Origin: an uncultured Bacteroidales bacterium
GTDB lineage: Bacteria; Bacteroidota; Bacteroidia; Bacteroidales; FEN-979
Length of the DNA stretch: 64,000 nt
Reading direction: 5' to 3'
Assembly: GCA_903887775.1 (NCBI GenBank)
Contig: CAISRB010000011.1
Coordinates: forward strand, 186,001-250,000
The notes below the pieces were generated by a model. The model saw only the letters and a program-made list of their open reading frames with translations. It was not told the DNA's origin and searched no databases. Made by a program: the position numbers and the translations under genes. Positions 1 through 64,000 of the stretch are shown piece by piece; within the stretch, counting starts at the first letter, position 1; each line of letters starts with the position of its first letter.

Positions 1-1836
1 AGGGCATTTTTTCTGGCAAATATTACAGCCGTTACAAAGATCGACATCGATATAAAAGCTGCGCAGGTCATGGCAGACTCCTGCTGAGCATTTACGGTCG
101 AAAATATGTTCTTCAAATTCCTCCCTGAACCACTTGAGTGAACTCAGGACCGGGTTGGGTGCATTCCGTCCCAGGCCGCAAAGCGAAGTGTCACGGATGA
201 CACTGGCAAGGTTTTCAAGCTGAACCACTCCTTTGAAGCGTTCAAGAGTCTCATGCGTGGATTCTTCTTTAGGCCTTTTTGTAATACCCTCCAGTATATC
301 GAGCATCTTGCTTGTACCCTCCCTGCATGGGATGCATTTACCACAACTCTCATTCTGCAGAAACTCAATGAAATACCTTGCAAGGTTTACCATGCAGGTC
401 TTATCGTCAAGGATGATGAGCCCTCCAAGACCGAGGTTGACCCCTTTATCAGACAGTGCTTCGTAATCTAGAGGAGTTTCCAGATCAGCAGGGGGAATGC
501 ATACCCCTGATGGCCCTCCGAGCTGAACAGCCTTTAATGCCCTGCCATCTTTCACTCCCCCGGCAATCTGGCTGATGATTGTTGAAAAAGTGAGACCCAT
601 CGGGACTTCGATAAACCCGGTATAAACAGATTTTCCTGCTATTGAAAATAATTTCGTGCCTTTTGAGTATTTGGTTCCAACAGCTTTGAACCATCCCGGA
701 CCGTTCTCAAGGATACCCGGGACATTGGCAAGGGTTTCTACATTATTGATCACGGTCGGGTGTTCCCAAAGGCCTTTCTCGGCGGGAAAAGGAGGTTTCG
801 ACCTGGGTAACCCTCGCTGACCCTCAAGGCTCGAAAGTAAGGCCGTTTCTTCTCCACACACAAAAGCGCCGGCTCCCTGCCTGATGCTGACCGAAAGATT
901 AAATCCGCTCCCAAAGATATCTTCCCCGATCATGCCATAATCTTTTGCCTGCCCTATGGCCTGTTCAAGTATTTTCAAGGAGTTCTCATAGTCAGTCCTG
1001 ACATAGATTATCGCCTGGCTCGCTCCGATTGCATAGGCAGCAATGGCTATGCCTTCAATTACCCGGTGAGGGTCGCTTTCAATTACAGCCCGGTCCATGA
1101 ATGCCCCGGGATCACTCTCGTCGGCGTTGCAGATCATGAATTTCTGGTCTCCTGCAGTATCAAGGGCCACTTTCCATTTTTTGCCTGTCGGATATCCGCC
1201 GCCTCCGCGCCCCCTTAACTCACTCTGTTCAATGATTTCGCAGATCTTATCAGCCGGGTAATTCAAAACAGTCTTGTAAAGCGATTTATATCCGCCTCTT
1301 ACAATATAATCCTCAATGGATGCCGGACTGATAATACCGGCATTTTTTAATATATGCCTTCTTTGGAGGCTGAACCAGGAAATCTGCTCAAGCATTGGAA
1401 TGTTCGGCCATTCCTCAAGGCCATCCTGTTTATATTGCCCAAGAATGTGATCATCCGGCAAAGTATGGTGAAACACCGAATTCAGTATATCTTCAACTTT
1501 ATCCTCTGTCACATTCCGGAAAGATAAGCGGGTTTTACCCGGCAACTGAATGTCGAGAAGGGGCTCGGCGGAACAAAATCCGGTGCAGCCAACCTCGATA
1601 ATGTCGGCACTGAACCTGGCTTCGGAGAGATAGCTGTTAATTTTCCCGAGGGTGGCTTTAGCTCCTGAAATACTACCGGAGGTTCCTGTTCCCAGGTATA
1701 TTACCGGCCTTGAGATTTTATCTCGCCTGATCACGGCAACTCTTTCGGTTGTTGAAGCATCAAAAATCCCGGAATAATTCTTGATGACTTTCTCGACCAG
1801 GAACGCTCTGTTGTCTGTTATAGCTTGTGTTGGCAT
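1..1836 (-). CDS. hydB: NADH-binding subunit HydB/NuoF of an [FeFe]-hydrogenase, C-terminus cut by window edge
   Basis: The frame is open from an ATG at 1836 to position 1, 612 codons, with no stop in the window. Order of domains: thioredoxin-like N-terminal domain (about residues 1-130), NuoF core with FMN/NADH-binding glycine-rich motifs (ELRGRGGGGYPTGKKW and CGEETALLSSLEGQRG), the 4Fe-4S motif ESCGKCIPCREG, then the start of a C-terminal 2[4Fe-4S] ferredoxin (CNGCNICQKKCP) where the window ends. This is the HydB layout of trimeric electron-bifurcating hydrogenases. It begins 1 nt after the hydC stop, so the two are one operon; hydA may follow outside the window. Odd: in the thioredoxin-like domain the usual GTCG reads GTSG, so one of its cluster cysteines is missing while CTGFC remains. 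A NuoF of a formate dehydrogenase is the alternative. Confidence 0.9.
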   Translation of the reverse strand, partial: MPTQAITDNRAFLVEKVIKNYSGIFDASTTERVAVIRRDKISRPVIYLGTGTSGSISGAKATLGKINSYLSEARFSADIIEVGCTGFCSAEPLLDIQLPGKTRLSFRNVTEDKVEDILNSVFHHTLPDDHILGQYKQDGLEEWPNIPMLEQISWFSLQRRHILKNAGIISPASIEDYIVRGGYKSLYKTVLNYPADKICEIIEQSELRGRGGGGYPTGKKWKVALDTAGDQKFMICNADESDPGAFMDRAVIESDPHRVIEGIAIAAYAIGASQAIIYVRTDYENSLKILEQAIGQAKDYGMIGEDIFGSGFNLSVSIRQGAGAFVCGEETALLSSLEGQRGLPRSKPPFPAEKGLWEHPTVINNVETLANVPGILENGPGWFKAVGTKYSKGTKLFSIAGKSVYTGFIEVPMGLTFSTIISQIAGGVKDGRALKAVQLGGPSGVCIPPADLETPLDYEALSDKGVNLGLGGLIILDDKTCMVNLARYFIEFLQNESCGKCIPCREGTSKMLDILEGITKRPKEESTHETLERFKGVVQLENLASVIRDTSLCGLGRNAPNPVLSSLKWFREEFEEHIFDRKCSAGVCHDLRSFYIDVDLCNGCNICQKKCP

Positions 1837-1837
1837 G

Positions 1838-2290
1838 TTACTCGGTTTTTTCCCTTAGTGAACGGATCAGCGTATGCAGCTCAGCCAAACTCAGGTGATG
1901 ATAAGTTTTATCGTTGATCCTGATCACAGGAGACTGGCTACATCCACCCATGCAACTCACTGTTTCAAAACTGAACTTCTTATCCCTGCTCAGGGAACCA
2001 GCTTTTACTTTCAGAAGTTTTTCGATTTCCTTCAGGTAGGATGTTGAACTGCAGAGATAACACGATGTACCACGGCAAACCTGGATATGGTACTTGCCTT
2101 TTTGTTTAAACCGAAACTGATCGTAAAAGGTGGCTACCCCGTATATTTTGTTAGTAGGGATATTGAGATGGGCCGAAACCCTCTCAATAATCTCGTCGGT
2201 AAGGTAGCCGTTTTCCTTCTGAATTTCCTGAAGAAGAGGGATGAGGTTCTCAGGCTTCTTCAGGATGTACTTTTCAAAAATATGATCCAT
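1838..2290 (-). CDS. hydC: HydC/NuoE-like [2Fe-2S] thioredoxin-fold subunit, locus 0
   Basis: A 150-residue NuoE-family protein, the normal family length. The four cluster cysteines are present as C-x4-C (CRGTSC) and C-x3-C (CMGGC), and the helical N-terminus (ILKKPENLIPLLQEIQKENGYL) followed by YGVATFYDQFRF is typical of the family. In HydABC and NuoEF the protein carries one [2Fe-2S] cluster next to the NADH/FMN subunit. It is the first gene of the operon that continues into the truncated hydB. The 243-bp divergent spacer upstream holds Rex-like operators and is shared with the sensory hydrogenase gene. Confidence 0.92.
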   Translation of the reverse strand: MDHIFEKYILKKPENLIPLLQEIQKENGYLTDEIIERVSAHLNIPTNKIYGVATFYDQFRFKQKGKYHIQVCRGTSCYLCSSTSYLKEIEKLLKVKAGSLSRDKKFSFETVSCMGGCSQSPVIRINDKTYHHLSLAELHTLIRSLREKTE

Positions 2291-2428
2291 AAGAATCGTT
2301 TTGAATTGGGTCCCGCGTTTTATCCCTCTATAGTCTTTTTTGCATCAAGCGAAGGGCTTTCAGAGGTTCTTGTCATTGATTCAATCATTTACAAAAATAA
2401 TATAATAATTTCAATTATAAAAATATTA

Positions 2429-2446
2429 TTGTTAAATATTTAGCAT
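2429..2446. promoter_or_regulatory. Second, weaker Rex-like operator
   Basis: TTGTTAAATATTTAGCAT matches TTGTTAAnnnnTTAACAA at 12 of 14 fixed positions. It abuts the better site at 2446-2463, so the two could form a tandem operator. Because the spacer is very AT-rich this one could be chance. Confidence 0.35.
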
Positions 2447-2463
2447 TGTTAATAAATAAACAA
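2446..2463. promoter_or_regulatory. Predicted Rex operator between hydC (locus 0) and the sensory hydrogenase gene
   Basis: TTGTTAATAAATAAACAA fits the Rex consensus TTGTTAAnnnnTTAACAA at 13 of 14 fixed positions. It lies mid-way in the divergent spacer, 156 bp from the hydC start and 80 bp from the sensory hydrogenase start, so it could serve either or both. Rex is an NADH/NAD+-responsive repressor known to control hydrogenases in other anaerobes; its action here is inferred from the motif. Confidence 0.6.
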
Positions 2464-2542
2464 TAAATGAGTTTTGATTATTGTGTAAAAAAAACAAGGC
2501 AAAATAAGCGAAAGAAGCGGTTTATTAGTAATTTTGACGATT

Positions 2543-4411
2543 ATGACTGATTCTCCTTTATTCGAAATTCACAGGGAAACCTGTATTAAATGCTATTCCT
2601 GTGTGAGGATTTGTCCGGTCAAAGCTATAAAGGTTGAGGTGAACAACGAATTTCCTTTGATTATCAGTAGTCGCTGTATCGGTTGCGGCAGCTGTTACAA
2701 GGCTTGTTCACCCGGGGCAATATCCTACCGGTCTTCCATTCAGGAAACGAAAGACCTTATAGCTTCGGGAGAAAAAGTTGCAGCTATCTGTGACCCTGCA
2801 ATATCGGGTGAATTCCACGACATTACAGATTACCGCAAGTTCGTACAGATGATACGAAATCTGGGTTTTACCTTTGTTACAGAGGTTTCGTTCGGTGTTG
2901 ACCTGGTTGCCAGGGAATATAAAGGACTGCTTGAAGATTTCAAGGGGAAGTACCATATTATGGCCAATTGTCCTGCCGTGGTGTTTTTTATTGAAAAATA
3001 TTATCCTGAGCTTATCAGTAACCTTGCGCCCCTGGTTTCACCCATGCTGGCAACCGCGAAGGTGATACACCAGCGTTATGGACAGGATGTAAAGGTAGTG
3101 GCCATAGGTCCCTGCATTGCCGCAAAAGATGAAGCTTTAAAATTTGACGGGGACGGAAAGATTGATTCGGTTTTAACATTTGCAGAGCTCAGGCAGCTTT
3201 TCACCGAGTTCAATATCCGCGAGAGCCATCTTGAATTTTCAGAATTTGACTCTCCTCTTGGTAACAGGGGGTCGTTATACCCCATAAGCAACGGTATTCT
3301 TCAGGCAGTCGACATCAGTGAGAATCTCCTCAGCGGGAACATTATCACGACCGAGGGCCGGAATAATATGCTGAACGCGGTCAAAGAGATTGATACCAGG
3401 ATCGATCTCATCCGCCATCATTTTAATATTTTTTATGATGACGGATGTTTGATGGGGCCGGGAACTTCCCATGGGGGTGAAAAATTTTTACGGCATACCC
3501 TGGTCACCGATTATGCCAATAAAAGACTGAACTCTCTTGATAAGGATGCTTGGGAGAAGGATCTTCTGGAATTTTCGGCAATAGATCTCAGTCGTTCATA
3601 TACTGCGGATGACCAGAGACTTCCTCAGCCTTCGGAAGAAAAAATCGCTGATGTGCTTGGGATGATCAAACGCGGGGATCAGGCCGATAACAAGATCGGC
3701 TGCGAATCATGCGGGTACGACAACTGCCGGGATTTCGCAGTTGCCATAGCACAGGGGCTTGCCACAACCGATATGTGTCAGATTTTCAGCGGCAGGAACC
3801 GCCAGGAATATATCAAGACCCTCAGGAATACGAACGAGACGCTGGCCAGGACCCAGGAAGCCCTGAGGCTCTCAGAGGAAACCGCAAAACGCGAGAAAGA
3901 AAGCCAGGCGGAGACATCCGTCCTTATATCATCAATGCTCCAGCAACTTGTTTCCGGAGTGGTTATCGTTGATGAGAACCTCAGGATACTTCATGCGAAC
4001 AAGGCGTTTATCAGGATACTCGGAGAGGAAGCGGCAATGGTCGATGAGGTGATCCCCGGTCTGGAAGGGGCGGACCTTAAATCCCTTCTCCCGGTACATT
4101 TCTATAAGATATTTTCTTTTGTTTTGTCTTCGGATGAAAGTGTTGAGAGAAAAGATGTGCAATATCAGGAGGGAATGCTGAATGTTTCGGTTTTTCCCCT
4201 TCGTTCAAAGAAGTTCGTCGGCGGTATTATTCGTGATATGTATATGCCCGAAGTTTACAAGGAGCAGATCATCACAAGGATGAATGAAGTGATTGACCAG
4301 AATTTCGACATGGTCCAGAAAATCGCTTTCCTGTTGGGTGAAGGGGCCGCAAAGACTGAACAGATGCTTAATGCGATCATAGAATCCCATAAATCCCAAA
4401 ACAAAAAGTAA
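2543..4411 (+). CDS. Group C-like sensory [FeFe]-hydrogenase homologue with PAS domain
   Basis: 622 residues from the ATG at 2543; an upstream in-frame TTG at 2534 is less likely. Order: 2[4Fe-4S] ferredoxin (CIKCYSCVRICP, CIGCGSCYKACSP), Fe-hydrogenase large-subunit domain (about 80-370), FeS domain of PF04060 type (CESCGYDNC, then MC about 16 residues on), a short coiled stretch, a PAS domain (about 460-540). The H-cluster motifs are altered as in sensory hydrogenases: L1 reads ANCPAV instead of TSCCPGW and L2 reads GPCIAAKDEA instead of MPCxxKxxE. L3 reads FYDDGCLMGPG, so only one of its two cysteines is present and tyrosine replaces the other. The next gene is a PP2C phosphatase, the probable output. 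Likely senses H2 or redox state rather than turning over H2. Confidence 0.85.
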   Translation: MTDSPLFEIHRETCIKCYSCVRICPVKAIKVEVNNEFPLIISSRCIGCGSCYKACSPGAISYRSSIQETKDLIASGEKVAAICDPAISGEFHDITDYRKFVQMIRNLGFTFVTEVSFGVDLVAREYKGLLEDFKGKYHIMANCPAVVFFIEKYYPELISNLAPLVSPMLATAKVIHQRYGQDVKVVAIGPCIAAKDEALKFDGDGKIDSVLTFAELRQLFTEFNIRESHLEFSEFDSPLGNRGSLYPISNGILQAVDISENLLSGNIITTEGRNNMLNAVKEIDTRIDLIRHHFNIFYDDGCLMGPGTSHGGEKFLRHTLVTDYANKRLNSLDKDAWEKDLLEFSAIDLSRSYTADDQRLPQPSEEKIADVLGMIKRGDQADNKIGCESCGYDNCRDFAVAIAQGLATTDMCQIFSGRNRQEYIKTLRNTNETLARTQEALRLSEETAKREKESQAETSVLISSMLQQLVSGVVIVDENLRILHANKAFIRILGEEAAMVDEVIPGLEGADLKSLLPVHFYKIFSFVLSSDESVERKDVQYQEGMLNVSVFPLRSKKFVGGIIRDMYMPEVYKEQIITRMNEVIDQNFDMVQKIAFLLGEGAAKTEQMLNAIIESHKSQNKK

Positions 4412-4417
4412 GCGGGT

Positions 4418-5602
4418 TTGGACGAAAAGTTTTACATAGAAGTCGTCTGCAAGCAAAAGAACCACGGAGATGCCAGGGTTTGCGGTGATGTGTTTTATAC
4501 ACGAAAGATACGTGAGGAAGGACGTATCATCGCCGTTCTTTCCGACGGCATGGGGCATGGAATAAAAGCAAATATTCTGGCTACACTTACATCGACACTT
4601 GCGCTTAATCTTACGCAGGAACATAAGAGCGTGGAATCAATCGCTGCGACGATAATGAGCACTTTGCCTGTCGACAGTGTCAAGGAGATGAACTATTCAA
4701 CTTTTACCATTGCCGATATTGATGTTGACGGCGAGGTAAAGATACTGGAATACGAAAACCCTAAGACTTTGTTTTTCAGGGGTGCGAGGCGTTTTGAACC
4801 CCAGTGGAACGTCGTTGTCCTGGAAGGTGTGAAGTATGCCGGCAAGGAAGTCCTGACTACAAGTTTCAGGCTCGCAAAGGAAGACCGCATTGTGTTTTGT
4901 TCTGACGGAGTAGTGCAATCCGGGCTGGGTACCGACAAATACCCGATTGGTTTCGGGCAGGAGAATCTTGAAATGCTCCTCACCGACGCCATCCAGGAGG
5001 AACATACAATTTCAGCCGACAGGCTTGCTTCCAAAGTCATTGACAGGGCGAATCTGAACGATGGTTTTCATCCGCGGGATGATATCTCATGTGCTGTTAT
5101 ATATTACCGGGAGCCGAGAAAACTGATGATCTGCAGCGGTCCGCCTGTTGATCCTGCCAACGACAGCCTGATGGCGGGATTGCTTCAGAAATTTGAAGGG
5201 CGGAAGATCATCTCAGGCGCCACCACAGGCGACATGATTGCCCGGGAATGGGGGAAAGAGATTGTCGACAGCAATGTGATGACCGACCCTGATCTGCCAC
5301 CTGTGTCACATATGGATGGGGTAGAGTTAATTACCGAAGGTATTCTGACCCTGAGCAAGGTGAGCGAACTGTTAAAAAAATACAATTCGGCGTATGAACT
5401 TGGCAAAGGCCCTGCCGACCTGATTGTAAAGGCTATTCTTGAAAGCGACAAGATTTATTTTATTGTCGGTACCAACATCAATGTGGCACATCAGGATCCC
5501 ACGCTTCCAATCGAACTTGAACTGAGGCGTACAGTGGTTCACCGGATTGCCCGTACCCTTGACGAGAAGTTCATGAAGGAAGTCTCAATGAAATTTTTCT
5601 GA
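4418..5602 (+). CDS. SpoIIE/PP2C-type serine phosphatase, partner of the sensory hydrogenase
   Basis: 394 residues, starting at a TTG 6 nt after the stop of the sensory hydrogenase gene; no ATG lies near. Residues about 1-225 form a SpoIIE-type PP2C domain with the metal-binding motif LSDGMGHG, CSDGVVQSG and the late DDISCAVIYY. The C-terminal half (about 226-394) has a conserved look (SGPPVDPANDSLM, GATTGDMIAREWG) but I do not know its function. PP2C phosphatases of this kind usually dephosphorylate anti-sigma-factor antagonists, so the hydrogenase-PAS protein may pass its signal through protein dephosphorylation. A bidirectional hairpin terminator follows. Confidence 0.85.
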   Translation: MDEKFYIEVVCKQKNHGDARVCGDVFYTRKIREEGRIIAVLSDGMGHGIKANILATLTSTLALNLTQEHKSVESIAATIMSTLPVDSVKEMNYSTFTIADIDVDGEVKILEYENPKTLFFRGARRFEPQWNVVVLEGVKYAGKEVLTTSFRLAKEDRIVFCSDGVVQSGLGTDKYPIGFGQENLEMLLTDAIQEEHTISADRLASKVIDRANLNDGFHPRDDISCAVIYYREPRKLMICSGPPVDPANDSLMAGLLQKFEGRKIISGATTGDMIAREWGKEIVDSNVMTDPDLPPVSHMDGVELITEGILTLSKVSELLKKYNSAYELGKGPADLIVKAILESDKIYFIVGTNINVAHQDPTLPIELELRRTVVHRIARTLDEKFMKEVSMKFF

Positions 5603-5667
5603 CATCTGCCAAACGCGATGCGTCATACCAGGGAAACAATTTCATCGTCTGGTCTGAAAATGAAAAG

Positions 5668-5694
5668 GCCCGCAGCTGAAAATAAGCTGCGGGC
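5668..5694. terminator. Bidirectional hairpin terminator between convergent genes
   Basis: Perfect 10-bp stem GCCCGCAGCT / AGCTGCGGGC with a 7-nt loop, flanked by an A-rich stretch on the left and ATTT on the right. It sits between the phosphatase gene (+) and hydC (-). Confidence 0.8.
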
Positions 5695-5723
5695 GCATTT
5701 CAAGTATTAACCAAAAACTGATC

Positions 5724-6203
5724 TTAAGTATTGTATTCTGCTATGATGTCGGCAACCCCATCGGGGGCTACGCGTCCGTATACTTTTTCTCCCACCAGTA
5801 CAACGGGAGCGAGACCGCAGGCGCCAACGCATCTGAGACAGCTCAATGAGAATTTTCCGTCGGGAGTAGTTTCACCTACCTGGATCTTGAGCTGGCGTTT
5901 GAATTCTTCAAGCACTTTCTCCGCCCCGCGAACATAACAGGCGGTTCCAAGACAGATGGAGACCGGGTGGATGCCTTTTGGTTGCATCGTGAAGAAAGAA
6001 TAAAAGGTGACCACCCCATAAACATGTGCAACTGAAACATTAAGTTCCTTTGCAATGATTTCCTGGAGCTCGGCCGGAAGGTAGCCGAAAAGGCTCTGTG
6101 CCTTGTGGAGGACATTGATCAGTTCACCCTTTTCATTGTTGAAAGCTTTACAAACATCTTTCAGCTCCTGGATCTTTTTCTCCGATAATTTTATTTTGGC
6201 CAT
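5724..6203 (-). CDS. hydC: HydC/NuoE-like [2Fe-2S] subunit, locus 1
   Basis: 159 residues, NuoE family. Cluster cysteines are present as C-x4-C (CLGTAC) and C-x3-C (CVGAC), with the family motif YGVVTFYSFF. It is the last gene of the locus 1 operon and would supply the [2Fe-2S] thioredoxin-fold subunit of the HydABC complex. It is separated from hydA by a 161-bp spacer filled with an imperfect inverted repeat, which could lower or stabilise its part of the message. Confidence 0.93.
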   Translation of the reverse strand: MAKIKLSEKKIQELKDVCKAFNNEKGELINVLHKAQSLFGYLPAELQEIIAKELNVSVAHVYGVVTFYSFFTMQPKGIHPVSICLGTACYVRGAEKVLEEFKRQLKIQVGETTPDGKFSLSCLRCVGACGLAPVVLVGEKVYGRVAPDGVADIIAEYNT

Positions 6204-6235
6204 AATGCGTATATAATCTGGTAGTATGTTAATTT

Positions 6236-6367
6236 GAAAAAGCGAAAGGCGAAAAGCGAAAAGCGAAATTTTTATTCAGATAAATTTCAAATATTTTTTT
6301 GCTTTTCATTCTATAACTTAACATTTATTCAATTATTTCGCTTCTCGCTTTTCACTTTTCGCTTTTA
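6236..6367. repeat. Imperfect inverted repeat of the GCGAAAAG family
   Basis: The left arm (about 6238-6269) is built of GCGAAAAGC-like steps. The right arm (about 6335-6366) is its reverse complement with roughly four mismatches, and about 65 bp of AT-rich sequence lies between. The right arm runs into the hydA stop codon. The same steps recur at 9645-9719 in the same operon. It could fold as a long hairpin in the hydA-hydC message. Confidence 0.7.
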
Positions 6368-8137
6368 TTCTTCAACAAACACCCCTGCACTCTTATCGAA
6401 GTAATGCGTATGCAGCAGATGGTGTGACTTTTCCCCGCAGGGTTTGCCTAAAAAGTCTTTATACAGTTCAAGTATGAATGGGTTTTCATGTGATTTCCTG
6501 ATGGGTTTGCCTGCATCTTCGCGGTACAAGGCAGAAGCTCTCAGTTTGATTACCTCGGAATCACCGTGGTGGTATGGTTGTCCGCCTCCGCCAATGCACC
6601 CGCCTGGACAAGCCATTATCTCGATAGCATGGAACTGGCTCTTGCCGTCACGTATGTCTTCGAGAAGCTTGCGTGCATTTCCGAGCCCGTGTGCAATGCC
6701 GATGTTTATAGGCAGCCCGTCAAAATCGATTGTAGCATGCCTTACATTTTCGAGCCCGCGGAGTTCTTTAAAATCAACCTTCTCAAGTTTTTTTCCTGTA
6801 TACAGTTCATACGCAGTGCGGCATGCGGCTTCGATCACCCCGCCGGTCGTACCAAAAATGACTGAAGCGCCGGTAGACTCCCCGAGGGGGTTGTCAAAAT
6901 CATCCTCAGGCAGCGAACTAAAGTCAATATTTGAAGCTTTAATGAGATGGGCAAGTTCACGGGTTGATAGTGAAAAATTCACATCAGGATCGCCGTCAAC
7001 TTTGAATTCATCACGCTGGCATTCGTATTTTTTAGCCAGGCAGGGCATGATTGAGACCACGATCATGTTTTTGCGGTTGATGCCCAGTTTCTTTGCAAAA
7101 TACTCCTTTGCAATGGGCCCGAACATCTGCTGGGGTGACTTTGCAGTTGAAGGAATTTCGCGCATTTCGGGAAAATTGTGTTCGAAGAAGTTAACCCAGC
7201 CCGGGCAGCAGGAAGTAAGAATGGGAAGTTTCACATCCTTATCACCCTTAAGGTAACGGGTAAGACGGTCGAGTAGTTCGGTGCCTTCTTCCATGATCGT
7301 AAGGTCAGCGGCGAAGTCAGTGTCGAATACATAGTCAAATCCAAGTCGTCTTAGTGCGGCGACCATCTTACCCGTTACAAGGGTGCCTGGCGCTAGGCCA
7401 AATTCTTCTCCCAGGGCAGCTCTGACGGCAGGTGCTGTCTGAACAACAACAGTCTTTGCAGGATCAGCGAGAGCATTGATAACGTTGCGAGAGTGGTCAA
7501 CTTCAGTCAGGGCACCGGTGGGGCAAACAGATACACATTGTCCACAGTAAGTGCAGGGAGATTTCTCGAGATTCATCTCGAACGCAGGTGCCACAACGGC
7601 CATAAATCCTCTGTTGACGGCGTTCAGCGCGCCTACCGTCTGAACGTCGTTACACATCATTTCACACCGGCGGCACATGATGCATTTATCCACATCCCGG
7701 ATGATGGCAGGCGAAGTATCCTTGCGGTACTTCGACTGCTCACCCTGGTAAGGTATTTCCCTCACGCCGAGTTGCTGTGCCATGCTCTGGAGCTCACAAC
7801 TTCCACTCTTGGCACAGGTAAGACATTCAGCAGGATGATCCGAGAGTATGAGCTCCAGAACGGTTCGGCGTGCGTTCAATACCCTGATGTTATGTGTGTA
7901 AACTTCCATACCCTCGGCTACCATGGTATTACAGGCTGGTGCGAGATTCCGTCTTCCCTTGACTTCAACCACGCAAACGCGGCATCCGCCCGGACGGTTT
8001 TCAATGTTCATGTCCTTCAGTTCGAAGTAGCAAAGGGTAGGTATATCGATGCCAACGGTCTTGGCTGCCTTTAAAAGCGTTGTATTTTCAGGAACCTCTG
8101 CGGTCTTTCCGTCGATGATCAGTTTTATCGTTTTCAT
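6365..8137 (-). CDS. hydA: [FeFe]-hydrogenase catalytic subunit HydA, locus 1 (trimeric NADH-linked type)
   Basis: 590 residues from the ATG at 8137, which has AAAGGAAC upstream and gives a normal start (MKTIKLIIDGKTAEVPENTT); reading further upstream only overlaps hydB. Order: plant-type [2Fe-2S] domain (about 1-80), His-Cys [4Fe-4S] domain, 2[4Fe-4S] ferredoxin (CIMCRRCEMMC, CTYCGQCVSVCP), H-cluster domain. All three H-cluster motifs are canonical: TSCCPGW near 308, MPCLAKKYE near 362, MACPGGCIGGGG near 506. This is the M3/group A3 layout; such enzymes couple H2 to NADH and ferredoxin in the cytoplasm. The full subunit set (thioredoxin-like protein, HydB with C-terminal ferredoxin, HydA, HydC) fits an electron-bifurcating or confurcating enzyme. 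Confidence 0.95.
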   Translation of the reverse strand: MKTIKLIIDGKTAEVPENTTLLKAAKTVGIDIPTLCYFELKDMNIENRPGGCRVCVVEVKGRRNLAPACNTMVAEGMEVYTHNIRVLNARRTVLELILSDHPAECLTCAKSGSCELQSMAQQLGVREIPYQGEQSKYRKDTSPAIIRDVDKCIMCRRCEMMCNDVQTVGALNAVNRGFMAVVAPAFEMNLEKSPCTYCGQCVSVCPTGALTEVDHSRNVINALADPAKTVVVQTAPAVRAALGEEFGLAPGTLVTGKMVAALRRLGFDYVFDTDFAADLTIMEEGTELLDRLTRYLKGDKDVKLPILTSCCPGWVNFFEHNFPEMREIPSTAKSPQQMFGPIAKEYFAKKLGINRKNMIVVSIMPCLAKKYECQRDEFKVDGDPDVNFSLSTRELAHLIKASNIDFSSLPEDDFDNPLGESTGASVIFGTTGGVIEAACRTAYELYTGKKLEKVDFKELRGLENVRHATIDFDGLPINIGIAHGLGNARKLLEDIRDGKSQFHAIEIMACPGGCIGGGGQPYHHGDSEVIKLRASALYREDAGKPIRKSHENPFILELYKDFLGKPCGEKSHHLLHTHYFDKSAGVFVEE

Positions 8138-8150
8138 AACGTTCCTTTTA

Positions 8151-9611
8151 TTAATTGATGATGATTGCGTTGAATTTGCATTTTTCCATGCAGGCTCCGC
8201 ACTTGATGCATTTCTCCTGGTCGATAAGATGGACCTGTTTGCGTTCCCCGCTGATTGCATTTACCGGGCAATTTCTTGCGCAAAGAGTACAACCTATGCA
8301 TTTTTCAGGCACTACCAGGTATTGCATCATCGATTTGCAAACTTTCGAGCGGCATTTTTTGTCCTTCACATGTTCGTGATATTCCCCGATGAAATTTTCA
8401 ATGGTGGAAAGTACGGGGTTGGGGGAGGACTGTCCCAGCCCGCAAAGAGAAGTGTCTTTTATCACGGTACTCAGGTTGCGCAACTTGTCGATGTCTTCCA
8501 TCGTTCCGTTGCCCTGGGTTATCTTTTCAAGAAGCTCGAATAAACGTTTATTCCCGATACGGCAGGGGGAGCATTTTCCGCAGGATTCTTCAACCGTGAA
8601 GCCAAGGTAAAATTTGGCAATGGCGACCATGCAGTCGTCTTCATCCATGACGATAAGGCCGCCTGATCCCATCATCGAGCCGGCTGCGATCAGGTTGTCA
8701 TAATCGATGGGCGTATCAAGGTGCTTTTTTGTGAGGCAACCACCAGACGGTCCACCTGTCTGGGCTGCCTTAAACTCTTTACCTCCCTGGATTCCACCGC
8801 CTATTTCGTAAATCACTTCACGAAGGGTAGTGCCCATCGGAACTTCAACTAGCCCGACATTATTGATCTTGCCGGCCAGTGCAAATACTTTTGTGCCTTT
8901 CGATTTCTCAGTCCCGATCGAAGCAAACCATTCCCAGCCTTTATTGATAATGACAGGTACGTTGGCAAAGGTTTCGACATTATTTACATTCGTTGGTTTT
9001 TTCAGGTATCCTTCTACGGATGGAAAGGGTGGTTTTACTGTTGGTTCTCCCCGAAGGCCTTCCATCGAGTGGATAAGAGCGGTTTCTTCACCGCAGACAA
9101 AGGCTCCGGCTCCGTAACGGATGTCTATATCAAAGTTAAAACCTGTTTGAAGGATGTTGTTTCCGAGCAATCCCATCTCCCTGGACTGTTTCATCGCAGT
9201 TTTAAGCCTTTCCACGGCCAGGGGATACTCAGCACGGATATATATCAGCCCTTTCGAAGCGCCGGTGCAATAGCCATTGATAGTCATAGCTTCAAGAACT
9301 GCATGGGGGTCCCCTTCGAGAATGGAACGGTCCATAAATGCTCCGGGGTCGCCTTCGTCAGCATTGCAGACAACGTATTTCTGATCGGCCTGCACCTTAC
9401 GGGTGATCTCCCACTTCAAACCGGCAGGAAATCCGCCACCACCACGGCCGCGAAGTCCCGACTTCTTCAATATTTCAATAACGGCTTCAGGTGAAAGCTC
9501 GGTTAACACTGTGGCAAGGGCCATATAACCATCACGGGAGATATAATCCTCGATCCGCTCAGGGTCTATGACGCCGCAGTTACGTAATGCTATTCTTATT
9601 TGTCTGGCCAT
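8151..9611 (-). CDS. hydB: HydB/NuoF NADH-binding subunit with C-terminal ferredoxin, locus 1
   Basis: 486 residues. NuoF core with FMN/NADH motifs GLRGRGGGGFPAGLKW and CGEETALIHSMEG, the 4Fe-4S motif ESCGKCSPCRIGN, and a C-terminal 2[4Fe-4S] ferredoxin (CIGCTLCARNCP, CIKCGACMEKC). Unlike locus 0 it lacks the N-terminal thioredoxin-like domain, which is coded as a separate gene just upstream (9721-10110). It ends 13 nt before the hydA ATG. In HydABC the flavin of this subunit is the site where NAD(H) electrons are split or joined. Confidence 0.95.
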   Translation of the reverse strand: MARQIRIALRNCGVIDPERIEDYISRDGYMALATVLTELSPEAVIEILKKSGLRGRGGGGFPAGLKWEITRKVQADQKYVVCNADEGDPGAFMDRSILEGDPHAVLEAMTINGYCTGASKGLIYIRAEYPLAVERLKTAMKQSREMGLLGNNILQTGFNFDIDIRYGAGAFVCGEETALIHSMEGLRGEPTVKPPFPSVEGYLKKPTNVNNVETFANVPVIINKGWEWFASIGTEKSKGTKVFALAGKINNVGLVEVPMGTTLREVIYEIGGGIQGGKEFKAAQTGGPSGGCLTKKHLDTPIDYDNLIAAGSMMGSGGLIVMDEDDCMVAIAKFYLGFTVEESCGKCSPCRIGNKRLFELLEKITQGNGTMEDIDKLRNLSTVIKDTSLCGLGQSSPNPVLSTIENFIGEYHEHVKDKKCRSKVCKSMMQYLVVPEKCIGCTLCARNCPVNAISGERKQVHLIDQEKCIKCGACMEKCKFNAIIIN

Positions 9612-9644
9612 ATATTTTTTTGATCTAACGTTTGGGTTCTAATA

Positions 9645-9719
9645 TGCAAAAAGCAAAAGGCGAAAAGTGAAAAGCGAAAGGCGGAAATTTCGCTGCTCGC
9701 TTTTCGCCTCTCGCTTTTA
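9645..9719. repeat. GCGAAAAG-family inverted repeat in the spacer before hydB
   Basis: Tandem steps AAAAGCGAAAGGCG (left) and CTCGCTTTTCGCCTC (right) form an imperfect palindrome around GAAATTTC. It fills most of the 109-bp spacer between the thioredoxin-like gene and hydB, and resembles the repeat at 6236-6367. Confidence 0.65.
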
Positions 9720-9720
9720 T

Positions 9721-10110
9721 TTATGCTGTTTCATAATTCATCGGGATAACTCCATCGATTACTTCGCCCTTACGGATAAAACGTTCGATGATCTCGTCTG
9801 CTTTTTTTGTGTTCACAAAGCCAAAAATTACAGGGCTTTTACCAGGCATGGTGACTTCAATCGTTGGTTCAGCATAGCAGAAACCCATACAGCCAACCTG
9901 GCTTACCAGTGCAGGTATATTCCGTTTGCTGAGTTCTTCTTTCATGAAATCATATACCGGTCTCGATCCTGATGCAATGCCACAGGTTGCCATCGTCACT
10001 TTAACCTGGATGGTGCTTTGTGGATTGTCCTTCTGTGACAAAGCGGCTTGTTTTGCCTTTAGCTTTTCCCTTAATTCAGTCAAAGACTTTATTGATTCCA
10101 GTATTGCCAT
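9721..10110 (-). CDS. Stand-alone thioredoxin-like (2Fe-2S) ferredoxin subunit of the hydrogenase
   Basis: 129 residues. It matches the N-terminal thioredoxin-fold domain that is fused to HydB/NuoF in many bifurcating enzymes. Cysteines are present in ATCGIASG and in GCMGFC, followed by AEPTIEVTMPGKSP. First gene of the locus 1 operon, so it probably docks on HydB as a detached domain. A Bacteroidetes-type promoter (10187-10217) and a Rex-like site (10242-10259) lie upstream. Its three-cysteine pattern equals that of the fused domain family; whether it holds a cluster alone is not shown by sequence. Confidence 0.85.
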   Translation of the reverse strand: MAILESIKSLTELREKLKAKQAALSQKDNPQSTIQVKVTMATCGIASGSRPVYDFMKEELSKRNIPALVSQVGCMGFCYAEPTIEVTMPGKSPVIFGFVNTKKADEIIERFIRKGEVIDGVIPMNYETA

Positions 10111-10186
10111 AATTATGTTATTGAAAATTAGCCATTTAAAATTATTTTACAATTGGCATCTGTCCGTTTATACAAGTTCAAGGCTG

Positions 10187-10217
10187 CAAAATTAGAACCT
10201 TTAAAAGTCTTGTGCAA
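10187..10217 (-). promoter_or_regulatory. Bacteroidetes-type promoter for the locus 1 hydrogenase operon
   Basis: On the minus strand TTG (10217-10215), 20 bp, then TAATTTTG (10194-10187), matching the -33/-7 pattern TTG-N19~21-TAnnTTTG. It predicts a start near 10181 and a leader of about 70 nt. Confidence 0.6.
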
Positions 10218-10241
10218 GCTTTTTATGTTATTTATTTCACA

Positions 10242-10259
10242 TTGTTAATAAAATCACAA
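10242..10259. promoter_or_regulatory. Predicted Rex operator upstream of locus 1
   Basis: TTGTTAATAAAATCACAA matches the Rex consensus at 12 of 14 fixed positions (one mismatch if TTCACAA is taken for the right half). It is about 60-80 bp upstream of the inferred transcription start, the weakest and most distant of the four main sites. Confidence 0.5.
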
Positions 10260-10441
10260 ACAAAGGAATAATGAACACATAATAATGTCAATTAATGTCC
10301 TTACTGCGGACCTAAAATCCTTTAACCCTGATTTCTTTACAGGATTCTAATACCTGATCCAAAAAAAATCGTTGATATACACCTCAACGGCCTTTAGCCT
10401 TGCATCAAAAAGCCGTAATGATAATGTAATTGAAAAATGGT

Positions 10442-10449
10442 TAACTTTG
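10442..10449 (+). promoter_or_regulatory. Bacteroidetes -7 element for the propeller kinase gene
   Basis: TAACTTTG fits TAnnTTTG. No good -33 TTG is found at the usual spacing. A start near 10455 would give a leader of about 60 nt to the TTG at 10514. Confidence 0.45.
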
Positions 10450-10513
10450 TAACCCTTAGACCAGCTGGTTGCTATTTTACTCAACTCTACTATTGTCAGT
10501 AAAAGAAAATATA

Positions 10514-13500
10514 TTGAAGACTGCCTGTCTGATAATTATACTGGTTATAGTTTCAGGCATCAGCGCAATAGGCCAGCACTACCCCGTGCGCACATACACT
10601 GAAGCTGACGGACTGGCCAGTTCGATGATATTTGATATTGAACAGGATTCTTCAGGCATCATCTGGATCGCCCGGCGATCAGGGATCTCTTCATACGACG
10701 GGATCAATTTTAAAAACTATAATGTAAACGATGGACTGAAGCCCATAAGCTATTCATTTTTGCGGTTAGATTCAAAAAATAAATTATGGGCTGTGGCTGA
10801 AAGCGGACAGCTTGTGATATCAGTATTCACAGGAAAACATTGGAAAACTATAACCTGCGATATCAGGCAGACCTCGGGTTTTTATAATTCATATACAGCC
10901 TTTGATGTATTTTATGAGAACAATGAACCTGTGGTCCTCGTCGGTTCGGATAAGGAGGGTTTATTTAAATACCAGAACAGCCAATGGAAACAGTTTAAAA
11001 CAAGCAATGGCCTTCCCGGAACAATTGTGAATGGAATTATTCAGTTTGACGGCAAAGAGCTGGTTGAAACAAACAAGGGCTTGGCTGTATTTAAAAATAA
11101 TACATTCGACACAAAGATCCGTGAAGTTTCCGAATATTTGTCAAAAAACATTCTGGCTGTGGCAGTTGACGGGAATTGCCTCTGGATCCTTGGTGAGAAT
11201 TGGCTCGGATCTCTCTGTGATGAAAAATTTACGTTATATACGAATGATTTTATACTCCCTCTCGATCGTAACGGGAGACAATGTTTTTTGCAATGTGACA
11301 GGATGGGCAAAGTGTATTTCGGGAACCTGTTCAAGGTATTATGTTATGATCAGCAAAGCCATAGCCTGGAAACTTTAACCAGAAAAAACGGATTGATTTC
11401 AGAAGGCGGAAGCTGTGCCCTGATTGACCGTGAAAAAAATACATGGATCGGTGGGTTCAGGGGAATAACAAAAATACAGTCCAGGAGGTTTGCCTGTTTT
11501 TACCAGAGTGACGGTCTGTTCAGCAATGAAGTGGCTTCGGGAATTGAATACAGCCCCGGCCGTTATGTGTTCGGGCATGATGGAGAGTTGACTTTTTATG
11601 ATGGAAGATCATTCAGCACATTGTTGCTTCATCCTTCATCGATCAATGTGGGCAATGAATGCAGGGTCCTGGATATTACGAAAGATTCTCAGCAAAATCT
11701 ATGGGCTGCAGTAACCACAAAAGGAATGGCAAGAATTGACAGGAACAGGAAAGTCAAATGGTATACTGCTTCACAAGGCCTCGATGGATATGTGTTTTCA
11801 GTGATTTCATCTTCTGATGGAAAGATTTATGCCGGGACTTCCAATGGTTTCTATGAATTAGTTAATGAGCGGTTTGTCCACCGTTTTTTCAATGAAATGC
11901 ATGGATCGTCGGTCAGGAAACTATATCCTGGTAAAGACAATTCCTTATTTATATCGACGATCAACTGGGGGCTGCTCGAAATCAAAAACGGCAAAGTCTT
12001 CTTTTACTCTTCATCTGATAATCCGCTTGCGAACAACGTCTTCTCCTTTTTTCTCGATTCAAAGAGCCGTAAATGGGTGGGAACTGCAGCGGGATTATTC
12101 ATGGTCCGCGATTCAATGCTTGTCAGGGCCGGCCCAACAGAACCTGCAATCAGCCGCCCGGTATATATGATCCTCGAAGACCGCAAAGGGAGGCTTTGGT
12201 TTGGCTGTGATAACGGTATTTACAGATGGGACGGGAATGTTCTTGATCATTTTTCAATAGCAGAGGGTGTTTCCGGGCAGGAGATAAACAGAAGCGCCGG
12301 TTTTATTGATTACAAGGACAGAATCTGGTTTGGAACGAATAATGGCCTTACTGTTTATGACCCTTTATTGGATTATTTGCCTAAACAGGTTCCCCCTCCC
12401 TTACTGGCCTTGCTTTTTGCTGAATCAGGCAACGACTCTCTGAACCTGGATAAAAATATTGTATTTCCCAGATCCCAGAATAACCCTACATTTCATTTCA
12501 AAGCCTTATCTTTTATTGATGAAAAAAAGGTAGTTTACCGGTATAAACTTGAGGGCCTCGACACTGCATGGTCCCAGGAAGTTTTTTACCAGAATAATTC
12601 TGTCAAGTATAATAACCTCAAACCGGGCACTTATCGTTTCGGGGTGAAAGCAGGAAACTCAATTGGCATCTGGACTGAACCGGTTTACTCAAACATAATT
12701 ACTGTTCAGCAACCTTTATGGTTTCGATGGTGGTTTCTTTTAGGAATTATTGTTCTTTTAGGTGGAATCAGTACTCTTTTAGGATGGTTCGTGCTCGTAG
12801 CAAGGTATAATGCCAGGCTTGAAAGAATGGTTTCAGAACGAACGAGGGAACTTGAACATTCGGAACAAATGCTGAAAGAAAGTAACCAGGCAAAAGATAA
12901 TTTCTTCTCCATCATTGCACATGATCTGAAAAGCCCTTTTAATGTGATTCTTGGGATGCTTGATCTACTTACAACGGGATACTCGGAATATTCTGACGAA
13001 GAACGGCAGACCATGCTTATCAGACTGAAGAATGCCTCGACCCGTACTATCGATCTGCTCGAGAATCTTCTGACCTGGGCAATGGCTCAGAAGGGGATGC
13101 TGCCTTTCAAACCTGTAGATTTTGATATTCTGGAGATCGTTCATGAAAATGTCATGCTGTTTGAATCTGCAGCACATAGTAAGGACATTCTGATCAACTT
13201 GAAGGTTGAAAAGGGTCTTCTAGTCAGGGCAGACCGTAATATGGTTAATACTGTGGTCAGAAACCTGATCTCAAATGCAATTAAATTCACTTTGCCGGGA
13301 GGAACCATTTCGATAAACTTTGTCCCGGATTACCATAATCAGATTATGGTTTCAGTTAAAGACACAGGTGTCGGAATGCCGCCTGAAACGCAAAATAACC
13401 TTTTTAAAATAGAAAAAAGGGCCGTGGTAAAGGGAACAAATAATGAAATGGGGACCGGCCTTGGTCTGATACTCAGCAAAGATTTTATTGAAAAAAATGA

Positions 13501-13570
13501 TGGACGAATCTGGGTTGAAAGTGAAGAAGGCTCAGGAAGTACGTTTCACTTTACCCTGCCTGCGGCCTGA
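10514..13570 (+). CDS. Propeller-type sensor histidine kinase (Reg_prop / Y_Y_Y)
   Basis: 1018 residues if started at the TTG at 10514, which gives a clean signal peptide (MKTACLIIILVIVSGISAIGQ); a TTG at 10469 adds 15 residues in front. Periplasmic part: two-component regulator propeller repeats (for example WIARRSGISSYDG, WFGCDNGIYRWDG, WFGTNNGLTVYDP), then a Y_Y_Y domain (YNNLKPGTYRFGVKAGN). One membrane helix (about residues 750-775), a short coiled coil, HisKA with the phospho-histidine in IIAHDLKSPFN, then HATPase with GTGLGL. There is no receiver domain, so it is not a one-piece hybrid. Ligand unknown. Its 3' end overlaps the convergent response regulator by 20 bp. Confidence 0.9.
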   Translation: MKTACLIIILVIVSGISAIGQHYPVRTYTEADGLASSMIFDIEQDSSGIIWIARRSGISSYDGINFKNYNVNDGLKPISYSFLRLDSKNKLWAVAESGQLVISVFTGKHWKTITCDIRQTSGFYNSYTAFDVFYENNEPVVLVGSDKEGLFKYQNSQWKQFKTSNGLPGTIVNGIIQFDGKELVETNKGLAVFKNNTFDTKIREVSEYLSKNILAVAVDGNCLWILGENWLGSLCDEKFTLYTNDFILPLDRNGRQCFLQCDRMGKVYFGNLFKVLCYDQQSHSLETLTRKNGLISEGGSCALIDREKNTWIGGFRGITKIQSRRFACFYQSDGLFSNEVASGIEYSPGRYVFGHDGELTFYDGRSFSTLLLHPSSINVGNECRVLDITKDSQQNLWAAVTTKGMARIDRNRKVKWYTASQGLDGYVFSVISSSDGKIYAGTSNGFYELVNERFVHRFFNEMHGSSVRKLYPGKDNSLFISTINWGLLEIKNGKVFFYSSSDNPLANNVFSFFLDSKSRKWVGTAAGLFMVRDSMLVRAGPTEPAISRPVYMILEDRKGRLWFGCDNGIYRWDGNVLDHFSIAEGVSGQEINRSAGFIDYKDRIWFGTNNGLTVYDPLLDYLPKQVPPPLLALLFAESGNDSLNLDKNIVFPRSQNNPTFHFKALSFIDEKKVVYRYKLEGLDTAWSQEVFYQNNSVKYNNLKPGTYRFGVKAGNSIGIWTEPVYSNIITVQQPLWFRWWFLLGIIVLLGGISTLLGWFVLVARYNARLERMVSERTRELEHSEQMLKESNQAKDNFFSIIAHDLKSPFNVILGMLDLLTTGYSEYSDEERQTMLIRLKNASTRTIDLLENLLTWAMAQKGMLPFKPVDFDILEIVHENVMLFESAAHSKDILINLKVEKGLLVRADRNMVNTVVRNLISNAIKFTLPGGTISINFVPDYHNQIMVSVKDTGVGMPPETQNNLFKIEKRAVVKGTNNEMGTGLGLILSKDFIEKNDGRIWVESEEGSGSTFHFTLPAA

Positions 13571-14255
13571 TAATCCTGAACCCGTTCCCATGAATATTCA
13601 CGATCTCTATGTCCGGATCGGCTTTCAGATATTTGCGGAGTTTAGCAATAAAAACATCCATGCTGCGGCCGTTGAAGTAATTGTCGGCTCCCCATATCGT
13701 TTGAAGAGCATCCTTGCGGATTAAAATACCGTCCCTGGCTGTGCAGAGCATACGCAGCAGCTTGGCTTCCTTTGGTGACAGTTGCTGGGTTTCATTATTA
13801 ATAGTAAGGGTCCTTAAATCAAAATGAAAATCAAATTTGCCAATCCTGAATTCGCTGACTTCCCTATCATGCTCTGAAGAAGATTTCCTGTTCAGGATCG
13901 CGGCAATTTTATACAATAAAACCTCTGAATCGAAGGGTTTCGTTATGTAATCGTCGGCTCCTGTCTTAAAACCTTCCAGCATATCGCTTTTCAATGATTT
14001 TGCTGTCAGAAAAATAAAGGGGATTTTTGGGTTTTCTTTTTTAATCTCTCTTGCAAGAGTAAACCCATCCATCTCAGGCATCATCACATCGAGTATGCAA
14101 ATGTCAAAAGGAAAGGTTTTAAATGCTGATAATCCCTGCTTCCCGTCTACCTTCAGCGTGACCTGGTAATCGTTCATCTCAAGGTATGATTTCATAATGG
14201 ATCCGAAATTAGGATCATCCTCAACCAGTAATACCTTCTTTGTTTCCATAATCAT
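13551..14255 (-). CDS. OmpR-family response regulator
   Basis: 234 residues (232 if the second ATG at 14249 is used). Receiver domain about 5-120 with the acidic pair EDD, phospho-acceptor Asp in CILDVMMPEMDG and the KPF loop lysine. The C-terminal winged-helix DNA-binding domain (about 135-230) includes LSPKEAKLLRMLC. It starts 10 nt after the histidine kinase stop, forming a two-gene two-component system. Its targets are not visible, but the divergent secreted-protein gene at 16209 is a natural candidate. Confidence 0.92.
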   Translation of the reverse strand: MIMETKKVLLVEDDPNFGSIMKSYLEMNDYQVTLKVDGKQGLSAFKTFPFDICILDVMMPEMDGFTLAREIKKENPKIPFIFLTAKSLKSDMLEGFKTGADDYITKPFDSEVLLYKIAAILNRKSSSEHDREVSEFRIGKFDFHFDLRTLTINNETQQLSPKEAKLLRMLCTARDGILIRKDALQTIWGADNYFNGRSMDVFIAKLRKYLKADPDIEIVNIHGNGFRIIRPQAG

Positions 14256-14265
14256 AATTTGATAT

Positions 14266-16083
14266 TCATTCTATCATTCCTTCATACACCACCCTGTCAC
14301 CCTGCCCCGGTACATAGGCCAGGCTTATCTCAAAGCGACTGCCTTTACCAATTTCCGACTGAAGGTTGATTTCACCATGGTGCGCAAGCACAATAGCTTT
14401 AACATAGCTGAGACCAAGGCCAAAGCCTTTGATGTTATGAATATTCCCTGAAGTTACCCGGAAGAATTTATCAAACACTCTTCTTTGGGTTTCAGCGCTC
14501 ATGCCTTCTCCGTGATCCTCGACACCAAAGAAAAAGTGTTCACCCCGGTTGAATGTGAAAACCTTTATGTCGGGCTTCGAACCAGAGTATTTATTTGCGT
14601 TGTCAAGCAGATTCATCAGAACATTCCTCATATGATCCTCGTCAACCTCAACAAATGCATTTGAAGCTTCAAACTGAGTTGTAATAACGCCTTCTCTCTT
14701 TTCGATCTGCAAACGGTAATGGTCAACGGCTCTCTGTATCATCCTTTGCATATCAGTGACAACGGGCCTGAGCTTAAAATCCCGGCTGTCGAGCAGGGCC
14801 ATCTGCAGGACCTGTTCAACCCTGGTGTTCATCCTGTTGTTCTCCTCCTTGATAATCCTGGTGAAATTCCTGATTTTCTCGGGCTCCTGAATAACTTTTA
14901 AATTCACGATAGAGTCGGCAGCTATCGAGATGGTTGCGATTGGCGTTTTAAACTCATGGGTCATATTGTTAATGAAATCCGTTTTAATATCGGATATCTT
15001 TTTCTGCCGAATCATCACTACAATACTTGCACCCGATGAAAATACAATAACCAGGGTAAAGATGATAGAGCCTATCATCAGCAGGGAAAGGGAACTGAGA
15101 ATCTGTCCTTTCTGGCCAGGGAAGAATAACAAAAGCTGGTTGGGCTTAGTGATCAGGTCGTTTGGGAAAAGAGTTATTTTGTGTTCCGTATTTATATTAA
15201 CCGGCTCAAAACCTGCCGATTTAACCGGAAACCTGTTTGAATCATTTGAGGGGGAGAATACGGCATATTCGAATGGTATTCTGATATCCTTGTCCGAAAG
15301 TGCTTTCCTGATGATCTGTTCAAGTGTGTCTGTCTGGACCCTGTCAGCTATCGGTTTGGGTTTCGTTTCTGATTCTACCGTAAGCTTTTGCAATATATCT
15401 TTTAGTTTCCTGGTTTTTTCGGTCAGCCTTCTGACACGGTCCATAACTTCAAAAGTTGAAGCATCAGGCGGGGGAGGAGGCTGGCGGTGCACAACATACC
15501 CGTTAACATTTCCAGGCCCTGAATTGTAAAAATGAACGATCTGAGGGGATGTGCTGAATATCACATCCGGACCTGAATTCCATTCCTCATCAATCCTGTA
15601 TTCAAACTGTGGGTCCTGGATAGCTTCTGTCTGCAGCTGCATGACGGAGTCAATCTGTTTCAACTCCTTATCATTCCATTCAAATTGCATTTCTGTGAAA
15701 AGCGGATTGACATTGACCGTTACCTTCCTGACTTGCTTCATCAAACTGTCAACACCCTTCTTTTGAATCTTCATCCTGTTGGCATAGGCTTTATCATGGA
15801 TCGCCCTCTTGTAGTAGCGGGGAGAGTCAGCAGGGTTTTCCTCGGGGTACTCCCTGAGTATGGCATTGATGCTATCGTTTATGCTGGTTCTGATCAGGAG
15901 GTGCACACTTTCTTTTGTCTCGAGCTTGTTTACAACAACTCCCATAGCGTCATTGACACTTCGGCTGAACTGGGCCTCCTTAACCTGAATGGCGTTCCTT
16001 ATCCAGAAAAACTGAACAATGATTATTCCCAAAAGGGAAAGACAAATCAGAACGATAAGAATGTATAACCTTCGCTTATTCAT
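14266..16083 (-). CDS. Membrane sensor histidine kinase
   Basis: 605 residues. First membrane helix at about 7-29, a periplasmic domain of about 295 residues with no family I recognise, second helix at about 325-352, HisKA with NNMTHEFKTPIATISIA, and an HATPase domain with N-box (NLLDNANKYS) and GFGLGL. Pairs with the OmpR-type regulator directly downstream. An in-frame ATG at 16083 is 5 nt from a TATTTTTG -7-like element, so the true start or promoter may differ. Sits between two hydrogenase loci, but nothing in it points to H2 or redox sensing. Confidence 0.9.
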   Translation of the reverse strand: MNKRRLYILIVLICLSLLGIIIVQFFWIRNAIQVKEAQFSRSVNDAMGVVVNKLETKESVHLLIRTSINDSINAILREYPEENPADSPRYYKRAIHDKAYANRMKIQKKGVDSLMKQVRKVTVNVNPLFTEMQFEWNDKELKQIDSVMQLQTEAIQDPQFEYRIDEEWNSGPDVIFSTSPQIVHFYNSGPGNVNGYVVHRQPPPPPDASTFEVMDRVRRLTEKTRKLKDILQKLTVESETKPKPIADRVQTDTLEQIIRKALSDKDIRIPFEYAVFSPSNDSNRFPVKSAGFEPVNINTEHKITLFPNDLITKPNQLLLFFPGQKGQILSSLSLLMIGSIIFTLVIVFSSGASIVVMIRQKKISDIKTDFINNMTHEFKTPIATISIAADSIVNLKVIQEPEKIRNFTRIIKEENNRMNTRVEQVLQMALLDSRDFKLRPVVTDMQRMIQRAVDHYRLQIEKREGVITTQFEASNAFVEVDEDHMRNVLMNLLDNANKYSGSKPDIKVFTFNRGEHFFFGVEDHGEGMSAETQRRVFDKFFRVTSGNIHNIKGFGLGLSYVKAIVLAHHGEINLQSEIGKGSRFEISLAYVPGQGDRVVYEGMIE

Positions 16084-16181
16084 GCTGCAAAAATAGATAA
16101 AGAACTTCTGTTTTTCAGCAGATTAACTTTTCATTAACCAAGTTTAACTAATCATTAACATTTCGCCCCATAATCCCGGTG

Positions 16182-16189
16182 TAGTTTTG
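16182..16189 (+). promoter_or_regulatory. Bacteroidetes -7 element for the secreted protein gene
   Basis: TAGTTTTG fits TAnnTTTG, 19 nt upstream of the ATG at 16209, giving a short A-rich leader without Shine-Dalgarno sequence. Confidence 0.55.
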
Positions 16190-16208
16190 TGAAATAAAAA
16201 ACAAACAA

Positions 16209-16943
16209 ATGAAAACAAGCAATCTTTACCGGCCTGCTGCGATCCTAACAGGAGTGGCAGTATTTATGTGTACCTGCCTTATTATTTCTCCTGCCAGAGC
16301 TCAGGATAAAAAGGAGCAAAAAGTCACGGCGACAGTGACTGCAAGTCCATCAAAAGATAAGAATCAGAAGAAAGTTACAGTGGTGGCAAAATCTGATTAC
16401 AAAAACAAGGATGGGGAAGTTAATATCCGTATTATCAAGGAAGAGAATGGAAAGAAAACCGAAATCGATACTGTAATCTCCTCTCAGGCTGGCATCGACA
16501 GCGAAGATCTGGAAAAACTTATGAAAACGATGCATTTGCAGATGAAAGATGCGGACAACCAGATGAAGGATGTTAATGTATATATCAGTACAATGAATGA
16601 TTCAGTTTCTTCGGATTCTTCAGACCATCATCAATACAGGATAAAAGTTGTTGGCCCTAAATGCTGCCGTCAAATCCGTATAAAAGGGAGCCCTCCTGCC
16701 TTTAATTACAATTTTGAAATACCTGATATCCCCGAACCACCTGATGCCCCGGAATATTTTGAAAATGAAATCTTCAATCATCAGGCGCCAGGCCCAAATG
16801 TGATCATATCAAAGCGGAGAGGGGAATCCCTTTTGGATGTCCTGGGGGATATTCCGATGAACAGGGTAAAGTCTTACAAAATAATTGATAAAAAAGGCGG
16901 GAAACGCATCGTTATTGACATTGAAGATGGCCCGTCTTTATAA
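16209..16943 (+). CDS. Secreted or periplasmic protein of unknown function
   Basis: 244 residues with a long signal peptide (hydrophobic stretch GVAVFMCTCLIISPARAQ). The mature part is lysine- and aspartate-rich with several beta-prone segments (VNIRIIKEENGKKTEIDTV) and a proline-rich stretch (IPDIPEPPDAPEYFENEIF). I recognise no domain. It is divergent from the kinase/regulator operon, an arrangement often seen for a two-component target or accessory factor. A strong terminator follows. Confidence 0.7.
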   Translation: MKTSNLYRPAAILTGVAVFMCTCLIISPARAQDKKEQKVTATVTASPSKDKNQKKVTVVAKSDYKNKDGEVNIRIIKEENGKKTEIDTVISSQAGIDSEDLEKLMKTMHLQMKDADNQMKDVNVYISTMNDSVSSDSSDHHQYRIKVVGPKCCRQIRIKGSPPAFNYNFEIPDIPEPPDAPEYFENEIFNHQAPGPNVIISKRRGESLLDVLGDIPMNRVKSYKIIDKKGGKRIVIDIEDGPSL

Positions 16944-17036
16944 AACACCAAAAAAATAATTCCAGTCCGTTCTTTTCATACCGTTAGTTAGTGATGTGTT
17001 TAAGGCTGCCTTGGGATTTGGCAGCCCCTAAAAAAA

Positions 17037-17066
17037 GAAGCCGTCTTTTGGACGGCTTCTTTTTTT
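17037..17066. terminator. Bidirectional rho-independent terminator
   Basis: Stem GAAGCCGTC / GACGGCTTC (9 bp) with a 5-nt loop, an A-run before and a T-run after. It ends both the secreted protein gene (+) and the locus 2 hydA (-). Confidence 0.88.
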
Positions 17067-17081
17067 GTGTAAGTGAGTCAA

Positions 17082-18896
17082 CTAGTATCTCTTTCTGGGA
17101 GTGTAGTGGGTATGTAGCAGTTCATGGGATTTATGGCCTAAGGGGTGACCGAGAAATTCTTTGTAGATCAGCTGTACTTCCGGATTATCATGAGATTTGC
17201 GGATCGACATTCCCAGGTCTTCTTCGTAAATAGCCTGTTTTCTCTTTGTGCGGATGTCTTTGTTTGTGGGAATAGGTTGTCCGCCACCTCCAAGGCATCC
17301 TCCCGGGCATGCCATGATCTCGATAAAATGGTAATTGGCTTTACCATCTTTCACATCCTGCATAACCTTTTTGGCGTGGGCAAGACCATTGGCAACAACG
17401 CATTTCAGTTCAACGCCTTCAAGGAACTTCCATTCAGGCTTCGTCTTTTCAATTGTCAAAGAGGCTTCGCGTACTTCACCTTCGGTACCACGGACCGCAG
17501 TAATGTTAAGTCCTTCGAAGGGTATCTCTCTTCCGGTTACAACTTCATACACTGTGCGGAGAGCGGCTTCCATAACACCGCCAGTGGTCCCGAAAATCAC
17601 AGCAGCTCCTGTTGATGCCCCCATCAGGCTGTCGAAATGTTCTTCGGGTAATGCTTCAAAATCAAGGCCTGCCTGCTTGATCATGATTCCAAGTTCGCGG
17701 GTCGTCAGAACATAGTCAACATCCTTATAGCCGCTTGAACGCATTTCGGGGCGGTTGGCTTCAAACTTCTTTGCCGTACATGGCATGATTGAAACGGAAA
17801 CGACATTCTTCGCATCCAGTTTGGATTTCTCGCAGTAGTATGTTTTAACCAGGGCGCCGAACATCTGCTGAGGGGATTTACATGTCGAAAGGTTACCCAG
17901 GAATTCAGGGAAAGTATGTTCGATGAATTTGATCCAGCCTGGTGAGCATGATGTAAACATTGGCAGGGAAACATTGGGATCCTTTTCGAGCAAGGCCTTC
18001 TTGAGCCTGGTTAGTAATTCGTTACCTTCTTCTATAATAGTCAGGTCGGCCGTAAAATCGGTATCAAGAACTGCGCTGAAGCCGAGACGTTTCAATGCAG
18101 CAACCATTTTTCCGGTAACGATTTTTCCCGGAGGCATGCCGAGGGCTTCGCCAAGGGCTATACGTACGGCGGGAGCGGTTTGGACGACCACATGCTTCGT
18201 GGTATCATAAATGGCATCCCATACCTGGTCGATGTAATTCTTTTCAATAAGGGCTCCGGTCGGACAACGGTTCACACACTGGCCGCAATTGGTGCAAACC
18301 ACTTCAAACAACGGATGCTCATAAAAAGTGGAAATCTTCATATGATTCCCGCGATAAGCAACACCAAGTGCGCTTACACCCTGGAGTTCCTCGCAAGTCC
18401 TCACACAGCGCTGGCAGCGGATACAACGGCTGTCGTCCTTAATAATAGCCGTGTTGAACATGTCGATAGTGTACTTATGATCCGGGACCAGGTCAAGGAA
18501 CATATGGTCACCGGTAAGCATCTGAGAAGCAAGTGATTGAATCTCACAAATTCCGTTTTTATAGCATTTTGTGCAATCAGCGTTATGCTCCGATAAAAGA
18601 AGTTCCACAATATGTTTTCGGGCAAGCCTTACTTTCATACTGTTCGTATGAATGACCATGCCTTCTGAAGCCGGCGTTGCGCAGGACGCAGGCAGGGATT
18701 TCACCTTTTCCTGTTCCACGATACACACGCGGCAGTTACCTGCAACGCATAGGTCTTCATGGTAACAGAGTGTTGGGATATGTATATTAAGGTGGCGTGC
18801 GGCATCGAGTATCGTTGTGCCCTCGTCAACACTTACCTGAATTCCGTCAATAGTAAGATTGATCTTCTTTATACTTTCTTTCTTGGTGTTTTTCAT
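17082..18896 (-). CDS. hydA: [FeFe]-hydrogenase catalytic subunit HydA, locus 2
   Basis: 604 residues. Same layout as locus 1 HydA: [2Fe-2S] domain (CYHEDLCVAGNCRVC), His-Cys cluster region (EHNADCTKCYKNGICEIQ), 2[4Fe-4S] ferredoxin (CIRCQRCVRTC, CTNCGQCVNRCP), H-cluster domain. L2 (MPCTAKKFE, near 369) and L3 (MACPGGCLGGGG, near 525) are canonical, but L1 reads TSCSPGW (near 311), with serine at the second cysteine. It is clearly closer to the hydrogenase half of the fusion protein at 21085 (same L1 serine, same end LLHTHYT) than to locus 1. Last gene of hydC-hydB-hydA; 13 nt after hydB. Presumed NADH-coupled H2 enzyme. Confidence 0.93.
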   Translation of the reverse strand: MKNTKKESIKKINLTIDGIQVSVDEGTTILDAARHLNIHIPTLCYHEDLCVAGNCRVCIVEQEKVKSLPASCATPASEGMVIHTNSMKVRLARKHIVELLLSEHNADCTKCYKNGICEIQSLASQMLTGDHMFLDLVPDHKYTIDMFNTAIIKDDSRCIRCQRCVRTCEELQGVSALGVAYRGNHMKISTFYEHPLFEVVCTNCGQCVNRCPTGALIEKNYIDQVWDAIYDTTKHVVVQTAPAVRIALGEALGMPPGKIVTGKMVAALKRLGFSAVLDTDFTADLTIIEEGNELLTRLKKALLEKDPNVSLPMFTSCSPGWIKFIEHTFPEFLGNLSTCKSPQQMFGALVKTYYCEKSKLDAKNVVSVSIMPCTAKKFEANRPEMRSSGYKDVDYVLTTRELGIMIKQAGLDFEALPEEHFDSLMGASTGAAVIFGTTGGVMEAALRTVYEVVTGREIPFEGLNITAVRGTEGEVREASLTIEKTKPEWKFLEGVELKCVVANGLAHAKKVMQDVKDGKANYHFIEIMACPGGCLGGGGQPIPTNKDIRTKRKQAIYEEDLGMSIRKSHDNPEVQLIYKEFLGHPLGHKSHELLHTHYTPRKRY

Positions 18897-18909
18897 GATA
18901 GGAGTTACT

Positions 18910-20076
18910 TTAGTAAATCATTTCTTCTTTGAAGTTATAGACGATGGATGAAAATGAGTTGGCAACCGATTGTCCGAGGCCGCATTTTGCAGTTAACTTC
19001 ATGCTTTCGGATAGTTTCATCAGCTGTTCGAGATACTGTGATTTTTTATCACCTTTTTTTACTGCTTCAATACCCTTGCGAAGCTGCTGGCAGCCCACGC
19101 GGCAGGGAGTACATTGTCCACAGGATTCTTCTTCAAAGAATTCCAGATAATTGTGCAACACATTGTACATTGATCTGGAGCTGTTGAAAAGCATCATCGA
19201 ACCTCCTGTTGGCACCCCTTCAAATCCAATGACCGTATCCTTGAATTTTTTACGTGGGACGCAAAAGCCCGAAGCGCCTCCGACCTGGACTGCCTTCGTG
19301 TCACCGTCGCCGAACTCGTCAACAAAACGATCAAGGGGCATACCCAACTCAAGCTCGTAAATTCCGGCTATCGGAGTATCACCTGAAACTGAAAATACCT
19401 TGGACCCGCGTGAGTCGGTAGTGCCCAGCATCTTAAACTGGATGGGGCCGAGGCGCATGATCATCATGATATTCACAAAGGTTTCCACATTATTGATCAC
19501 AGTGGGTTTTCCAAGATATCCAAAAGTTGTAGGGTAAGGAGGTTTGTTCCTGGGTTCACCACGGTTCCCTTCCATCGATTCAAACAAAGCGCTTTCTTCA
19601 CCGCAGATATATGCCCCGCTGCCAAGCCTGATTTCTATCGAGAAATCAAGGCCGATGCTTTTGGCATTCTCGTGATACCCTTCAAGTTCTCTCAGGAGTT
19701 CCGGCAGGAGGAATTTATATTCACCCCTGAGGTAAATAAAACCTTTTTTAGCCCCGATTACCTTCCCGCATATCGCCATGCCAGAGAAAACTTTCCTTGG
19801 AACCCGGGTCAATATTTCACGGTCTTTGAAAGTGCCGGGCTCCCCCTCATCAGCATTGCAAACAACATATTTCTCATCTCCGGGGGCCTGAGCTGTATAT
19901 TTCCACTTCATGGCAGTAGGGAAACCTGCGCCACCACGCCCGCGCAGACCCGATTCCAGAAGGTCCTCAAGAATCTTGTCATTGGGGAGCTTTATCGTGT
20001 CGGCAAGAACCTTATATTTAACATTGGAATATTCTCCAAAAATAAGGTCAACTCGTTTTAATTTGGTATCAGACAT
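18910..20076 (-). CDS. hydB: Minimal HydB/NuoF subunit, locus 2 (no ferredoxin and no thioredoxin-like domain)
   Basis: 388 residues from the ATG at 20076, which has AAGGAG at a 7-nt spacing; a TTG six bases upstream is too close to that site. NuoF core motifs are intact (GLRGRGGAGFPTAMKW, CGEESALFESMEGNRG, ESCGQCTPCRVGC). It stops after the core: both the N-terminal thioredoxin-like domain and the C-terminal 2[4Fe-4S] ferredoxin of the other two HydB proteins are absent. In studied bifurcating enzymes these outer clusters take part in ferredoxin coupling, so this complex may be a simple NADH:H+ enzyme. That is an inference. Confidence 0.93.
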   Translation of the reverse strand: MSDTKLKRVDLIFGEYSNVKYKVLADTIKLPNDKILEDLLESGLRGRGGAGFPTAMKWKYTAQAPGDEKYVVCNADEGEPGTFKDREILTRVPRKVFSGMAICGKVIGAKKGFIYLRGEYKFLLPELLRELEGYHENAKSIGLDFSIEIRLGSGAYICGEESALFESMEGNRGEPRNKPPYPTTFGYLGKPTVINNVETFVNIMMIMRLGPIQFKMLGTTDSRGSKVFSVSGDTPIAGIYELELGMPLDRFVDEFGDGDTKAVQVGGASGFCVPRKKFKDTVIGFEGVPTGGSMMLFNSSRSMYNVLHNYLEFFEEESCGQCTPCRVGCQQLRKGIEAVKKGDKKSQYLEQLMKLSESMKLTAKCGLGQSVANSFSSIVYNFKEEMIY

Positions 20077-20097
20077 TGTCAATCTCCTTATGTTAAA

Positions 20098-20565
20098 TTA
20101 TTTATGCATATATTCACGTAATATGTCATGGACCTTCTCGGGTGTAAGACCTGAATAAGGTTTCTCATTGATCAGCATGGCGGGCCCTTCGTGACACCAG
20201 CCAAGGCAGTTGGTCTCAAGCAGGGTGAACTTTTTATTCGGGGTTGTTTCGCCGACTTTTATCTTCAGCATGTCTTCGATCGTCTGTACGATTGTCTTCT
20301 TGCCATGCATGTCACAGGTTATGGTCTTGCAAATACGGATCACAAATTGACCGCGGGGCTGTGTTTCAAGAAATGCATAAAAGGTTGCAGTACCATAAAC
20401 CTGAGCTGCAGAAAGATCAAGTTCCTTTGCAATTTCAGTCATGTCAAGGTCGGAAATAAAATTATTCTTCTCTATCACTCCCTGCAGAATTGGTATCAGG
20501 CTGGTACGGCTTCTTCCGTATTGCCCGACTAATTCACCGATGTAATTGTTGTTGTTTGTAGCCAT
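20098..20565 (-). CDS. hydC: HydC/NuoE-like [2Fe-2S] subunit, locus 2
   Basis: 155 residues, NuoE family, with cluster cysteines in CKTITC and CLGWC and the family motif YGTATFYAFL. First gene of the locus 2 operon, 21 nt before hydB. Note the gene order hydC-hydB-hydA here against hydB-hydA-hydC at locus 1. The spacer upstream carries a Rex-like operator and is shared with the fusion-gene operon. Confidence 0.93.
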   Translation of the reverse strand: MATNNNNYIGELVGQYGRSRTSLIPILQGVIEKNNFISDLDMTEIAKELDLSAAQVYGTATFYAFLETQPRGQFVIRICKTITCDMHGKKTIVQTIEDMLKIKVGETTPNKKFTLLETNCLGWCHEGPAMLINEKPYSGLTPEKVHDILREYMHK

Positions 20566-20624
20566 TGTATCTTGATTTATAATAAGTTATCAGAAAAAAA
20601 GAACATTTTATTCAAGTTTCACGG

Positions 20625-20632
20625 CAAAATTA
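20625..20632 (-). promoter_or_regulatory. Bacteroidetes -7 element for the locus 2 hydrogenase operon
   Basis: Minus strand TAATTTTG fits TAnnTTTG, about 60 nt upstream of hydC. The Rex-like site starts 10 bp upstream of it, covering the region where the -33 box and polymerase would sit. Confidence 0.45.
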
Positions 20633-20642
20633 CATTTTTCTT

Positions 20643-20660
20643 TTGTTAATTAAATAACAA
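20643..20660. promoter_or_regulatory. Predicted Rex operator between locus 2 and the fusion-gene operon
   Basis: TTGTTAATTAAATAACAA matches the Rex consensus at 13 of 14 fixed positions. It lies between divergent starts, 39 bp from the plus-strand gene and 78 bp from hydC, so one site could control both. Confidence 0.65.
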
Positions 20661-20698
20661 ATGAAGTTTTTTTTTTAACTTTACCAAAATAATTGAAA

Positions 20699-21088
20699 AT
20701 GAGCTCTTCGAACCACCGCCTTTTATTGCAATGGGTACTTTGGCTTATTGCTGTTCATTCCATTTGTTTTGGCATGGCATTGATTATTTTCCCTACAGGC
20801 TGGATAGAGTTTTTCGGATTTCAGCTCCGGGAAAAATTTTTCGCAGACCAGGGGGGAGTATTTCATTTGATCATAAGCCTTGCTTATATCATCGCTGCAC
20901 TTGATCCTGAAAATTCGAAAAAGTTTGTTTTTTTATCTTATATGACCAAATTTGCCGCAGCTGCATTTCTCTTTTCTTATTATCTGTTTGACCGGCCGAT
21001 CTTCATGGTTTTACTTTCAGGGGTTGGGGATTTGCTGATGGGCGTGGCAATACTCATTTCCTACAGGCTTTATATCAAATCATTATGA
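20699..21088 (+). CDS. Small four-helix membrane protein, coupled to the fusion gene
   Basis: 129 residues from the ATG at 20699 (an in-frame TTG lies 6 nt earlier). Four predicted membrane helices: WVLWLIAVHSICFGMALIIF, a second in VFHLIISLAYIIAAL, a third in FAAAAFLFSYYLF and a fourth in VLLSGVGDLLMGVAILISY. No cysteine or metal-binding pattern. The stop overlaps the start of the fusion gene (ATGA), so the two are translationally coupled. I do not recognise the family; DoxX-like is possible but not supported by a motif. It may anchor the fusion protein to the membrane. Confidence 0.7.
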   Translation: MSSSNHRLLLQWVLWLIAVHSICFGMALIIFPTGWIEFFGFQLREKFFADQGGVFHLIISLAYIIAALDPENSKKFVFLSYMTKFAAAAFLFSYYLFDRPIFMVLLSGVGDLLMGVAILISYRLYIKSL

Positions 21089-24000
21089 ATACCAGTCTTC
21101 CTTCAATTATCATCACAGGGGCCTCCGGATTTGTCGGCAGGTATTTTCTTGATTTTATTAAAGATCAGTATACGGTTTTTGCCATTGCCCGCCGATCAGC
21201 AAAAGAAGCAAATATCCCCGAGCATCCGAATATCCAATGGATCCAATGGGATATTGCACATTCAGCCCAGATCCAGGAAGTTTACAAATACATCCAGCTA
21301 AACGGGGGAGCGGACTACCTGTTACATCTGGCGGCTTTTTATGATTTCAGCTATTCGAATGATGTAGCTTATCAGAGAACAAACATTGATGGTACGAAAA
21401 ACATAATTGAACTGGCAAAGCAACTGAAAATAAAACGGTTTGTTTTCGCGAGTTCCCTGGCTGCCTGTAATTTCCCCGGACCCGGCAATACTATTACTGA
21501 AAAAACTTCGCCTGATGCTGATTTCGCGTATGCTAAAACAAAGAAGTTGGGGGAAGAAATGCTTCGGACTAATTCCAGTATTCTTCCGGCCATTGTAATT
21601 CGCTTTGCAGCAGTATTCAGCGATTTCTGCGAATATCCGCCTTTGTATAAGTTTCTCGGAACCTGGCTTTCAAAGGGCTACGACTCAAGAATACTGGGTG
21701 GAAAAGGAGAATCTGCCGTGCCGTATATTCATATTCATGACCTGGCCAGGCTGATCCTTATCGTTCTTCAAAAAAGCCATCTGTTGCCACAATTTGATAT
21801 TTATGCTGCCAGCCCAGACGGAAGCACTTCCCATAAAGAACTTTTTGAGATTTCGACCAGGAACTATTTTGGCGTCCCTGTAAAACCCCTCTTCATTCCA
21901 AGAATGCTTGCATATCCCGGTATTGCAGCGAGGATCATCATGGGAAAGCTTAAGCTTACTCCGGAGCCATTTGAACGTTTCTGGATGCTTAAATATCTGG
22001 ATCTTAAACTTGATACCGACGCATCCTACACCCGGCAGGTACTGAGCTGGGAACCACTGGCAAGGCTGAATTTGATGCGAAGGCTGATGTTCCTTCTGGC
22101 CAGGATGAAAAGTAATCCCCTGGAATGGCAGGTGAAGAATGAAGCCGCCTTGCGCCACATTTCAGTACGCACCAACCTGCTTATTTACGAAGTGCTTTCA
22201 AGGGACAAGGAAAAGCTGGTCAATATAATAGCAGCAAGGGTCAACTCCGAAGGAAATACTGTTGACCTTTCACATTACCAGCATATGGATATCCAGGAGC
22301 TTAACCTGATCCTGCTCACTCTTTATAATGTGCTTGCATCAACCATTCTCAATGGTGACCGCAGTCTTATCATCAATTATATGGATGATTTGGCACGGCC
22401 CAGGTTTGCAGAAGGGTTTACGGCGGATGAGATCAGCGCCATGCTGGAAATTTTCTCGGAGATCATAAGCAACCACCTCCTTCATTCAACAGATTATCAT
22501 TTTACAAAACAAGTGCTTTATGACCATATCAGCATTCCGATTCAGCTTGCCCAGGATGAAATAGCAGAGAAATATGACTTCCATCTGGGTCTTGCGAAAG
22601 AAGTTATTCAAAAGAAAAAAATTAAAGTCACAATAGACGGAGATGAGGTTTTTGTAGACGAGGGCCTTTCCATCCTTGATGCTGCCAGATCCCTTAAAAT
22701 CCATATTCCAACACTCTGTTACCATAAGGATCTTAAAATTGCAGGAAACTGCAGGATCTGCCTTGTAGAGATTGAAGGCTCCAGGCACCTTGTTGCCTCC
22801 TGTGCTACGCCTCTCGAAGAAGGTATGGTGATCTATGCAAATAGCATGCGTGTGAGATCGGCCCGAAAAACCATGCTCGAGTTATTGCTCGCCGAACATT
22901 TTACCGATTGTACCAATTGTTATAAAAACGGAAAATGCGAACTGCAAAACCTTTCCTCGGAGTTTAAGATCATTAATCCTACCTATATACCCTTGCACCA
23001 TGAGGAGAAGGTTCATCTTGATATCATGTCACCGGCTATGGTGAAAGATGACCGCAAATGTGTACGCTGTCAGCGTTGTGTGCGCACCTGTGCTGAAATC
23101 CAGGGTGTGAGTGCTGTTTGGGTGGCCCATAAGGGAGGGAAAATGAAAATATCTACGTACCTGGGCAAACCATTATATGAGGTTTTCTGCACGAATTGCG
23201 GGCAATGCATCGATCGATGCCCTACAGGCGCGTTAGTCGAAAAGAACTACATCGAGGAAGTCTGGAATGCCATATGGAATAAAAATAATCATGTGATCGT
23301 GCAAACTGCTCCTGCAGTGAGAGTCGCCATTGGGGAAGACCTGGGTATAGAACCCGGGAAACGTGTAACCGGAAAACTCGTCAGCGCTCTCAGAAGGCTT
23401 GGATTTGATACTGTCCTCGACACTGCATTCTCGGCAGATATCACAACTATCGAAGAAAGTGCGGAGCTCCTTGACAGGCTCAGGAGGAAACTTGACTTTC
23501 ATGATGATAGCGTGAAACTACCGATGATCACTTCCTGTTCCCCGGCCTGGATCAAGTATTGCGAGCATTATTTTCCCGACCTTCTGCCTCACCTTTCCAC
23601 CTGTAAATCTCCTCAGCAAATGTTTGGTGTACTTGCAAAAACCTATTATGCAAAAAAACGCCAGCTTAAGCCTGAGAATATTGTCACCGTATCCATAATG
23701 CCATGTACTGCCAAAAAGTTTGAAGCGGACCGCCCCGAGATGAGAGGCAGCGGATTTAAGGATGTCGACTATGTTCTGACCACCCGCGAACTGGCTATAA
23801 TGATCATCCAGGCAGGCATTGACTTCAAATCCCTGCCTAACGATCATTATGACGACCTGATGGGTAAGACTACAGGTGCAGGTGTCATTTACGGAGCCAC
23901 AGGTGGGGTCATGGAATCTGCCTTAAGAACTGTATATGACAAAATCACAGGCAGGGATATCCCGTTTGAGAACCTGATCATCAAACCGATCCGTGGCATG

Positions 24001-24399
24001 GATGGGGTTAAGGAACTCTCACTCCCCATTACTGATTGTATAGAGCAGTGGTCCTTTTTAAACGGGCTGGAGTTAAAAGTTGCCGTTGCTCATGGGCTGG
24101 CCAATGCAAAAACACTGATGCAGATGATACGCAGCGGCGATTCCCCCTATCATTTTATCGAGATTATGGCATGCCCGGGTGGATGCCTTGGCGGTGGGGG
24201 GCAGCCAATTCCCACCAACCCCGACATCCGCCTGAAAAGGGTACAGGCATTATATGCTGAAGAAATGGGAATTGATTTGCGCAAGGCACATGAAAATCCG
24301 GAAGCCATCGAAGCTTATGAAGAGTTTTTACTTGACCCTATGAGCCCGGTGGCCGAAGACCTGCTTCACACTCATTATACATCCAGGACAACCTACTGA
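21085..24399 (+). CDS. Fusion of extended-SDR epimerase, helical linker domain and complete [FeFe]-hydrogenase
   Basis: One uninterrupted frame of 1104 residues. Residues 1-349: NAD(P)-dependent epimerase/dehydratase with the Rossmann motif TGASGFVGRY, FASSLAA and an intact catalytic Y149-x3-K153 (YAKTK). Residues 350-508: a mostly helical domain without cysteines, somewhat like RsbRD-type N-terminal sensor domains. Residues 509-1104: full HydA with [2Fe-2S] (CYHKDLKIAGNCRIC), His-Cys cluster, 2[4Fe-4S] (CVRCQRCVRTC, CTNCGQCIDRCP), L1 TSCSPAW near 815, L2 MPCTAKKFE near 871, L3 MACPGGCLGGGG near 1027. The hydrogenase part is a close paralogue of locus 2 HydA. It has no HydB or HydC of its own in this operon, so it may borrow those of locus 2 or act alone. 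Substrate of the SDR domain unknown. I know of no described protein of this layout. Confidence 0.92.
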   Translation: MNTSLPSIIITGASGFVGRYFLDFIKDQYTVFAIARRSAKEANIPEHPNIQWIQWDIAHSAQIQEVYKYIQLNGGADYLLHLAAFYDFSYSNDVAYQRTNIDGTKNIIELAKQLKIKRFVFASSLAACNFPGPGNTITEKTSPDADFAYAKTKKLGEEMLRTNSSILPAIVIRFAAVFSDFCEYPPLYKFLGTWLSKGYDSRILGGKGESAVPYIHIHDLARLILIVLQKSHLLPQFDIYAASPDGSTSHKELFEISTRNYFGVPVKPLFIPRMLAYPGIAARIIMGKLKLTPEPFERFWMLKYLDLKLDTDASYTRQVLSWEPLARLNLMRRLMFLLARMKSNPLEWQVKNEAALRHISVRTNLLIYEVLSRDKEKLVNIIAARVNSEGNTVDLSHYQHMDIQELNLILLTLYNVLASTILNGDRSLIINYMDDLARPRFAEGFTADEISAMLEIFSEIISNHLLHSTDYHFTKQVLYDHISIPIQLAQDEIAEKYDFHLGLAKEVIQKKKIKVTIDGDEVFVDEGLSILDAARSLKIHIPTLCYHKDLKIAGNCRICLVEIEGSRHLVASCATPLEEGMVIYANSMRVRSARKTMLELLLAEHFTDCTNCYKNGKCELQNLSSEFKIINPTYIPLHHEEKVHLDIMSPAMVKDDRKCVRCQRCVRTCAEIQGVSAVWVAHKGGKMKISTYLGKPLYEVFCTNCGQCIDRCPTGALVEKNYIEEVWNAIWNKNNHVIVQTAPAVRVAIGEDLGIEPGKRVTGKLVSALRRLGFDTVLDTAFSADITTIEESAELLDRLRRKLDFHDDSVKLPMITSCSPAWIKYCEHYFPDLLPHLSTCKSPQQMFGVLAKTYYAKKRQLKPENIVTVSIMPCTAKKFEADRPEMRGSGFKDVDYVLTTRELAIMIIQAGIDFKSLPNDHYDDLMGKTTGAGVIYGATGGVMESALRTVYDKITGRDIPFENLIIKPIRGMDGVKELSLPITDCIEQWSFLNGLELKVAVAHGLANAKTLMQMIRSGDSPYHFIEIMACPGGCLGGGGQPIPTNPDIRLKRVQALYAEEMGIDLRKAHENPEAIEAYEEFLLDPMSPVAEDLLHTHYTSRTTY

Positions 24400-24420
24400 C
24401 ACCATGCATTAATCGAGGGT

Positions 24421-24906
24421 TCAGGATTTCTGAGATAGAAGCGCTTCGAGAAGAAATTTGTGGGTCTTTGAAAGGATGTCCGGATACCGTTTTCGCAGGA
24501 CCGGGCTTAGCTCCTCGCTGAATTCAAGATCTTCCGCTATTTCCACTGCTATTATCATGATTTCTGAAGGGAGCGGGTAATTCAGTTTGTTCCCGACTTC
24601 AAGAGCCGTAAAAAAGTTGATGTCATGAAGATTTGAAATGTGCATGGTTTCCCTGAAATCATCAGGAGAAAAGAAGTACACGGTCCCGGGTTTCCCGCCT
24701 GCGGTCCGGATAGCATCTATCATGAAAATTCGGGAATACCCTGAAATGGTCTCCATTAATTCCAATCCGCCGACGGCTGCCGTTTTGAAAGTGACTTCAG
24801 CCGGAAGGTCCATTTTGGTGAGGTCTCCAGCCAGTTTGGGTCCAATGCCATCATCAGTGAGAATGTCATTCCCTATGCCGAGCACCATGATTTTTTCTGT
24901 TGTCAT
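24421..24906 (-). CDS. [NiFe]-hydrogenase maturation endopeptidase
   Basis: 161 residues, HycI/HoxW/FrcD-type peptidase family M52. The N-terminal motif LGIGNDILTDDGIGP carries the conserved metal-binding acidic residues, followed by FMIDAIRTAG and the late HDINF region. It removes the C-terminal tail of the [NiFe] large subunit after nickel insertion. It is directly downstream of the large-subunit gene (12 nt), and that subunit has the matching tail after DPCFSCATH. Last gene of the operon; no hyp genes are in view. Confidence 0.9.
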   Translation of the reverse strand: MTTEKIMVLGIGNDILTDDGIGPKLAGDLTKMDLPAEVTFKTAAVGGLELMETISGYSRIFMIDAIRTAGGKPGTVYFFSPDDFRETMHISNLHDINFFTALEVGNKLNYPLPSEIMIIAVEIAEDLEFSEELSPVLRKRYPDILSKTHKFLLEALLSQKS

Positions 24907-24918
24907 AGTTATTTGCTA

Positions 24919-26379
24919 TTATCTTCTGAATGAATCAATAATGTTTCCTTCAATATCCCTTATGTTTAGAATCATCCTCATCTGGCCCGGCAGGGAATGA
25001 GTGGCACATGAGAAACAGGGATCATAGGCTCTGAAAGCCATTTCGATCATGTTCAGAGTGCCTTCGGTGATCTCGCTGCCTTTTTTGATAAGGCCCCGGG
25101 CAGCTTTTTTAATGGACATGCAGATAGCCGCATGATTGTTCGTGGTTCCTACAATCAGGTTGACTTTTCTGACCATGCCTTTGTCGTCGGTCCAGTAGTG
25201 ATGGGTTAGTGTTCCTCTCTGGGCTTCAACAATGCCAACACCTTCGCCCACTATTTTTCCCAATGGGGCGCGAAGCTCATTGCCGGTTATTTCAGGATCC
25301 ATGGCCAGTTCAAGGCAGTGCTCAGCTGAGTAAATCAGTTCGACAAGTCTGGCCCAATGCATGGCCATCGTTGCATGGACAGGTTTTCCCTGAAGGGTTT
25401 TAAACATAAACTCATATTCCTGCTGCGCCACAGCTGTGGCCATTCCGTCAGCAGCATTCAGTCTCGACAGAGGTGTCGCATGGTAAACCCCTGATTCCTG
25501 ACCTTCAGTAAATCCTTTCCAGCCAATCTTTTTAAGGTATGGGAACTTCAGGTATGTCCAGGGTTCAACCCGCTCTTCGACGAAATCAAGGTAATGCTCA
25601 GGCGAATATTTATAGAGTTCTTTACCTTTTGTATCTACTACTCTAACCTTACCGTCATAAAAATTGACCTTATTCTGCTCATCAACCAGTCCCATCGAAT
25701 GAAGGACTAATGAGTAGGGGCCGTTCATTATAAGATCAACATAGTCCTTATTGCCGAGTACCACATCCTTGAACAGCTGGATCGAAAATTTTGAAAATTC
25801 AACGAATCCTTCGGCCTTTTTTATGATATCATCTCTTTGTTCCGGGGTGATACCTTTTTTTACCCCACCGGGGGTATTCATGATAACATGGGTCTGGTGA
25901 CCACCAATCAGCGCTTGAATTTCTTGGGCAATCCTGCGTTGTTTGATAACTTCGGACCCAATTTGCAAACCCACTTTATTGATCACTCCGAGTATTGTTC
26001 TATCGACCGGGCTGGCAGTGGGACCCACAACGAAATCAGGTGCCGCGAGTGCATAAAAATGAACGATATGGCTGTGAACAAAGTGAGCCATGTAAAATAA
26101 TTCCCTTAATTTTTTGGCAGTCGGGGGTGGCTCCACACCAAAAACAGCATCTACCGCTTTGCCTGAAGCCATATGATGGCAGCCGGGGCAGACGCCGCAT
26201 ATTTTCGTGACGATGGAAGGAAGTTCCTCAACCGGCCGGCCTTCACAGAACTTCTCAAAACCGCGAAGTTCAGGGACCTGGAAGTAGGCATTCTCGACTT
26301 CCCCTTCGTCGTTAAGGAAGATCTCGATTTTCCCATGGCCTTCAAGCCTTGTAATAGGATCAATGCTGATGTGCTTCAT
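24919..26379 (-). CDS. mvhA: [NiFe]-hydrogenase large subunit, group 3 (MvhA-like)
   Basis: 486 residues. Nickel-iron ligands are intact: the N-terminal ICGVCPGCHH (C61, C64) and the C-terminal DPCFSCATH (C455, C458). A 25-residue tail follows the last histidine and should be cut off by the neighbouring protease. The N-terminus ISIDPITRLEGHGKIEI is standard. Context with MvhG, MvhD and HdrA places it with group 3c, cytoplasmic F420-non-reducing/Hdr-linked hydrogenases. The start overlaps the stop of mvhG by 4 nt. Oxidises or produces H2 and passes electrons to MvhG. Confidence 0.95.
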   Translation of the reverse strand: MKHISIDPITRLEGHGKIEIFLNDEGEVENAYFQVPELRGFEKFCEGRPVEELPSIVTKICGVCPGCHHMASGKAVDAVFGVEPPPTAKKLRELFYMAHFVHSHIVHFYALAAPDFVVGPTASPVDRTILGVINKVGLQIGSEVIKQRRIAQEIQALIGGHQTHVIMNTPGGVKKGITPEQRDDIIKKAEGFVEFSKFSIQLFKDVVLGNKDYVDLIMNGPYSLVLHSMGLVDEQNKVNFYDGKVRVVDTKGKELYKYSPEHYLDFVEERVEPWTYLKFPYLKKIGWKGFTEGQESGVYHATPLSRLNAADGMATAVAQQEYEFMFKTLQGKPVHATMAMHWARLVELIYSAEHCLELAMDPEITGNELRAPLGKIVGEGVGIVEAQRGTLTHHYWTDDKGMVRKVNLIVGTTNNHAAICMSIKKAARGLIKKGSEITEGTLNMIEMAFRAYDPCFSCATHSLPGQMRMILNIRDIEGNIIDSFRR

Positions 26380-27356
26380 ATTACCTTCCTCCCTAGGATA
26401 GAGCCGGGCAGGCTGAAACGATAGAACAGTCCGGCGGGGTCAACAATAGTTTCGATGATGTTATCAATTTCATCAGGATCATTGGAATTTATCATAGTTC
26501 CGATGGCTGCCATCATTTTTGCTCCCGGGTCGGTCGCTCCCGGAGGCGGGCCATAACATCCACGGCAAGGGGAATTCCCTTCCACACAGCGAACGCCGCA
26601 CCCGCTGCGGGTTGCAGGGCCCATGCAGATAACACCCTGCTCGATAAAACAAGTTTCTTTATCATCCTGGATCTCCCAGGGCCTGTAAAATTTTCTGACT
26701 TGTTTCTTGTCTGACTTTTTCCGCTTGCATTCATCACAGTTGGTCTTGTCATTGGCTCCGACGACCGAGCCGGCTGGCGGCAGCCCGATCCCGGTGACAA
26801 TCGCTGAAAAGACCTCGATGAGCCTTTCACTCTGAGGCGGGCATCCCGGAATGTAATAATCCACATCGACGATCTGATCGAGTGGAAACACATCGTTGAA
26901 CATTACCGGGATTTCCAGAGTTCCCTCTTTGACTGATGTACTGGTGACGGGGTAGGTCTTTTCGGGGTTGAAGGTCGATTCAGTTTCCTCATAAGCCCTC
27001 TTGAAGATGTCGTTTTTTGAAAAGAAATTTGCAAGGCCGGGGATACCCCCCATATAAGCGCAGGAACCATAGGCCACGAGAATTTTTGATTTCTGTCTAA
27101 GCACTTGTGCCATATGCTTATTCTCACTGTTGCGGACGGCCCCGTTAAAAAGCGTCAGATCGATCGATTTATCCGGCATGTTCTCCACATCCTTATACTT
27201 GATGTCCATCGCGATAGGCCAGAAAACAAGATCGGCAGCAGCAACTATATCGAGAAGTTTTTCATGTGTATCGAGCACCGAAACGCAACAGCCGCCGCAG
27301 GCAGCACCCCAGTATATTGCCAGTTTGAGCTTTGGTTTGGTAGGTTCCTGAGACAT
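26376..27356 (-). CDS. mvhG: [NiFe]-hydrogenase small subunit (MvhG-like)
   Basis: 326 residues. N-terminal proximal cluster motif YWGAACGGCCVSVLD, then CAYMGGIP, GCPPQSE, and a cysteine-rich C-terminal part (CDECKRKK, ICMGPATRSGCGVRC, CRGCYGPP) for the other iron-sulfur clusters. It has no twin-arginine signal, so the enzyme is cytoplasmic. It passes electrons from the NiFe site to MvhD/HdrA. Two nt separate it from mvhD. Confidence 0.94.
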   Translation of the reverse strand: MSQEPTKPKLKLAIYWGAACGGCCVSVLDTHEKLLDIVAAADLVFWPIAMDIKYKDVENMPDKSIDLTLFNGAVRNSENKHMAQVLRQKSKILVAYGSCAYMGGIPGLANFFSKNDIFKRAYEETESTFNPEKTYPVTSTSVKEGTLEIPVMFNDVFPLDQIVDVDYYIPGCPPQSERLIEVFSAIVTGIGLPPAGSVVGANDKTNCDECKRKKSDKKQVRKFYRPWEIQDDKETCFIEQGVICMGPATRSGCGVRCVEGNSPCRGCYGPPPGATDPGAKMMAAIGTMINSNDPDEIDNIIETIVDPAGLFYRFSLPGSILGRKVI

Positions 27357-27358
27357 AT

Positions 27359-27796
27359 TTATTTCGTTTTTAAGTGTTCAAATTCAAGAGTTTTCTTCAC
27401 TTTACCCGGACCAAGCTGAAGTATAGTTTTTGTCATCTCATTCACCAGTTCAGCAAATTGTTTTCCTTCGCTGGCACTGATCCATTCGAGCTTCAGCCGT
27501 TCTTTCTCAATGCCCATCTGGCTTACGAATTTCTCCAGCAGTTTAAACCGCCTGAGGCATTTATAATTGCCTTCCTGGTAATGACAGTCACCAGGATGAC
27601 ATCCGCAGATAAGAATACCATCAGCCCCTTCTTTAAAGGCTTTCAGGATAAAAGTGGGTTCAATCCGGCCTGAACACATGATACGGATGATACGCACATT
27701 CGGGGCATAATGAAGCCTTGAAGTGCCTGCCAGGTCGGCGCCGGTATAGGCGCACCAGTTGCACAGGAAAGCTACGATTGTGGGTCTGAAATTCAT
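27359..27796 (-). CDS. mvhD: MvhD-type [2Fe-2S] electron transfer subunit
   Basis: 145 residues, methyl-viologen-reducing hydrogenase delta subunit family, usual length. Conserved cysteines in FLCNWCAYTGADLAG, MCSGRI and CGCHPGDCHY. MvhD bridges MvhG and HdrA in methanogen Mvh-Hdr complexes, and is fused to HdrA in QmoB of sulfate reducers. Here it is a separate gene 10 nt after an hdrA-like gene, consistent with the bridging role. Confidence 0.94.
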   Translation of the reverse strand: MNFRPTIVAFLCNWCAYTGADLAGTSRLHYAPNVRIIRIMCSGRIEPTFILKAFKEGADGILICGCHPGDCHYQEGNYKCLRRFKLLEKFVSQMGIEKERLKLEWISASEGKQFAELVNEMTKTILQLGPGKVKKTLEFEHLKTK

Positions 27797-27806
27797 ACTG
27801 TAAAGC

Positions 27807-29531
27807 TTAATACGACATTGACATTATACCTTCGATTTCCGAGAGAATCTGACGGTCGGTGAAATGTTTGCTTGTGATAGCTCCTGCGGGGCAGCACCCG
27901 CCGCAGGTTCCGCAGCCTTTGCAGAGTACTTCATTAACTACCGAAGCTTTTTTAATTTCATCATATGATACTGCGGAATAAGGGCATACGCTGATACAGG
28001 TCTGGCAGCCGCAGCAAAGAGATTCATTTACGATGGCCGTAGTGACTTCAACCGGCACAGAACCCTGTGCGATGGTTGCAAGTATCCTGGCCGCTGCAGC
28101 TTTAGCCTGGGCCACAGAATCCGGGATATCCTTAGGGCCCTGACATGTGCCAACAATATATACTCCCCCGGTAGTAGTGGCAACCGGATCCAGTTTCGGA
28201 TGTTTCTCGATAAAGAACTGGTTGCCGCATAAACTTACACCAATGGTACGGACAACTTCCTTGACATTTTCATGAGCTTCCATATTGACCATAAGGATCA
28301 CCATATCCACAGGGACTTCTATGTCGATCCCCGAAAGAAGCTCATTCATTTCGATCAGCATATTGCAATCATCATCACGGTGGGCTTCGCGTATCACGGG
28401 CAGACGTTTCTGCTGGTCGTACATTAAAAAAATGATTTGCTTGTGGGTGGTCATCGCATAGAATTCCTCATGCCCTTTCCCGTATGCCCTCATATCGGCA
28501 TATATTTCATAAATATTGGCCTCGGGCAGGGCAGCGCGGATTTCATGAACAAACTTCAGGGCAACCATACAGCAAACCCTCGAACAATATTCATGGTATT
28601 TCCTGTTACGGCTGCCAACGCAATGGATGATGGCTACATTCCTGGGTTCCTTGCCGTACTTTGTAAGTATCCTGCCTGCCCTGAGATTATCCTCGAATTC
28701 AAGTGAAGTTATCACATCCGGGAATTTGCCATAGCTGTACTCTTCGATTACTGAGGGGTCGAATGGTTTAAGACCAATGGCCGCTATGATATTGCCAAAC
28801 GTGATCTCGGGTTGTTCTGCACCCTTTTGAGCAAGCCTGGCCCTGAAGTTTCCGATGTAGCCATCAACTTCCTTTACTTCGGTATTAAGAGATACACTGA
28901 TCATGGGATGATTCTCAACCCGTTGTATCATCGGCCCTATCATCTGCTGAGCGCTCGAAAGGTGAGGGAATGTGAGGTCGAACCTGGCAACCTGGCCGCC
29001 AAGATGGTCAGCTCTTTCGATCAGATAAACTTTTTTACCTGCATTTGCGATCTCAAGGGCTGCAGACATTCCTGAAATGCCCCCGCCAATGATCAGAGTG
29101 GCCGGGTCAACATTCACTGTGCGTTTCTGTAAGGGTTCATGGTATCTTACCCTCCTGATGGCAGCAATAACCAGGTCAATGGCTTTTAATGTTGCTTCCG
29201 AGCGATCGGTATGCACCCAGGAATCCTGCTCCCGTATGTTTGCCATCTCGAAAAGATAAGGATTGATACCAGCCTTTTCACAGGCATTACGGAAAGTGAG
29301 TTCATGGATTCGGGGGGAACAGGCAGCTACAACAACCCGGTTCAGGTTATGCGATTTTATATCTTTAATGATAAGATCCTGCCCTGGGTCGGAACACATA
29401 TATTTGTAGTTTTTCGACAGTACCACATACGGCAGGGTGCTGACTTCTTTAGTCACAGCTTCCACATCCACCATTTTGGAGATGTTGGTGCCGCACCAGC
29501 AGAGGTAAACCCCAATTCTCGGTTCTTCCAT
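27807..29531 (-). CDS. hdrA: HdrA-like flavoprotein with N-terminal and C-terminal Fe-S domains
   Basis: 574 residues. N-terminal HdrA domain (VYLCWCGTNISKMVDVE with C11, C13, plus C46 and C71), FAD-binding domain with GGGISGMSAALE at about 149, the HCVGSRNRKYHEYCSRVCC motif, and a C-terminal 2[4Fe-4S] ferredoxin (CCGCQTCISVCP, CKGCGTCGGCCP). It lacks the ferredoxin insert and the DCxxCxLTPKM motif found in its paralogue at 30703. In Mvh-Hdr complexes HdrA holds the bifurcating flavin. The pair of unequal HdrA proteins recalls QmoA/QmoB. Confidence 0.93.
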   Translation of the reverse strand: MEEPRIGVYLCWCGTNISKMVDVEAVTKEVSTLPYVVLSKNYKYMCSDPGQDLIIKDIKSHNLNRVVVAACSPRIHELTFRNACEKAGINPYLFEMANIREQDSWVHTDRSEATLKAIDLVIAAIRRVRYHEPLQKRTVNVDPATLIIGGGISGMSAALEIANAGKKVYLIERADHLGGQVARFDLTFPHLSSAQQMIGPMIQRVENHPMISVSLNTEVKEVDGYIGNFRARLAQKGAEQPEITFGNIIAAIGLKPFDPSVIEEYSYGKFPDVITSLEFEDNLRAGRILTKYGKEPRNVAIIHCVGSRNRKYHEYCSRVCCMVALKFVHEIRAALPEANIYEIYADMRAYGKGHEEFYAMTTHKQIIFLMYDQQKRLPVIREAHRDDDCNMLIEMNELLSGIDIEVPVDMVILMVNMEAHENVKEVVRTIGVSLCGNQFFIEKHPKLDPVATTTGGVYIVGTCQGPKDIPDSVAQAKAAAARILATIAQGSVPVEVTTAIVNESLCCGCQTCISVCPYSAVSYDEIKKASVVNEVLCKGCGTCGGCCPAGAITSKHFTDRQILSEIEGIMSMSY

Positions 29532-29543
29532 AATTTTTGTTTT

Positions 29544-30689
29544 TCAGGGATGACCAGATTCTCTCGGAACAGCGTATCTTTTAAGTTGTTGAAAATACAC
29601 GGCAAAAGGCCTGTAGGCAAGATGTGACCATTTCGAAAATGGCACTTCGATAAGTATCATAGGAACCAGCACCGCCATGTGGGTAATATAAGATATATAA
29701 GTGGCCAGCGGCATCCCATTGATCCTGAAAATATGGATCAGTATGCCGGTAATGGCGGTAAGGGTCAGCATTGCCAGGAAAAGCCAGTCACTGATATGCG
29801 AAAACAGGAATTTGACATCCTTCCTCTGAATACGGCCGATGATAGCCACGAACAAACCGAAGAGCAGGCCGAAGGTTGCATAGTAACCCAGAAGCCGTTG
29901 CGGATGCCATATCGGGAGGATCTTCTGTGTCTGGAACCACGGGAGGTATACCACAATTACAATGAACATTATAGTGTACCCCGACATCAGAAACCAGTGT
30001 GACAGCCAGTAACGTTTATCATCGCATTTGTTGAATTTCGGCTGTACTGCGAAATTGAAGATCAGGAGCCAGAATTCCCTGATATGAACCCACAGGCTAA
30101 CCTTCATATTGCCGTATTTCCAGATGATCTTGTAATACATCCGTAATATATTGGAGATGAGCAACGATGCCACTACAGCAGCCATGCACCAGTCAAATGT
30201 CTCAACAACATGGATCGGGGCGAAAGCATTTAACTGCACACCTCCCTGGGCTGTCAGCTCTCTTGTGAAATGATATCCCATCGATGGGAGCAATACCAGA
30301 AATGATAACACAACGAGAATGGCAAATACAATTATGAAGCCAAGTTCCCACAATTCAGAAGTGTAAAATTTCTTTGACAAACCAGTCCAGTCGTAGATTG
30401 ATGTAAGATATCTTCTCAGCGACATCATCAGTTCGCCCGGATTCGCATCCCTCGGGCAGGAGGTTGAGCAGTCCCCGCAATAATAACAAAGCCATGGCTC
30501 AACACTGGCTTCCAGCTCATCTTTGAGGCCCATCTGCATCAGGCGGATTTTTTTCCTGGGGAAAAGAAAGCCTTCTTCCGAAAGCGGGCATTGAGCCGTG
30601 CAGGTACCGCAATGGTAACAGGCATTCCAGTCACCAATCCCAAACTGGATCAGCTGGCTCCTCAATTCCGGTTGAACACGTACACTCAT
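29544..30689 (-). CDS. QmoC-like subunit: HdrC-type ferredoxin fused to a membrane cytochrome-b-like domain
   Basis: 381 residues. N-terminal HdrC-type 2[4Fe-4S] domain (C24, C27, C30, C34 and C68, C71, C74, C78), then from about residue 110 six predicted membrane helices, with histidines in or near several of them (HWFLMSGYTIMFIV, ITHMAVLVPMILIEV) that could bind heme as in HdrE/NarI proteins. This is the QmoC layout (HdrC plus HdrE), and would let the soluble HdrA/Mvh module exchange electrons with menaquinone. No CCG-domain HdrB is fused or nearby. Gaps of 12-13 nt to both hdrA-like genes show one operon. Confidence 0.9.
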   Translation of the reverse strand: MSVRVQPELRSQLIQFGIGDWNACYHCGTCTAQCPLSEEGFLFPRKKIRLMQMGLKDELEASVEPWLCYYCGDCSTSCPRDANPGELMMSLRRYLTSIYDWTGLSKKFYTSELWELGFIIVFAILVVLSFLVLLPSMGYHFTRELTAQGGVQLNAFAPIHVVETFDWCMAAVVASLLISNILRMYYKIIWKYGNMKVSLWVHIREFWLLIFNFAVQPKFNKCDDKRYWLSHWFLMSGYTIMFIVIVVYLPWFQTQKILPIWHPQRLLGYYATFGLLFGLFVAIIGRIQRKDVKFLFSHISDWLFLAMLTLTAITGILIHIFRINGMPLATYISYITHMAVLVPMILIEVPFSKWSHLAYRPFAVYFQQLKRYAVPRESGHP

Positions 30690-30702
30690 TGGTTGTTCGA
30701 TT

Positions 30703-32508
30703 TTATAAAGCTACATTCGATAATTCTTCTATTTTCCGCAACACGTTCTCAAGCGAAACCGATGCCTGGTCGTTGCGTATCTTACCTTTCAGAATGCTTT
30801 GAATAACCCTGGCTGCAGCAGCAGATCCCTGGGCTACACAATCAGGTATGTCTTTTGGACCCTGGCAGGTACCGGCCAGGAAAATCCCCCCCCGGCAGGT
30901 TCCCGTTGGGTCAAGATTGTAATGCGCTTCTTCAAACCATCCGTCGGTATTCGTGGGAATATTCAGCATTTCACTGATCTTCCCGGCATCCTCGCCTGCT
31001 TCAAGGCCTGCGGATAGAATGACCATATCGACCAGGTTTTCAAGGATTTCACCCTTTAGGATATCCTCTCCCCTGAGAAACAACTTTTCTCCATGTTGTT
31101 CAACTTTTGCTGTTTTGCCCCTGATTATGGAAACATCCTCCTGCCTGATCCTTTCATAGAACTCTTCATAGCCTTTGCCAAAGGATCGCATGTCGATGAA
31201 GTATTCGAAGATCTCCGCCTCGGGCAATTTTTCCATAATAAGGTGTGCGAACTTCAGGGAGTACATACAGCATACCCTCGAACAGTATTTATTGAAGTTC
31301 TTATCACGGCTGCCTACACAATGTATAATTGCGATCTTCTCAGGCCTGGCGGTTGTCGTATTGAATATCCAGTTCCCTTTTTTATCCTGGCTCCTGAAGT
31401 GAATATTACCCCCGGTGGGGCCCGAGGCATTCAACAGTCGTTCAAACTCAAGCGAGTTGAGCACATTTGGGAAACGCCCGTACCCGAACTGAGTCATCCG
31501 CCCGGCATCGAAAAGTTTATATCCGGTGGCTATAATGATATTCCCTACATTGATTGTTACAACTGAGTCTTGTTCGTCCAGGTCAATACAGCCGGGGACA
31601 GGACAAGCCTTCACGCAGGCTTTGCATTTTCCGTTTTTCAGATATATGCAGTTTTCCGCGTCAACCAGGTACTTATTGGGAACAGCCTGTGGAAAAGGGA
31701 TATAGATTGCTTTCCTCATGCAGGTACCCGCATCAAACTCACTTGGGGCCTGGGCAGGACATTTCTCGGCACAGGTTCCGCATCCGATACAGGTCTTCAC
31801 GTTCACCTTCCGGGCTTTCTTTAATACTTTAACATTAAAATCGCCAGGCTTTCCGTTAACCTCAATAATCTCTGAGTAGCTCATCAGCCTTATATTCGGA
31901 TGCTGGTTTACCTCCACCATTTTCGGAGTAAGTATGCAGGCAGCGCAGTCCAGGGTTGGGAAGGTTTTGTCGAACGTCGCCATTTTCCCGCCTATCGTAC
32001 CGCTTTTTTCAACCAGATACACCATATTGTTGCTGTACGCAATTTCGAGGGCAGCCTGGATTCCTGAGATTCCGCCTCCGACTACGAGTGTTGCATTGTT
32101 CACCGGCAGTTCATCAGGGATCCCGGTAAATTCATAAGGAACACCTGCTATGATCGAAGCAAGAACTATTTTAAGCCGTTCCGTGTTGAAAACCATACCG
32201 GTACAGTAATCGTTGAAACTTGCAAGAAGGACCTTCTCCGGATCTTTGCCTGCAAGTGTCATGGCTTTAGAAAACAATGCCTTAACCGTTCCCGGCATAA
32301 GGCCGGCAATAATCAGCCGCTCAAAATTATTCTCCTTTATTTTCTGCAGGATGTTCTTTTCATTCCAGATGAAGCCGGAATAAGTGTAGGCTTTTACGAT
32401 GTTTGGAAATGAAAATGAATATCTGATTAACTCTGAATAATCTATGGGGTCCGGGTACAAACCCTCAGGGTTGTAGAAAAACATCCCGGTGATCTCGGTG
32501 TTTTTCAT
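30703..32508 (-). CDS. hdrA: Second HdrA/QmoA-like flavoprotein, first gene of the Mvh/Qmo-like operon
   Basis: 601 residues. The N-terminal domain has lost the usual CxC cluster motif. FAD-binding GGGISG at 144-149, the HdrA cluster motif DCAACILTPKM at 187-197, an inserted 2[4Fe-4S] ferredoxin (C240-C250 and C287-C302), the HCVGSRDKN/YCSRVCCM motif, and GTCQGPKDIPDCVAQG near the FAD. It has no C-terminal ferredoxin. The features it has are the ones its paralogue at 27807 lacks, so the two probably form a heterodimer. The promoter region carries a perfect Rex operator and an FNR-like box. Confidence 0.93.
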   Translation of the reverse strand: MKNTEITGMFFYNPEGLYPDPIDYSELIRYSFSFPNIVKAYTYSGFIWNEKNILQKIKENNFERLIIAGLMPGTVKALFSKAMTLAGKDPEKVLLASFNDYCTGMVFNTERLKIVLASIIAGVPYEFTGIPDELPVNNATLVVGGGISGIQAALEIAYSNNMVYLVEKSGTIGGKMATFDKTFPTLDCAACILTPKMVEVNQHPNIRLMSYSEIIEVNGKPGDFNVKVLKKARKVNVKTCIGCGTCAEKCPAQAPSEFDAGTCMRKAIYIPFPQAVPNKYLVDAENCIYLKNGKCKACVKACPVPGCIDLDEQDSVVTINVGNIIIATGYKLFDAGRMTQFGYGRFPNVLNSLEFERLLNASGPTGGNIHFRSQDKKGNWIFNTTTARPEKIAIIHCVGSRDKNFNKYCSRVCCMYSLKFAHLIMEKLPEAEIFEYFIDMRSFGKGYEEFYERIRQEDVSIIRGKTAKVEQHGEKLFLRGEDILKGEILENLVDMVILSAGLEAGEDAGKISEMLNIPTNTDGWFEEAHYNLDPTGTCRGGIFLAGTCQGPKDIPDCVAQGSAAAARVIQSILKGKIRNDQASVSLENVLRKIEELSNVAL

Positions 32509-32512
32509 TTAT

Positions 32513-32530
32513 TTGTTAATTTGTTAACAA
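32513..32530. promoter_or_regulatory. Perfect Rex operator at the Mvh/Qmo-like operon promoter
   Basis: TTGTTAATTTGTTAACAA matches TTGTTAAnnnnTTAACAA at all 14 fixed positions, 5 bp upstream of the hdrA-like start codon. It overlaps the inferred -7 region and transcription start, a position suited to repression at low NADH/NAD+. Confidence 0.75.
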
Positions 32531-32558
32531 ATGAACTAAAAGATCACGCTTAAAACAA
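32528..32558 (-). promoter_or_regulatory. Candidate promoter for the Mvh/Qmo-like operon
   Basis: Minus strand TTG (about 32558-32556), 20 bp, TTCATTTG (32535-32528); the -7 has one mismatch to TAnnTTTG. It predicts a start near 32522, inside the Rex operator. Confidence 0.4.
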
Positions 32559-32571
32559 TGATTTAAATCAT
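32558..32571. promoter_or_regulatory. FNR/CRP-like palindromic operator
   Basis: ATGATTTAAATCAT is a perfect 14-bp palindrome that contains the FNR half-sites TGAT and ATCA with the proper 4-bp spacing. Its centre is about 42 bp upstream of the inferred start of the operon, the classic class II activator position. The gene of a Crp/Fnr regulator lies just upstream. Confidence 0.55.
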
Positions 32572-32622
32572 GTTTTTAATTTGTTTGATAATTTAAAACC
32601 TCCTGCTGAAAAGCCTGTATGG

Positions 32623-33339
32623 TCAGTACTTTGGATTAGCAATAAATTCAAGCCTTGGGCAGTCAAGAATAAAAATCTTCCTTCCCTTGATACTGATTAT
32701 TCTTTCGTCCTTCAGGGCCGATAACATGCGAATGACTGTTTCGGGAGTCGTTCCAATGATATTCGCCAGGTCAGACCTTGTTAAATTAAGATAAGGCATC
32801 GGGAAAGAAGGGGAGGTGTTATGAAATGATTTATGTAAAAAAAGGAGGGATTCTGCAAGACGTTCCTTCAACGGACGGTGGGCGATACCTATCAGCCGGG
32901 CCTCCGCTTCCTCGAGAAGTTGGGTGAGCACAACTATTAACCTCCTTGAGAAATCGGGATATTTTATCATCAATTGAAAGAAATCAGATTTGGGAATAAA
33001 GCAGGCAGTACTATCTTCCATCGCAGTGGCATTGACGGAATAATCACGCCCGCTTAACAGCGCTCTCAGCCCGATAAGATTGCCGGGAAAAGCAATTCTT
33101 GTGATATGCTCCCTCCCGTCGAAACCGTTTTTGTATAGTTTGACCTGTCCTTCCTTGATACAGAAAATGCCGTGAGTTTTATGACCTTCTTCGAAAATAT
33201 TTTGTCCCTTGCGGTATTGCCTTACCTCTCTTTCGGTATTAAGATATTGAAGGTCGGCCTTGTCAAGGCAGATAAAGAATTTATGATAAGCCTGATGGCA
33301 GAGTTCACATTGGGCTTCTTTATCTTTCCTGGGACCCAT
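32623..33339 (-). CDS. Crp/Fnr-family transcription regulator
   Basis: 238 residues. Effector (cyclic-nucleotide-fold) domain about 25-150, long dimerisation helix, and a C-terminal HTH_Crp domain with TRSDLANIIGTTPETVIRMLSALKD split over the recognition helix. The N-terminus has cysteines C11, C14 and C24 (CELCHQAYHKFFIC), which may bind an iron-sulfur cluster as in FNR, though a fourth ligand is not obvious. It lies 114 bp upstream of the Mvh/Qmo-like operon on the same strand, next to an FNR-like palindrome, so it may activate that operon under anoxia. Confidence 0.9.
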   Translation of the reverse strand: MGPRKDKEAQCELCHQAYHKFFICLDKADLQYLNTEREVRQYRKGQNIFEEGHKTHGIFCIKEGQVKLYKNGFDGREHITRIAFPGNLIGLRALLSGRDYSVNATAMEDSTACFIPKSDFFQLMIKYPDFSRRLIVVLTQLLEEAEARLIGIAHRPLKERLAESLLFLHKSFHNTSPSFPMPYLNLTRSDLANIIGTTPETVIRMLSALKDERIISIKGRKIFILDCPRLEFIANPKY

Positions 33340-33394
33340 TGTACTGTTTATCTGGTAACAAATTTAAGCAAAAAAACACGGAAATTATGTATAA

Positions 33395-33427
33395 TTGTCA
33401 TATTATACTTTATCTCCATTATCTTTG
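33395..33427 (+). promoter_or_regulatory. Bacteroidetes promoter for truA
   Basis: TTG at 33395-33397, 22 bp, TATCTTTG at 33420-33427. It predicts a start near 33433 and supports a truA start codon at 33464 rather than further upstream. Confidence 0.6.
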
Positions 33428-33463
33428 AGTCAACAAATCAGATTTGCACAGGGTTTTTTCAAT

Positions 33464-34219
33464 ATGATGAGATACTTTATTAACCTATCTTACAACGGAA
33501 CAAACTATCACGGCTGGCAGGCACAGAAGAATGCCATCAGCATACAAAAAGTGCTCACAGATGCTTTGTGTATGATGCTCAGGGAGGAAGTGAGCCTGAC
33601 CGGTTGTGGCCGGACCGATGCAGGGGTGCATGCGAGGGAATACTATGCGCATATGGATCTGGTAAAAGAGCTGGGCAGGACCCAGGCGGGGAAGCTCGTT
33701 TTCAAACTCAATTCCTTCCTCGGGAAAGATATATCCCTTCGGGATATTTTTAGTGTCCGGCCTGACGCGCATGCCCGTTTCAGCGCAACACTGCGTACTT
33801 ATAAATATTACATCACCCTTGTTAAGGATCCTTTTTTGGTCGACCGGTCCTATTATCATTTTGGCCCGATTGATATTGACCTGATGAACCGGGGAGCGGA
33901 ACTCATCATGAAATATTCCGATTTTACTTCATTTTCGAAAGTCGATTCCGACACAAAAACGAAGATCTGCAGGATTTCTGAAGCGCAGTGGGAGAGAAGC
34001 GGGGATCTTCTTGTATTTACTATTTCGGCGGACCGCTTTCTCAGGAACATGGTCAGGGCTATTGTTGGAACCCTTCTGGATCTGGGCACAGGAAAAATGT
34101 TGTTACGCGACCTGAAGCTCGTGATCGAAGCAAAAAACCGTTCCGACGCAGGAGATTCTGTGGCTGCATGCGGGCTGTTTCTTGAGCAGGTTGTTTACCC
34201 TGAAGATATCAGGTCATAA
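33464..34219 (+). CDS. truA: tRNA pseudouridine(38-40) synthase TruA
   Basis: 251 residues from the first of two adjacent ATGs (33464, 33467). N-terminus MRYFINLSYNGTNYHGWQ is typical. The catalytic aspartate lies in CGRTDAGVHA, and FLRNMVRAIVGTLLDLG near the end is conserved. It modifies U38-40 in the anticodon arm of tRNAs. The frame is open further upstream to 33395 but that stretch contains the promoter. Single gene, convergent with the transketolase genes. Confidence 0.95.
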   Translation: MMRYFINLSYNGTNYHGWQAQKNAISIQKVLTDALCMMLREEVSLTGCGRTDAGVHAREYYAHMDLVKELGRTQAGKLVFKLNSFLGKDISLRDIFSVRPDAHARFSATLRTYKYYITLVKDPFLVDRSYYHFGPIDIDLMNRGAELIMKYSDFTSFSKVDSDTKTKICRISEAQWERSGDLLVFTISADRFLRNMVRAIVGTLLDLGTGKMLLRDLKLVIEAKNRSDAGDSVAACGLFLEQVVYPEDIRS

Positions 34220-34275
34220 TCGGGGGATTTAATCATTTTGGGGCGGACTTCGGTGCATCAGGCTGAGAATCCGGT

Positions 34276-35238
34276 TCATTTCTTCTTTCCGAGCGCTTTA
34301 CGGCAGCCTTTGATGATATCACCGGAAGTAAGACCGAACTTTTGCATTAATTCATGGGGAGTACCTGATTCGCCAAAACGATCATTCATCCCTATAAACT
34401 CAATGGGTACAGGATACTGTTTGCTGATGACTTCCGATACGGCCGAACCCAGTCCGCCGGCAACCTGGTGCTCCTCAGCAGTTACAAGGACTCCGCATTC
34501 TTTCGCTGCAATTACTACTGCAGTTTCATCGAGGGGCTTGATGGTATGGATATTCAGAACTCTTGCGTGGATCCCTTCTTTTTCAAGTTCGTAGGCTGCC
34601 TGCAGCGCTTCCCAGATCATATGCCCTGTAGCAATGATGGCAATGTCGCTGCCCTCGTGTACCAGCTGGGCCAGGCCGATCTGAAAACCCATCTCAACTG
34701 ATGTGAAATCAGGCATGGCTTCCCTTCCGAACCTGATATAAACTGGTCCCCGGCACTGCTGTATTGCGGCCATTGTGGCCAGCCTGGCCTGGGTGGCGTC
34801 GCAGGGTGACAGTACAGTCATATTGGGCATTACCCTCATCACGGCAATATCTTCCAGTGCCTGGTGGGTTGCCCCGTCGGGGCCTACCGAAACGCCCGCA
34901 TGAGCCCCGCCAATGACCGCATGAAGCCTGTTGTAACAAAGTGAAACCCTGATCTGGTCAGTAGTGCGCAATGCCGAAAATACACCGTAAGTCGCAAATA
35001 CGGGAATTTTACCTGAAAGCGCCAGCCCTGCCGCTACACCAACACAGTTTTGTTCAGCGATCCCCAGCGATATGAAACGCTCAGGAAACCTGGAAGCAAA
35101 AAGGTCAACACCCACCGAAGCGGTGATATCCGCCCCGATGGCAACAACCCTCTCATTAAGGATTGCCGCTTCAAGCAAGCCTTCACCGAATCCAAGCTTC
35201 GTTGATTTATTTCCCCGGTTAATGAAGTGCGTCAGCAT
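34276..35238 (-). CDS. Transketolase, C-terminal (pyrimidine-binding) subunit
   Basis: 320 residues. Transketolase pyrimidine-binding domain (GFGEGLLEAAILNERVVAIGADI, FISLGIAEQNCVGVAAGLAL with the catalytic glutamate) and the C-terminal domain (VTAEEHQVAGGLGSAVSEV). Together with the adjacent N-terminal subunit it forms a two-piece transketolase of the non-oxidative pentose phosphate pathway. Its ATG follows the stop of the partner gene directly, so the two are co-translated. Confidence 0.93.
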   Translation of the reverse strand: MLTHFINRGNKSTKLGFGEGLLEAAILNERVVAIGADITASVGVDLFASRFPERFISLGIAEQNCVGVAAGLALSGKIPVFATYGVFSALRTTDQIRVSLCYNRLHAVIGGAHAGVSVGPDGATHQALEDIAVMRVMPNMTVLSPCDATQARLATMAAIQQCRGPVYIRFGREAMPDFTSVEMGFQIGLAQLVHEGSDIAIIATGHMIWEALQAAYELEKEGIHARVLNIHTIKPLDETAVVIAAKECGVLVTAEEHQVAGGLGSAVSEVISKQYPVPIEFIGMNDRFGESGTPHELMQKFGLTSGDIIKGCRKALGKKK

Positions 35239-36093
35239 TCAATGTTCAATATTCTGTATTCCACCTTCCAATTCCCTCAAAAACGCCACCGCCTGTTCCT
35301 TCGTCGGTGCTTTCCCATGCCAGCGGTAATCCCCTTCAATGCTTGCTATCCCTTTTCCCATTACAGTTTTCGCAATGATCACCGATGGATGTAACAGTTC
35401 CATGCGGGCTTTGTTAAATGCAGGAAGCAGCGACCTAAAATCATGCCCGTCACATTCCAGCGCCTGCCAGCCAAACGCTTCCCATTTCTTTTTCAGGGGC
35501 TCGAGCGCCATTACTTTCTCGGTACTGCCATCGATCTGCAGACTGTTGCGGTCGATGATCACTGTAAGATTATTCAGCTTGTGATGAGCAGCTGACATGG
35601 CGGCTTCCCATACCGAACCTTCCTGGAGTTCCCCGTCGCCGCACAGACAGTAAACCCGGTTATCAAGCCTGTCCATTTTTAAGGCAAGGGCCATACCCAC
35701 CGAAACCGAAAGCCCCTGGCCCAGGGAACCCGCCGAGAGCTCCAGCCCGGGCAGTTGATGGTCCCTTCCCGGATGCCCCTGTAACCTGCTGCCAAGTTTG
35801 CGCAGGCTTAACAATTCTTCTTTTCGAAAATACCCCGCTTCGGCAAGGGTTGCATACAGCACCGGCGCAATATGCCCGATTGAAAGGATGAACCTGTCCC
35901 GGCCTGGCCATAAGGGTTCATCAGGCGTATGCCTTATTACTGAAAAATAAAGGGTTGTAAAGATATCGGCCGAACCCAGAGACCCTCCGAGATGGCCTGA
36001 GCCTGCCTCTGCAAGACTTCTGACCACCGACTGCCTTATTGCCCGGGCGAGCAGGCCCAGCTTTTCCAGATCGTTGGTCAGGGTATAACACAT
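35239..36093 (-). CDS. Transketolase, N-terminal (TPP-binding) subunit
   Basis: 284 residues. N-terminal SGHLGGSLGSADIFTTLYF, and the thiamine-diphosphate motif GDGELQEGSVWEAAM leading to NNLTVIIDRNSLQIDG. Split transketolases of this kind are common in anaerobes. It is 1 nt away from the LolA-like gene behind it and directly abuts the C-terminal subunit gene. Confidence 0.93.
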   Translation of the reverse strand: MCYTLTNDLEKLGLLARAIRQSVVRSLAEAGSGHLGGSLGSADIFTTLYFSVIRHTPDEPLWPGRDRFILSIGHIAPVLYATLAEAGYFRKEELLSLRKLGSRLQGHPGRDHQLPGLELSAGSLGQGLSVSVGMALALKMDRLDNRVYCLCGDGELQEGSVWEAAMSAAHHKLNNLTVIIDRNSLQIDGSTEKVMALEPLKKKWEAFGWQALECDGHDFRSLLPAFNKARMELLHPSVIIAKTVMGKGIASIEGDYRWHGKAPTKEQAVAFLRELEGGIQNIEH

Positions 36094-36094
36094 A

Positions 36095-36727
36095 TTATCT
36101 CATATCAATGACCTCGACCCCGGGGAACTTTTTGGCGTCAAAGGTGAAATCAGCAGCGCCTAGCGGCATATCGGTTTGGAAACGGGTAATTGTATAAGTG
36201 AAGATGTTCCCGTTCTTATCATAGATCACAAACGATTTGACCTGAAGCTTTGACTTATCGACCGAAAGCACGGCACGATTATAATTCTTGATAGTATTCG
36301 GCACCAGCTCGATCTTAACTGTTCCGGGATCGGTATTCTTATCATTCAGCAGTTTTGATTTGAAATTGGTATTGTAGTTCGATAAGAGCTTCGACGGAGT
36401 GAGTGCCTCATCCTTATTGTCAAGAGAATTCACCTGTACCTCATTCGTTTCCGGCATAAAGGTCCAGATCGTTTTCCCGTCACAGATCACGGTCTGTCCG
36501 CTGGCTTCCATCCTGTACTTGTCCCCGCTGAGCAGCAGGGTGCCCTGTTTCTGCTCGTTGATCTTTGCTTTCGTGTTTTCCATTTTATATGAAAAATCAG
36601 CTTTGATCGACTTGTAGGCTTTTGTTTTAGAGCTTACCTGGTCGAGGAGATCGTTTGCTTTCTGGTCTTTCTGGCTGTATGCGCTGATCACTGCCAGTGA
36701 GAAAAATAAAATGAGGAATTTCTTCAT
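36095..36727 (-). CDS. LolA-like outer-membrane lipoprotein carrier
   Basis: 210 residues with a signal peptide (MKKFLILFFSLAVISAYSQ). The beta-rich mature part (IKADFSYKMENTKAKINEQKQGTL starts the LolA fold; DGKTIWTFMPETNEVQV and AADFTFDAKKFPGVEVIDM end it) fits the LolA family. It carries lipoproteins across the periplasm. It follows ftsK by about 30 nt, a frequent arrangement in Bacteroidota. Confidence 0.85.
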   Translation of the reverse strand: MKKFLILFFSLAVISAYSQKDQKANDLLDQVSSKTKAYKSIKADFSYKMENTKAKINEQKQGTLLLSGDKYRMEASGQTVICDGKTIWTFMPETNEVQVNSLDNKDEALTPSKLLSNYNTNFKSKLLNDKNTDPGTVKIELVPNTIKNYNRAVLSVDKSKLQVKSFVIYDKNGNIFTYTITRFQTDMPLGAADFTFDAKKFPGVEVIDMR

Positions 36728-36757
36728 AGAATACTTGCTGTTTTTTTGATAAATGAA

Positions 36758-39283
36758 TTAGTCGTTTCCCATGCTTTGGAGGTAATCCTCAAGAGCTGTC
36801 GAATCCTTGAATTTTACATCCCTTGCCTTGCTGCCCTCAAAAGAGCCCACAATTCCTGCTGCTTCCAGCTGGTCTATGATACGCCCGGCCCGGTTATAAC
36901 CAAGTTTCAGTTTCCTCTGCAGAAGGGAGGTGGAGCCATGCTGGTGCTGGACCACGAGCCTCGCGGCTTCAGCAAAGAATTCATCCCTTTCGTTGGGATC
37001 AAAATCTTTACCCGATGCATTCTCTTCATCATAGTATTCAGGTAATGAGAATGCCTGCGGATAGCCTCTCTGGGATCCTATAAACTCGGTTAATCTATCA
37101 ACCTCGGGGGTGTCAACAAAGGCGCATTGCAGCCTGATAAGGTCGCTCCCTGTCGACAGCAGCATATCGCCCCGGCCGATGAGCTGATCGGCCCCGGAAG
37201 AGTCCAGGATCGTGCGGGAGTCTATCTTCGAAATCACCCTGAACGCAATACGGGCGGGGAAGTTCGCCTTAATAGTGCCTGTGATAATGTTGACTGATGG
37301 CCTTTGGGTTGCAATGATAAGATGGATCCCTGTAGCCCGGGCCAGCTGGGCCAGACGGGTGAGGGGTGTTTCAATCTCCCTGCCTGCTGTCATGATAAGA
37401 TCGGCAAACTCGTCAATTACCAGAACAATATATGGCAGGAACCTGTGCCCGTCGTTGGGGTTCAGCTTGCGGTTCACAAATTTTTCATTGTATTCCCTGA
37501 TATTCCTTACCTGGGCGTCGCGAAGCAGGTCGTAGCGGCTGTCCATCTCTATATTCAGGGAATTCAGGGTGCGGATGACCTTTTTTGTGTCGGTGATAAT
37601 GGCTTCCTCGCTGTCGGGCAATTTGGCCAGAAAATGACGTTCTATCCTTGAAAATAAGGTCAGTTCCACTTTCTTCGGGTCAATCATCACGAACTTGATC
37701 TGTGAGGGGTGCTTTTTGTATAACAGGGAGGTGATGATAGTGTTCAATCCCACAGATTTACCCTGCCCGGTAGCCCCGGCCATCAGCAGGTGGGGCATCT
37801 TCGCCAGGTCGGCGATAAATGTTTCGTTGGCTACGGTTTTTCCAAGAACAAAAGGCAGTTCAAAGGAAGTATTCTTGAATTTGTCGGAGCCAAGCAACGA
37901 TTTGATCGAGACGATTTCGGGGTTCTGATTTGGAACCTCGATGCCAATGGTCCCTTTACCCGGGATGGGAGCGATGATTCGGATACCCAGGGCCGACAGG
38001 CTTAAGGCAATGTCATCCTCCAGGTTCTTGATCCTTGAAATACGGATTCCCGCTTCCGGGACAATCTCATATAAGGTAACCGCAGGGCCAATAGTGGCCT
38101 TGATCTTTGAAATCCTGATGTCGTAATGTGACAGGGTTTGTACGATCTTGTCCTTATTGGCTTCCAGCTCTTCTTTCCTTACCGCAACAGATTCCCCGCC
38201 ATAATCGCTGAGAAGGTCAAGGGTAGGGAATTTATAGCTTGGCAGGTCAAGGGTAGGATCATATAAGGTATCAAGCCCCTGCCGGGCTACCGGTCCTTTT
38301 GCTTCGGATTGCACATCATCTTCCGGCCTTTCGATCTGCAGTTCAATTCCGGTAGCTGCTTCTTCCACGGGCATGGCGTCCGCGGGGCCTCCCAGATCGA
38401 TTGGCAGCGGTGACAACTCAGGCTCTTCAATGAAGGTATTCGCGTAACTCAGCACCGTTGGTTCAGCCGGCACAGACTCAGGCTTTGCCGCGTCCCCATC
38501 CGCAGTCAGATTTCCTGAATTATCATTATCCGGCCCGGCTTTCATCCATCGGAATGGAATATTAAACGAAAGGATCATAAAGCTCAGGAAGGTAAAGGCA
38601 AGCAGTATGGCCAGGCCGGAAGTGCCGAGGAAATCAACCAGCCATAAGTTCATCTGGAAACCATATACCCCGGTAAATAAAACTCCTGTAGTGACGAGGT
38701 CCCGGGGAAGAGTAAGCCCGAAAAATACAGGCAGCCAGATGACCCCAAAGAAACAGTATTCCATGACTTTCCATGGATGCAGTATCGTGATCCTCATCAG
38801 CCACCTGATACCCCATACAAGAAGGATGACAGGAAAAAGAAACGATGCGATACCAAACCAGTTTGAAATGAACATGTAGGCAATCAGGGCCCCTGTTTTG
38901 CCCATCCAGTTCTCGCATTTGAAGTCGCCTGCCCTGAATGTATCAATGGTAAAATGTTTGAAAACCGTATCGGTGTAACTGTAATCCGTCTTCCAGGTTT
39001 GCAGGTAAGACGTAAATGACAGGAGCAGGTAAAGTCCGATTAACATGAAAGCAAGCCCCCAAACCCTCAGCCTTCGTTCTTTTTTTTCAATTTGCTCCTG
39101 GGTAAGCTCTTTTTTCTTTTTCTGTGATTTTTCCTTTTTTGATGGTTTTTCCCTGACGGGTTTTTCTTTTTTTGTTTTTTTTGTTTGCTGATTTTCCGCC
39201 CGCTCAGGTTGAAATACATCTTCGGAAGTATTGATCTCTTCCCTGAAAGTGTTTGATTTTAAAGGATTATACTGTTTCGACAT
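36758..39283 (-). CDS. ftsK: DNA translocase FtsK/SpoIIIE
   Basis: 841 residues. A lysine-rich N-terminus (about 25-70), four membrane helices (about 75-260), an acidic linker, the alpha/beta motor with Walker A GATGQGKSVGLN and Walker B VLVIDEFADLIM, and the C-terminal gamma winged helix (SLLQRKLKLGYNRAGRIIDQ). It pumps chromosomal DNA through the closing septum. The linker is short compared with E. coli FtsK. Confidence 0.96.
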   Translation of the reverse strand: MSKQYNPLKSNTFREEINTSEDVFQPERAENQQTKKTKKEKPVREKPSKKEKSQKKKKELTQEQIEKKERRLRVWGLAFMLIGLYLLLSFTSYLQTWKTDYSYTDTVFKHFTIDTFRAGDFKCENWMGKTGALIAYMFISNWFGIASFLFPVILLVWGIRWLMRITILHPWKVMEYCFFGVIWLPVFFGLTLPRDLVTTGVLFTGVYGFQMNLWLVDFLGTSGLAILLAFTFLSFMILSFNIPFRWMKAGPDNDNSGNLTADGDAAKPESVPAEPTVLSYANTFIEEPELSPLPIDLGGPADAMPVEEAATGIELQIERPEDDVQSEAKGPVARQGLDTLYDPTLDLPSYKFPTLDLLSDYGGESVAVRKEELEANKDKIVQTLSHYDIRISKIKATIGPAVTLYEIVPEAGIRISRIKNLEDDIALSLSALGIRIIAPIPGKGTIGIEVPNQNPEIVSIKSLLGSDKFKNTSFELPFVLGKTVANETFIADLAKMPHLLMAGATGQGKSVGLNTIITSLLYKKHPSQIKFVMIDPKKVELTLFSRIERHFLAKLPDSEEAIITDTKKVIRTLNSLNIEMDSRYDLLRDAQVRNIREYNEKFVNRKLNPNDGHRFLPYIVLVIDEFADLIMTAGREIETPLTRLAQLARATGIHLIIATQRPSVNIITGTIKANFPARIAFRVISKIDSRTILDSSGADQLIGRGDMLLSTGSDLIRLQCAFVDTPEVDRLTEFIGSQRGYPQAFSLPEYYDEENASGKDFDPNERDEFFAEAARLVVQHQHGSTSLLQRKLKLGYNRAGRIIDQLEAAGIVGSFEGSKARDVKFKDSTALEDYLQSMGND

Positions 39284-39289
39284 GTGTTT

Positions 39290-39973
39290 CTATTCCTTGC
39301 CCCCTATTTTATTTTTCAATTCATCTTTTGTAATTATCGAATACTCGGCAGGTACTTCAAATTCTTTTAATGAAATTGCCTTTTTTTCAACTGAAACGGC
39401 TGTAAACCGCATCAGCATATCAGTGGTCTTCATTGAGAATTCCATAAGGACCCCGTCAATATCCTTGTAGATCCCCTTATCAAAATTTGCCTGTTTGCCG
39501 CCAAGTTCCGGAGTATAGAACACCTCAATAGTGTACTTCCCGTTTATGTCATTGACAGTGATTCTGGCATTTTTACATGGATAACCTGCAAGGGTTTTCG
39601 TTTCGCTGGTATATTCCACTTTTACAGGGGGTTCTTTCGCTGTTTCCTGAGCAATTTCCTCGGTAGTGTATCGGATGGCATATTTCTGGCCCATCATATT
39701 CAGTAGTTTGATCTTTGTTTTCTCCTGATGATCGGTCATTTCTATCCGGCTGCCGCCACTTGTAATAATATCGGTCCTTGACTTGCCTCCTTTGATCATT
39801 ACGGTAAGCGCTTTCGGGAAAAGGGCAAGCTGGCTTTTGGTAAGTTTATTGTTGGGGTAAGTGATCTTAAAGTTAATGACTCCTTCGAACTGCTGTCCGG
39901 CTTGCACACTCACAGTGGCAAACAGCAAGGCAGGTGTCAGTATGAGAAGAAACCGGAGTCTCGGGAGTTTCAT
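39290..39973 (-). CDS. Secreted DUF4412/GLPGLI-like protein
   Basis: 227 residues with a signal peptide (MKLPRLRFLLILTPALLFATVSVQAG). The mature part begins FEGVINFKITYP and contains TKTLAGYPCKNARITV and IEVFYTPELG, which resemble DUF4412 and related Bacteroidota periplasmic families. Function unknown. It is 6 nt upstream of ftsK on the same strand. Confidence 0.75.
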   Translation of the reverse strand: MKLPRLRFLLILTPALLFATVSVQAGQQFEGVINFKITYPNNKLTKSQLALFPKALTVMIKGGKSRTDIITSGGSRIEMTDHQEKTKIKLLNMMGQKYAIRYTTEEIAQETAKEPPVKVEYTSETKTLAGYPCKNARITVNDINGKYTIEVFYTPELGGKQANFDKGIYKDIDGVLMEFSMKTTDMLMRFTAVSVEKKAISLKEFEVPAEYSIITKDELKNKIGGKE

Positions 39974-39997
39974 AGGAAGGAACAGGTTTTCCTGTTT

Positions 39998-41512
39998 TTA
40001 ATTTACAAAATGAAAGAGTTTGCGCCAGCGGATCTTACCGCCCAACAATGTTTTGTTAGGATCCATAGAAAGCCATACGAAGGATGCTTTCCCCACGATA
40101 TGGTCTTCGGGAACAAAGCCCCAGAACCTCGAGTCAGCCGAATTATGCCTGTTATCGCCCATCATCCAGTAATAATTCATTTTAAACGTGTAAGAGTCGG
40201 CTTCCTTTCCGTTGATATAGATCTTTCCATCGCGTAACTGCAGGTCATTGCCTTCAAACACTTTGATGATACGTTTATAGAACATGATGTTGGAAGTGCT
40301 TAATTTCACTGTCACGCCTGCTTTGGGGATCCATATCGGGCCGAAATTATCGAGGTTCCAGCGGTATAAGGAGTCAAACGGAAAGATATTCGGATCCCAA
40401 ACCCCTTTCCGGGCTATTTCGGGTTCAACGGATTTTACATTACTGAACTGTTTAATCCCTTCAAGGGAAGCATCCGAAAGAACAAACTCATAGTTGCCGT
40501 TATTGTCGGTTGAAAAATTCTCGGTTATATCCAGTTTTTCCAGGTTTTTACTGTTTATCTGGCTTCCGTCGGTATGAACAAGGTACCTGAACTGCCGTTT
40601 ACCGGGATTCTGTTCTTCTTTCCCGTTGATCATGACAATCCGGTTGATGATCCGGATACTGTCGCCGGGTATTCCGATGCAGCGTTTGATGAAGTTCTCC
40701 CGTTTATCGACCGGCCTGGCAATAATGTCGCCGAAATTTTCCTTGCTGCTCCAGACGAAATCCCGGCCATATTGCCTTACCAGCTGGTAATAACTGATAT
40801 TACTTTGAAGTTTTGTTGAAAGCGTATCTCCGTCGGGATAGTTGAACACGACAACATCCATATTCTTAACGTGAGCCAGGCCCGGGAACCGGTAATATGG
40901 CAGGTTTATCCATTCAAGGTAGGATTTGGTAGATTCCGTCAGGGGGAGGGTATGGTGCACAAACGGGAATGAAAGCGGGGTATTTGGAACCTTAGGCCCG
41001 TAACTGACCTTGCTCACAAAAAGATAATCTCCAACAAGCAGTGATTTTTCCATTGAGGAGGTCGGAATGGTATAGGCTTCAAAGAAGAAGATGCGGATTA
41101 TGCTTGCGGCGATCACTGCAAAAATGATGGCATCCACCCATTCTCTTACTGCAGATTTCTTTACCGCTGCAAGAGTAGCCGGATCATGAAACTGCTGGCC
41201 TGGTGAAAAGGCTAAGTAGGGGAGGGCGATGAACGGGAAGATCACTCCGCCTGCCTGTTCGAGCAGTCCGTATTTTTTAAAACACTTCAGGATCTCAACG
41301 ATCATCAGTAAAATAACAAATACATTGATGAAGGGAATGATCAGGAAAATATACCACCAAAGAGGCTTATTGATGATTTTAAGCCAGATGAACAGATTAT
41401 AGAAAGGGATGAGGATCTTCCAGCCTGCTTCTCCGGCTTTTACAAAAATCCCCCAGAGGCCGGCAACGATGGCTATCGAAAACAGGATGAATAAGACAAG
41501 ATAAAGGTTCAT
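39998..41512 (-). CDS. lepB: Signal peptidase I with N-terminal membrane domain
   Basis: 504 residues. N-terminal multi-helix domain (about 1-105, DUF5684-like, [20 protein letters not shown]), then a membrane helix and the peptidase S26 domain. The catalytic serine is in [11 protein letters not shown] and the catalytic lysine in [15 protein letters not shown]; the C-terminal box reads [19 protein letters not shown]. It removes signal peptides at the membrane. Long forms with an insert between the catalytic motifs are usual in Bacteroidota. Confidence 0.94.
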
Positions 41513-41560
41513 GTTGTTAGTTTATATTTCAATAACGTGATTTTCATTGATTTCTTACTG

Positions 41561-42292
41561 TCAGGCAGTACTTTTTTGAGAGTTCAGAAGGTCCTTCATC
41601 TCAAAAAATCCCTGTTTCCCTTTGATCCATTCCGCTGCCAGCAGGGCGCCAAGTACGAATCCCCTGCGTGTTTTAGCGGTATGGGTGATCACGATGGCAT
41701 CCATTTCAGATTCGTATCTCACCACATGGGTGCCGGGTACATCCTCCGATCTGTAAGACTTGATCCCGACTTCGTCAGGATTCTCCTGCAGTTCCTTAAC
41801 CCATTTTTCTTTTCTTTCGTTATACCGGATGATGTCGTTCGCAAGTACGATAGCTGTGCCACTGGGTGCGTCAAGTTTGTGGATATGGTGGGTCTCCTCG
41901 ATGGAAATCTCGTAATTGTCCCATTTCGCCATCAAAGATGCCAGGAATCGGTTCAGCTCAAAATAGAGATTGACTCCGATGCTGAAATTCGGCGAAAAGA
42001 AAAGGCTCTTGTGTTCGTTAAGGCATGTCTGGCGGATTTCCTCAATGTCTTCGATCCAGCCGGTGGTTCCGACGACTACCGGGATATTGGCTTCAAAACA
42101 ATGCATGATATTATCAACTGCCGAATCAGGGGTTGTGAATTCTATGGCAACATCGGCTTCTTTCAGAAGGTGGCCTTTATCCTGCCATTCCTCGTCATTA
42201 TCAATGATCATGACGATTTCATGGCCCCTCTTTTCAGCTAGTTTGTGGATCTCCTGTCCCATTTTTCCATACCCCAGCAACGCAATCTTCAT
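41561..42292 (-). CDS. dapB: 4-hydroxy-tetrahydrodipicolinate reductase DapB
   Basis: 243 residues, usual length for the phylum. NAD(P)-binding motif LGYGKMGQEI at the N-terminus, GTTGW at mid-length, and the active-site region ISIEETHHIHKLDAPSGTA. It makes tetrahydrodipicolinate for lysine and peptidoglycan. It is followed 48 bp on by lepB on the same strand, and preceded by the DUF5683 gene 9 nt upstream. Confidence 0.96.
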   Translation of the reverse strand: MKIALLGYGKMGQEIHKLAEKRGHEIVMIIDNDEEWQDKGHLLKEADVAIEFTTPDSAVDNIMHCFEANIPVVVGTTGWIEDIEEIRQTCLNEHKSLFFSPNFSIGVNLYFELNRFLASLMAKWDNYEISIEETHHIHKLDAPSGTAIVLANDIIRYNERKEKWVKELQENPDEVGIKSYRSEDVPGTHVVRYESEMDAIVITHTAKTRRGFVLGALLAAEWIKGKQGFFEMKDLLNSQKSTA

Positions 42293-42301
42293 AGTTCGAA
42301 T

Positions 42302-42874
42302 TTAAAAGTGTAATGATAATTTTATTCCCCCGCCCATCTCTCTTGAAGCTACCGGGACTTCCACCGAGGGGCCGATTTTCATGCTCAGGGTTTTATTAAT
42401 GTTGAAACTGTATAAATGAGCATCAACAGTGGCATCAAGAATATTAAGCAAATACCAGATGGCGCTCACAAGGCAGGTAATTTCAAGGTTTCGGCGGTAG
42501 TATTCCCTAGCTGAAGCCAGTTCAGTCGTACTGTAACGGTTTACAAGATATGCATAGTTCCCGTTTTTATCACCGTTGACTGACTCGATATAAGCACATC
42601 TGTAGTCCAGGTAGTAATTGGTATTGAATACAATTAAATATGCCATCACCCCAAAGCCAGCATATATGATCGGCACTTTCCATACCTTGTGATTGTAAAT
42701 TTGCCCGAGCCCCGGAAGGCATGCCGACATGATAGAGGCTTTTGTGGGAGAATGTTGCTTCTCAAGCGTTGAATCCGGTATTTCCCTGGGGATGCTGTCG
42801 GTTTGGGCTATTGCTGTTTTAAACGGTAAAACGGCAAGCCAGAGTAATACAACCGCCAGTATCTGAAATCTCAT
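42302..42874 (-). CDS. DUF5683 membrane protein
   Basis: 190 residues with a signal peptide (FQILAVVLLWLAVLPFKTAIAQ). The motif SPTKASIMSACLPGLGQIYNHKVWKVPIIY is the hallmark of DUF5683 (a small-membrane-protein family of Bacteroidota), split here over two membrane segments. Function unknown. Its start overlaps the parB stop by 4 nt, so it belongs to the parA-parB-DUF5683-dapB-lepB run. Confidence 0.85.
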   Translation of the reverse strand: MRFQILAVVLLWLAVLPFKTAIAQTDSIPREIPDSTLEKQHSPTKASIMSACLPGLGQIYNHKVWKVPIIYAGFGVMAYLIVFNTNYYLDYRCAYIESVNGDKNGNYAYLVNRYSTTELASAREYYRRNLEITCLVSAIWYLLNILDATVDAHLYSFNINKTLSMKIGPSVEVPVASREMGGGIKLSLHF

Positions 42875-43761
42875 TCAGGGTTCATTTTGGAAAGTAATTT
42901 GTCGAATTCTTCTTCTGAACTAAAGTGGATCAATATACTTCCTTTCCCTTTGCGATGCAGGTGGATCTCTACTTCTGACTGTAGTTTAAGGCTTATGCTG
43001 TCTTTGGCTTTCTGATAATGGTATGGAAGCAGTTTGGGGCCTGACGGCAAAGTAAGTCTGGCTGGCTTTTGATGGTCTCTGACAAGGTCCTCGACCTGGC
43101 GAACCGATAACTTCCGTTCAAGTATCTTCTGAAGAAGCTGCAACTGCCTTTTTTCATCTTCAATGGTAATGAGGGTCCTGGCATGCCCCATACTGATAAT
43201 ACCATCCCGCACGGCAACCTGTATCTCGACAGGCAGTTTGAGCAGCCGGATATAGTTGGATACAGTGGATCTGTCCTTACCGACTTTCTGACCCAGGTCT
43301 TCCTGGCGTATCCGGCATTCTTCGACCAGCCGCTGGAAACTCAGGGCCACCTCAAGGGGGTTGAGGTCCATCCTCTGGATATTCTCAACAATCGCCATTT
43401 CAAGCATCTGTTCATCATTGGCAAGCCTGATAAATGCCGGGATCTCTCTTAACCCGGCGATCCTGGCCGCACGGCATCTTCTTTCACCGGCGATCAGCTG
43501 GTACCTGTCATGACCTATTTTTCGAACGGTAATAGGTTGAATGATGCCCTGTTCCTGAATCGAAACTGCCAGTTCGGCCAACTCTTTCTCCTCGAACTGA
43601 GACCTTGGCTGAAATGGATTGGATTCAAGCTGATCGAGCGGAATAGCCGATACCATATGGCTTGCCGGGATAACCGGTAATTCTTCCCTCGCAAGTTCTG
43701 ATGAGCTGCCCTCAAGTAAAGCGCTCAAGCCTCTTCCCAATGCTTTCTTTTTTCCTTGCAT
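42871..43761 (-). CDS. parB: Chromosome partition protein ParB
   Basis: 296 residues. ParB N-terminal CTP-binding domain (IPLDQLESNPFQPRSQFEE, IAGERRCRAARIAGL), central HTH (LGQKVGKDRSTVSNYIRLLKLP) and a C-terminal dimerisation domain. It binds parS sites and loads onto DNA near the origin. It is 1 nt from parA. I looked for a parS-like 16-mer near the pair and did not recognise one. Confidence 0.96.
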   Translation of the reverse strand: MQGKKKALGRGLSALLEGSSSELAREELPVIPASHMVSAIPLDQLESNPFQPRSQFEEKELAELAVSIQEQGIIQPITVRKIGHDRYQLIAGERRCRAARIAGLREIPAFIRLANDEQMLEMAIVENIQRMDLNPLEVALSFQRLVEECRIRQEDLGQKVGKDRSTVSNYIRLLKLPVEIQVAVRDGIISMGHARTLITIEDEKRQLQLLQKILERKLSVRQVEDLVRDHQKPARLTLPSGPKLLPYHYQKAKDSISLKLQSEVEIHLHRKGKGSILIHFSSEEEFDKLLSKMNPE

Positions 43762-43762
43762 G

Positions 43763-44566
43763 CTACTGGCTTATATCTTGCTCAACCCCGGTTTGAACCG
43801 TTTCTTCATTTTTCTGTAAAATCTCACGGGCCAGATTCAGGTAATTAATGGCACCGGTACTGTTGATGTCATGCATCATGATAGTCTGCCCAAAACTTGG
43901 AGCCTCGCCTAATTTGGTGTTCCGGTTGATAATTGTATGAAACACCATCTGCTGGAAATGAGTTTGAACTTCTTCGACGACCTGTTTTGAAAGATTCAGC
44001 CGGTTATCATACATCGTGAGAAGTATCCCTTCAATATCCAGGGCCGGATTTAAGCGGGACTGGACTATCTTAATTGTGTTCAGAAGTTTGCCCAGGCCTT
44101 CCAGGGCAAAATATTCGCACTGAACAGGAATGATCACCGAATCGGCTGCGGTGAGAGCATTCACGGTGATCAGGCCGAGTGAAGGCGAACAGTCGATGAT
44201 TATAAAATCATACTGGGACCTCAATTTTTCGATCACCTTTTTCATAACCTTTTCACGCTCAGGAAGCTGTATCATTTCGATCTCGGCTCCCACCAGGTCG
44301 ATGTGAGAAGGGAGCAGGTCAAGGAACGGAGTCGTACATTTCAGTATGATCGATAATGGATCAACATGGTCGATAATGCATTCATAAATGCTGTTTTCAA
44401 TACTGCGGGGATCATATCCAACCCCCGAAGTGGCATTCGACTGCGGATCTGCATCGATGAGAAGTGTTTTGTTCTCAAGTACGGCAAGCCCCGCAGCAAG
44501 GTTGATTGCCGTTGTGGTTTTACCCACGCCACCCTTCTGATTGGCAATAGCGATTACTTTCCCCAT
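43763..44566 (-). CDS. parA: Chromosome partition ATPase ParA (Soj)
   Basis: 267 residues. Deviant Walker A KGGVGKTTTAINLA near the N-terminus, LLIDADPQSNAT, and IIIDCSPSLGLITVNAL. No N-terminal HTH, as in chromosomal Soj proteins. Works with ParB in origin segregation. First gene of the parAB-DUF5683-dapB-lepB run; a -7 element (CAAAATTA on the plus strand, 44587-44594) lies 21 bp upstream. Confidence 0.96.
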   Translation of the reverse strand: MGKVIAIANQKGGVGKTTTAINLAAGLAVLENKTLLIDADPQSNATSGVGYDPRSIENSIYECIIDHVDPLSIILKCTTPFLDLLPSHIDLVGAEIEMIQLPEREKVMKKVIEKLRSQYDFIIIDCSPSLGLITVNALTAADSVIIPVQCEYFALEGLGKLLNTIKIVQSRLNPALDIEGILLTMYDNRLNLSKQVVEEVQTHFQQMVFHTIINRNTKLGEAPSFGQTIMMHDINSTGAINYLNLAREILQKNEETVQTGVEQDISQ

Positions 44567-44586
44567 ATAGTGTATTAATCAACAAA

Positions 44587-44594
44587 CAAAATTA
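44587..44594 (-). promoter_or_regulatory. Bacteroidetes -7 element for parA
   Basis: Minus strand TAATTTTG fits TAnnTTTG; the start would fall about 15 nt before the parA ATG. Confidence 0.5.
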
Positions 44595-44648
44595 AAGTAT
44601 AAAGCCGTCTGCTAAGGCGATGTTAATAAGTTTTAATAGATCGTGAAA

Positions 44649-44668
44649 AGGTTGCCGAAGGGGCAACA
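44649..44668 (-). terminator. Weak hairpin after the DUF3276 gene
   Basis: Stem GTTGCC / GGCAAC with a 5-nt loop; on the minus strand it is followed by CCTTTTC, a poor T-run. Possible terminator of the DUF3276 gene. Confidence 0.3.
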
Positions 44669-44690
44669 GGCTGATATCTGAACTCCTTTT

Positions 44691-44987
44691 TTATTCTGTT
44701 TGTTCAGCTTCAGCGCGATCCGGGGCCTTGCCGGTCTTAATGAATTCAAGGGAGTCGTTAAGCCCGGTAAGAAATTTTTCAAAGTCTTCCTTGTATAAGA
44801 AGAGTTTATGCTTTTCATAGAAAAACTTTCCCTGATCATCAAACCTGCGCTTGCTCTCGGTAATAGTCAGGTAAGCTTCGTCCTCAACTGTGGTCTTGAC
44901 ATCAAAAAAGTAAGTACGCTTTCCCGCCCTGACGGCTCTTGAGAAGATTTCATCTCGTTCTTTACCCTTATTTTCAGTATCTTCCAT
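44691..44987 (-). CDS. DUF3276 / PUR-alpha-like nucleic-acid-binding protein
   Basis: 98 residues. The stretch IFSRAVRAGKRTYFFDVK, then YLTITESKRRF and FLYKEDFEKFLTGLNDSLEFI, is the PUR-type fold found across Bacteroidota and spirochaetes. These small proteins bind single-stranded DNA or RNA. Single gene, divergent from nusB with which it shares a promoter region (own -7 at 45031-45038). Confidence 0.9.
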   Translation of the reverse strand: MEDTENKGKERDEIFSRAVRAGKRTYFFDVKTTVEDEAYLTITESKRRFDDQGKFFYEKHKLFLYKEDFEKFLTGLNDSLEFIKTGKAPDRAEAEQTE

Positions 44988-45030
44988 TTTAAACTGGCAT
45001 TTTTTCGGTTTCTTTGATAATGAGTAAACG

Positions 45031-45038
45031 CAAAATTA
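45031..45038 (-). promoter_or_regulatory. Bacteroidetes -7 element for the DUF3276 gene
   Basis: Minus strand TAATTTTG; predicts a leader of about 38 nt. Confidence 0.45.
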
Positions 45039-45047
45039 AAAATAATA

Positions 45048-45080
45048 TTTGAAAACTCTGTGCTTCTTTATTTAGCTTTG
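45048..45080 (+). promoter_or_regulatory. Bacteroidetes promoter for nusB
   Basis: TTTG at 45048-45051, 21 bp, TAGCTTTG at 45073-45080, a full -33/-7 match. The start would lie near 45086, about 30 nt before the nusB ATG. Confidence 0.7.
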
Positions 45081-45115
45081 TAAACGATTCCGGGAGGAAA
45101 ATAAACACTGACTAC

Positions 45116-46078
45116 ATGCTGGGACGACGACATTACAGGGTAAAAGTACTGCAGGCATTATATGCTTTTATTCAGGGGGGGGAACCACGTATGGAAATAG
45201 CGGAAAAAAACCTCATGAAAAGTATTGAAATGGTTTACCAGCTATTCAGCCTGCAGTTTTCATTCCTCTTTGAACTGATGCATTTCTACGAATTCAGGAT
45301 GGAAGAATCGAGAAATAAATTCTATCCTACTGCCGATGAGCTGAACCCCAGCTATAAACTGCTTCAGAACCGTATTTTAAAGATATTGCAGGAAAATGAA
45401 CCCCTGAAAAAACGGATTGAGCACTGGTCAATCTCCTGGACAGAAGAACAGGAAATGGTCAGAATTACTTATATGAGATTAAAAGCCTCGAAGGACCTCC
45501 AGTCTTATCTTAATTCAGGTGAGAACTCAATTGAAGAGGACCGCAGTTTCCTGGTCAAACTGTTCAGGAAGAATGTCGCCAATAACCAGGATCTCAGGTC
45601 TTTCTGTGAGTCAAAAAGCATCCACTGGCAGGACGACTTTGATGTTGTTTCGGGGTATGCTATAAAGGCAATTATGATCCTTCCTGAAACTTTTTCGAAC
45701 AAAGAAGACATAGTTTCCCTGTTTATAAAAGAGAACGAGGATGAAGCAGCTGAAGATGATAAGTTCATCAGCCAGCTGTTCAGAACAACCATAATGCACA
45801 GTGAAGAATATGGAAAGCTGATCGGATCCAGATCAAAGAACTGGGAAGTTGAAAGGATTGCCCTTACAGATATGATCATTCTTAAAATGGCTCTGGCCGA
45901 GCTGCTGCATTTTCAGGAAATACCGGTTAAGGTTACCCTGAATGAATATATTGAAATTTCAAAACATTTCAGTACCCAGAAATCAAAACAATTTATAAAT
46001 GGCATCCTGGATAAATTGGTTGCCGACCTGAAGGATCAGGATCTGATCAAAAAGTCAGGCAGGGGGCTGATCCAATAG
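45116..46078 (+). CDS. nusB: Transcription antitermination/rRNA factor NusB (long form)
   Basis: 320 residues, about twice the length of E. coli NusB, as usual in Bacteroidota. N-terminus MLGRRHYRVKVLQALYAF matches the RNA-binding arginine-rich start of NusB; the NusB fold proper is at about 200-310 (WEVERIALTDMIILKMALAELL, VTLNEYIEISKHFSTQKSKQFINGILD split over two helices). The middle part is a helical insert. Acts in the antitermination complex on rRNA operons. Confidence 0.93.
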   Translation: MLGRRHYRVKVLQALYAFIQGGEPRMEIAEKNLMKSIEMVYQLFSLQFSFLFELMHFYEFRMEESRNKFYPTADELNPSYKLLQNRILKILQENEPLKKRIEHWSISWTEEQEMVRITYMRLKASKDLQSYLNSGENSIEEDRSFLVKLFRKNVANNQDLRSFCESKSIHWQDDFDVVSGYAIKAIMILPETFSNKEDIVSLFIKENEDEAAEDDKFISQLFRTTIMHSEEYGKLIGSRSKNWEVERIALTDMIILKMALAELLHFQEIPVKVTLNEYIEISKHFSTQKSKQFINGILDKLVADLKDQDLIKKSGRGLIQ

Positions 46079-46142
46079 TTTCTTGATCGGAATAAAATAT
46101 TTTACCCGGGCTTTCGTTAATTAGTTAAACCAAATAATAATC

Positions 46143-47207
46143 GTGCAAGGTATTATACGCTTCCTTTTTGTTTCCGCTATTTTACTGTCAGTTACTATAA
46201 ATTCTCTCTTTGCCCAAAGCGGCAGCTCAGGCACCTATGAATTCCTTAACCTGACCAATTCCGCAAGGATTGCCTCCATCGGAGGGAATTTCCTTCCTGT
46301 AAGGGATAACGACGTGACCATTGCCCTGGCCAACCCTTCGGTGATCACTCCTGAGATGAATAACAGCCTCGCCTTCAGTTTTGTCAACTATATGGCTGCA
46401 AACTACGGCTATGTCATGTTTGCACATTCATTCAATAAAGCCGGAAATTTTGCAGGCGCCTTACAGTTCGTTTCCTATGGCAGTTTTACACAGGCTGATG
46501 CCAGCGGTACTATAACAGGGACTTTCTCTGCCTCCGAGTATGCCCTGAGCATTGGGTGGGGAAGGCCACTGAGCCGTTGTTTCAACATCGGAGCCAATGC
46601 CAAGCTGATTTATTCGGCTCTCGAAACATACCGCTCGTTCGGCATCGCCGTCGATGTGGCCGGCACATATACTTCGACCGATGATGTATTCAATGCCTCG
46701 CTGATCTTCAGGAATATAGGTTACCAGATTGTCCCGTATACAGCCGGCAATCATGAACCTTTACCATTTCAGATCCAGATTGGTCTCAGTGAAAAATTAA
46801 AGCATATCCCTCTTCGGTTCTATGAGCTGCTCACTGACCTTCAGAAATGGGACCTTTCCTATACAGATCCCAATAATCCGGCCAACCAGGCAGATCCTAT
46901 CACAGGCCAGACCCAGTCAAAATCGGGAATCAGCAAGTTTGCCGATAATTTTATGAAGCATGTGGTGCTTGGAGCTGAGATCACTATTGCGAAAGTGTTT
47001 GCCATTCGCCTTGGTTACAATTACCGGGACAGGCAGGAAATGAAGCTTTACGGGAAGACCGGACTTGCAGGTTTCTCACTTGGTTTCGGATTGAGGATAA
47101 AAATGTTTAACATCAGCTACACCAGGGCCAGTATGCAGGCCGGAGGCCGTAATCCAAATTATTTCACCGTCGGGGTTAATCTTTCGGAATTCACGAAGAA
47201 GAAATAA
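46143..47207 (+). CDS. porQ: Type IX secretion system protein PorQ
   Basis: 354 residues from a GTG start at 46143, giving a signal peptide ending LFAQSG. The mature start YEFLNLTNSARIASIGGN is the typical PorQ/PorV-like opening, and the rest is a beta-barrel with alternating aromatic residues to the C-terminal FTVGVNLSEF. PorQ works with PorV/PorU-type components of the type IX secretion machinery in the outer membrane. It follows nusB by 64 bp and may be in the same transcript. Confidence 0.85.
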   Translation: MQGIIRFLFVSAILLSVTINSLFAQSGSSGTYEFLNLTNSARIASIGGNFLPVRDNDVTIALANPSVITPEMNNSLAFSFVNYMAANYGYVMFAHSFNKAGNFAGALQFVSYGSFTQADASGTITGTFSASEYALSIGWGRPLSRCFNIGANAKLIYSALETYRSFGIAVDVAGTYTSTDDVFNASLIFRNIGYQIVPYTAGNHEPLPFQIQIGLSEKLKHIPLRFYELLTDLQKWDLSYTDPNNPANQADPITGQTQSKSGISKFADNFMKHVVLGAEITIAKVFAIRLGYNYRDRQEMKLYGKTGLAGFSLGFGLRIKMFNISYTRASMQAGGRNPNYFTVGVNLSEFTKKK

Positions 47208-47215
47208 GGACTTCG

Positions 47216-47223
47216 TATCTTTG
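47216..47223 (+). promoter_or_regulatory. Bacteroidetes -7 element for recF
   Basis: TATCTTTG followed by CA, 20 nt before the recF ATG. Confidence 0.55.
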
Positions 47224-47243
47224 CACTTCTTATTTCCCCGGGG

Positions 47244-48338
47244 ATGTTTCTTCATAAGCTTTTACTTTCAGATTTTAAAAATTACGAACAGGCCAGTCTG
47301 GTCTTCTCCGACAAGATCAATTGTTTTACCGGAAATAACGGGGTTGGAAAGACCAACCTCCTCGATGCCATCCACTACCTCTCATTTTGCAAGAGTTTTT
47401 TTAACCCGGCCGATACACAGAATATCAGACATGGCCAGGATTTTTTTGCGATCAACGGCAGTTTTCAGAGGAATGGCGACAGCAACGAACTCGTTCAGTG
47501 CATTCAGAAAAGGAACCAGCGGAAACGTTTCCTGCTGAATAAAAAAGAGTATGACCGCCTTGCCGACCATATCGGGAATTTCCCATTGGTCATGATCTCT
47601 CCTTATGACAGGGATCTTATCAGCGAAGGTTCTGAAATCAGGAGGAAGTATATCGACAGCGTCATTTCCCAGTTCGACAAACAGTATCTCGACGATCTGA
47701 TTCAATATAACAAGGTCCTGGTTCAAAGGAATGCCCTTCTTAAAACTTTTGCTGAACGGGATTTCTTCGACTCCGCCCAGCTTGAGATCTGGGACGAACA
47801 GATGATCAGGCTCGGGAAGCTGTTGTTCGCGAAACGAACCCGTTTCCTCGAAGCCTTTATACCCATTTTCCAGCATTACTACACTTTCATCAGCGGAGGA
47901 CAAGAAAAAGTTGATGTGCAATATAATTCTCATCTCTGCAGTTCAGAAATGGAAATACTGATCAGGGAAAACCGGTCACGCGACAGGTCAGCCCAGTTTT
48001 CCACGGTGGGAATCCATAAGGATGACCTCGAATTTACCCTTGACGGGTTCCAGGTCAAGAAATTTGGTTCCCAGGGCCAGCAGAAATCCTTCGTGGTCGC
48101 GATAAAGCTGGCACAATTTGATTACACCAGGAATATTAAAGGATACAAGCCTATTTTATTGCTCGACGATGTGTTTGACAAACTCGACGACGTGAGGGTC
48201 CAGCAGCTCATCAGCCTGGTCAGCCAGCATAATTTCGGGCAGGTCTTTATCACGGATACCAGCGAAGACAGAATACGCAGGATCTTCGATACAATGGACA
48301 TAGATCATAAGTTTTTCAGCCTCCCCCTTAAGGACTGA
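47244..48338 (+). CDS. recF: DNA replication and repair protein RecF
   Basis: 364 residues, normal length. Walker A GNNGVGKTNLLDAIHYLSF near residue 30, the SMC-like signature region (GSQGQQKSFVVAIKLAQ) and Walker B ILLLDDVFDKLD. It loads RecA at single-strand gaps. The DUF721 gene follows 3 nt later, as in many bacteria where recF precedes a DciA-like gene. Confidence 0.96.
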   Translation: MFLHKLLLSDFKNYEQASLVFSDKINCFTGNNGVGKTNLLDAIHYLSFCKSFFNPADTQNIRHGQDFFAINGSFQRNGDSNELVQCIQKRNQRKRFLLNKKEYDRLADHIGNFPLVMISPYDRDLISEGSEIRRKYIDSVISQFDKQYLDDLIQYNKVLVQRNALLKTFAERDFFDSAQLEIWDEQMIRLGKLLFAKRTRFLEAFIPIFQHYYTFISGGQEKVDVQYNSHLCSSEMEILIRENRSRDRSAQFSTVGIHKDDLEFTLDGFQVKKFGSQGQQKSFVVAIKLAQFDYTRNIKGYKPILLLDDVFDKLDDVRVQQLISLVSQHNFGQVFITDTSEDRIRRIFDTMDIDHKFFSLPLKD

Positions 48339-48341
48339 TAT

Positions 48342-48629
48342 ATGAAGACGAACGACCGGCCTCTTAAAGAGATTGTTCAGGAGATCTTAAAGAAATACAG
48401 GCTTGAAGATCATCTTGAGGAAACCAGGGTCATTGAAACCTGGGGTAAGGTCGTCGGGCCAATGATAGCCAATCATACCAGCGGTCTATGGATCAGAGAT
48501 AAGATATTGCACGTGAATGTCGATTCAGCAGCCCTGAGGCAGGAACTGCAATACAGGAAAGAAACCCTTCTGAAACTCCTGAACAAGTCATCCGAAAGGG
48601 AGGTGATCAGGGATATCCGGTTCAGATAG
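48342..48629 (+). CDS. DUF721 (DciA-like) protein
   Basis: 95 residues. Pattern PLKEIVQEILKKYRLEDHLE, ETWGKVVGPMIANHT, ILHVNVDSAALRQELQY is typical of DUF721. Larger members (DciA) help load the replicative helicase; this is a short form that lacks the extra domain. It is coupled to recF. The last 8 codons lie inside a triplicated segment. Confidence 0.88.
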   Translation: MKTNDRPLKEIVQEILKKYRLEDHLEETRVIETWGKVVGPMIANHTSGLWIRDKILHVNVDSAALRQELQYRKETLLKLLNKSSEREVIRDIRFR

Positions 48630-48759
48630 ACCAGGCAGGGATCATTTGATCTCGCATCAGGGATATCCGGTTCAGGTTGACCGACCAGGCAGGGATCATT
48701 TGATCTCGCATCAGGGATATCCGGTTCAGGTTGACCAGGCAGGGATCATTTGATCTCGC
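48606..48759. repeat. Three tandem copies of a 50-54-bp unit spanning two convergent gene ends
   Basis: Units at 48606-48655 (50 bp), 48656-48709 (54 bp, with an extra GACC) and 48710-48759 (50 bp). Each unit holds the last codons of the DUF721 gene (ATCAGGGATATCCGGTTCAG) and, in reverse, the last codons and stop of the FAH-family gene (TCATTTGATCTCGC). Only the outermost copies are still parts of the real genes. It looks like tandem duplication of the gene junction. Confidence 0.9.
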
Positions 48760-49357
48760 ATTTGAGTATTTTTTCATCTTCAAGATATGCTTCCAGCATA
48801 TCCCCGATTTTAACCGGCCCTACTCCAGCCGGTGTTCCGGTAAAAATAAGGTCACCCGTTCTGAGAGTCATATATTGAGAAATATGGGAAATGATATCTT
48901 CAAAGGAATAGAGCATCAGCCCTGAGTTTCCCTTTTGAACGGTTTTACCGTTGAGGTCAAGATGGAAATTGATGTTTTTCAAGTCGCTGAATCTGTTTTT
49001 AGGAAGGAACCTGCTGATGGGAGCCGATTGGTCAAATCCTTTCGCAACAGCCCAGGGCAGTGACTTTTTCTTCGCATTCTCCTGAAGGTCCCTGGCGGTC
49101 ATATCCAGACCCAGTCCGATCTCATCAAAATATGAGGAAGCAAACTGCTTTTGAATATGTTTACCCACTTTGTTGATCTTCATCACGAGCTCAAGTTCAT
49201 AATGAATGTCAGCTGAAAAGGAAGGGTAATAAAAAGGGCGGTTCCTGATGAGCAGAGCGGTATCGGGTTTCAGAAAAAAAACAGGTTCGGAGGGGATTGC
49301 ATTGTTGAGTTCCCTGATATGCTCAACATAATTGCGGCCGATGCAAATAATCTTCAT
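48746..49357 (-). CDS. Fumarylacetoacetate hydrolase family protein
   Basis: 203 residues. N-terminus MKIICIGRNYVEHIRELNN and metal-binding FYPSFSADIHYELELVMKI, GLDMTARDLQ, and the late LRTGDLIFTGTPAGVGPVK are typical of the FAH superfamily (YcgM-like). These enzymes cleave or decarboxylate acylpyruvate-type compounds; the substrate cannot be read from the sequence. The last codons are in the triplicated segment. Confidence 0.9.
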   Translation of the reverse strand: MKIICIGRNYVEHIRELNNAIPSEPVFFLKPDTALLIRNRPFYYPSFSADIHYELELVMKINKVGKHIQKQFASSYFDEIGLGLDMTARDLQENAKKKSLPWAVAKGFDQSAPISRFLPKNRFSDLKNINFHLDLNGKTVQKGNSGLMLYSFEDIISHISQYMTLRTGDLIFTGTPAGVGPVKIGDMLEAYLEDEKILKCEIK

Positions 49358-49363
49358 AAAATC

Positions 49364-50194
49364 TTAAAACAGTTCTGTTTTCACAGATTCCTTATTAAAC
49401 CCGCGGAGTTTTATCGCAGTGACTACTTTTTTTGTAGACAGAGGGAATTCACTTTTCATGATCCAGTCGTAATAGGAAGGTTCATCACGGAACACATCGC
49501 TCACCGCTTTGCCTTTGTGTTTGCCGAAATTAAAGACCTCAATATTTTTATCATTGTAGATAATATGGCCTATCAGGTCGGCTGAACGGTTGCTGAAGCT
49601 GAAATCGCTTAAGGCTTTGATGTCGTTGACTACGGGTTTTGTAATGATCCCTTTTTTATCCTTGAACTCGGTTTTATCATATCGGTCAAGCTGGGCCTTA
49701 AGCACCTCGTAGGTGGCAATGGTATCGGCTTCAGCTGAGTGAGCCTTCTTCAATTCCAAATTGCAATAGAATTTATAGGCTGCACTAAGGTTCCTGGGTT
49801 CCATTTTATGGAAGATATTCTGAATGTCGACAAACCTGCGTCCTTTCAGTTCCAGGTCGAGGCCTGCCCTTAAAAATTCTTCTACGATCAGGGGGATGTC
49901 AAAATGATTTGAGTTGTATCCGGCAATATCACAGCCATCGAGGAATTCTGAAAGTTCATGGGCTACCTTCGAAAATTTAGGGCAATCCTTCACGTCTTCA
50001 TCAGTGATGCCGTGAATCTCCGTTGCCTCAGAAGGGATCGGAATTCCAGGGTTTATACGAAGGGTTTTGATCTTTTGCGAGCCATCCGGGTTGATCCTCA
50101 GAAGGCATAGTTCAACAATACGATCCGTTGCGACTTTAATCCCTGTGGTTTCCAAATCAAGGAATACCAGGGGGCGGGTAAGGTTTAACTCCAT
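49364..50194 (-). CDS. 3'-5' exonuclease of the DnaQ family
   Basis: 276 residues. RNase T/DEDD exonuclease domain at about 1-175: FLDLETTGIKVATDRIVEL (first acidic motif), GYNSNHFDIPLIVEEF (second), AHSAEADTIATYEVL (third, DEDDh type). The remaining C-terminal part (NFGKHKGKAVSDVFRDEPSYYDWIM, over two segments) is a conserved add-on in Bacteroidota exonucleases. It probably works in DNA repair rather than as the replicative epsilon subunit. Confidence 0.9.
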   Translation of the reverse strand: MELNLTRPLVFLDLETTGIKVATDRIVELCLLRINPDGSQKIKTLRINPGIPIPSEATEIHGITDEDVKDCPKFSKVAHELSEFLDGCDIAGYNSNHFDIPLIVEEFLRAGLDLELKGRRFVDIQNIFHKMEPRNLSAAYKFYCNLELKKAHSAEADTIATYEVLKAQLDRYDKTEFKDKKGIITKPVVNDIKALSDFSFSNRSADLIGHIIYNDKNIEVFNFGKHKGKAVSDVFRDEPSYYDWIMKSEFPLSTKKVVTAIKLRGFNKESVKTELF

Positions 50195-50196
50195 AA

Positions 50197-51501
50197 TCAG
50201 ATAGTCTGAGTGTTATCAAATTGTTCAAGATATTGTGCAAGCTTGTTGAGGAATTGCCCGCCAAGAGCGCCATCGATGACCCTGTGGTCAAACGTGACGG
50301 ATCCGATCATGACAGGCCTGATCGTAATCATGTCACCCTCTTCGGTCTCAATGACCACCGGGCGTTTTTTTATAGCGCCAACAGCAACTATTGCTGTCTG
50401 AGGCTGGTTGATGATAGGAGTGCCCATGACAGTTCCAAATGATCCAAGGTTCGTAAGTGAAATGGTCCCGCCACTGATCTCGTCAGGAACCAGTTTATTG
50501 TTTCTTGCACGGTTTGCAAGATCATTTACGGTTTTGGCAATCCCAAACAGATTCATATTGCCAGCATCCCTGACAACAGGCACGATAAGGTTCCCCCCGG
50601 GAAGTGCGACTGCCATGCCTACGTTAACTTTCGAATGAACCAGGATCTTCGTGCCGTCCACCGAAACATTGATCATCGGGTAATCCCTGACAGCTTTGGC
50701 AATGGCTTCAATAAAAATAGGAGTAAAGGTCAGCTTTTCTCCGTATTTCTTCAGGAAATTATCCTTGTTTTTCTCCCTCCAGCCAACGATCCTGCCCATG
50801 TCGATTTCGACAAATGAGGTTACATGAGGAGAAGTTTGTACCGATCTGACCATATGGGCTGCAATCAGCTGCCTTACCCTGTCCATCTCGATAATCCGGT
50901 CTTCGCCTGTGTTAAATACCTGAACGATGGGCTCTGGCCTGACTGCCAAAGCCGATGGTTTATCTGATAATGAGTCCCCTTTCTTCTTTCCCGAAATATA
51001 TTCCAGGATATCCTGCTTAGTAAGCCGGTCTTCTTTTCCCGTCCCAGGAATGGTATCCAGCTCTTTAAATGACAGACCTTCCTGCCTTGCGATATTTCTT
51101 ACAAGAGGCGAATAATATCTTGATTGGGAAAAGGTCTCTTCAGGAACAACAGGAATGGCTTCCAGGGATTCTGTGGGCCGGTTCCCCGGTTGAGGCTCAG
51201 GCACTGGAGTTTCAACAGCGGTTATTGGATCAGGAACAGCTTTGTCAGATTGAGTGCCGTCCCCCGCCTCAATTACGGCAAAAACTTTGCCAACAGGCAC
51301 CACATCGCCTTCATTGAATATTTTTTTCAACAGCTTACCGCTTGCAGTTGATACGATTTCAGAATCAACTTTATCAGTAGCAATCTCAACGAGAGCTTCT
51401 TCGGTTTCAACCAGATCACCTTCGCTCTTCAGCCACCTGGTGATCGTAACCTCGATCACGCTTTCACCAAGCCTTGGAACAACTATTTCAACAGTCGCCA
51501 T
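50197..51501 (-). CDS. 2-oxo acid dehydrogenase E2, dihydrolipoyl acyltransferase
   Basis: 434 residues. N-terminal lipoyl domain with the lipoylated lysine in EIATDKVDSEIVS, a Pro/Glu-rich linker, peripheral subunit-binding domain (YSPLVRNIARQEGLSFKELD), and the catalytic domain with the active-site motif DHRVIDGALGG. It is the core of a pyruvate or branched-chain 2-oxoacid dehydrogenase complex; which one cannot be told here and E1/E3 are not adjacent. A -7 element lies at 51522-51529. Confidence 0.93.
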   Translation of the reverse strand: MATVEIVVPRLGESVIEVTITRWLKSEGDLVETEEALVEIATDKVDSEIVSTASGKLLKKIFNEGDVVPVGKVFAVIEAGDGTQSDKAVPDPITAVETPVPEPQPGNRPTESLEAIPVVPEETFSQSRYYSPLVRNIARQEGLSFKELDTIPGTGKEDRLTKQDILEYISGKKKGDSLSDKPSALAVRPEPIVQVFNTGEDRIIEMDRVRQLIAAHMVRSVQTSPHVTSFVEIDMGRIVGWREKNKDNFLKKYGEKLTFTPIFIEAIAKAVRDYPMINVSVDGTKILVHSKVNVGMAVALPGGNLIVPVVRDAGNMNLFGIAKTVNDLANRARNNKLVPDEISGGTISLTNLGSFGTVMGTPIINQPQTAIVAVGAIKKRPVVIETEEGDMITIRPVMIGSVTFDHRVIDGALGGQFLNKLAQYLEQFDNTQTI

Positions 51502-51521
51502 TTGAATTACTCATCAGCCTG

Positions 51522-51529
51522 CAAAGATA
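51522..51529 (-). promoter_or_regulatory. Bacteroidetes -7 element for the E2 gene
   Basis: Minus strand TATCTTTG followed by CA; gives a leader of about 15 nt. Confidence 0.5.
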
Positions 51530-51555
51530 CGTTTTTTCTTATTTATAATCATTGA

Positions 51556-51659
51556 AGAACCTCGCGGCAAGCCGCGAGGATTCTTCGATCCCATAGGAAT
51601 TTAAATTTCTGCTCGCATTCCCCGCTGCCAGCAGCGCGGAAAGCGCTCGCGGGGATTCA
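51556..51659. repeat. Two GC-rich hairpins in the spacer after the glycosyltransferase gene
   Basis: First hairpin CCTCGCGGC / GCCGCGAGG with an AA loop (51560-51579). The second, more complex one runs at about 51618-51655 between CCCCGC and GCGGGG. Both contrast with the AT-rich surroundings. No T-run follows either, so they look more like a small dispersed element than a classical terminator. Confidence 0.6.
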
Positions 51660-51670
51660 AAATAAAATGA

Positions 51671-53638
51671 TCAGGTACTGCCCAGGTAACGGAATCCCTT
51701 AATTACAATATTAATGTCGTTCGCCAGGTGATAATCCCGGGCATACATAATGTTGAGCCTGTTCTTATCTTCTTCGCTGATCTGCTTTGACTTCAGTGAA
51801 ACCATCGGGTTCAGCACTCCTTTTTTAATCAGCGGAACATGCTGAACATTGTCGCCGCTCACGGGGGTATAACCTACCCAGGATTTTTTTGCGAATAATA
51901 CCAGGGCTATATTCTTCGCGAGACCGATCGGCTTTCTGACAACAAAAATAAACAGGGGGTAAAGGCATAAAATAATCAGTCCAGCAGCAAGGTCAAACAC
52001 TCTTTTATTTCTCCTGTTTGATTTTTTCGTGATAGCATTAATGTCGACGACATAAAGGTCCCCGGAGGTATTTATTGAATTGCTTCCGATGATGGACAGG
52101 CTTTCGGGAGGTGCTATTTTATAATCAACCTGGGCATCTTTTAACTCCGACATTTTATCGATAATGACCTGGGCGGGTACATCCTTTGCACAGAAAATTA
52201 CTTCGTCAATTTTGTGGATTATAATGATTTCTTTGATTTGCTGAAGATTCCCGATGAATCCGTTCAGGTTACCTTTAAGGGGACGATAACACACCAGTCC
52301 GACAAATGCCGGGTTCATCCCGGTTTTTTGCAGAAGGTCGGCAACCCTTTCCGATTCTTCTTTTTCCCCGATTATTACAAATTTTTTATTCTTGTTCGAA
52401 TTCAACTGAAACCCATTGATCTTTGAATAATTCAGGATTAACCTGATTCCAAGCATGATAAACAATCCCCAGCTTGCACCAAAAAGGATCAGCGCTCTCG
52501 AGAACCGATAATTTTCACTTAAAAGGCTGTATAACAGCAATACCAGAACAGTACCTGCCAGCATCCCCTGGACTATTTTTTTAAGCATGATCGGGCGGTC
52601 GTATCCACCGCTCACATAAACACTGATGAGCCAGATAAAAATATAAACCGGCACCGCGATCTGCATAAATTCAGGCGGGTAGTGGCCCCCGTTTGGAAAA
52701 ATAAAGTTCTTTTCCCAGTAAGAAGTCATAAAAAACATCCCGGTAAAGATCATTAGGGCATCGAGAAGAGGGAGAAATATGCGGTTTGCAAACCGTGTCA
52801 TGATCGAGAAAAAGGCACGCAGGTAGATTGCGGAGTGGATCATGATGGAGAAAGACCTGGCATTTTCTTTAGAAAAATGTTTCCGGGCGAAAATGATCAT
52901 CGCATTATAAAACATGAACACATAGTTCAGGCTGCCCTTTTTCGTGCTTTCTCCTTTGTAGTGAATGATCCTTGTTCCCGGGTAATAATAGTTTTTATAA
53001 CCTGCCTTGTTTATCCTGTAGCTCAGGTCGATGTCTTCGCCATACATAAAAAAAGATTCATCCAGTAAACCGATTTCATCGAGGACTTTTTTCCTCAGCA
53101 ACATAAAAGCGCCTGCAAGAACGTCGATCTCGTGTACTTTATCTTTATCCAGATAACCCAGATGGTACTGACTGAAGATCTTTGATTTGGGAAAGAGTGA
53201 TGACAACCCGAAAATTTTATAAAAAGAGACTACCGGGGTGGGCAGGGCCCTTTTGGATTCGGGCAGAAACTTCCCTTTACCATCAATCATTTTAACGCCC
53301 AGGCCGCCGGCATCTGGATGCTCATCCATAAAAGCAACAACTTTTCTGAGCGTGTCATCTTCTACAAGAGTGTCGGGGTTCAGAAGCAGGATATATTCCC
53401 CCCCCGCTATCTTCATCGCCTGGTTGTTGGCCCTCGAAAAACCAAGATTCTCTTTGTTTTCGATCAGGATAACATCAGGAAATTTATCTCTGACCATCTT
53501 GATTGAACCGTCAACGGAACTGTTATCCACCACGAAAACTTCCACCTCAAGGCCTTTGCAGGCATTTTGAAGGGAATGCAGGCATTGTTCGAGGAAATAC
53601 CTCACATTATAATTGACGATGACAACGGATAATTTCAT
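51671..53638 (-). CDS. Family 2 glycosyltransferase fused to a membrane domain and a degenerate sugar-phosphate transferase
   Basis: 655 residues. Residues 1-240: GT2 domain (VVIVNYNVRYFLEQCL, LLLNPDTLVEDD, FFMYGEDIDLSYRINKAGY). About 270-430: several membrane helices. About 435-540: a nucleotide-binding-like domain (KFVIIGEKEESERVADLL). About 545-655: a stretch like the start of bacterial sugar transferases (KRVFDLAAGLIIL), but without the usual catalytic KFRSM-type segment. It probably adds a sugar to a lipid-linked polysaccharide; the last two parts resemble the front half of undecaprenyl-phosphate sugar transferases and look worn. Acts at the inner membrane. Confidence 0.85.
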   Translation of the reverse strand: MKLSVVIVNYNVRYFLEQCLHSLQNACKGLEVEVFVVDNSSVDGSIKMVRDKFPDVILIENKENLGFSRANNQAMKIAGGEYILLLNPDTLVEDDTLRKVVAFMDEHPDAGGLGVKMIDGKGKFLPESKRALPTPVVSFYKIFGLSSLFPKSKIFSQYHLGYLDKDKVHEIDVLAGAFMLLRKKVLDEIGLLDESFFMYGEDIDLSYRINKAGYKNYYYPGTRIIHYKGESTKKGSLNYVFMFYNAMIIFARKHFSKENARSFSIMIHSAIYLRAFFSIMTRFANRIFLPLLDALMIFTGMFFMTSYWEKNFIFPNGGHYPPEFMQIAVPVYIFIWLISVYVSGGYDRPIMLKKIVQGMLAGTVLVLLLYSLLSENYRFSRALILFGASWGLFIMLGIRLILNYSKINGFQLNSNKNKKFVIIGEKEESERVADLLQKTGMNPAFVGLVCYRPLKGNLNGFIGNLQQIKEIIIIHKIDEVIFCAKDVPAQVIIDKMSELKDAQVDYKIAPPESLSIIGSNSINTSGDLYVVDINAITKKSNRRNKRVFDLAAGLIILCLYPLFIFVVRKPIGLAKNIALVLFAKKSWVGYTPVSGDNVQHVPLIKKGVLNPMVSLKSKQISEEDKNRLNIMYARDYHLANDINIVIKGFRYLGST

Positions 53639-53670
53639 TGCTGCATTGAAGCTGTAAATTTAATGCTTAT

Positions 53671-54255
53671 TCAGATAGTTCCTGCATTGATCATTTGCAC
53701 TACTCTTTCAATAGGTTCGTCTTCTCCTTTTGGGTCGTATAAGGTCTTAAGGTCATACCCGAAAAGACGGGCCAACGTTTGCCAGAAAAAAGCATTGAAT
53801 CCTCCCTTGAGCTCTTTCACAATGGCAAAGGTCGATGAGCCGGTTTCCCGGTAAATCAGTTTTATCAGTATTTTTCCCTGAGAATAGGTCATGTCGCGTA
53901 ACTGGTCACCGAATTGTGCATCAAGCTCCTTTTCCGATTTCCTCAGGAATGCTTTTTTCTGCTTCTCGTTTTTCATTGTGTCGAGTACCGCTTTAATTTG
54001 TTTTAGCTTCACACCTGCAAGTTTGGCATAAGGGTAAACAATCCTGATATTGTACATCAGGCGGTCGTACCGTGCTGCTTCCCTCCTGGTATCGTACCTG
54101 GCTGGCGGTAAAATGGTAACTCCGACAAGGTCAACGGCAGGGAGAGTATCTCCCTTAATGATCTTAAAGGGTAAGGTGATTTTGGTGGTATCCTGAGAAA
54201 AAATGGATACGTGAAATGTGCATAAAAGTAAGGAGGTCAGTAACAATATTCTCAT
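53671..54255 (-). CDS. DUF4294 protein, secreted
   Basis: 194 residues with a signal peptide (ILLLTSLLLCTFHVSIFSQ). The body (RREAARYDRLMYNIRIVYPYAKLAGVKL over two helices, DMTYSQGKILIKLIYRETGSSTFAIVKEL over another two) matches DUF4294, a Bacteroidota periplasmic family of unknown function. It lies 53 bp downstream of clpX on the same strand. Confidence 0.82.
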   Translation of the reverse strand: MRILLLTSLLLCTFHVSIFSQDTTKITLPFKIIKGDTLPAVDLVGVTILPPARYDTRREAARYDRLMYNIRIVYPYAKLAGVKLKQIKAVLDTMKNEKQKKAFLRKSEKELDAQFGDQLRDMTYSQGKILIKLIYRETGSSTFAIVKELKGGFNAFFWQTLARLFGYDLKTLYDPKGEDEPIERVVQMINAGTI

Positions 54256-54308
54256 CGGAATTGCCTGTACTTACAAATAAAATAAACGAGTAGAGGGGCA
54301 ATTTAGTA

Positions 54309-55544
54309 TCAGGCTACCTTAAGCCTTGATAAACTTGTTTTATTGAATTTCTCTTCGACAAAGGCAAGATTAACTTTCAGGCTTTTTGTATTGGTTTTGG
54401 AAGGAAGCTCAAACATGGCATCATTCATGACTCCTTCAAGTATAGCCCTGAGGCCCCTGGCGCCAAGCTTGAATTCAACAGATTTATCGACTATGAAATC
54501 CAGGGCTTCTTCATCAAAACTGAGTTTAATATTGTCGATCTCAAAAAGCCTTACAAATTGCTTTATGAGTGAGTTTTTCGGCTCGATAAGAATGCGTTTA
54601 AGGGTAGCCCTGTCAAGAGCATGCATGAAGGTGACAATTGGCATCCTTCCAACCAGTTCCGGAATAAGCCCATAGGCTTTCAGATCAACGGGAGAGATGT
54701 ACTGAAGAATATTATCTTTATCAACTTCTTCTTTTTTTCTGTCAACCTTATAACCTATACGGTTTGTCTGTAAACGGTTTGCAATCTTTTTTTCAATACC
54801 GTCAAAAGCGCCTCCCGTGATAAACAGAATGTTCGTCGTGTTGATCTGGATCATGCGCTGTTCGGGGTGTTTCCGCCCTCCCTGGGGTGGCACGTTCACC
54901 ACGGAACCTTCAAGCATTTTCAGAAGGGCCTGCTGAACCCCTTCTCCCGAGACATCCCTTGTGATTGAAGGATTGTCGCTCTTTCGTGAAATTTTATCGA
55001 TCTCGTCAATAAATACTATACCCCTTTCAGCAGCTTCGATGTTGTAATCTGCAACCTGAAGCAGCCTCGAAAGTATGCTTTCAACGTCTTCACCAACGTA
55101 ACCGGCTTCTGTGAGGGCCGTGGCATCGGCTATGCAGAAAGGGACATTGAGCATTTTTGCAATGCTTCTTGCCAGTAAAGTTTTCCCGGTGCCTGTTTCG
55201 CCAACAACGATGATGTTTGATTTTTCAAGCTCCACATCATCCTCTCTCGCTTCCCTGGCATGCCTGATCCTCTTGTAATGATTGTAAACAGCCACAGAGA
55301 TTATGCGTTTGGCTTCTTCCTGGCCGATTACATACTGGTCAAGATACCGCTTGATCTCATGCGGCTTTAGCAATGTATATTCCTGGAAATTTTTGGGCTT
55401 CTGTAAAGTAAGTTCTTCGTTCAGGATGATCTGAGCTTGCTGTACACAGTTGTCACAGATGTGGGCGTTGAGACCTGCAATAAGCATCCTGGCCTCACGT
55501 TTTTCCCTTCCGCAGAAGGAACAGCGTTCATCAGTCTTTGCCAT
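54309..55544 (-). CDS. clpX: ATP-dependent Clp protease ATPase subunit ClpX
   Basis: 411 residues. N-terminal zinc-binding domain ([19 protein letters not shown]), Walker [15 protein letters not shown], Walker [11 protein letters not shown], and the ClpP-binding loop region. It unfolds substrates for ClpP. The ATG overlaps the clpP stop by 1 nt. The order tig-clpP-clpX is widely conserved. Confidence 0.97.
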
Positions 55545-56221
55545 TATTGCGATTCTTTCTTCGATTTCACCAATACCTCGTCGATCATACCGTAATCTTT
55601 AGCTTCATTGGCAGTCATCCAGTAATCCCTGTCGGCATCTTTCAGAATTCTCTTATACTGCTGACCCGAATGAAGCATGATGATCTCGTACAGTTCTTTT
55701 TTCAGTTTCTGGATCTCGCGTGTGGTGATCTCAATGTCTGATGCCTGGCCTTCGGCGCTGCCCATAGGCTGATGGATCAGAATGCGCGAATGTTTCAGAG
55801 CCGTTCGTTTCCCTTTTTCTCCGGCACAAAGCAGGATTGCCCCCATCGATGCTGCCATTCCTGTACATATGGTGGCAACATGAGGGTTGATGTACTGCAT
55901 GGTGTCATAAATTCCCAGGCCTGCATAAACAGATCCGCCGGGAGTGTTCAGGTAGATCTGGATATCCTTATGAGAATCAACTGATTCGAGGAACAATAGC
56001 TGGGCCTGTATAATGTTTGCCACATAATCGTCGATGGGAACACCGAGGAAAATGATCCTGTCCATCATCAGACGGCTGAACACATCCATTGTAGCAATGT
56101 TGAGCTGCCGTTCTTCAATGATGGTAGGGGAAATGTAATTGGCCGATATGCTCTTGTATTTTTCAAGGTTCAGACTGCTGATACCCCTGTGTCGTACTGC
56201 GTATTTTGAAAATTCATCCAT
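55544..56221 (-). CDS. clpP: ATP-dependent Clp protease proteolytic subunit ClpP
   Basis: 225 residues. Catalytic serine in [11 protein letters not shown], histidine in [11 protein letters not shown] and aspartate in [11 protein letters not shown]. The N-terminal 25 or so residues before the fold are usual for the phylum. Forms the barrel protease with ClpX. It follows tig by 37 bp. Confidence 0.96.
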
Positions 56222-56258
56222 GGCTGATTGATTTATTGATTTTACTATTCCTTAATCC

Positions 56259-57494
56259 CTAATCCCTATTCTCTTCATGATGTTCATGCTCATGTTCATG
56301 TTCATGTTCATGCTGATGCTCGTGCTCATGTATTTCTGAGGCGAGTTTGACAAATTCATCGTATGAAATTTCTTTTTTAACAATATTAAGAGTCGTTTTA
56401 AAAAGACCCATGAGACGCGCATTGTACAATTGGTCATTGATCCTTTGCACCTGCTCCTTGTTCTGCATAAAGGCATCAACAATGGAATCATACTTTTTCT
56501 CCATCTCCGGATCGACAAATTCCGTGCCAACCCTGCGGAGCATCACGGTCTTGATATAATTCCTTATGTCTTCGTCACTTACCTTGATTTCATTTTCGCG
56601 GATGATCCTGTTTTCTATCAGCTGCCATTTCATCGATTCCCTGAACGAAGGGTAATCCTTCTCGATTTGTTCCTGTGTAAATTTACCTTCATTATATTCA
56701 AGAAGCCATCGTTTCAGGAATTCATCAGGAAGTTCAAAACTGCTGCTCTTTACAATGGTGTCAATGGCTTTATTGAAAAATATCCGGTCTGTCTCCTGGG
56801 CAAAGCTGGCAGAAGCGTCTTTTTTTATCCTGTCCCTGAATTGCTCAACATCTTCAATTTTCTCGCCTGGATATACCTTATCAAAAAATTCGGGGGTGAG
56901 TTCAGCTGGTGTCGTTTCCCGGACTTTGGGTTCTGAAGGCGGTTCCCCTTCAGCCGGAGAGCTGGTTTTTTCTTCCTCCGCAGGTTTTCCAGTTTCGGCC
57001 GGCAATTCGCTGGCTTCAGATGTCACCGGTATGCCAAACTTCTGGCGTGTTTCATTCACGTATTTGTCGATCATGCTTTCATCTACGAGGATTTCAAAAT
57101 CCTCAACTTCTGTTTCGGGGCCCAATGGAACCTTGAAATCCGGTGCAAAACCAATATCGAAAAAGAATTCAAAACTTGTCTGGGCTTCAAAATTCACCAC
57201 AGAATTCTTCTCCTGATTCGGGATGGGGTTTCCAAGAAGGTTAAAATTTTGTTCCTTGATAAAATTGTTAAGCGAATCGGAGATCAGTTTGTTGACTTCC
57301 TCTGCCAGTACTGCCTTGCCGTACATTTTACGGACAAGTCCCGACGGCACATGCCCTGGCCGGAAACCCGGTATATTCGCTTTTTTCTGGTAATCTTTGA
57401 TTACTTTATTTACCTGTTCAGTGTAATCTTCAGGAGTGATCGCCAGCCTGATAGTTGCAGTCAGCTCAGATGTGCTTTCTTTAGATATATTCAT
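56259..57494 (-). CDS. tig: Trigger factor with His-rich C-terminal tail and no recognisable PPIase domain
   Basis: 411 residues. The N-terminal ribosome-binding domain has a recognisable signature GFRPGHVPSGLVRKMYG. Where the FKBP-type PPIase domain would sit there is a low-complexity stretch rich in E, P and S (about 165-215), after which the C-terminal chaperone domain starts with LTPEFFDKVYPGE. The last residues alternate His and Glu (HEHEHQHEHEHEHEHEHH), coded by a near-repeat of CATGTT/CATGCT steps at 56275-56330. Such a tail can bind nickel or zinc, as in the PPIase SlyD. Nascent-chain chaperone, first gene of tig-clpP-clpX. Confidence 0.92.
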   Translation of the reverse strand: MNISKESTSELTATIRLAITPEDYTEQVNKVIKDYQKKANIPGFRPGHVPSGLVRKMYGKAVLAEEVNKLISDSLNNFIKEQNFNLLGNPIPNQEKNSVVNFEAQTSFEFFFDIGFAPDFKVPLGPETEVEDFEILVDESMIDKYVNETRQKFGIPVTSEASELPAETGKPAEEEKTSSPAEGEPPSEPKVRETTPAELTPEFFDKVYPGEKIEDVEQFRDRIKKDASASFAQETDRIFFNKAIDTIVKSSSFELPDEFLKRWLLEYNEGKFTQEQIEKDYPSFRESMKWQLIENRIIRENEIKVSDEDIRNYIKTVMLRRVGTEFVDPEMEKKYDSIVDAFMQNKEQVQRINDQLYNARLMGLFKTTLNIVKKEISYDEFVKLASEIHEHEHQHEHEHEHEHEHHEENRD

Positions 57495-57565
57495 GAATTT
57501 CTGTTATGTTTATTTCTGTCTTTCTTTCCTGCCTGGTTGCAATCCTCAACAGGCCTGTTATCTGG

Positions 57566-57647
57566 TGCGGATGAAGGGACTCGAACCCCCACGCCGTAAG
57601 GCACAAGATCCTAAGTCTTGCGCGGCTACCAATTACGCCACATCCGC
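57566..57647 (-). tRNA. tRNA-Leu (anticodon TAG)
   Basis: Acceptor stem GCGGATG / CATCCGC, anticodon stem CAAGA / TCTTG around loop CTTAGGA (anticodon TAG), a long variable arm as in type II tRNAs, T-loop TTCGAGT, discriminator A. CCA is not encoded. A -7 element lies just upstream. Confidence 0.95.
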
Positions 57648-57671
57648 ATCATGGGGTGATTTTTAAGCCTG

Positions 57672-57679
57672 CAAAGGTA
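57672..57679 (-). promoter_or_regulatory. Bacteroidetes -7 element for tRNA-Leu
   Basis: Minus strand TACCTTTG followed by CA, about 25 nt upstream of the mature 5' end. Confidence 0.5.
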
Positions 57680-57783
57680 CTAATTATTTCTTTTTCTGCG
57701 TTTATGATAAATGGAGATGCTTTTCCCGGATTATTGTTTTCTGACTTCGGGCAACCTTCACCCGCAGTTTCCAATCCTCATAC

Positions 57784-59277
57784 ATGGTAACCATGAGGCT
57801 GCATAAGTTTATATTGTTTTTTGTGCTTTTCCCGGCTCTGCATTTTATGGCTGAGGGACAGTCAATGTATGGGTTGGTACTGGACAATTATGCCGGTGTG
57901 AACAGTGTTCAGCTTAACCCCAGCGCGATGCGTAATTCGAAGACATGGCTTGATATTCAGTTTGTTGGTGTTGGCGGATTTCTCCAGAACAATTATCTGT
58001 ATCAGCAAAAATCGGATTATAAATTCTCTCATTTTTTTCAGAGCGGCTATGAATGGCCGACCCATTACGAGGGTTATGGAAGTGAAGTTCGTATTTTTGA
58101 GCACTATGGTACTATGAAACCCAAGAGTGCCTATATTGATACCAGGGTCAATGGGCCGGGGGCAATGCTGATCTGGGGAAAGCATGCATTTGCCATTACG
58201 TCTGCAATCAGAAATATCATTTCGGCGCATCAAATGCCTTATGAGTTAGCGAATTTCATATATCTCGGCCTGAATTACAGACCCCAGCAAAAGATCAATT
58301 ATCAGGATAACCGCCCATTCAGCGTGGCCCAGATGGCATGGGCGGAAGTCGGCCTTTCATATGCCTATGAGGTCTATGGCGGGGGGTTTAGCCGTATTGA
58401 TGCAGGCTTGTCTGTAAAACGGCTTTTTGGCTATACGGGAACCTATGCAGCGGTTGATAATATAAATTACACGGTCATTGACGATTCTACCCTGCAGATA
58501 AACAACCTGAAAGCTGAAATGGGATTGTCGTGGCCGATCGATTACTCAAGCGACCAGGTCAGCGGCGCCACAGCGTTCAGGGGAGGAGGCTGGGGAGTTG
58601 ATCTCGGGGTCACTTATACACGGCTGATCAAACCTCACCAGAACGAATATTTTACGAGGCTGTGTGCCCAACACTATGAGGATTATCTGTACCGTCTTGG
58701 TGTGTCACTTATCGATGTGGGGGGGATCCGCTTCAATACCAATGCGCAGAAACTGTCTGTTGATAACCGGTCCTCATACTGGGAAAGTCTTACCAGGATT
58801 AAGTTCCGGAGTATCGACCATATTCTTGATACCATCAGTTATAAATTCTATGGGGATACGAATTCAGCAAGGGTCGCCGATAAATTCACCCTCTGGCTCC
58901 CTTCGGCCCTGAGTGTTCAGTTTGATTACCATCTTACAAAGTTCACCTACGTGAATGCAAGCCTTATCTTTCCGGTTTCTTTTGCGAAAGCCTCAGTCAG
59001 CCGGCCTGCCGAATTAACTATAACCCCCAGGTATGAATCAGGCTGGCTTGAGGTCAGCCTGCCGGTCTCACTTTACGACTGGTACCTCCCAAGGGTTGGC
59101 CTTGCTGTAAGGGCCTACGGCTTTACGATAGGCTGCGATAAACTTGGGGGATTCTTTAATTTCAGCGACTTTACGGGTCTTGATGTGTATTTTTCAATAA
59201 AATACTTCCTCGGAAAAGGTTCATGCCATAAAAGGGACAAAGGTCGCTGCGGCAACCTCGAATTCGGACCAAACTGA
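57784..59277 (+). CDS. DUF5723 outer-membrane beta-barrel protein
   Basis: 497 residues (494 if the second ATG at 57793 is used), with a signal peptide ending near HFMAEGQS. The opening MYGLVLDNYAGVNSVQLNPSAMRNS over two segments is the hallmark of DUF5723, and the body has the alternating aromatic pattern of an outer-membrane barrel related to PorV/PorQ-like proteins. Function unknown. It abuts the convergent permease gene (stop to stop, no gap). Confidence 0.82.
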   Translation: MVTMRLHKFILFFVLFPALHFMAEGQSMYGLVLDNYAGVNSVQLNPSAMRNSKTWLDIQFVGVGGFLQNNYLYQQKSDYKFSHFFQSGYEWPTHYEGYGSEVRIFEHYGTMKPKSAYIDTRVNGPGAMLIWGKHAFAITSAIRNIISAHQMPYELANFIYLGLNYRPQQKINYQDNRPFSVAQMAWAEVGLSYAYEVYGGGFSRIDAGLSVKRLFGYTGTYAAVDNINYTVIDDSTLQINNLKAEMGLSWPIDYSSDQVSGATAFRGGGWGVDLGVTYTRLIKPHQNEYFTRLCAQHYEDYLYRLGVSLIDVGGIRFNTNAQKLSVDNRSSYWESLTRIKFRSIDHILDTISYKFYGDTNSARVADKFTLWLPSALSVQFDYHLTKFTYVNASLIFPVSFAKASVSRPAELTITPRYESGWLEVSLPVSLYDWYLPRVGLAVRAYGFTIGCDKLGGFFNFSDFTGLDVYFSIKYFLGKGSCHKRDKGRCGNLEFGPN

Positions 59278-60438
59278 TCAGTCCCGGATTTTCACATCCA
59301 GGGCATCCCTCAGGGAATTCCCCATGAGCATGAATGCCAGGACCAGCAACATTATTGCAATGCCCGGAAGGATTGCCAGGTATGCATAATCAAGGATTAT
59401 GTACCCGTAGTTTTCCTTGATCATTGAACCCCAGGATGGAACGGGAGGCTGGACGCCGAGCCCCAGGAAACTCAAACCGGCTTCCAGCAGGATGGCGGAA
59501 GCAAAATTCGCAGCCGATATTACAATCACCGCTGCCATTACATTAGGCAGAATATGCTTTATGATGATCCTTGTGTCTGAGAAACCAAGCGCCTGCCCGG
59601 CTTCAACAAATTCTTTCTCCCTGAGGCTTAAAACCTGTCCCCTCACCATCCTGGCCACATCAACCCACATCGTGAGCCCGACGGCTATAAAAACCTGCCA
59701 GAACCCTTTACCCAGCGCAAAGGTGATCGCAATCACCAGCAGGAGCGTTGGTATTGACCAAACCACATTGATAACCCACATGATCAGGTTATCGGTCCAG
59801 CCCCTGAAATAACCCGCGATTGCACCCAGGGTAATGCCAATCAGCAGTGAAATAAAAACAGAAATAAGACCAACCGAAAGGCTTACCCTTGCACCAATGA
59901 TCATCTCACTCAGATAATCTCTCCCAAAGCGGTCGGTGCCCAGCCAGAAAGTTTTTTTCTCGGGCAATCTCACTTTTTTTAATGCAATCCTATTTTCGGG
60001 GGATAAAGCCGCCCCTGGTTCTGAATAAGGTCTGTAGTATAAAGTGCCGCTGCTGATCCTGTAATTACTTAAAGGAACAGGGATATATGCGCTCTTTTTC
60101 CCGGCCAGCATAGTTTTCAGCCAGTTTGAAGGAGGCGGGGGGTCGGCTTTCATGATATACAGCATGTCAACCTTAAACCCCGGCTTTTTAAGCCCGAGTT
60201 CGAGAAACTGCTGGTTTGAATACGGACTTTTATCAGGTGTTATCAGGTAACCGAGAATTGCGGCGAGGCAAACGAAGCCGATAAAAATGAGCGAGCCCAT
60301 TCCCATGGGTTCATGGCTGAACCTGACCCATGCCAGCCGGGAAAGGGATGCGGAAACAATCCGGGGACGTTTTTTGAAAAGGTTCAAGGAAGCCGGGTCT
60401 TTTTGCAAATTTAATTTTTTTTTGTACTTTTGCAGCAC
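59278..60438 (-). CDS. ABC transporter permease, DppC/OppC family
   Basis: Up to 386 residues. The start is uncertain: GTG at 60438, or TTG at 60408 or 60387; the first ATG (about 60301) would cut off conserved WVRFSHEP. One membrane helix near the N-terminus, an external segment of about 100 residues, then the permease domain with the EAA-like loop (EAGQALGFSDTRIIIKHILPN split) and ILLEAGLSFLGLGVQPP near the end. It imports peptides or nickel-type substrates with partners not in the window. The upstream part overlaps the tRNA-His promoter on the other strand. Confidence 0.9.
   Translation of the reverse strand: MLQKYKKKLNLQKDPASLNLFKKRPRIVSASLSRLAWVRFSHEPMGMGSLIFIGFVCLAAILGYLITPDKSPYSNQQFLELGLKKPGFKVDMLYIMKADPPPPSNWLKTMLAGKKSAYIPVPLSNYRISSGTLYYRPYSEPGAALSPENRIALKKVRLPEKKTFWLGTDRFGRDYLSEMIIGARVSLSVGLISVFISLLIGITLGAIAGYFRGWTDNLIMWVINVVWSIPTLLLVIAITFALGKGFWQVFIAVGLTMWVDVARMVRGQVLSLREKEFVEAGQALGFSDTRIIIKHILPNVMAAVIVISAANFASAILLEAGLSFLGLGVQPPVPSWGSMIKENYGYIILDYAYLAILPGIAIMLLVLAFMLMGNSLRDALDVKIRD
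60402..60432 (+). promoter_or_regulatory. Bacteroidetes promoter for tRNA-His
   Basis: TTTG at 60402-60405, 19 bp, TACTTTTG at 60425-60432; a full -33/-7 match, with the tRNA 12 nt downstream. Confidence 0.7.
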
Positions 60439-60443
60439 AATAT

Positions 60444-60518
60444 GGTGGTCGTAGCTCAGCCGGTTAGAGCGTCAGATTGTGGATCTGAAGGTCGTGGGTT
60501 CGATCCCCATCTTCCACC
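60444..60518 (+). tRNA. tRNA-His (anticodon GTG)
   Basis: Encoded G-1 opposite C73, acceptor GTGGTCG / CTTCCAC, D stem GCTC/GAGC, anticodon stem TCAGA / TCTGA around TTGTGGA, T arm GTGGG-TTCGATC-CCCAT. By this fold the acceptor has two mismatches (5-68 and 6-67). CCA is not encoded. Confidence 0.94.
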
Positions 60519-60529
60519 CTTAAAAAAAT

Positions 60530-60555
60530 GCCGTCCCTGAAAGACGGCTTTTTTT
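60530..60555. terminator. Bidirectional terminator after tRNA-His
   Basis: Stem GCCGTC / GACGGC with a 7-nt loop, A-run before and T-run after. It serves the tRNA (+) and the thioredoxin-like gene (-). Confidence 0.85.
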
Positions 60556-60574
60556 ATTGCACGGAGTCCGAACC

Positions 60575-61135
60575 TTATTTTTTAGTACCTGTTTTATTAT
60601 AGGTATCCCTGTATTCTTCCCATTTCACATCCTTAAATGCGTTCTCGCCGAAATAATGGATGACAGGAGCAAATCCATCCACGTTCATGAAGCCCGGAAC
60701 CACCGATAGCACCTGGTTCTGCTCGTTGAGGAAAGCATAGGAAGGATATGACATTTTACCCCTGAGCAATTCCACAGCAAGCCTGTTATTCCCACCCCTG
60801 CCAACGGGATTGCTATTGACAAATTTTACAGTGTCGATTACAATAGTGTCTTTGGTCTCGGCATTCAGCTTCACACAGTAAAAATGTTTCTGCATGTACG
60901 TTGCAATGTCAGGATCCTGAAAAGTCTCCTTGTCCATCTTTTTGCACCAGCCGCACCAGTCGGTATAGACATCCACGAACATCTTTTTCGGCTTCTTCTT
61001 ATTCAGTTTGTAGGCATCTGCGAAACTAAGCCATTCAATGATATTCTTCTTCTCTTTGTTTCCCTGCGACAAAACAATCCCCGGCAGGGAAATCATAATA
61101 ATTATTAAAAACTGCTGCCTGATAAGGTTTTTCAT
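60575..61135 (-). CDS. Secreted thioredoxin-like protein
   Basis: 186 residues with a signal peptide (FLIIIMISLPGIVLSQ). Thioredoxin fold with VDVYTDWCGWCKKMDKETF, so the active site is CGWC, and cis-Pro in MSYPSYAFLN. Likely a periplasmic thiol reductase or oxidase (DUF255/thioredoxin_7-like). Partner unknown. It sits 11 nt after smpB on the same strand. Confidence 0.85.
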   Translation of the reverse strand: MKNLIRQQFLIIIMISLPGIVLSQGNKEKKNIIEWLSFADAYKLNKKKPKKMFVDVYTDWCGWCKKMDKETFQDPDIATYMQKHFYCVKLNAETKDTIVIDTVKFVNSNPVGRGGNNRLAVELLRGKMSYPSYAFLNEQNQVLSVVPGFMNVDGFAPVIHYFGENAFKDVKWEEYRDTYNKTGTKK

Positions 61136-61146
61136 GAATCTGTGAT

Positions 61147-61593
61147 TTAATCCTTTGACCGGTCAATTTCCCGTTTCATATCTTTCTGTTTCAGGGTCTC
61201 GCGCTTGTCGTATGAATGTTTTCCCCTAGCCAGGGCAATGGTAAGCTTCGCGAGGCCTTTTTCATTGATGAATAAATGGGTGGTAACAATGGTAAGCCCC
61301 CTTTCCTTGACTTTCACGAGGAGCTTATGAAGTTCACGCCTGGTGAGTAAAAGCTTTCTTTCCCGCTTAGGTTCATGGTTGTATATGTTGCCCAGGCTGT
61401 ATTCAGCAATATGCATATTGATCACGAACAACTCATTCCCCCTGAAGCTGCAATAGGCATCGGCGATAGAGGCCTTGCCTTCCCGGATCGATTTGATCTC
61501 CGTCCCGCTCAGCTGAATCCCGGCAGTGAATTCCTGCAACAGGAAATATTCAAAGGCTGCCCTTTTGTTCTTTATGCTTATAGTTTTTTCCAT
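61147..61593 (-). CDS. smpB: SsrA-binding protein SmpB
   Basis: 148 residues. Motifs KNKRAAFEYFLLQEF, AGIQLSGTEIKSIREGKAS, and the late RGKHSYDKRETLKQKDMKRE are typical. It brings tmRNA to stalled ribosomes. No tmRNA gene was seen in the window. A -7 element lies at 61605-61612. Confidence 0.96.
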   Translation of the reverse strand: MEKTISIKNKRAAFEYFLLQEFTAGIQLSGTEIKSIREGKASIADAYCSFRGNELFVINMHIAEYSLGNIYNHEPKRERKLLLTRRELHKLLVKVKERGLTIVTTHLFINEKGLAKLTIALARGKHSYDKRETLKQKDMKREIDRSKD

Positions 61594-61604
61594 TGTACCG
61601 GCTG

Positions 61605-61612
61605 CAAAGGTA
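61605..61612 (-). promoter_or_regulatory. Bacteroidetes -7 element for smpB
   Basis: Minus strand TACCTTTG followed by CA; leader of only about 6 nt. Confidence 0.45.
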
Positions 61613-61623
61613 CGAGAAAAGTT

Positions 61624-61700
61624 TAGCGTTATTGCGTTATGGCGTTCTGCGTTGTTGCGTTATGGCGTTCAGCGTTGTTGCGTTATGGCGTTATGGCGTT
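61624..61700. repeat. Short tandem repeat of GCGTTATGGCGTT-like steps
   Basis: Copies of GCGTTGTTGCGTTATG and GCGTTATG with small changes fill the spacer between smpB and the TonB-dependent receptor. No unique spacers, so not CRISPR. Confidence 0.8.
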
Positions 61701-61710
61701 ATCAATTCAA

Positions 61711-64000
61711 TCAAATTTTAAGCGAGATCCCGAAAAGGAAGTTCAGCGGGGCCTGGGGAAAATATCCGTTTTGTTCGTAATAGCTGCCGTTCTGAAGATA
61801 CGGATAAACCCAGGCATTGGATTCGTACTTTGCACTGAAAAGGTTACTTACAGTGAGGTTAAAGGCAATTTCCTTCATCCATCGCGGGTGGATTGCCCAG
61901 GCAGCACCTAATCCGTTTACAAAATAATCATGCAAAGAACGTCCCTTCGTCGATGTGTTATCGATATATTGACTGCCTACATACCTTGAGTTCCAGGAAA
62001 ATGAAAGATTCTTAACAGGTTTGTACGTAAGGGTTCCGGAACACAGTATATTTGGAGAGAAAGAAAGGTCAGTCTTTCCGAGGTAATTCGATTGCTGGCC
62101 TTTGAAATTCCAGACAGAGTCATATTCATCAATGTATTGGGTAAAATCCCTGATCTTATTCCGGCTGAATGTCGCCGTCATGTCCAGATGCAGTTTTTTT
62201 ATGATATCGATCCCTGCCGATATCTCTATACCTAAACGGTAGGAGTGGGGAACATTCACCATGATGGCTTCTCCCACTGAATTAATTTCCCCTGTCAGCA
62301 CAAGTTGCCTGCTGTAGTCCATATAAAAAAGGTTTGCATTGGCAGTGAACCAGTCATATACGACAGTATACCCGGCTTCATAATCATACAGTCTTTCAGG
62401 AGAAGGCATGCGGCTGGTGTCGGCATCCTTGTAGTTGTCCCGGCTGGGTTCCCTGTTCCCGACAGCAAAAGAAAGATAGACCTGGTGGTGTTTATTGAAA
62501 GCAAATGAAAAGCCGAGTTTGGGATTAAAGAAATTGAAGACATGAGACTGGTCCAGTGTTCTGAGGTCCTCGATGGTGCCGTTAAGCTTGTAGGTAACAT
62601 AACGGTACTGCAGGTCGGCAAACAGACTCAGCTTCTTCCACAGGGTGTAGTTTATCTTTCCGAAGATATTGAAATCAGTTTTTGTTCCGTTACCGTTATA
62701 CCAATTCCAGTCATTGGTGCTCGCTGAGGCATACTGCGCCCAGACAATCTTCCCGAAAGAGCCGCCTGAATAAAGACTCCAGGCGCCGCCAACGATCACA
62801 TTCAGCTTTGCATCCGGTTTGTAATTACTCGAAAATGTAAATCCGTAGTAATCATTATCCAGCATTTTACGGTTAACCAGATTTGTCGAGGAGATCGTGT
62901 CATTATGAAGGATTATATCGGGGAGCCCGTAAGCTGAGAACGCTGCATTTTGTTCATAACTCTCATAATAGCCCTGGCCTTTCGTATAATGCAAGGCCAG
63001 GTTCAAATCCCAGTCCTTCATTAGTTTCTGAGAGAAAATTGCCTGAAAATGGGTCTGTACATAGTTATCGGTTTCGTTATCGTAATATTGTGGTTGCCCG
63101 TTCTGGTTATAATATAATCCCATAGGATTGAACCTCCGGTTTGTTTCAAGGGAGTCTTTTGGTACTCCGCCCCATGCCTGGTAAGTCTTTTCTTTCCCTG
63201 AAAAAAGGATCAGCCTGAATGTGGTTTTACTCCCGTAATACCCGCCCGAAAGATACCATGAGCCCAGGTTCGAAAAAGCCCTTTCGATATACCCGTCTGA
63301 ATGAATGACTGAAAACCGCCCGTCGACACTCAGGTGGTTCGCAAGCAAACCGGTTCCGAACCTGAGTGTTGATTTAATTGTATTAAATGAGCCCGCCGAA
63401 ACATCCAGTTCGCCATAAGGATCAGGATTCAGTTTTGTCGTCTGTATATTGATTGAGGCCCCGAATGCGCCTGCTCCGTTTGTCGAGGTTCCCACACCCC
63501 GCTGGATCTGTATATTGTCGGAAGATGAGGCGATGTCGGGCAGGTCGACGAACCATACACCCTGGGATTCGGGATCGTTCTGGGGAATACCATTTATGGT
63601 TACGTTGATCCTCGTGAGATCGCTGCCGCGGATATTGATGCCCGTGTAACCTATTCCTGTTCCTGCATCCGACGATACAACGACCGAGGGTGTATTCTGA
63701 ATAAGGTAGGGCATGTCTTTTCCCAGGTTCACAGCCTGTATCTGCTTCGCTGAAATATTGGTATGTGCAACCGGGTACTTATCCTGTGCCCTGGTAGCCG
63801 TCACATTCACTTCCTCTTCGAGTATTGCAGCAGGTACCATTTGAATGCTCAGGCTTGTATCGTTATTCAGTTTAAGTTCAAGCCTTAAAGTGGCATACCC
63901 GATAAATGAAATACGAAGAGTGCAGGGACCTGCCTTAATACCGGAAATGCTGAAATGCCCGCTCCTGTCACTCACAGCATTTTTGCCGGTTTTCTCAAGA
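61711..64000 (-). CDS. TonB-dependent receptor with carboxypeptidase-like N-terminal domain, start cut by window edge
   Basis: About 763 codons are in view; the frame continues past the right edge (LEKTGKNAVSDRSGHF precedes the GTG at 63975), so the signal peptide and first part are outside. Carboxypeptidase-regulatory-like domain (GHFSISGIKAGPCTLRISF), then the plug domain (LIQNTPSVVVSSDAGTGIGY, INIRGSDLTRINVTINGIP) and a 22-strand-type barrel to the C-terminal LNFLFGISLKI. Imports iron chelates, cobalamin, nickel or similar ligands with TonB energy; the ligand cannot be read. No SusD partner is adjacent in view. Confidence 0.93.
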   Translation of the reverse strand, partial: LEKTGKNAVSDRSGHFSISGIKAGPCTLRISFIGYATLRLELKLNNDTSLSIQMVPAAILEEEVNVTATRAQDKYPVAHTNISAKQIQAVNLGKDMPYLIQNTPSVVVSSDAGTGIGYTGINIRGSDLTRINVTINGIPQNDPESQGVWFVDLPDIASSSDNIQIQRGVGTSTNGAGAFGASINIQTTKLNPDPYGELDVSAGSFNTIKSTLRFGTGLLANHLSVDGRFSVIHSDGYIERAFSNLGSWYLSGGYYGSKTTFRLILFSGKEKTYQAWGGVPKDSLETNRRFNPMGLYYNQNGQPQYYDNETDNYVQTHFQAIFSQKLMKDWDLNLALHYTKGQGYYESYEQNAAFSAYGLPDIILHNDTISSTNLVNRKMLDNDYYGFTFSSNYKPDAKLNVIVGGAWSLYSGGSFGKIVWAQYASASTNDWNWYNGNGTKTDFNIFGKINYTLWKKLSLFADLQYRYVTYKLNGTIEDLRTLDQSHVFNFFNPKLGFSFAFNKHHQVYLSFAVGNREPSRDNYKDADTSRMPSPERLYDYEAGYTVVYDWFTANANLFYMDYSRQLVLTGEINSVGEAIMVNVPHSYRLGIEISAGIDIIKKLHLDMTATFSRNKIRDFTQYIDEYDSVWNFKGQQSNYLGKTDLSFSPNILCSGTLTYKPVKNLSFSWNSRYVGSQYIDNTSTKGRSLHDYFVNGLGAAWAIHPRWMKEIAFNLTVSNLFSAKYESNAWVYPYLQNGSYYEQNGYFPQAPLNFLFGISLKI

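Follow-up and report, generated by a model that had tools for sequence, protein, structure and literature searches.

What could be encoded by a gene that places an SDR and a complete [FeFe]-hydrogenase in one polypeptide, and what might the SDR do there? The question is raised by the ORF at positions 21085-24399 (+ strand) of the 64,000-nucleotide stretch of DNA analysed as a whole (the window), which comprises 1104 codons, begins with ATG and has zero internal stops. Family profiles and comparison with homologues divide its 1104-aa product into three parts: an extended SDR (residues 1-338), then a globin-fold, RsbRD-like domain in the middle (about 361-500), and a complete [FeFe]-hydrogenase of the M3/A6 type, or group A6-type HydA (511-1104).

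The fusion as a conserved gene

The fusion is real and is conserved among uncultured, Bacteroidales-related bacteria of one lineage. An earlier note on this DNA had described a single uninterrupted frame uniting the two enzymes, and the ORF and its Pfam and NCBIfam matches bear this out. Nor is the junction an assembly join, since in 13 other genomes an intact frame of 1103-1105 aa encodes this layout too (the length in L055 is taken from the in-frame ATG at 1714). Although broken or partial versions occur in three more genomes (G026, G025 and G014), an artefact in which mis-assembly or a frame error merged two genes is refuted by the comparative data and retains next to no probability: the intact frames number 14, come from separate genomes in two families, and show dN/dS values of 0.03-0.08 in the near pairs for which these are computable.

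The three parts of the chain

The SDR (21085..22098) matches the Pfam Epimerase family (PF01370) over residues 8-234, with 96.4 bits against a cut-off of 20.9. The glycine motif GASGFVG occupies residues 12-18, and S123/S124 and Y149-x3-K153 follow; G12, G15, G18, R36, R37, S123, S124, Y149 and K153 are invariant in all 17 alignment rows, which confirms the Rossmann glycines and Y-x3-K reported earlier. The accompanying label, that of a sugar-nucleotide epimerase, holds at the family level only. Among the 25 of 40 families listed, no NCBIfam cut-off for a named sugar-nucleotide epimerase or dehydratase equivalog is reached (HpnA 56 against 368, GalE 47 against 262, and the remaining listed SDR families likewise below). 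The pair Arg36-Arg37 lies after the second strand, and by the rule that ties two arginines in this place to NADP(H), it suggests an NADP(H) preference.

The region between the enzymes (residues about 361-500, 22165..22584), previously read as a helical linker, proves to be a separate domain. Profile-profile comparison gives a match to the RsbR/RsbRD sensor type well above controls, and the fold matches the N-domain of the stressosome protein RsbR (3zta), so that profile kinship and globin fold together place it with RsbRD_N (PF14361). The Pfam model itself is matched by 5/13 rows of the domain (best E 0.0052), under its gathering score, which is exceeded in none of 21 genomes, that of the window included.

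The hydrogenase part begins with a [2Fe-2S] Fer2_4 domain (residues 511-586, 22615..22842; C545, C556, C559, C573), followed by a His-Cys [4Fe-4S] NuoG-type domain (NADH-G_4Fe-4S_3, 594-629, 22864..22971; H605, C609, C612, C618) and a two-[4Fe-4S] ferredoxin-like domain (Fer4_Nqo3, 650-717, 23032..23235; 8 Cys), all Pfam matches. The H-cluster domain Fe_hyd_lg_C (736-1038, 23290..24198; 319 bits) contains TSCSPAW (C818, S819), MPCTAKK (C874) and MACPGGC (C1030, C1034), and the Pfam Fe_hyd_SSU tail (1047-1101, 24223..24387) closes the chain. Over residues 513-1101 the NCBIfam model FeFe_hydrog_A6 (NF040763) scores 814 bits, above its cut-off of 765. The 16 accessory-cluster Cys/His residues and C818, C874, C1030 and C1034 are retained in 14/14 fusion rows, 13 of them intact and one, L057, partial. 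The earlier description of a complete M3-type hydrogenase with all Fe-S motifs stands. Its first H-cluster motif, given there as TSCCP, is corrected to TSCSP, a reading shared by the neighbouring HydA and by HydA1 of A. woodii (7q4v), the latter of which also has Ser at the counterpart of position 819. Those 14 fusion rows all have Ser here, as do six of the seven rows of stand-alone HydA, and the G136 fusion has Cys. HydG is present in all 17 genomes with the fusion. The arrangement of the domains is uncertain in a model of the full-length fusion, which has a pTM of 0.45.

Neighbouring genes and origin

The start of the fusion is overlapped by 4 bases by a conserved partner gene (20693..21088, + strand) encoding a 131-aa hydrophobic, membrane-type protein. 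It is weakly DUF4345/DUF6632-like: 7/16 rows of its family match DUF4345 (best E 0.00037) and 5 match DUF6632 (0.00059), while the protein of the window reaches 16 bits for DUF6632 against a cut-off of 27. The membrane-type gene is found near all 16 testable fusions and near 20/22 testable stand-alone SDR+globin genes. On the other side of it, family profiles identify divergent HydC-HydB-HydA (A6) genes (17082..20565, - strand); no paralogue in the genome is closer to the fused HydA than the HydA encoded there (63% identity). Regulators are also encoded near the fusion, and positions 2534-5602 show a more usual layout for a sensor, in which Fe_hyd_lg_C is combined with PAS and a SpoIIE-type gene follows.

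Beyond the fusion, on the - strand, lie genes for HycI, an MvhA-like [NiFe] large subunit, an MvhG-like small subunit, MvhD/FlpD, and HdrA-like, QmoC-like and HdrA-like proteins (24421..32508), assigned from family profiles and conserved as companions of the fusion; for the HdrA and QmoC calls the model scores are below their cut-offs. Within the family, the fusion tracks this adjacent Mvh-Hdr/Qmo-like operon in 16/16 cases: the SDR+globin part is present in 16 of 43 genomes, all with MvhA, and MvhA occurs alone in one and neither in 26. Genome G011 has the operon and lacks the fusion. Simple linkage between adjacent genes, in genomes that are related, may account for the tie.

Older than the fusion, the SDR+globin part also occurs as a protein by itself (about 550 aa), without hydrogenase, in other Bacteroidota. 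It is matched in 17 of 393 genomes sampled in the order (5 fusions, 12 unfused) and in 12 of 395 sampled in the phylum (11 unfused, with one fusion, in G000). In the order, hydrogenase genes adjoin 10 of 12 examined stand-alone loci, in 2 of these 10 (G186 and G268) as HycI only; outside it they adjoin none of the 10 examined. An Acidobacteriota stand-alone gene adjoins HypF and a HypB-like gene, and in L106 the SDR gene shares a one-base overlap with the gene following MvhA-HycI. The HydA parts of the fusions cluster as one group adjoining stand-alone A6 HydA; the fusion originated when a duplicate of the neighbouring A6-type HydA was attached behind SDR+globin in one lineage, an event that probably happened once.

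Possible roles and known systems

The reading tentatively favoured here, though with less than even confidence, is that the older accessory module holds the hydrogenase of the fusion and controls it, as a predicted NADP(H)-binding sensor or anchor that docks and gates it at the membrane. The SDR would bind NADP(H); together with the globin-fold domain next to it and the 131-aa membrane protein it would dock the hydrogenase beside the Mvh-Hdr/Qmo-like complex, and the NADP(H) or ligand state would gate hydrogenase activity or assembly. Electrons moving between H2 and a partner would travel via the HydA Fe-S chain and bypass the SDR. A model for such docking may be NDUFA9, an SDR of complex I, by analogy. 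More doubtful is the specific form in which H-cluster chemistry is gated in-chain by the Rossmann domain and the RsbR-type globin, docked on the small membrane protein beside that complex, as a redox-state-controlled membrane hydrogenase. The NAD(P)-based sensing offered as one option in the earlier note is close to, and compatible with, the favoured reading. In support of the favoured reading stand the genomic settings of the SDR+globin genes, the retained cluster cysteines, the RsbR-type fold, the HydG genes and the class-specific changes given below. Against it count, besides the possible linkage with the operon, the operon without fusion in G011 and the uncertain domain arrangement, the intact catalytic residues, needless in a purely structural or sensing SDR, and the stand-alone relatives outside the order, none of which (0/10) is near hydrogenases. 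S819, at the position of Cys300 of clostridial CpI, a [4Fe-4S]H ligand, also counts against it, though A. woodii HydA1 shares the Ser.

Alternatively, the fused HydA could join the neighbouring HydB and HydC (18910-20565) as a second bifurcating complex, with the SDR module a localising passenger. Its identity to the neighbouring HydA, its A6 score, its complete N-terminal Fe-S chain and the stand-alone A6 HydA in 16/16 family genomes with the fusion are consistent with this role. However, of the 27 family genomes that lack the fusion, 23 have a stand-alone A6 HydA as well, so that this gene does not track the fusion, and the SDR+globin part is attached at the N-terminal end, which in HydABC faces the partners. 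The accessory Fe-S part shows class-specific changes at 13/142 conserved positions, a higher share than in the H-domain and tail (7/260; p 0.007), which points to a changed partner. This alternative is considered unlikely.

Less probable still is direct coupling in one chain, in which the SDR would use electrons from H2 to reduce NADP+ or an organic substrate. SDRs transfer hydride whereas Fe-S chains transfer single electrons, and Pfam and NCBIfam profiles detected in the chain neither a flavin domain nor any other domain that converts between one- and two-electron transfer, so that the direct H2/NAD(P)H chemistry first proposed is doubtful. The existence of SDR+globin without hydrogenase argues the same way, although the SDR motifs and catalytic residues are invariant, the fusion places the module at the [2Fe-2S] end, and HydR is a published precedent for in-chain coupling (PMC11926857). 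An H2 sensor, with the H-cluster reporting H2 and the globin/SDR part relaying the signal, appears equally improbable: the RsbR-type sensor fold and the regulators in the vicinity would suit it, but the hydrogenase is of the catalytic A6 type, an output domain (kinase, phosphatase or DNA-binding) is absent among the Pfam matches of the chain, and the window already holds the more usual sensor layout.

The combination adds a domain layout to those of the [FeFe]-hydrogenases; no description of SDR plus hydrogenase was found in the open-licence papers searched, within which the earlier statement that none is known is supported. Through this natural fusion, hydrogen metabolism gains a tie to an uncharacterised module of Bacteroidota that consists of SDR, globin and membrane protein, and a new way to anchor or control a hydrogenase is hinted at. 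If the gating holds true, the fusion would offer a directly testable case in which NADP(H) or the ligand state controls a hydrogenase from within its own chain. CbA5H (8zqd, 9f46) is a group A hydrogenase with a different extra N-terminal domain.

As a kind, the fusion is not unprecedented. HydR of Clostridium perfringens, an [FeFe]-hydrogenase-rubrerythrin with demonstrated H2-dependent peroxide reduction, likewise joins the hydrogenase to a second catalytic-type domain (PMC11926857); its partner is a metal enzyme, whereas here the partners are an SDR and a globin-fold domain of predicted function. The middle domain shares globin fold and profile similarity with the N-terminal sensor globins of stressosome RsbR/RsbRD proteins (3zta), but is attached to an SDR and a hydrogenase and scores below the Pfam cut-off. 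In complex I, the NDUFA9/39-kDa subunit is an NADPH-holding SDR contacting the NuoG homologue at the membrane junction (PMC8762328). The likeness is one of place: NDUFA9 is a separate subunit without a globin domain, and its chain is absent among 54 PDB matches and among the 60 of 153 matches listed, one further listing holding hydrogenases only. The best PDB matches of the hydrogenase part are the HydA subunits of the electron-bifurcating HydABC of T. kivui (8a6t) and A. woodii (7q4v), with which it shares all HydA domains in identical order and, with A. woodii, TSCSP, but from which it differs in its 510 extra N-terminal residues (SDR+globin) and in having no HydB/HydC operon of its own.

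The fused gene and its conservation

The fusion gene (window 21085-24399, forward strand) encodes 1104 residues in one unbroken frame. Pfam and NCBIfam profiles identify the N-terminus (residues 1-338) as an extended SDR and the region from approximately residue 511 to the C-terminal end as a complete M3-type, group A6 [FeFe]-hydrogenase; a middle domain with an RsbRD_N-like globin fold lies between them, at residues ~361-500. With profiles for both halves and no interruption, the earlier note's description of an SDR and a full M3 hydrogenase in a single polypeptide stands. A membrane-type protein of 131 residues is encoded upstream (20693-21088, forward strand), its gene overlapping the fusion start by 4 bases. 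The genome carrying the window comprises 3.83 Mb in 33 contigs, and its near named relatives are uncultured Bacteroidales or Bacteroidetes MAGs.

The fusion is not an artefact. Versions of 1103-1105 residues with identical layout occur in 13 further genomes, 12 belonging to the window's family (G001, G006, G007, G008, G009, G010, G013, G015, G017, G018, G024 and G029) and one, G136, to a different family in the order, and this recurrence confirms that the junction between the halves is genuine and no assembly join. (In the homologue count, loci L039, L040 and L041 are those of G007, G006 and G001.) A further three genomes of the family carry copies that are damaged or partial, reflecting either real loss or assembly error: one with a frame break (G026, locus L050), one that begins at a contig start and contains a stop (G025, L057), and one that has lost its middle (G014, L058). 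HydG is above cut-off in all 17 genomes having the fusion or its remains.

The accessory-cluster Cys and His residues, along with C818, C874, C1030 and C1034, are conserved in 14/14 fusion rows of alignment A1 (13 intact fusions and the partial L057). Position 819 is Ser in these 14 rows and in 6/7 stand-alone HydA rows; the G136 fusion has Cys. The equivalent residue is Ser in A. woodii HydA1 and Cys in T. kivui HydA1 and CpI. Because the Fe-S chain and H-cluster motifs are present, the fusion would, by inference, be a competent hydrogenase. Against near relatives, with synonymous sites near saturation, the hydrogenase part has a dN/dS of 0.03-0.04 (three pairs), the SDR part 0.04 (one pair) and the middle domain 0.06-0.08 (two pairs); for stand-alone HydA it is 0.02 (three pairs).

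The Rossmann glycines and Y-x3-K motif are intact, as had been noticed earlier: all 17 rows of the SDR+globin alignment keep GxxGxxG, two serines, Y149 and K153. R36 and R37, right behind the second strand, are equally invariant. Arginines in this position of an SDR usually favour NADP(H), and the invariant pair therefore favours a predicted NADP(H) preference here. Among the named epimerase and dehydratase equivalogs listed, all fall far below their NCBIfam cut-offs, so the label of sugar-nucleotide-epimerase-like SDR holds at the family level only. A full-text search of open-licence PMC papers found no report of a fused epimerase or SDR and [FeFe]-hydrogenase, in agreement with the view that this layout lacks a published description; in a term search, "fused", "SDR" and "epimerase" were absent from the text of PMC9304861, on the HydABC family. 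Database records of these MAG proteins may exist.

Stand-alone relatives and the origin of the fusion

SDR+globin proteins of ~550 residues without a hydrogenase occur in other genomes. At a threshold of E 1e-60, 17 of 393 genomes sampled from the order match SDR+globin, five as fusions (G000, G009, G010, G017 and G136) and 12 unfused; the phylum sample (395 genomes) yields 12 matches, G000 being the only fusion. One stand-alone gene, L044, is found in Acidobacteriota, where it adjoins HypF and a HypB-like gene. The membrane gene lies close to 16/16 fusions and 20/22 stand-alone genes, contig-end loci L057 and L094 being left out, and is absent at L044 and at a second stand-alone locus, L104. 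The four f15-family loci have it on the opposite strand, at most 2.8 kb distant.

Within the order, 10 of the 12 stand-alone loci examined have hydrogenase genes beside them: at two of these the HycI protease gene alone, at the others [NiFe] genes of Mvh-like or HydABC type; no hydrogenase genes adjoin those of G127 and G140. Outside the order, comparison with the window's proteins places hydrogenase genes beside 0/10 stand-alone loci, leaving aside one short ferredoxin-like match (L089) and kinase/regulator matches (L098). Neighbours at L089-L098 are varied, some of them radical-SAM, Nitro_FeMo-Co or Mrp-type.

The fusions form one group in the SDR-part tree (37 rows, 74/88) and in HydA-part trees of 27 rows (78/79) and 64 rows (66), and those of the window's own family have full support. 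Since the trees of both halves group the fusions, and since the nearest kin of the fused HydA in the 64-row tree are stand-alone A6 HydA proteins from the same genomes, the origin is a duplication of HydA, after which one copy was fused behind a pre-existing SDR+globin gene. Judged from these sequences, the fusion event most likely happened once; a second, independent event in G136 is possible (AU p 0.095).

Hydrogenase genes around the fusion

Stand-alone A6 HydA is present in 16/16 family genomes with the fusion and 23/27 without it. Between 16 fused and 34 stand-alone rows, 13/142 conserved positions are differently fixed in the accessory Fe-S part versus 7/260 in the H-domain and tail, a difference (p 0.007) that is only indicative because the rows are related.

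Adjoining the fusion, on the complementary strand (24421-32508), are genes for HycI, the [NiFe] large and small subunits, FlpD/MvhD, an HdrA-like, a QmoC-like and another HdrA-like protein. The [NiFe] subunits match the NiFeSe_Hases and Oxidored_q6 profiles, and the HdrA and QmoC models are below their cut-offs; together the genes pair a [NiFe]-hydrogenase set with a Qmo/Hdr-like module in a Bacteroidales relative. The SDR+globin part, intact or broken, occurs in 16/43 genomes of the family, all 16 with MvhA; one genome (G011) has MvhA alone and 26 have neither (Fisher p 6e-11). These are neighbouring genes in related genomes, and the co-occurrence is therefore no independent evidence of function. 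G011 is a natural comparison genome: its locus L140 has the Mvh-Hdr/Qmo-like operon with HycI, and the fusion and membrane gene are unmatched within the surrounding 19 kb.

Four full-length HydA-type proteins are clustered here, namely the fusion, the neighbouring A6 HydA (17082-18896), a third at 6365-8260 and L004, just before the window; NuoF- and NuoE-like (HydB/HydC-type) genes lie near each of the last three. Positions 1-24399 and L004 are a dense hydrogenase island. The HydB at 18910-20082 is short (390 aa), with FMN and NADH_4Fe-4S domains only and without the C-terminal ferredoxin part present in the HydB at 8151-9611. At 2534-5602, a gene for an Fe_hyd_lg_C protein with a PAS domain precedes a SpoIIE-type phosphatase gene, which looks like an H2-sensor pair.

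A possible role for the SDR, globin and membrane protein

In the membrane protein (20693-21088, DUF4345-like), H22, H58, Q53, K86 and D113 are invariant in 16/16 rows; a cofactor or quinone site is speculation.

The module of SDR, globin and membrane protein predates the fusion and, in this order, is placed with hydrogenase genes. For these reasons, it may be that the predicted NADP(H)-binding SDR, the RsbR-type globin and the membrane protein constitute an anchoring and sensing device, a tentative reading by analogy with slightly less than an even chance of being right. The module would anchor the hydrogenase and sense, with the SDR holding NADP(H). The earlier note had raised direct H2/NAD(P)H chemistry, for which both partners would be at hand in one chain. 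This is not favoured, as Pfam and NCBIfam profiles found no flavin domain in the chain to pass Fe-S electrons to the SDR, and single-electron exchange between the two without a flavin is implausible.

The closest parallel to such a device is NDUFA9. According to PMC8762328, this SDR holds NADPH at complex I's membrane junction, where it touches NDUFS1, the NuoG homologue.
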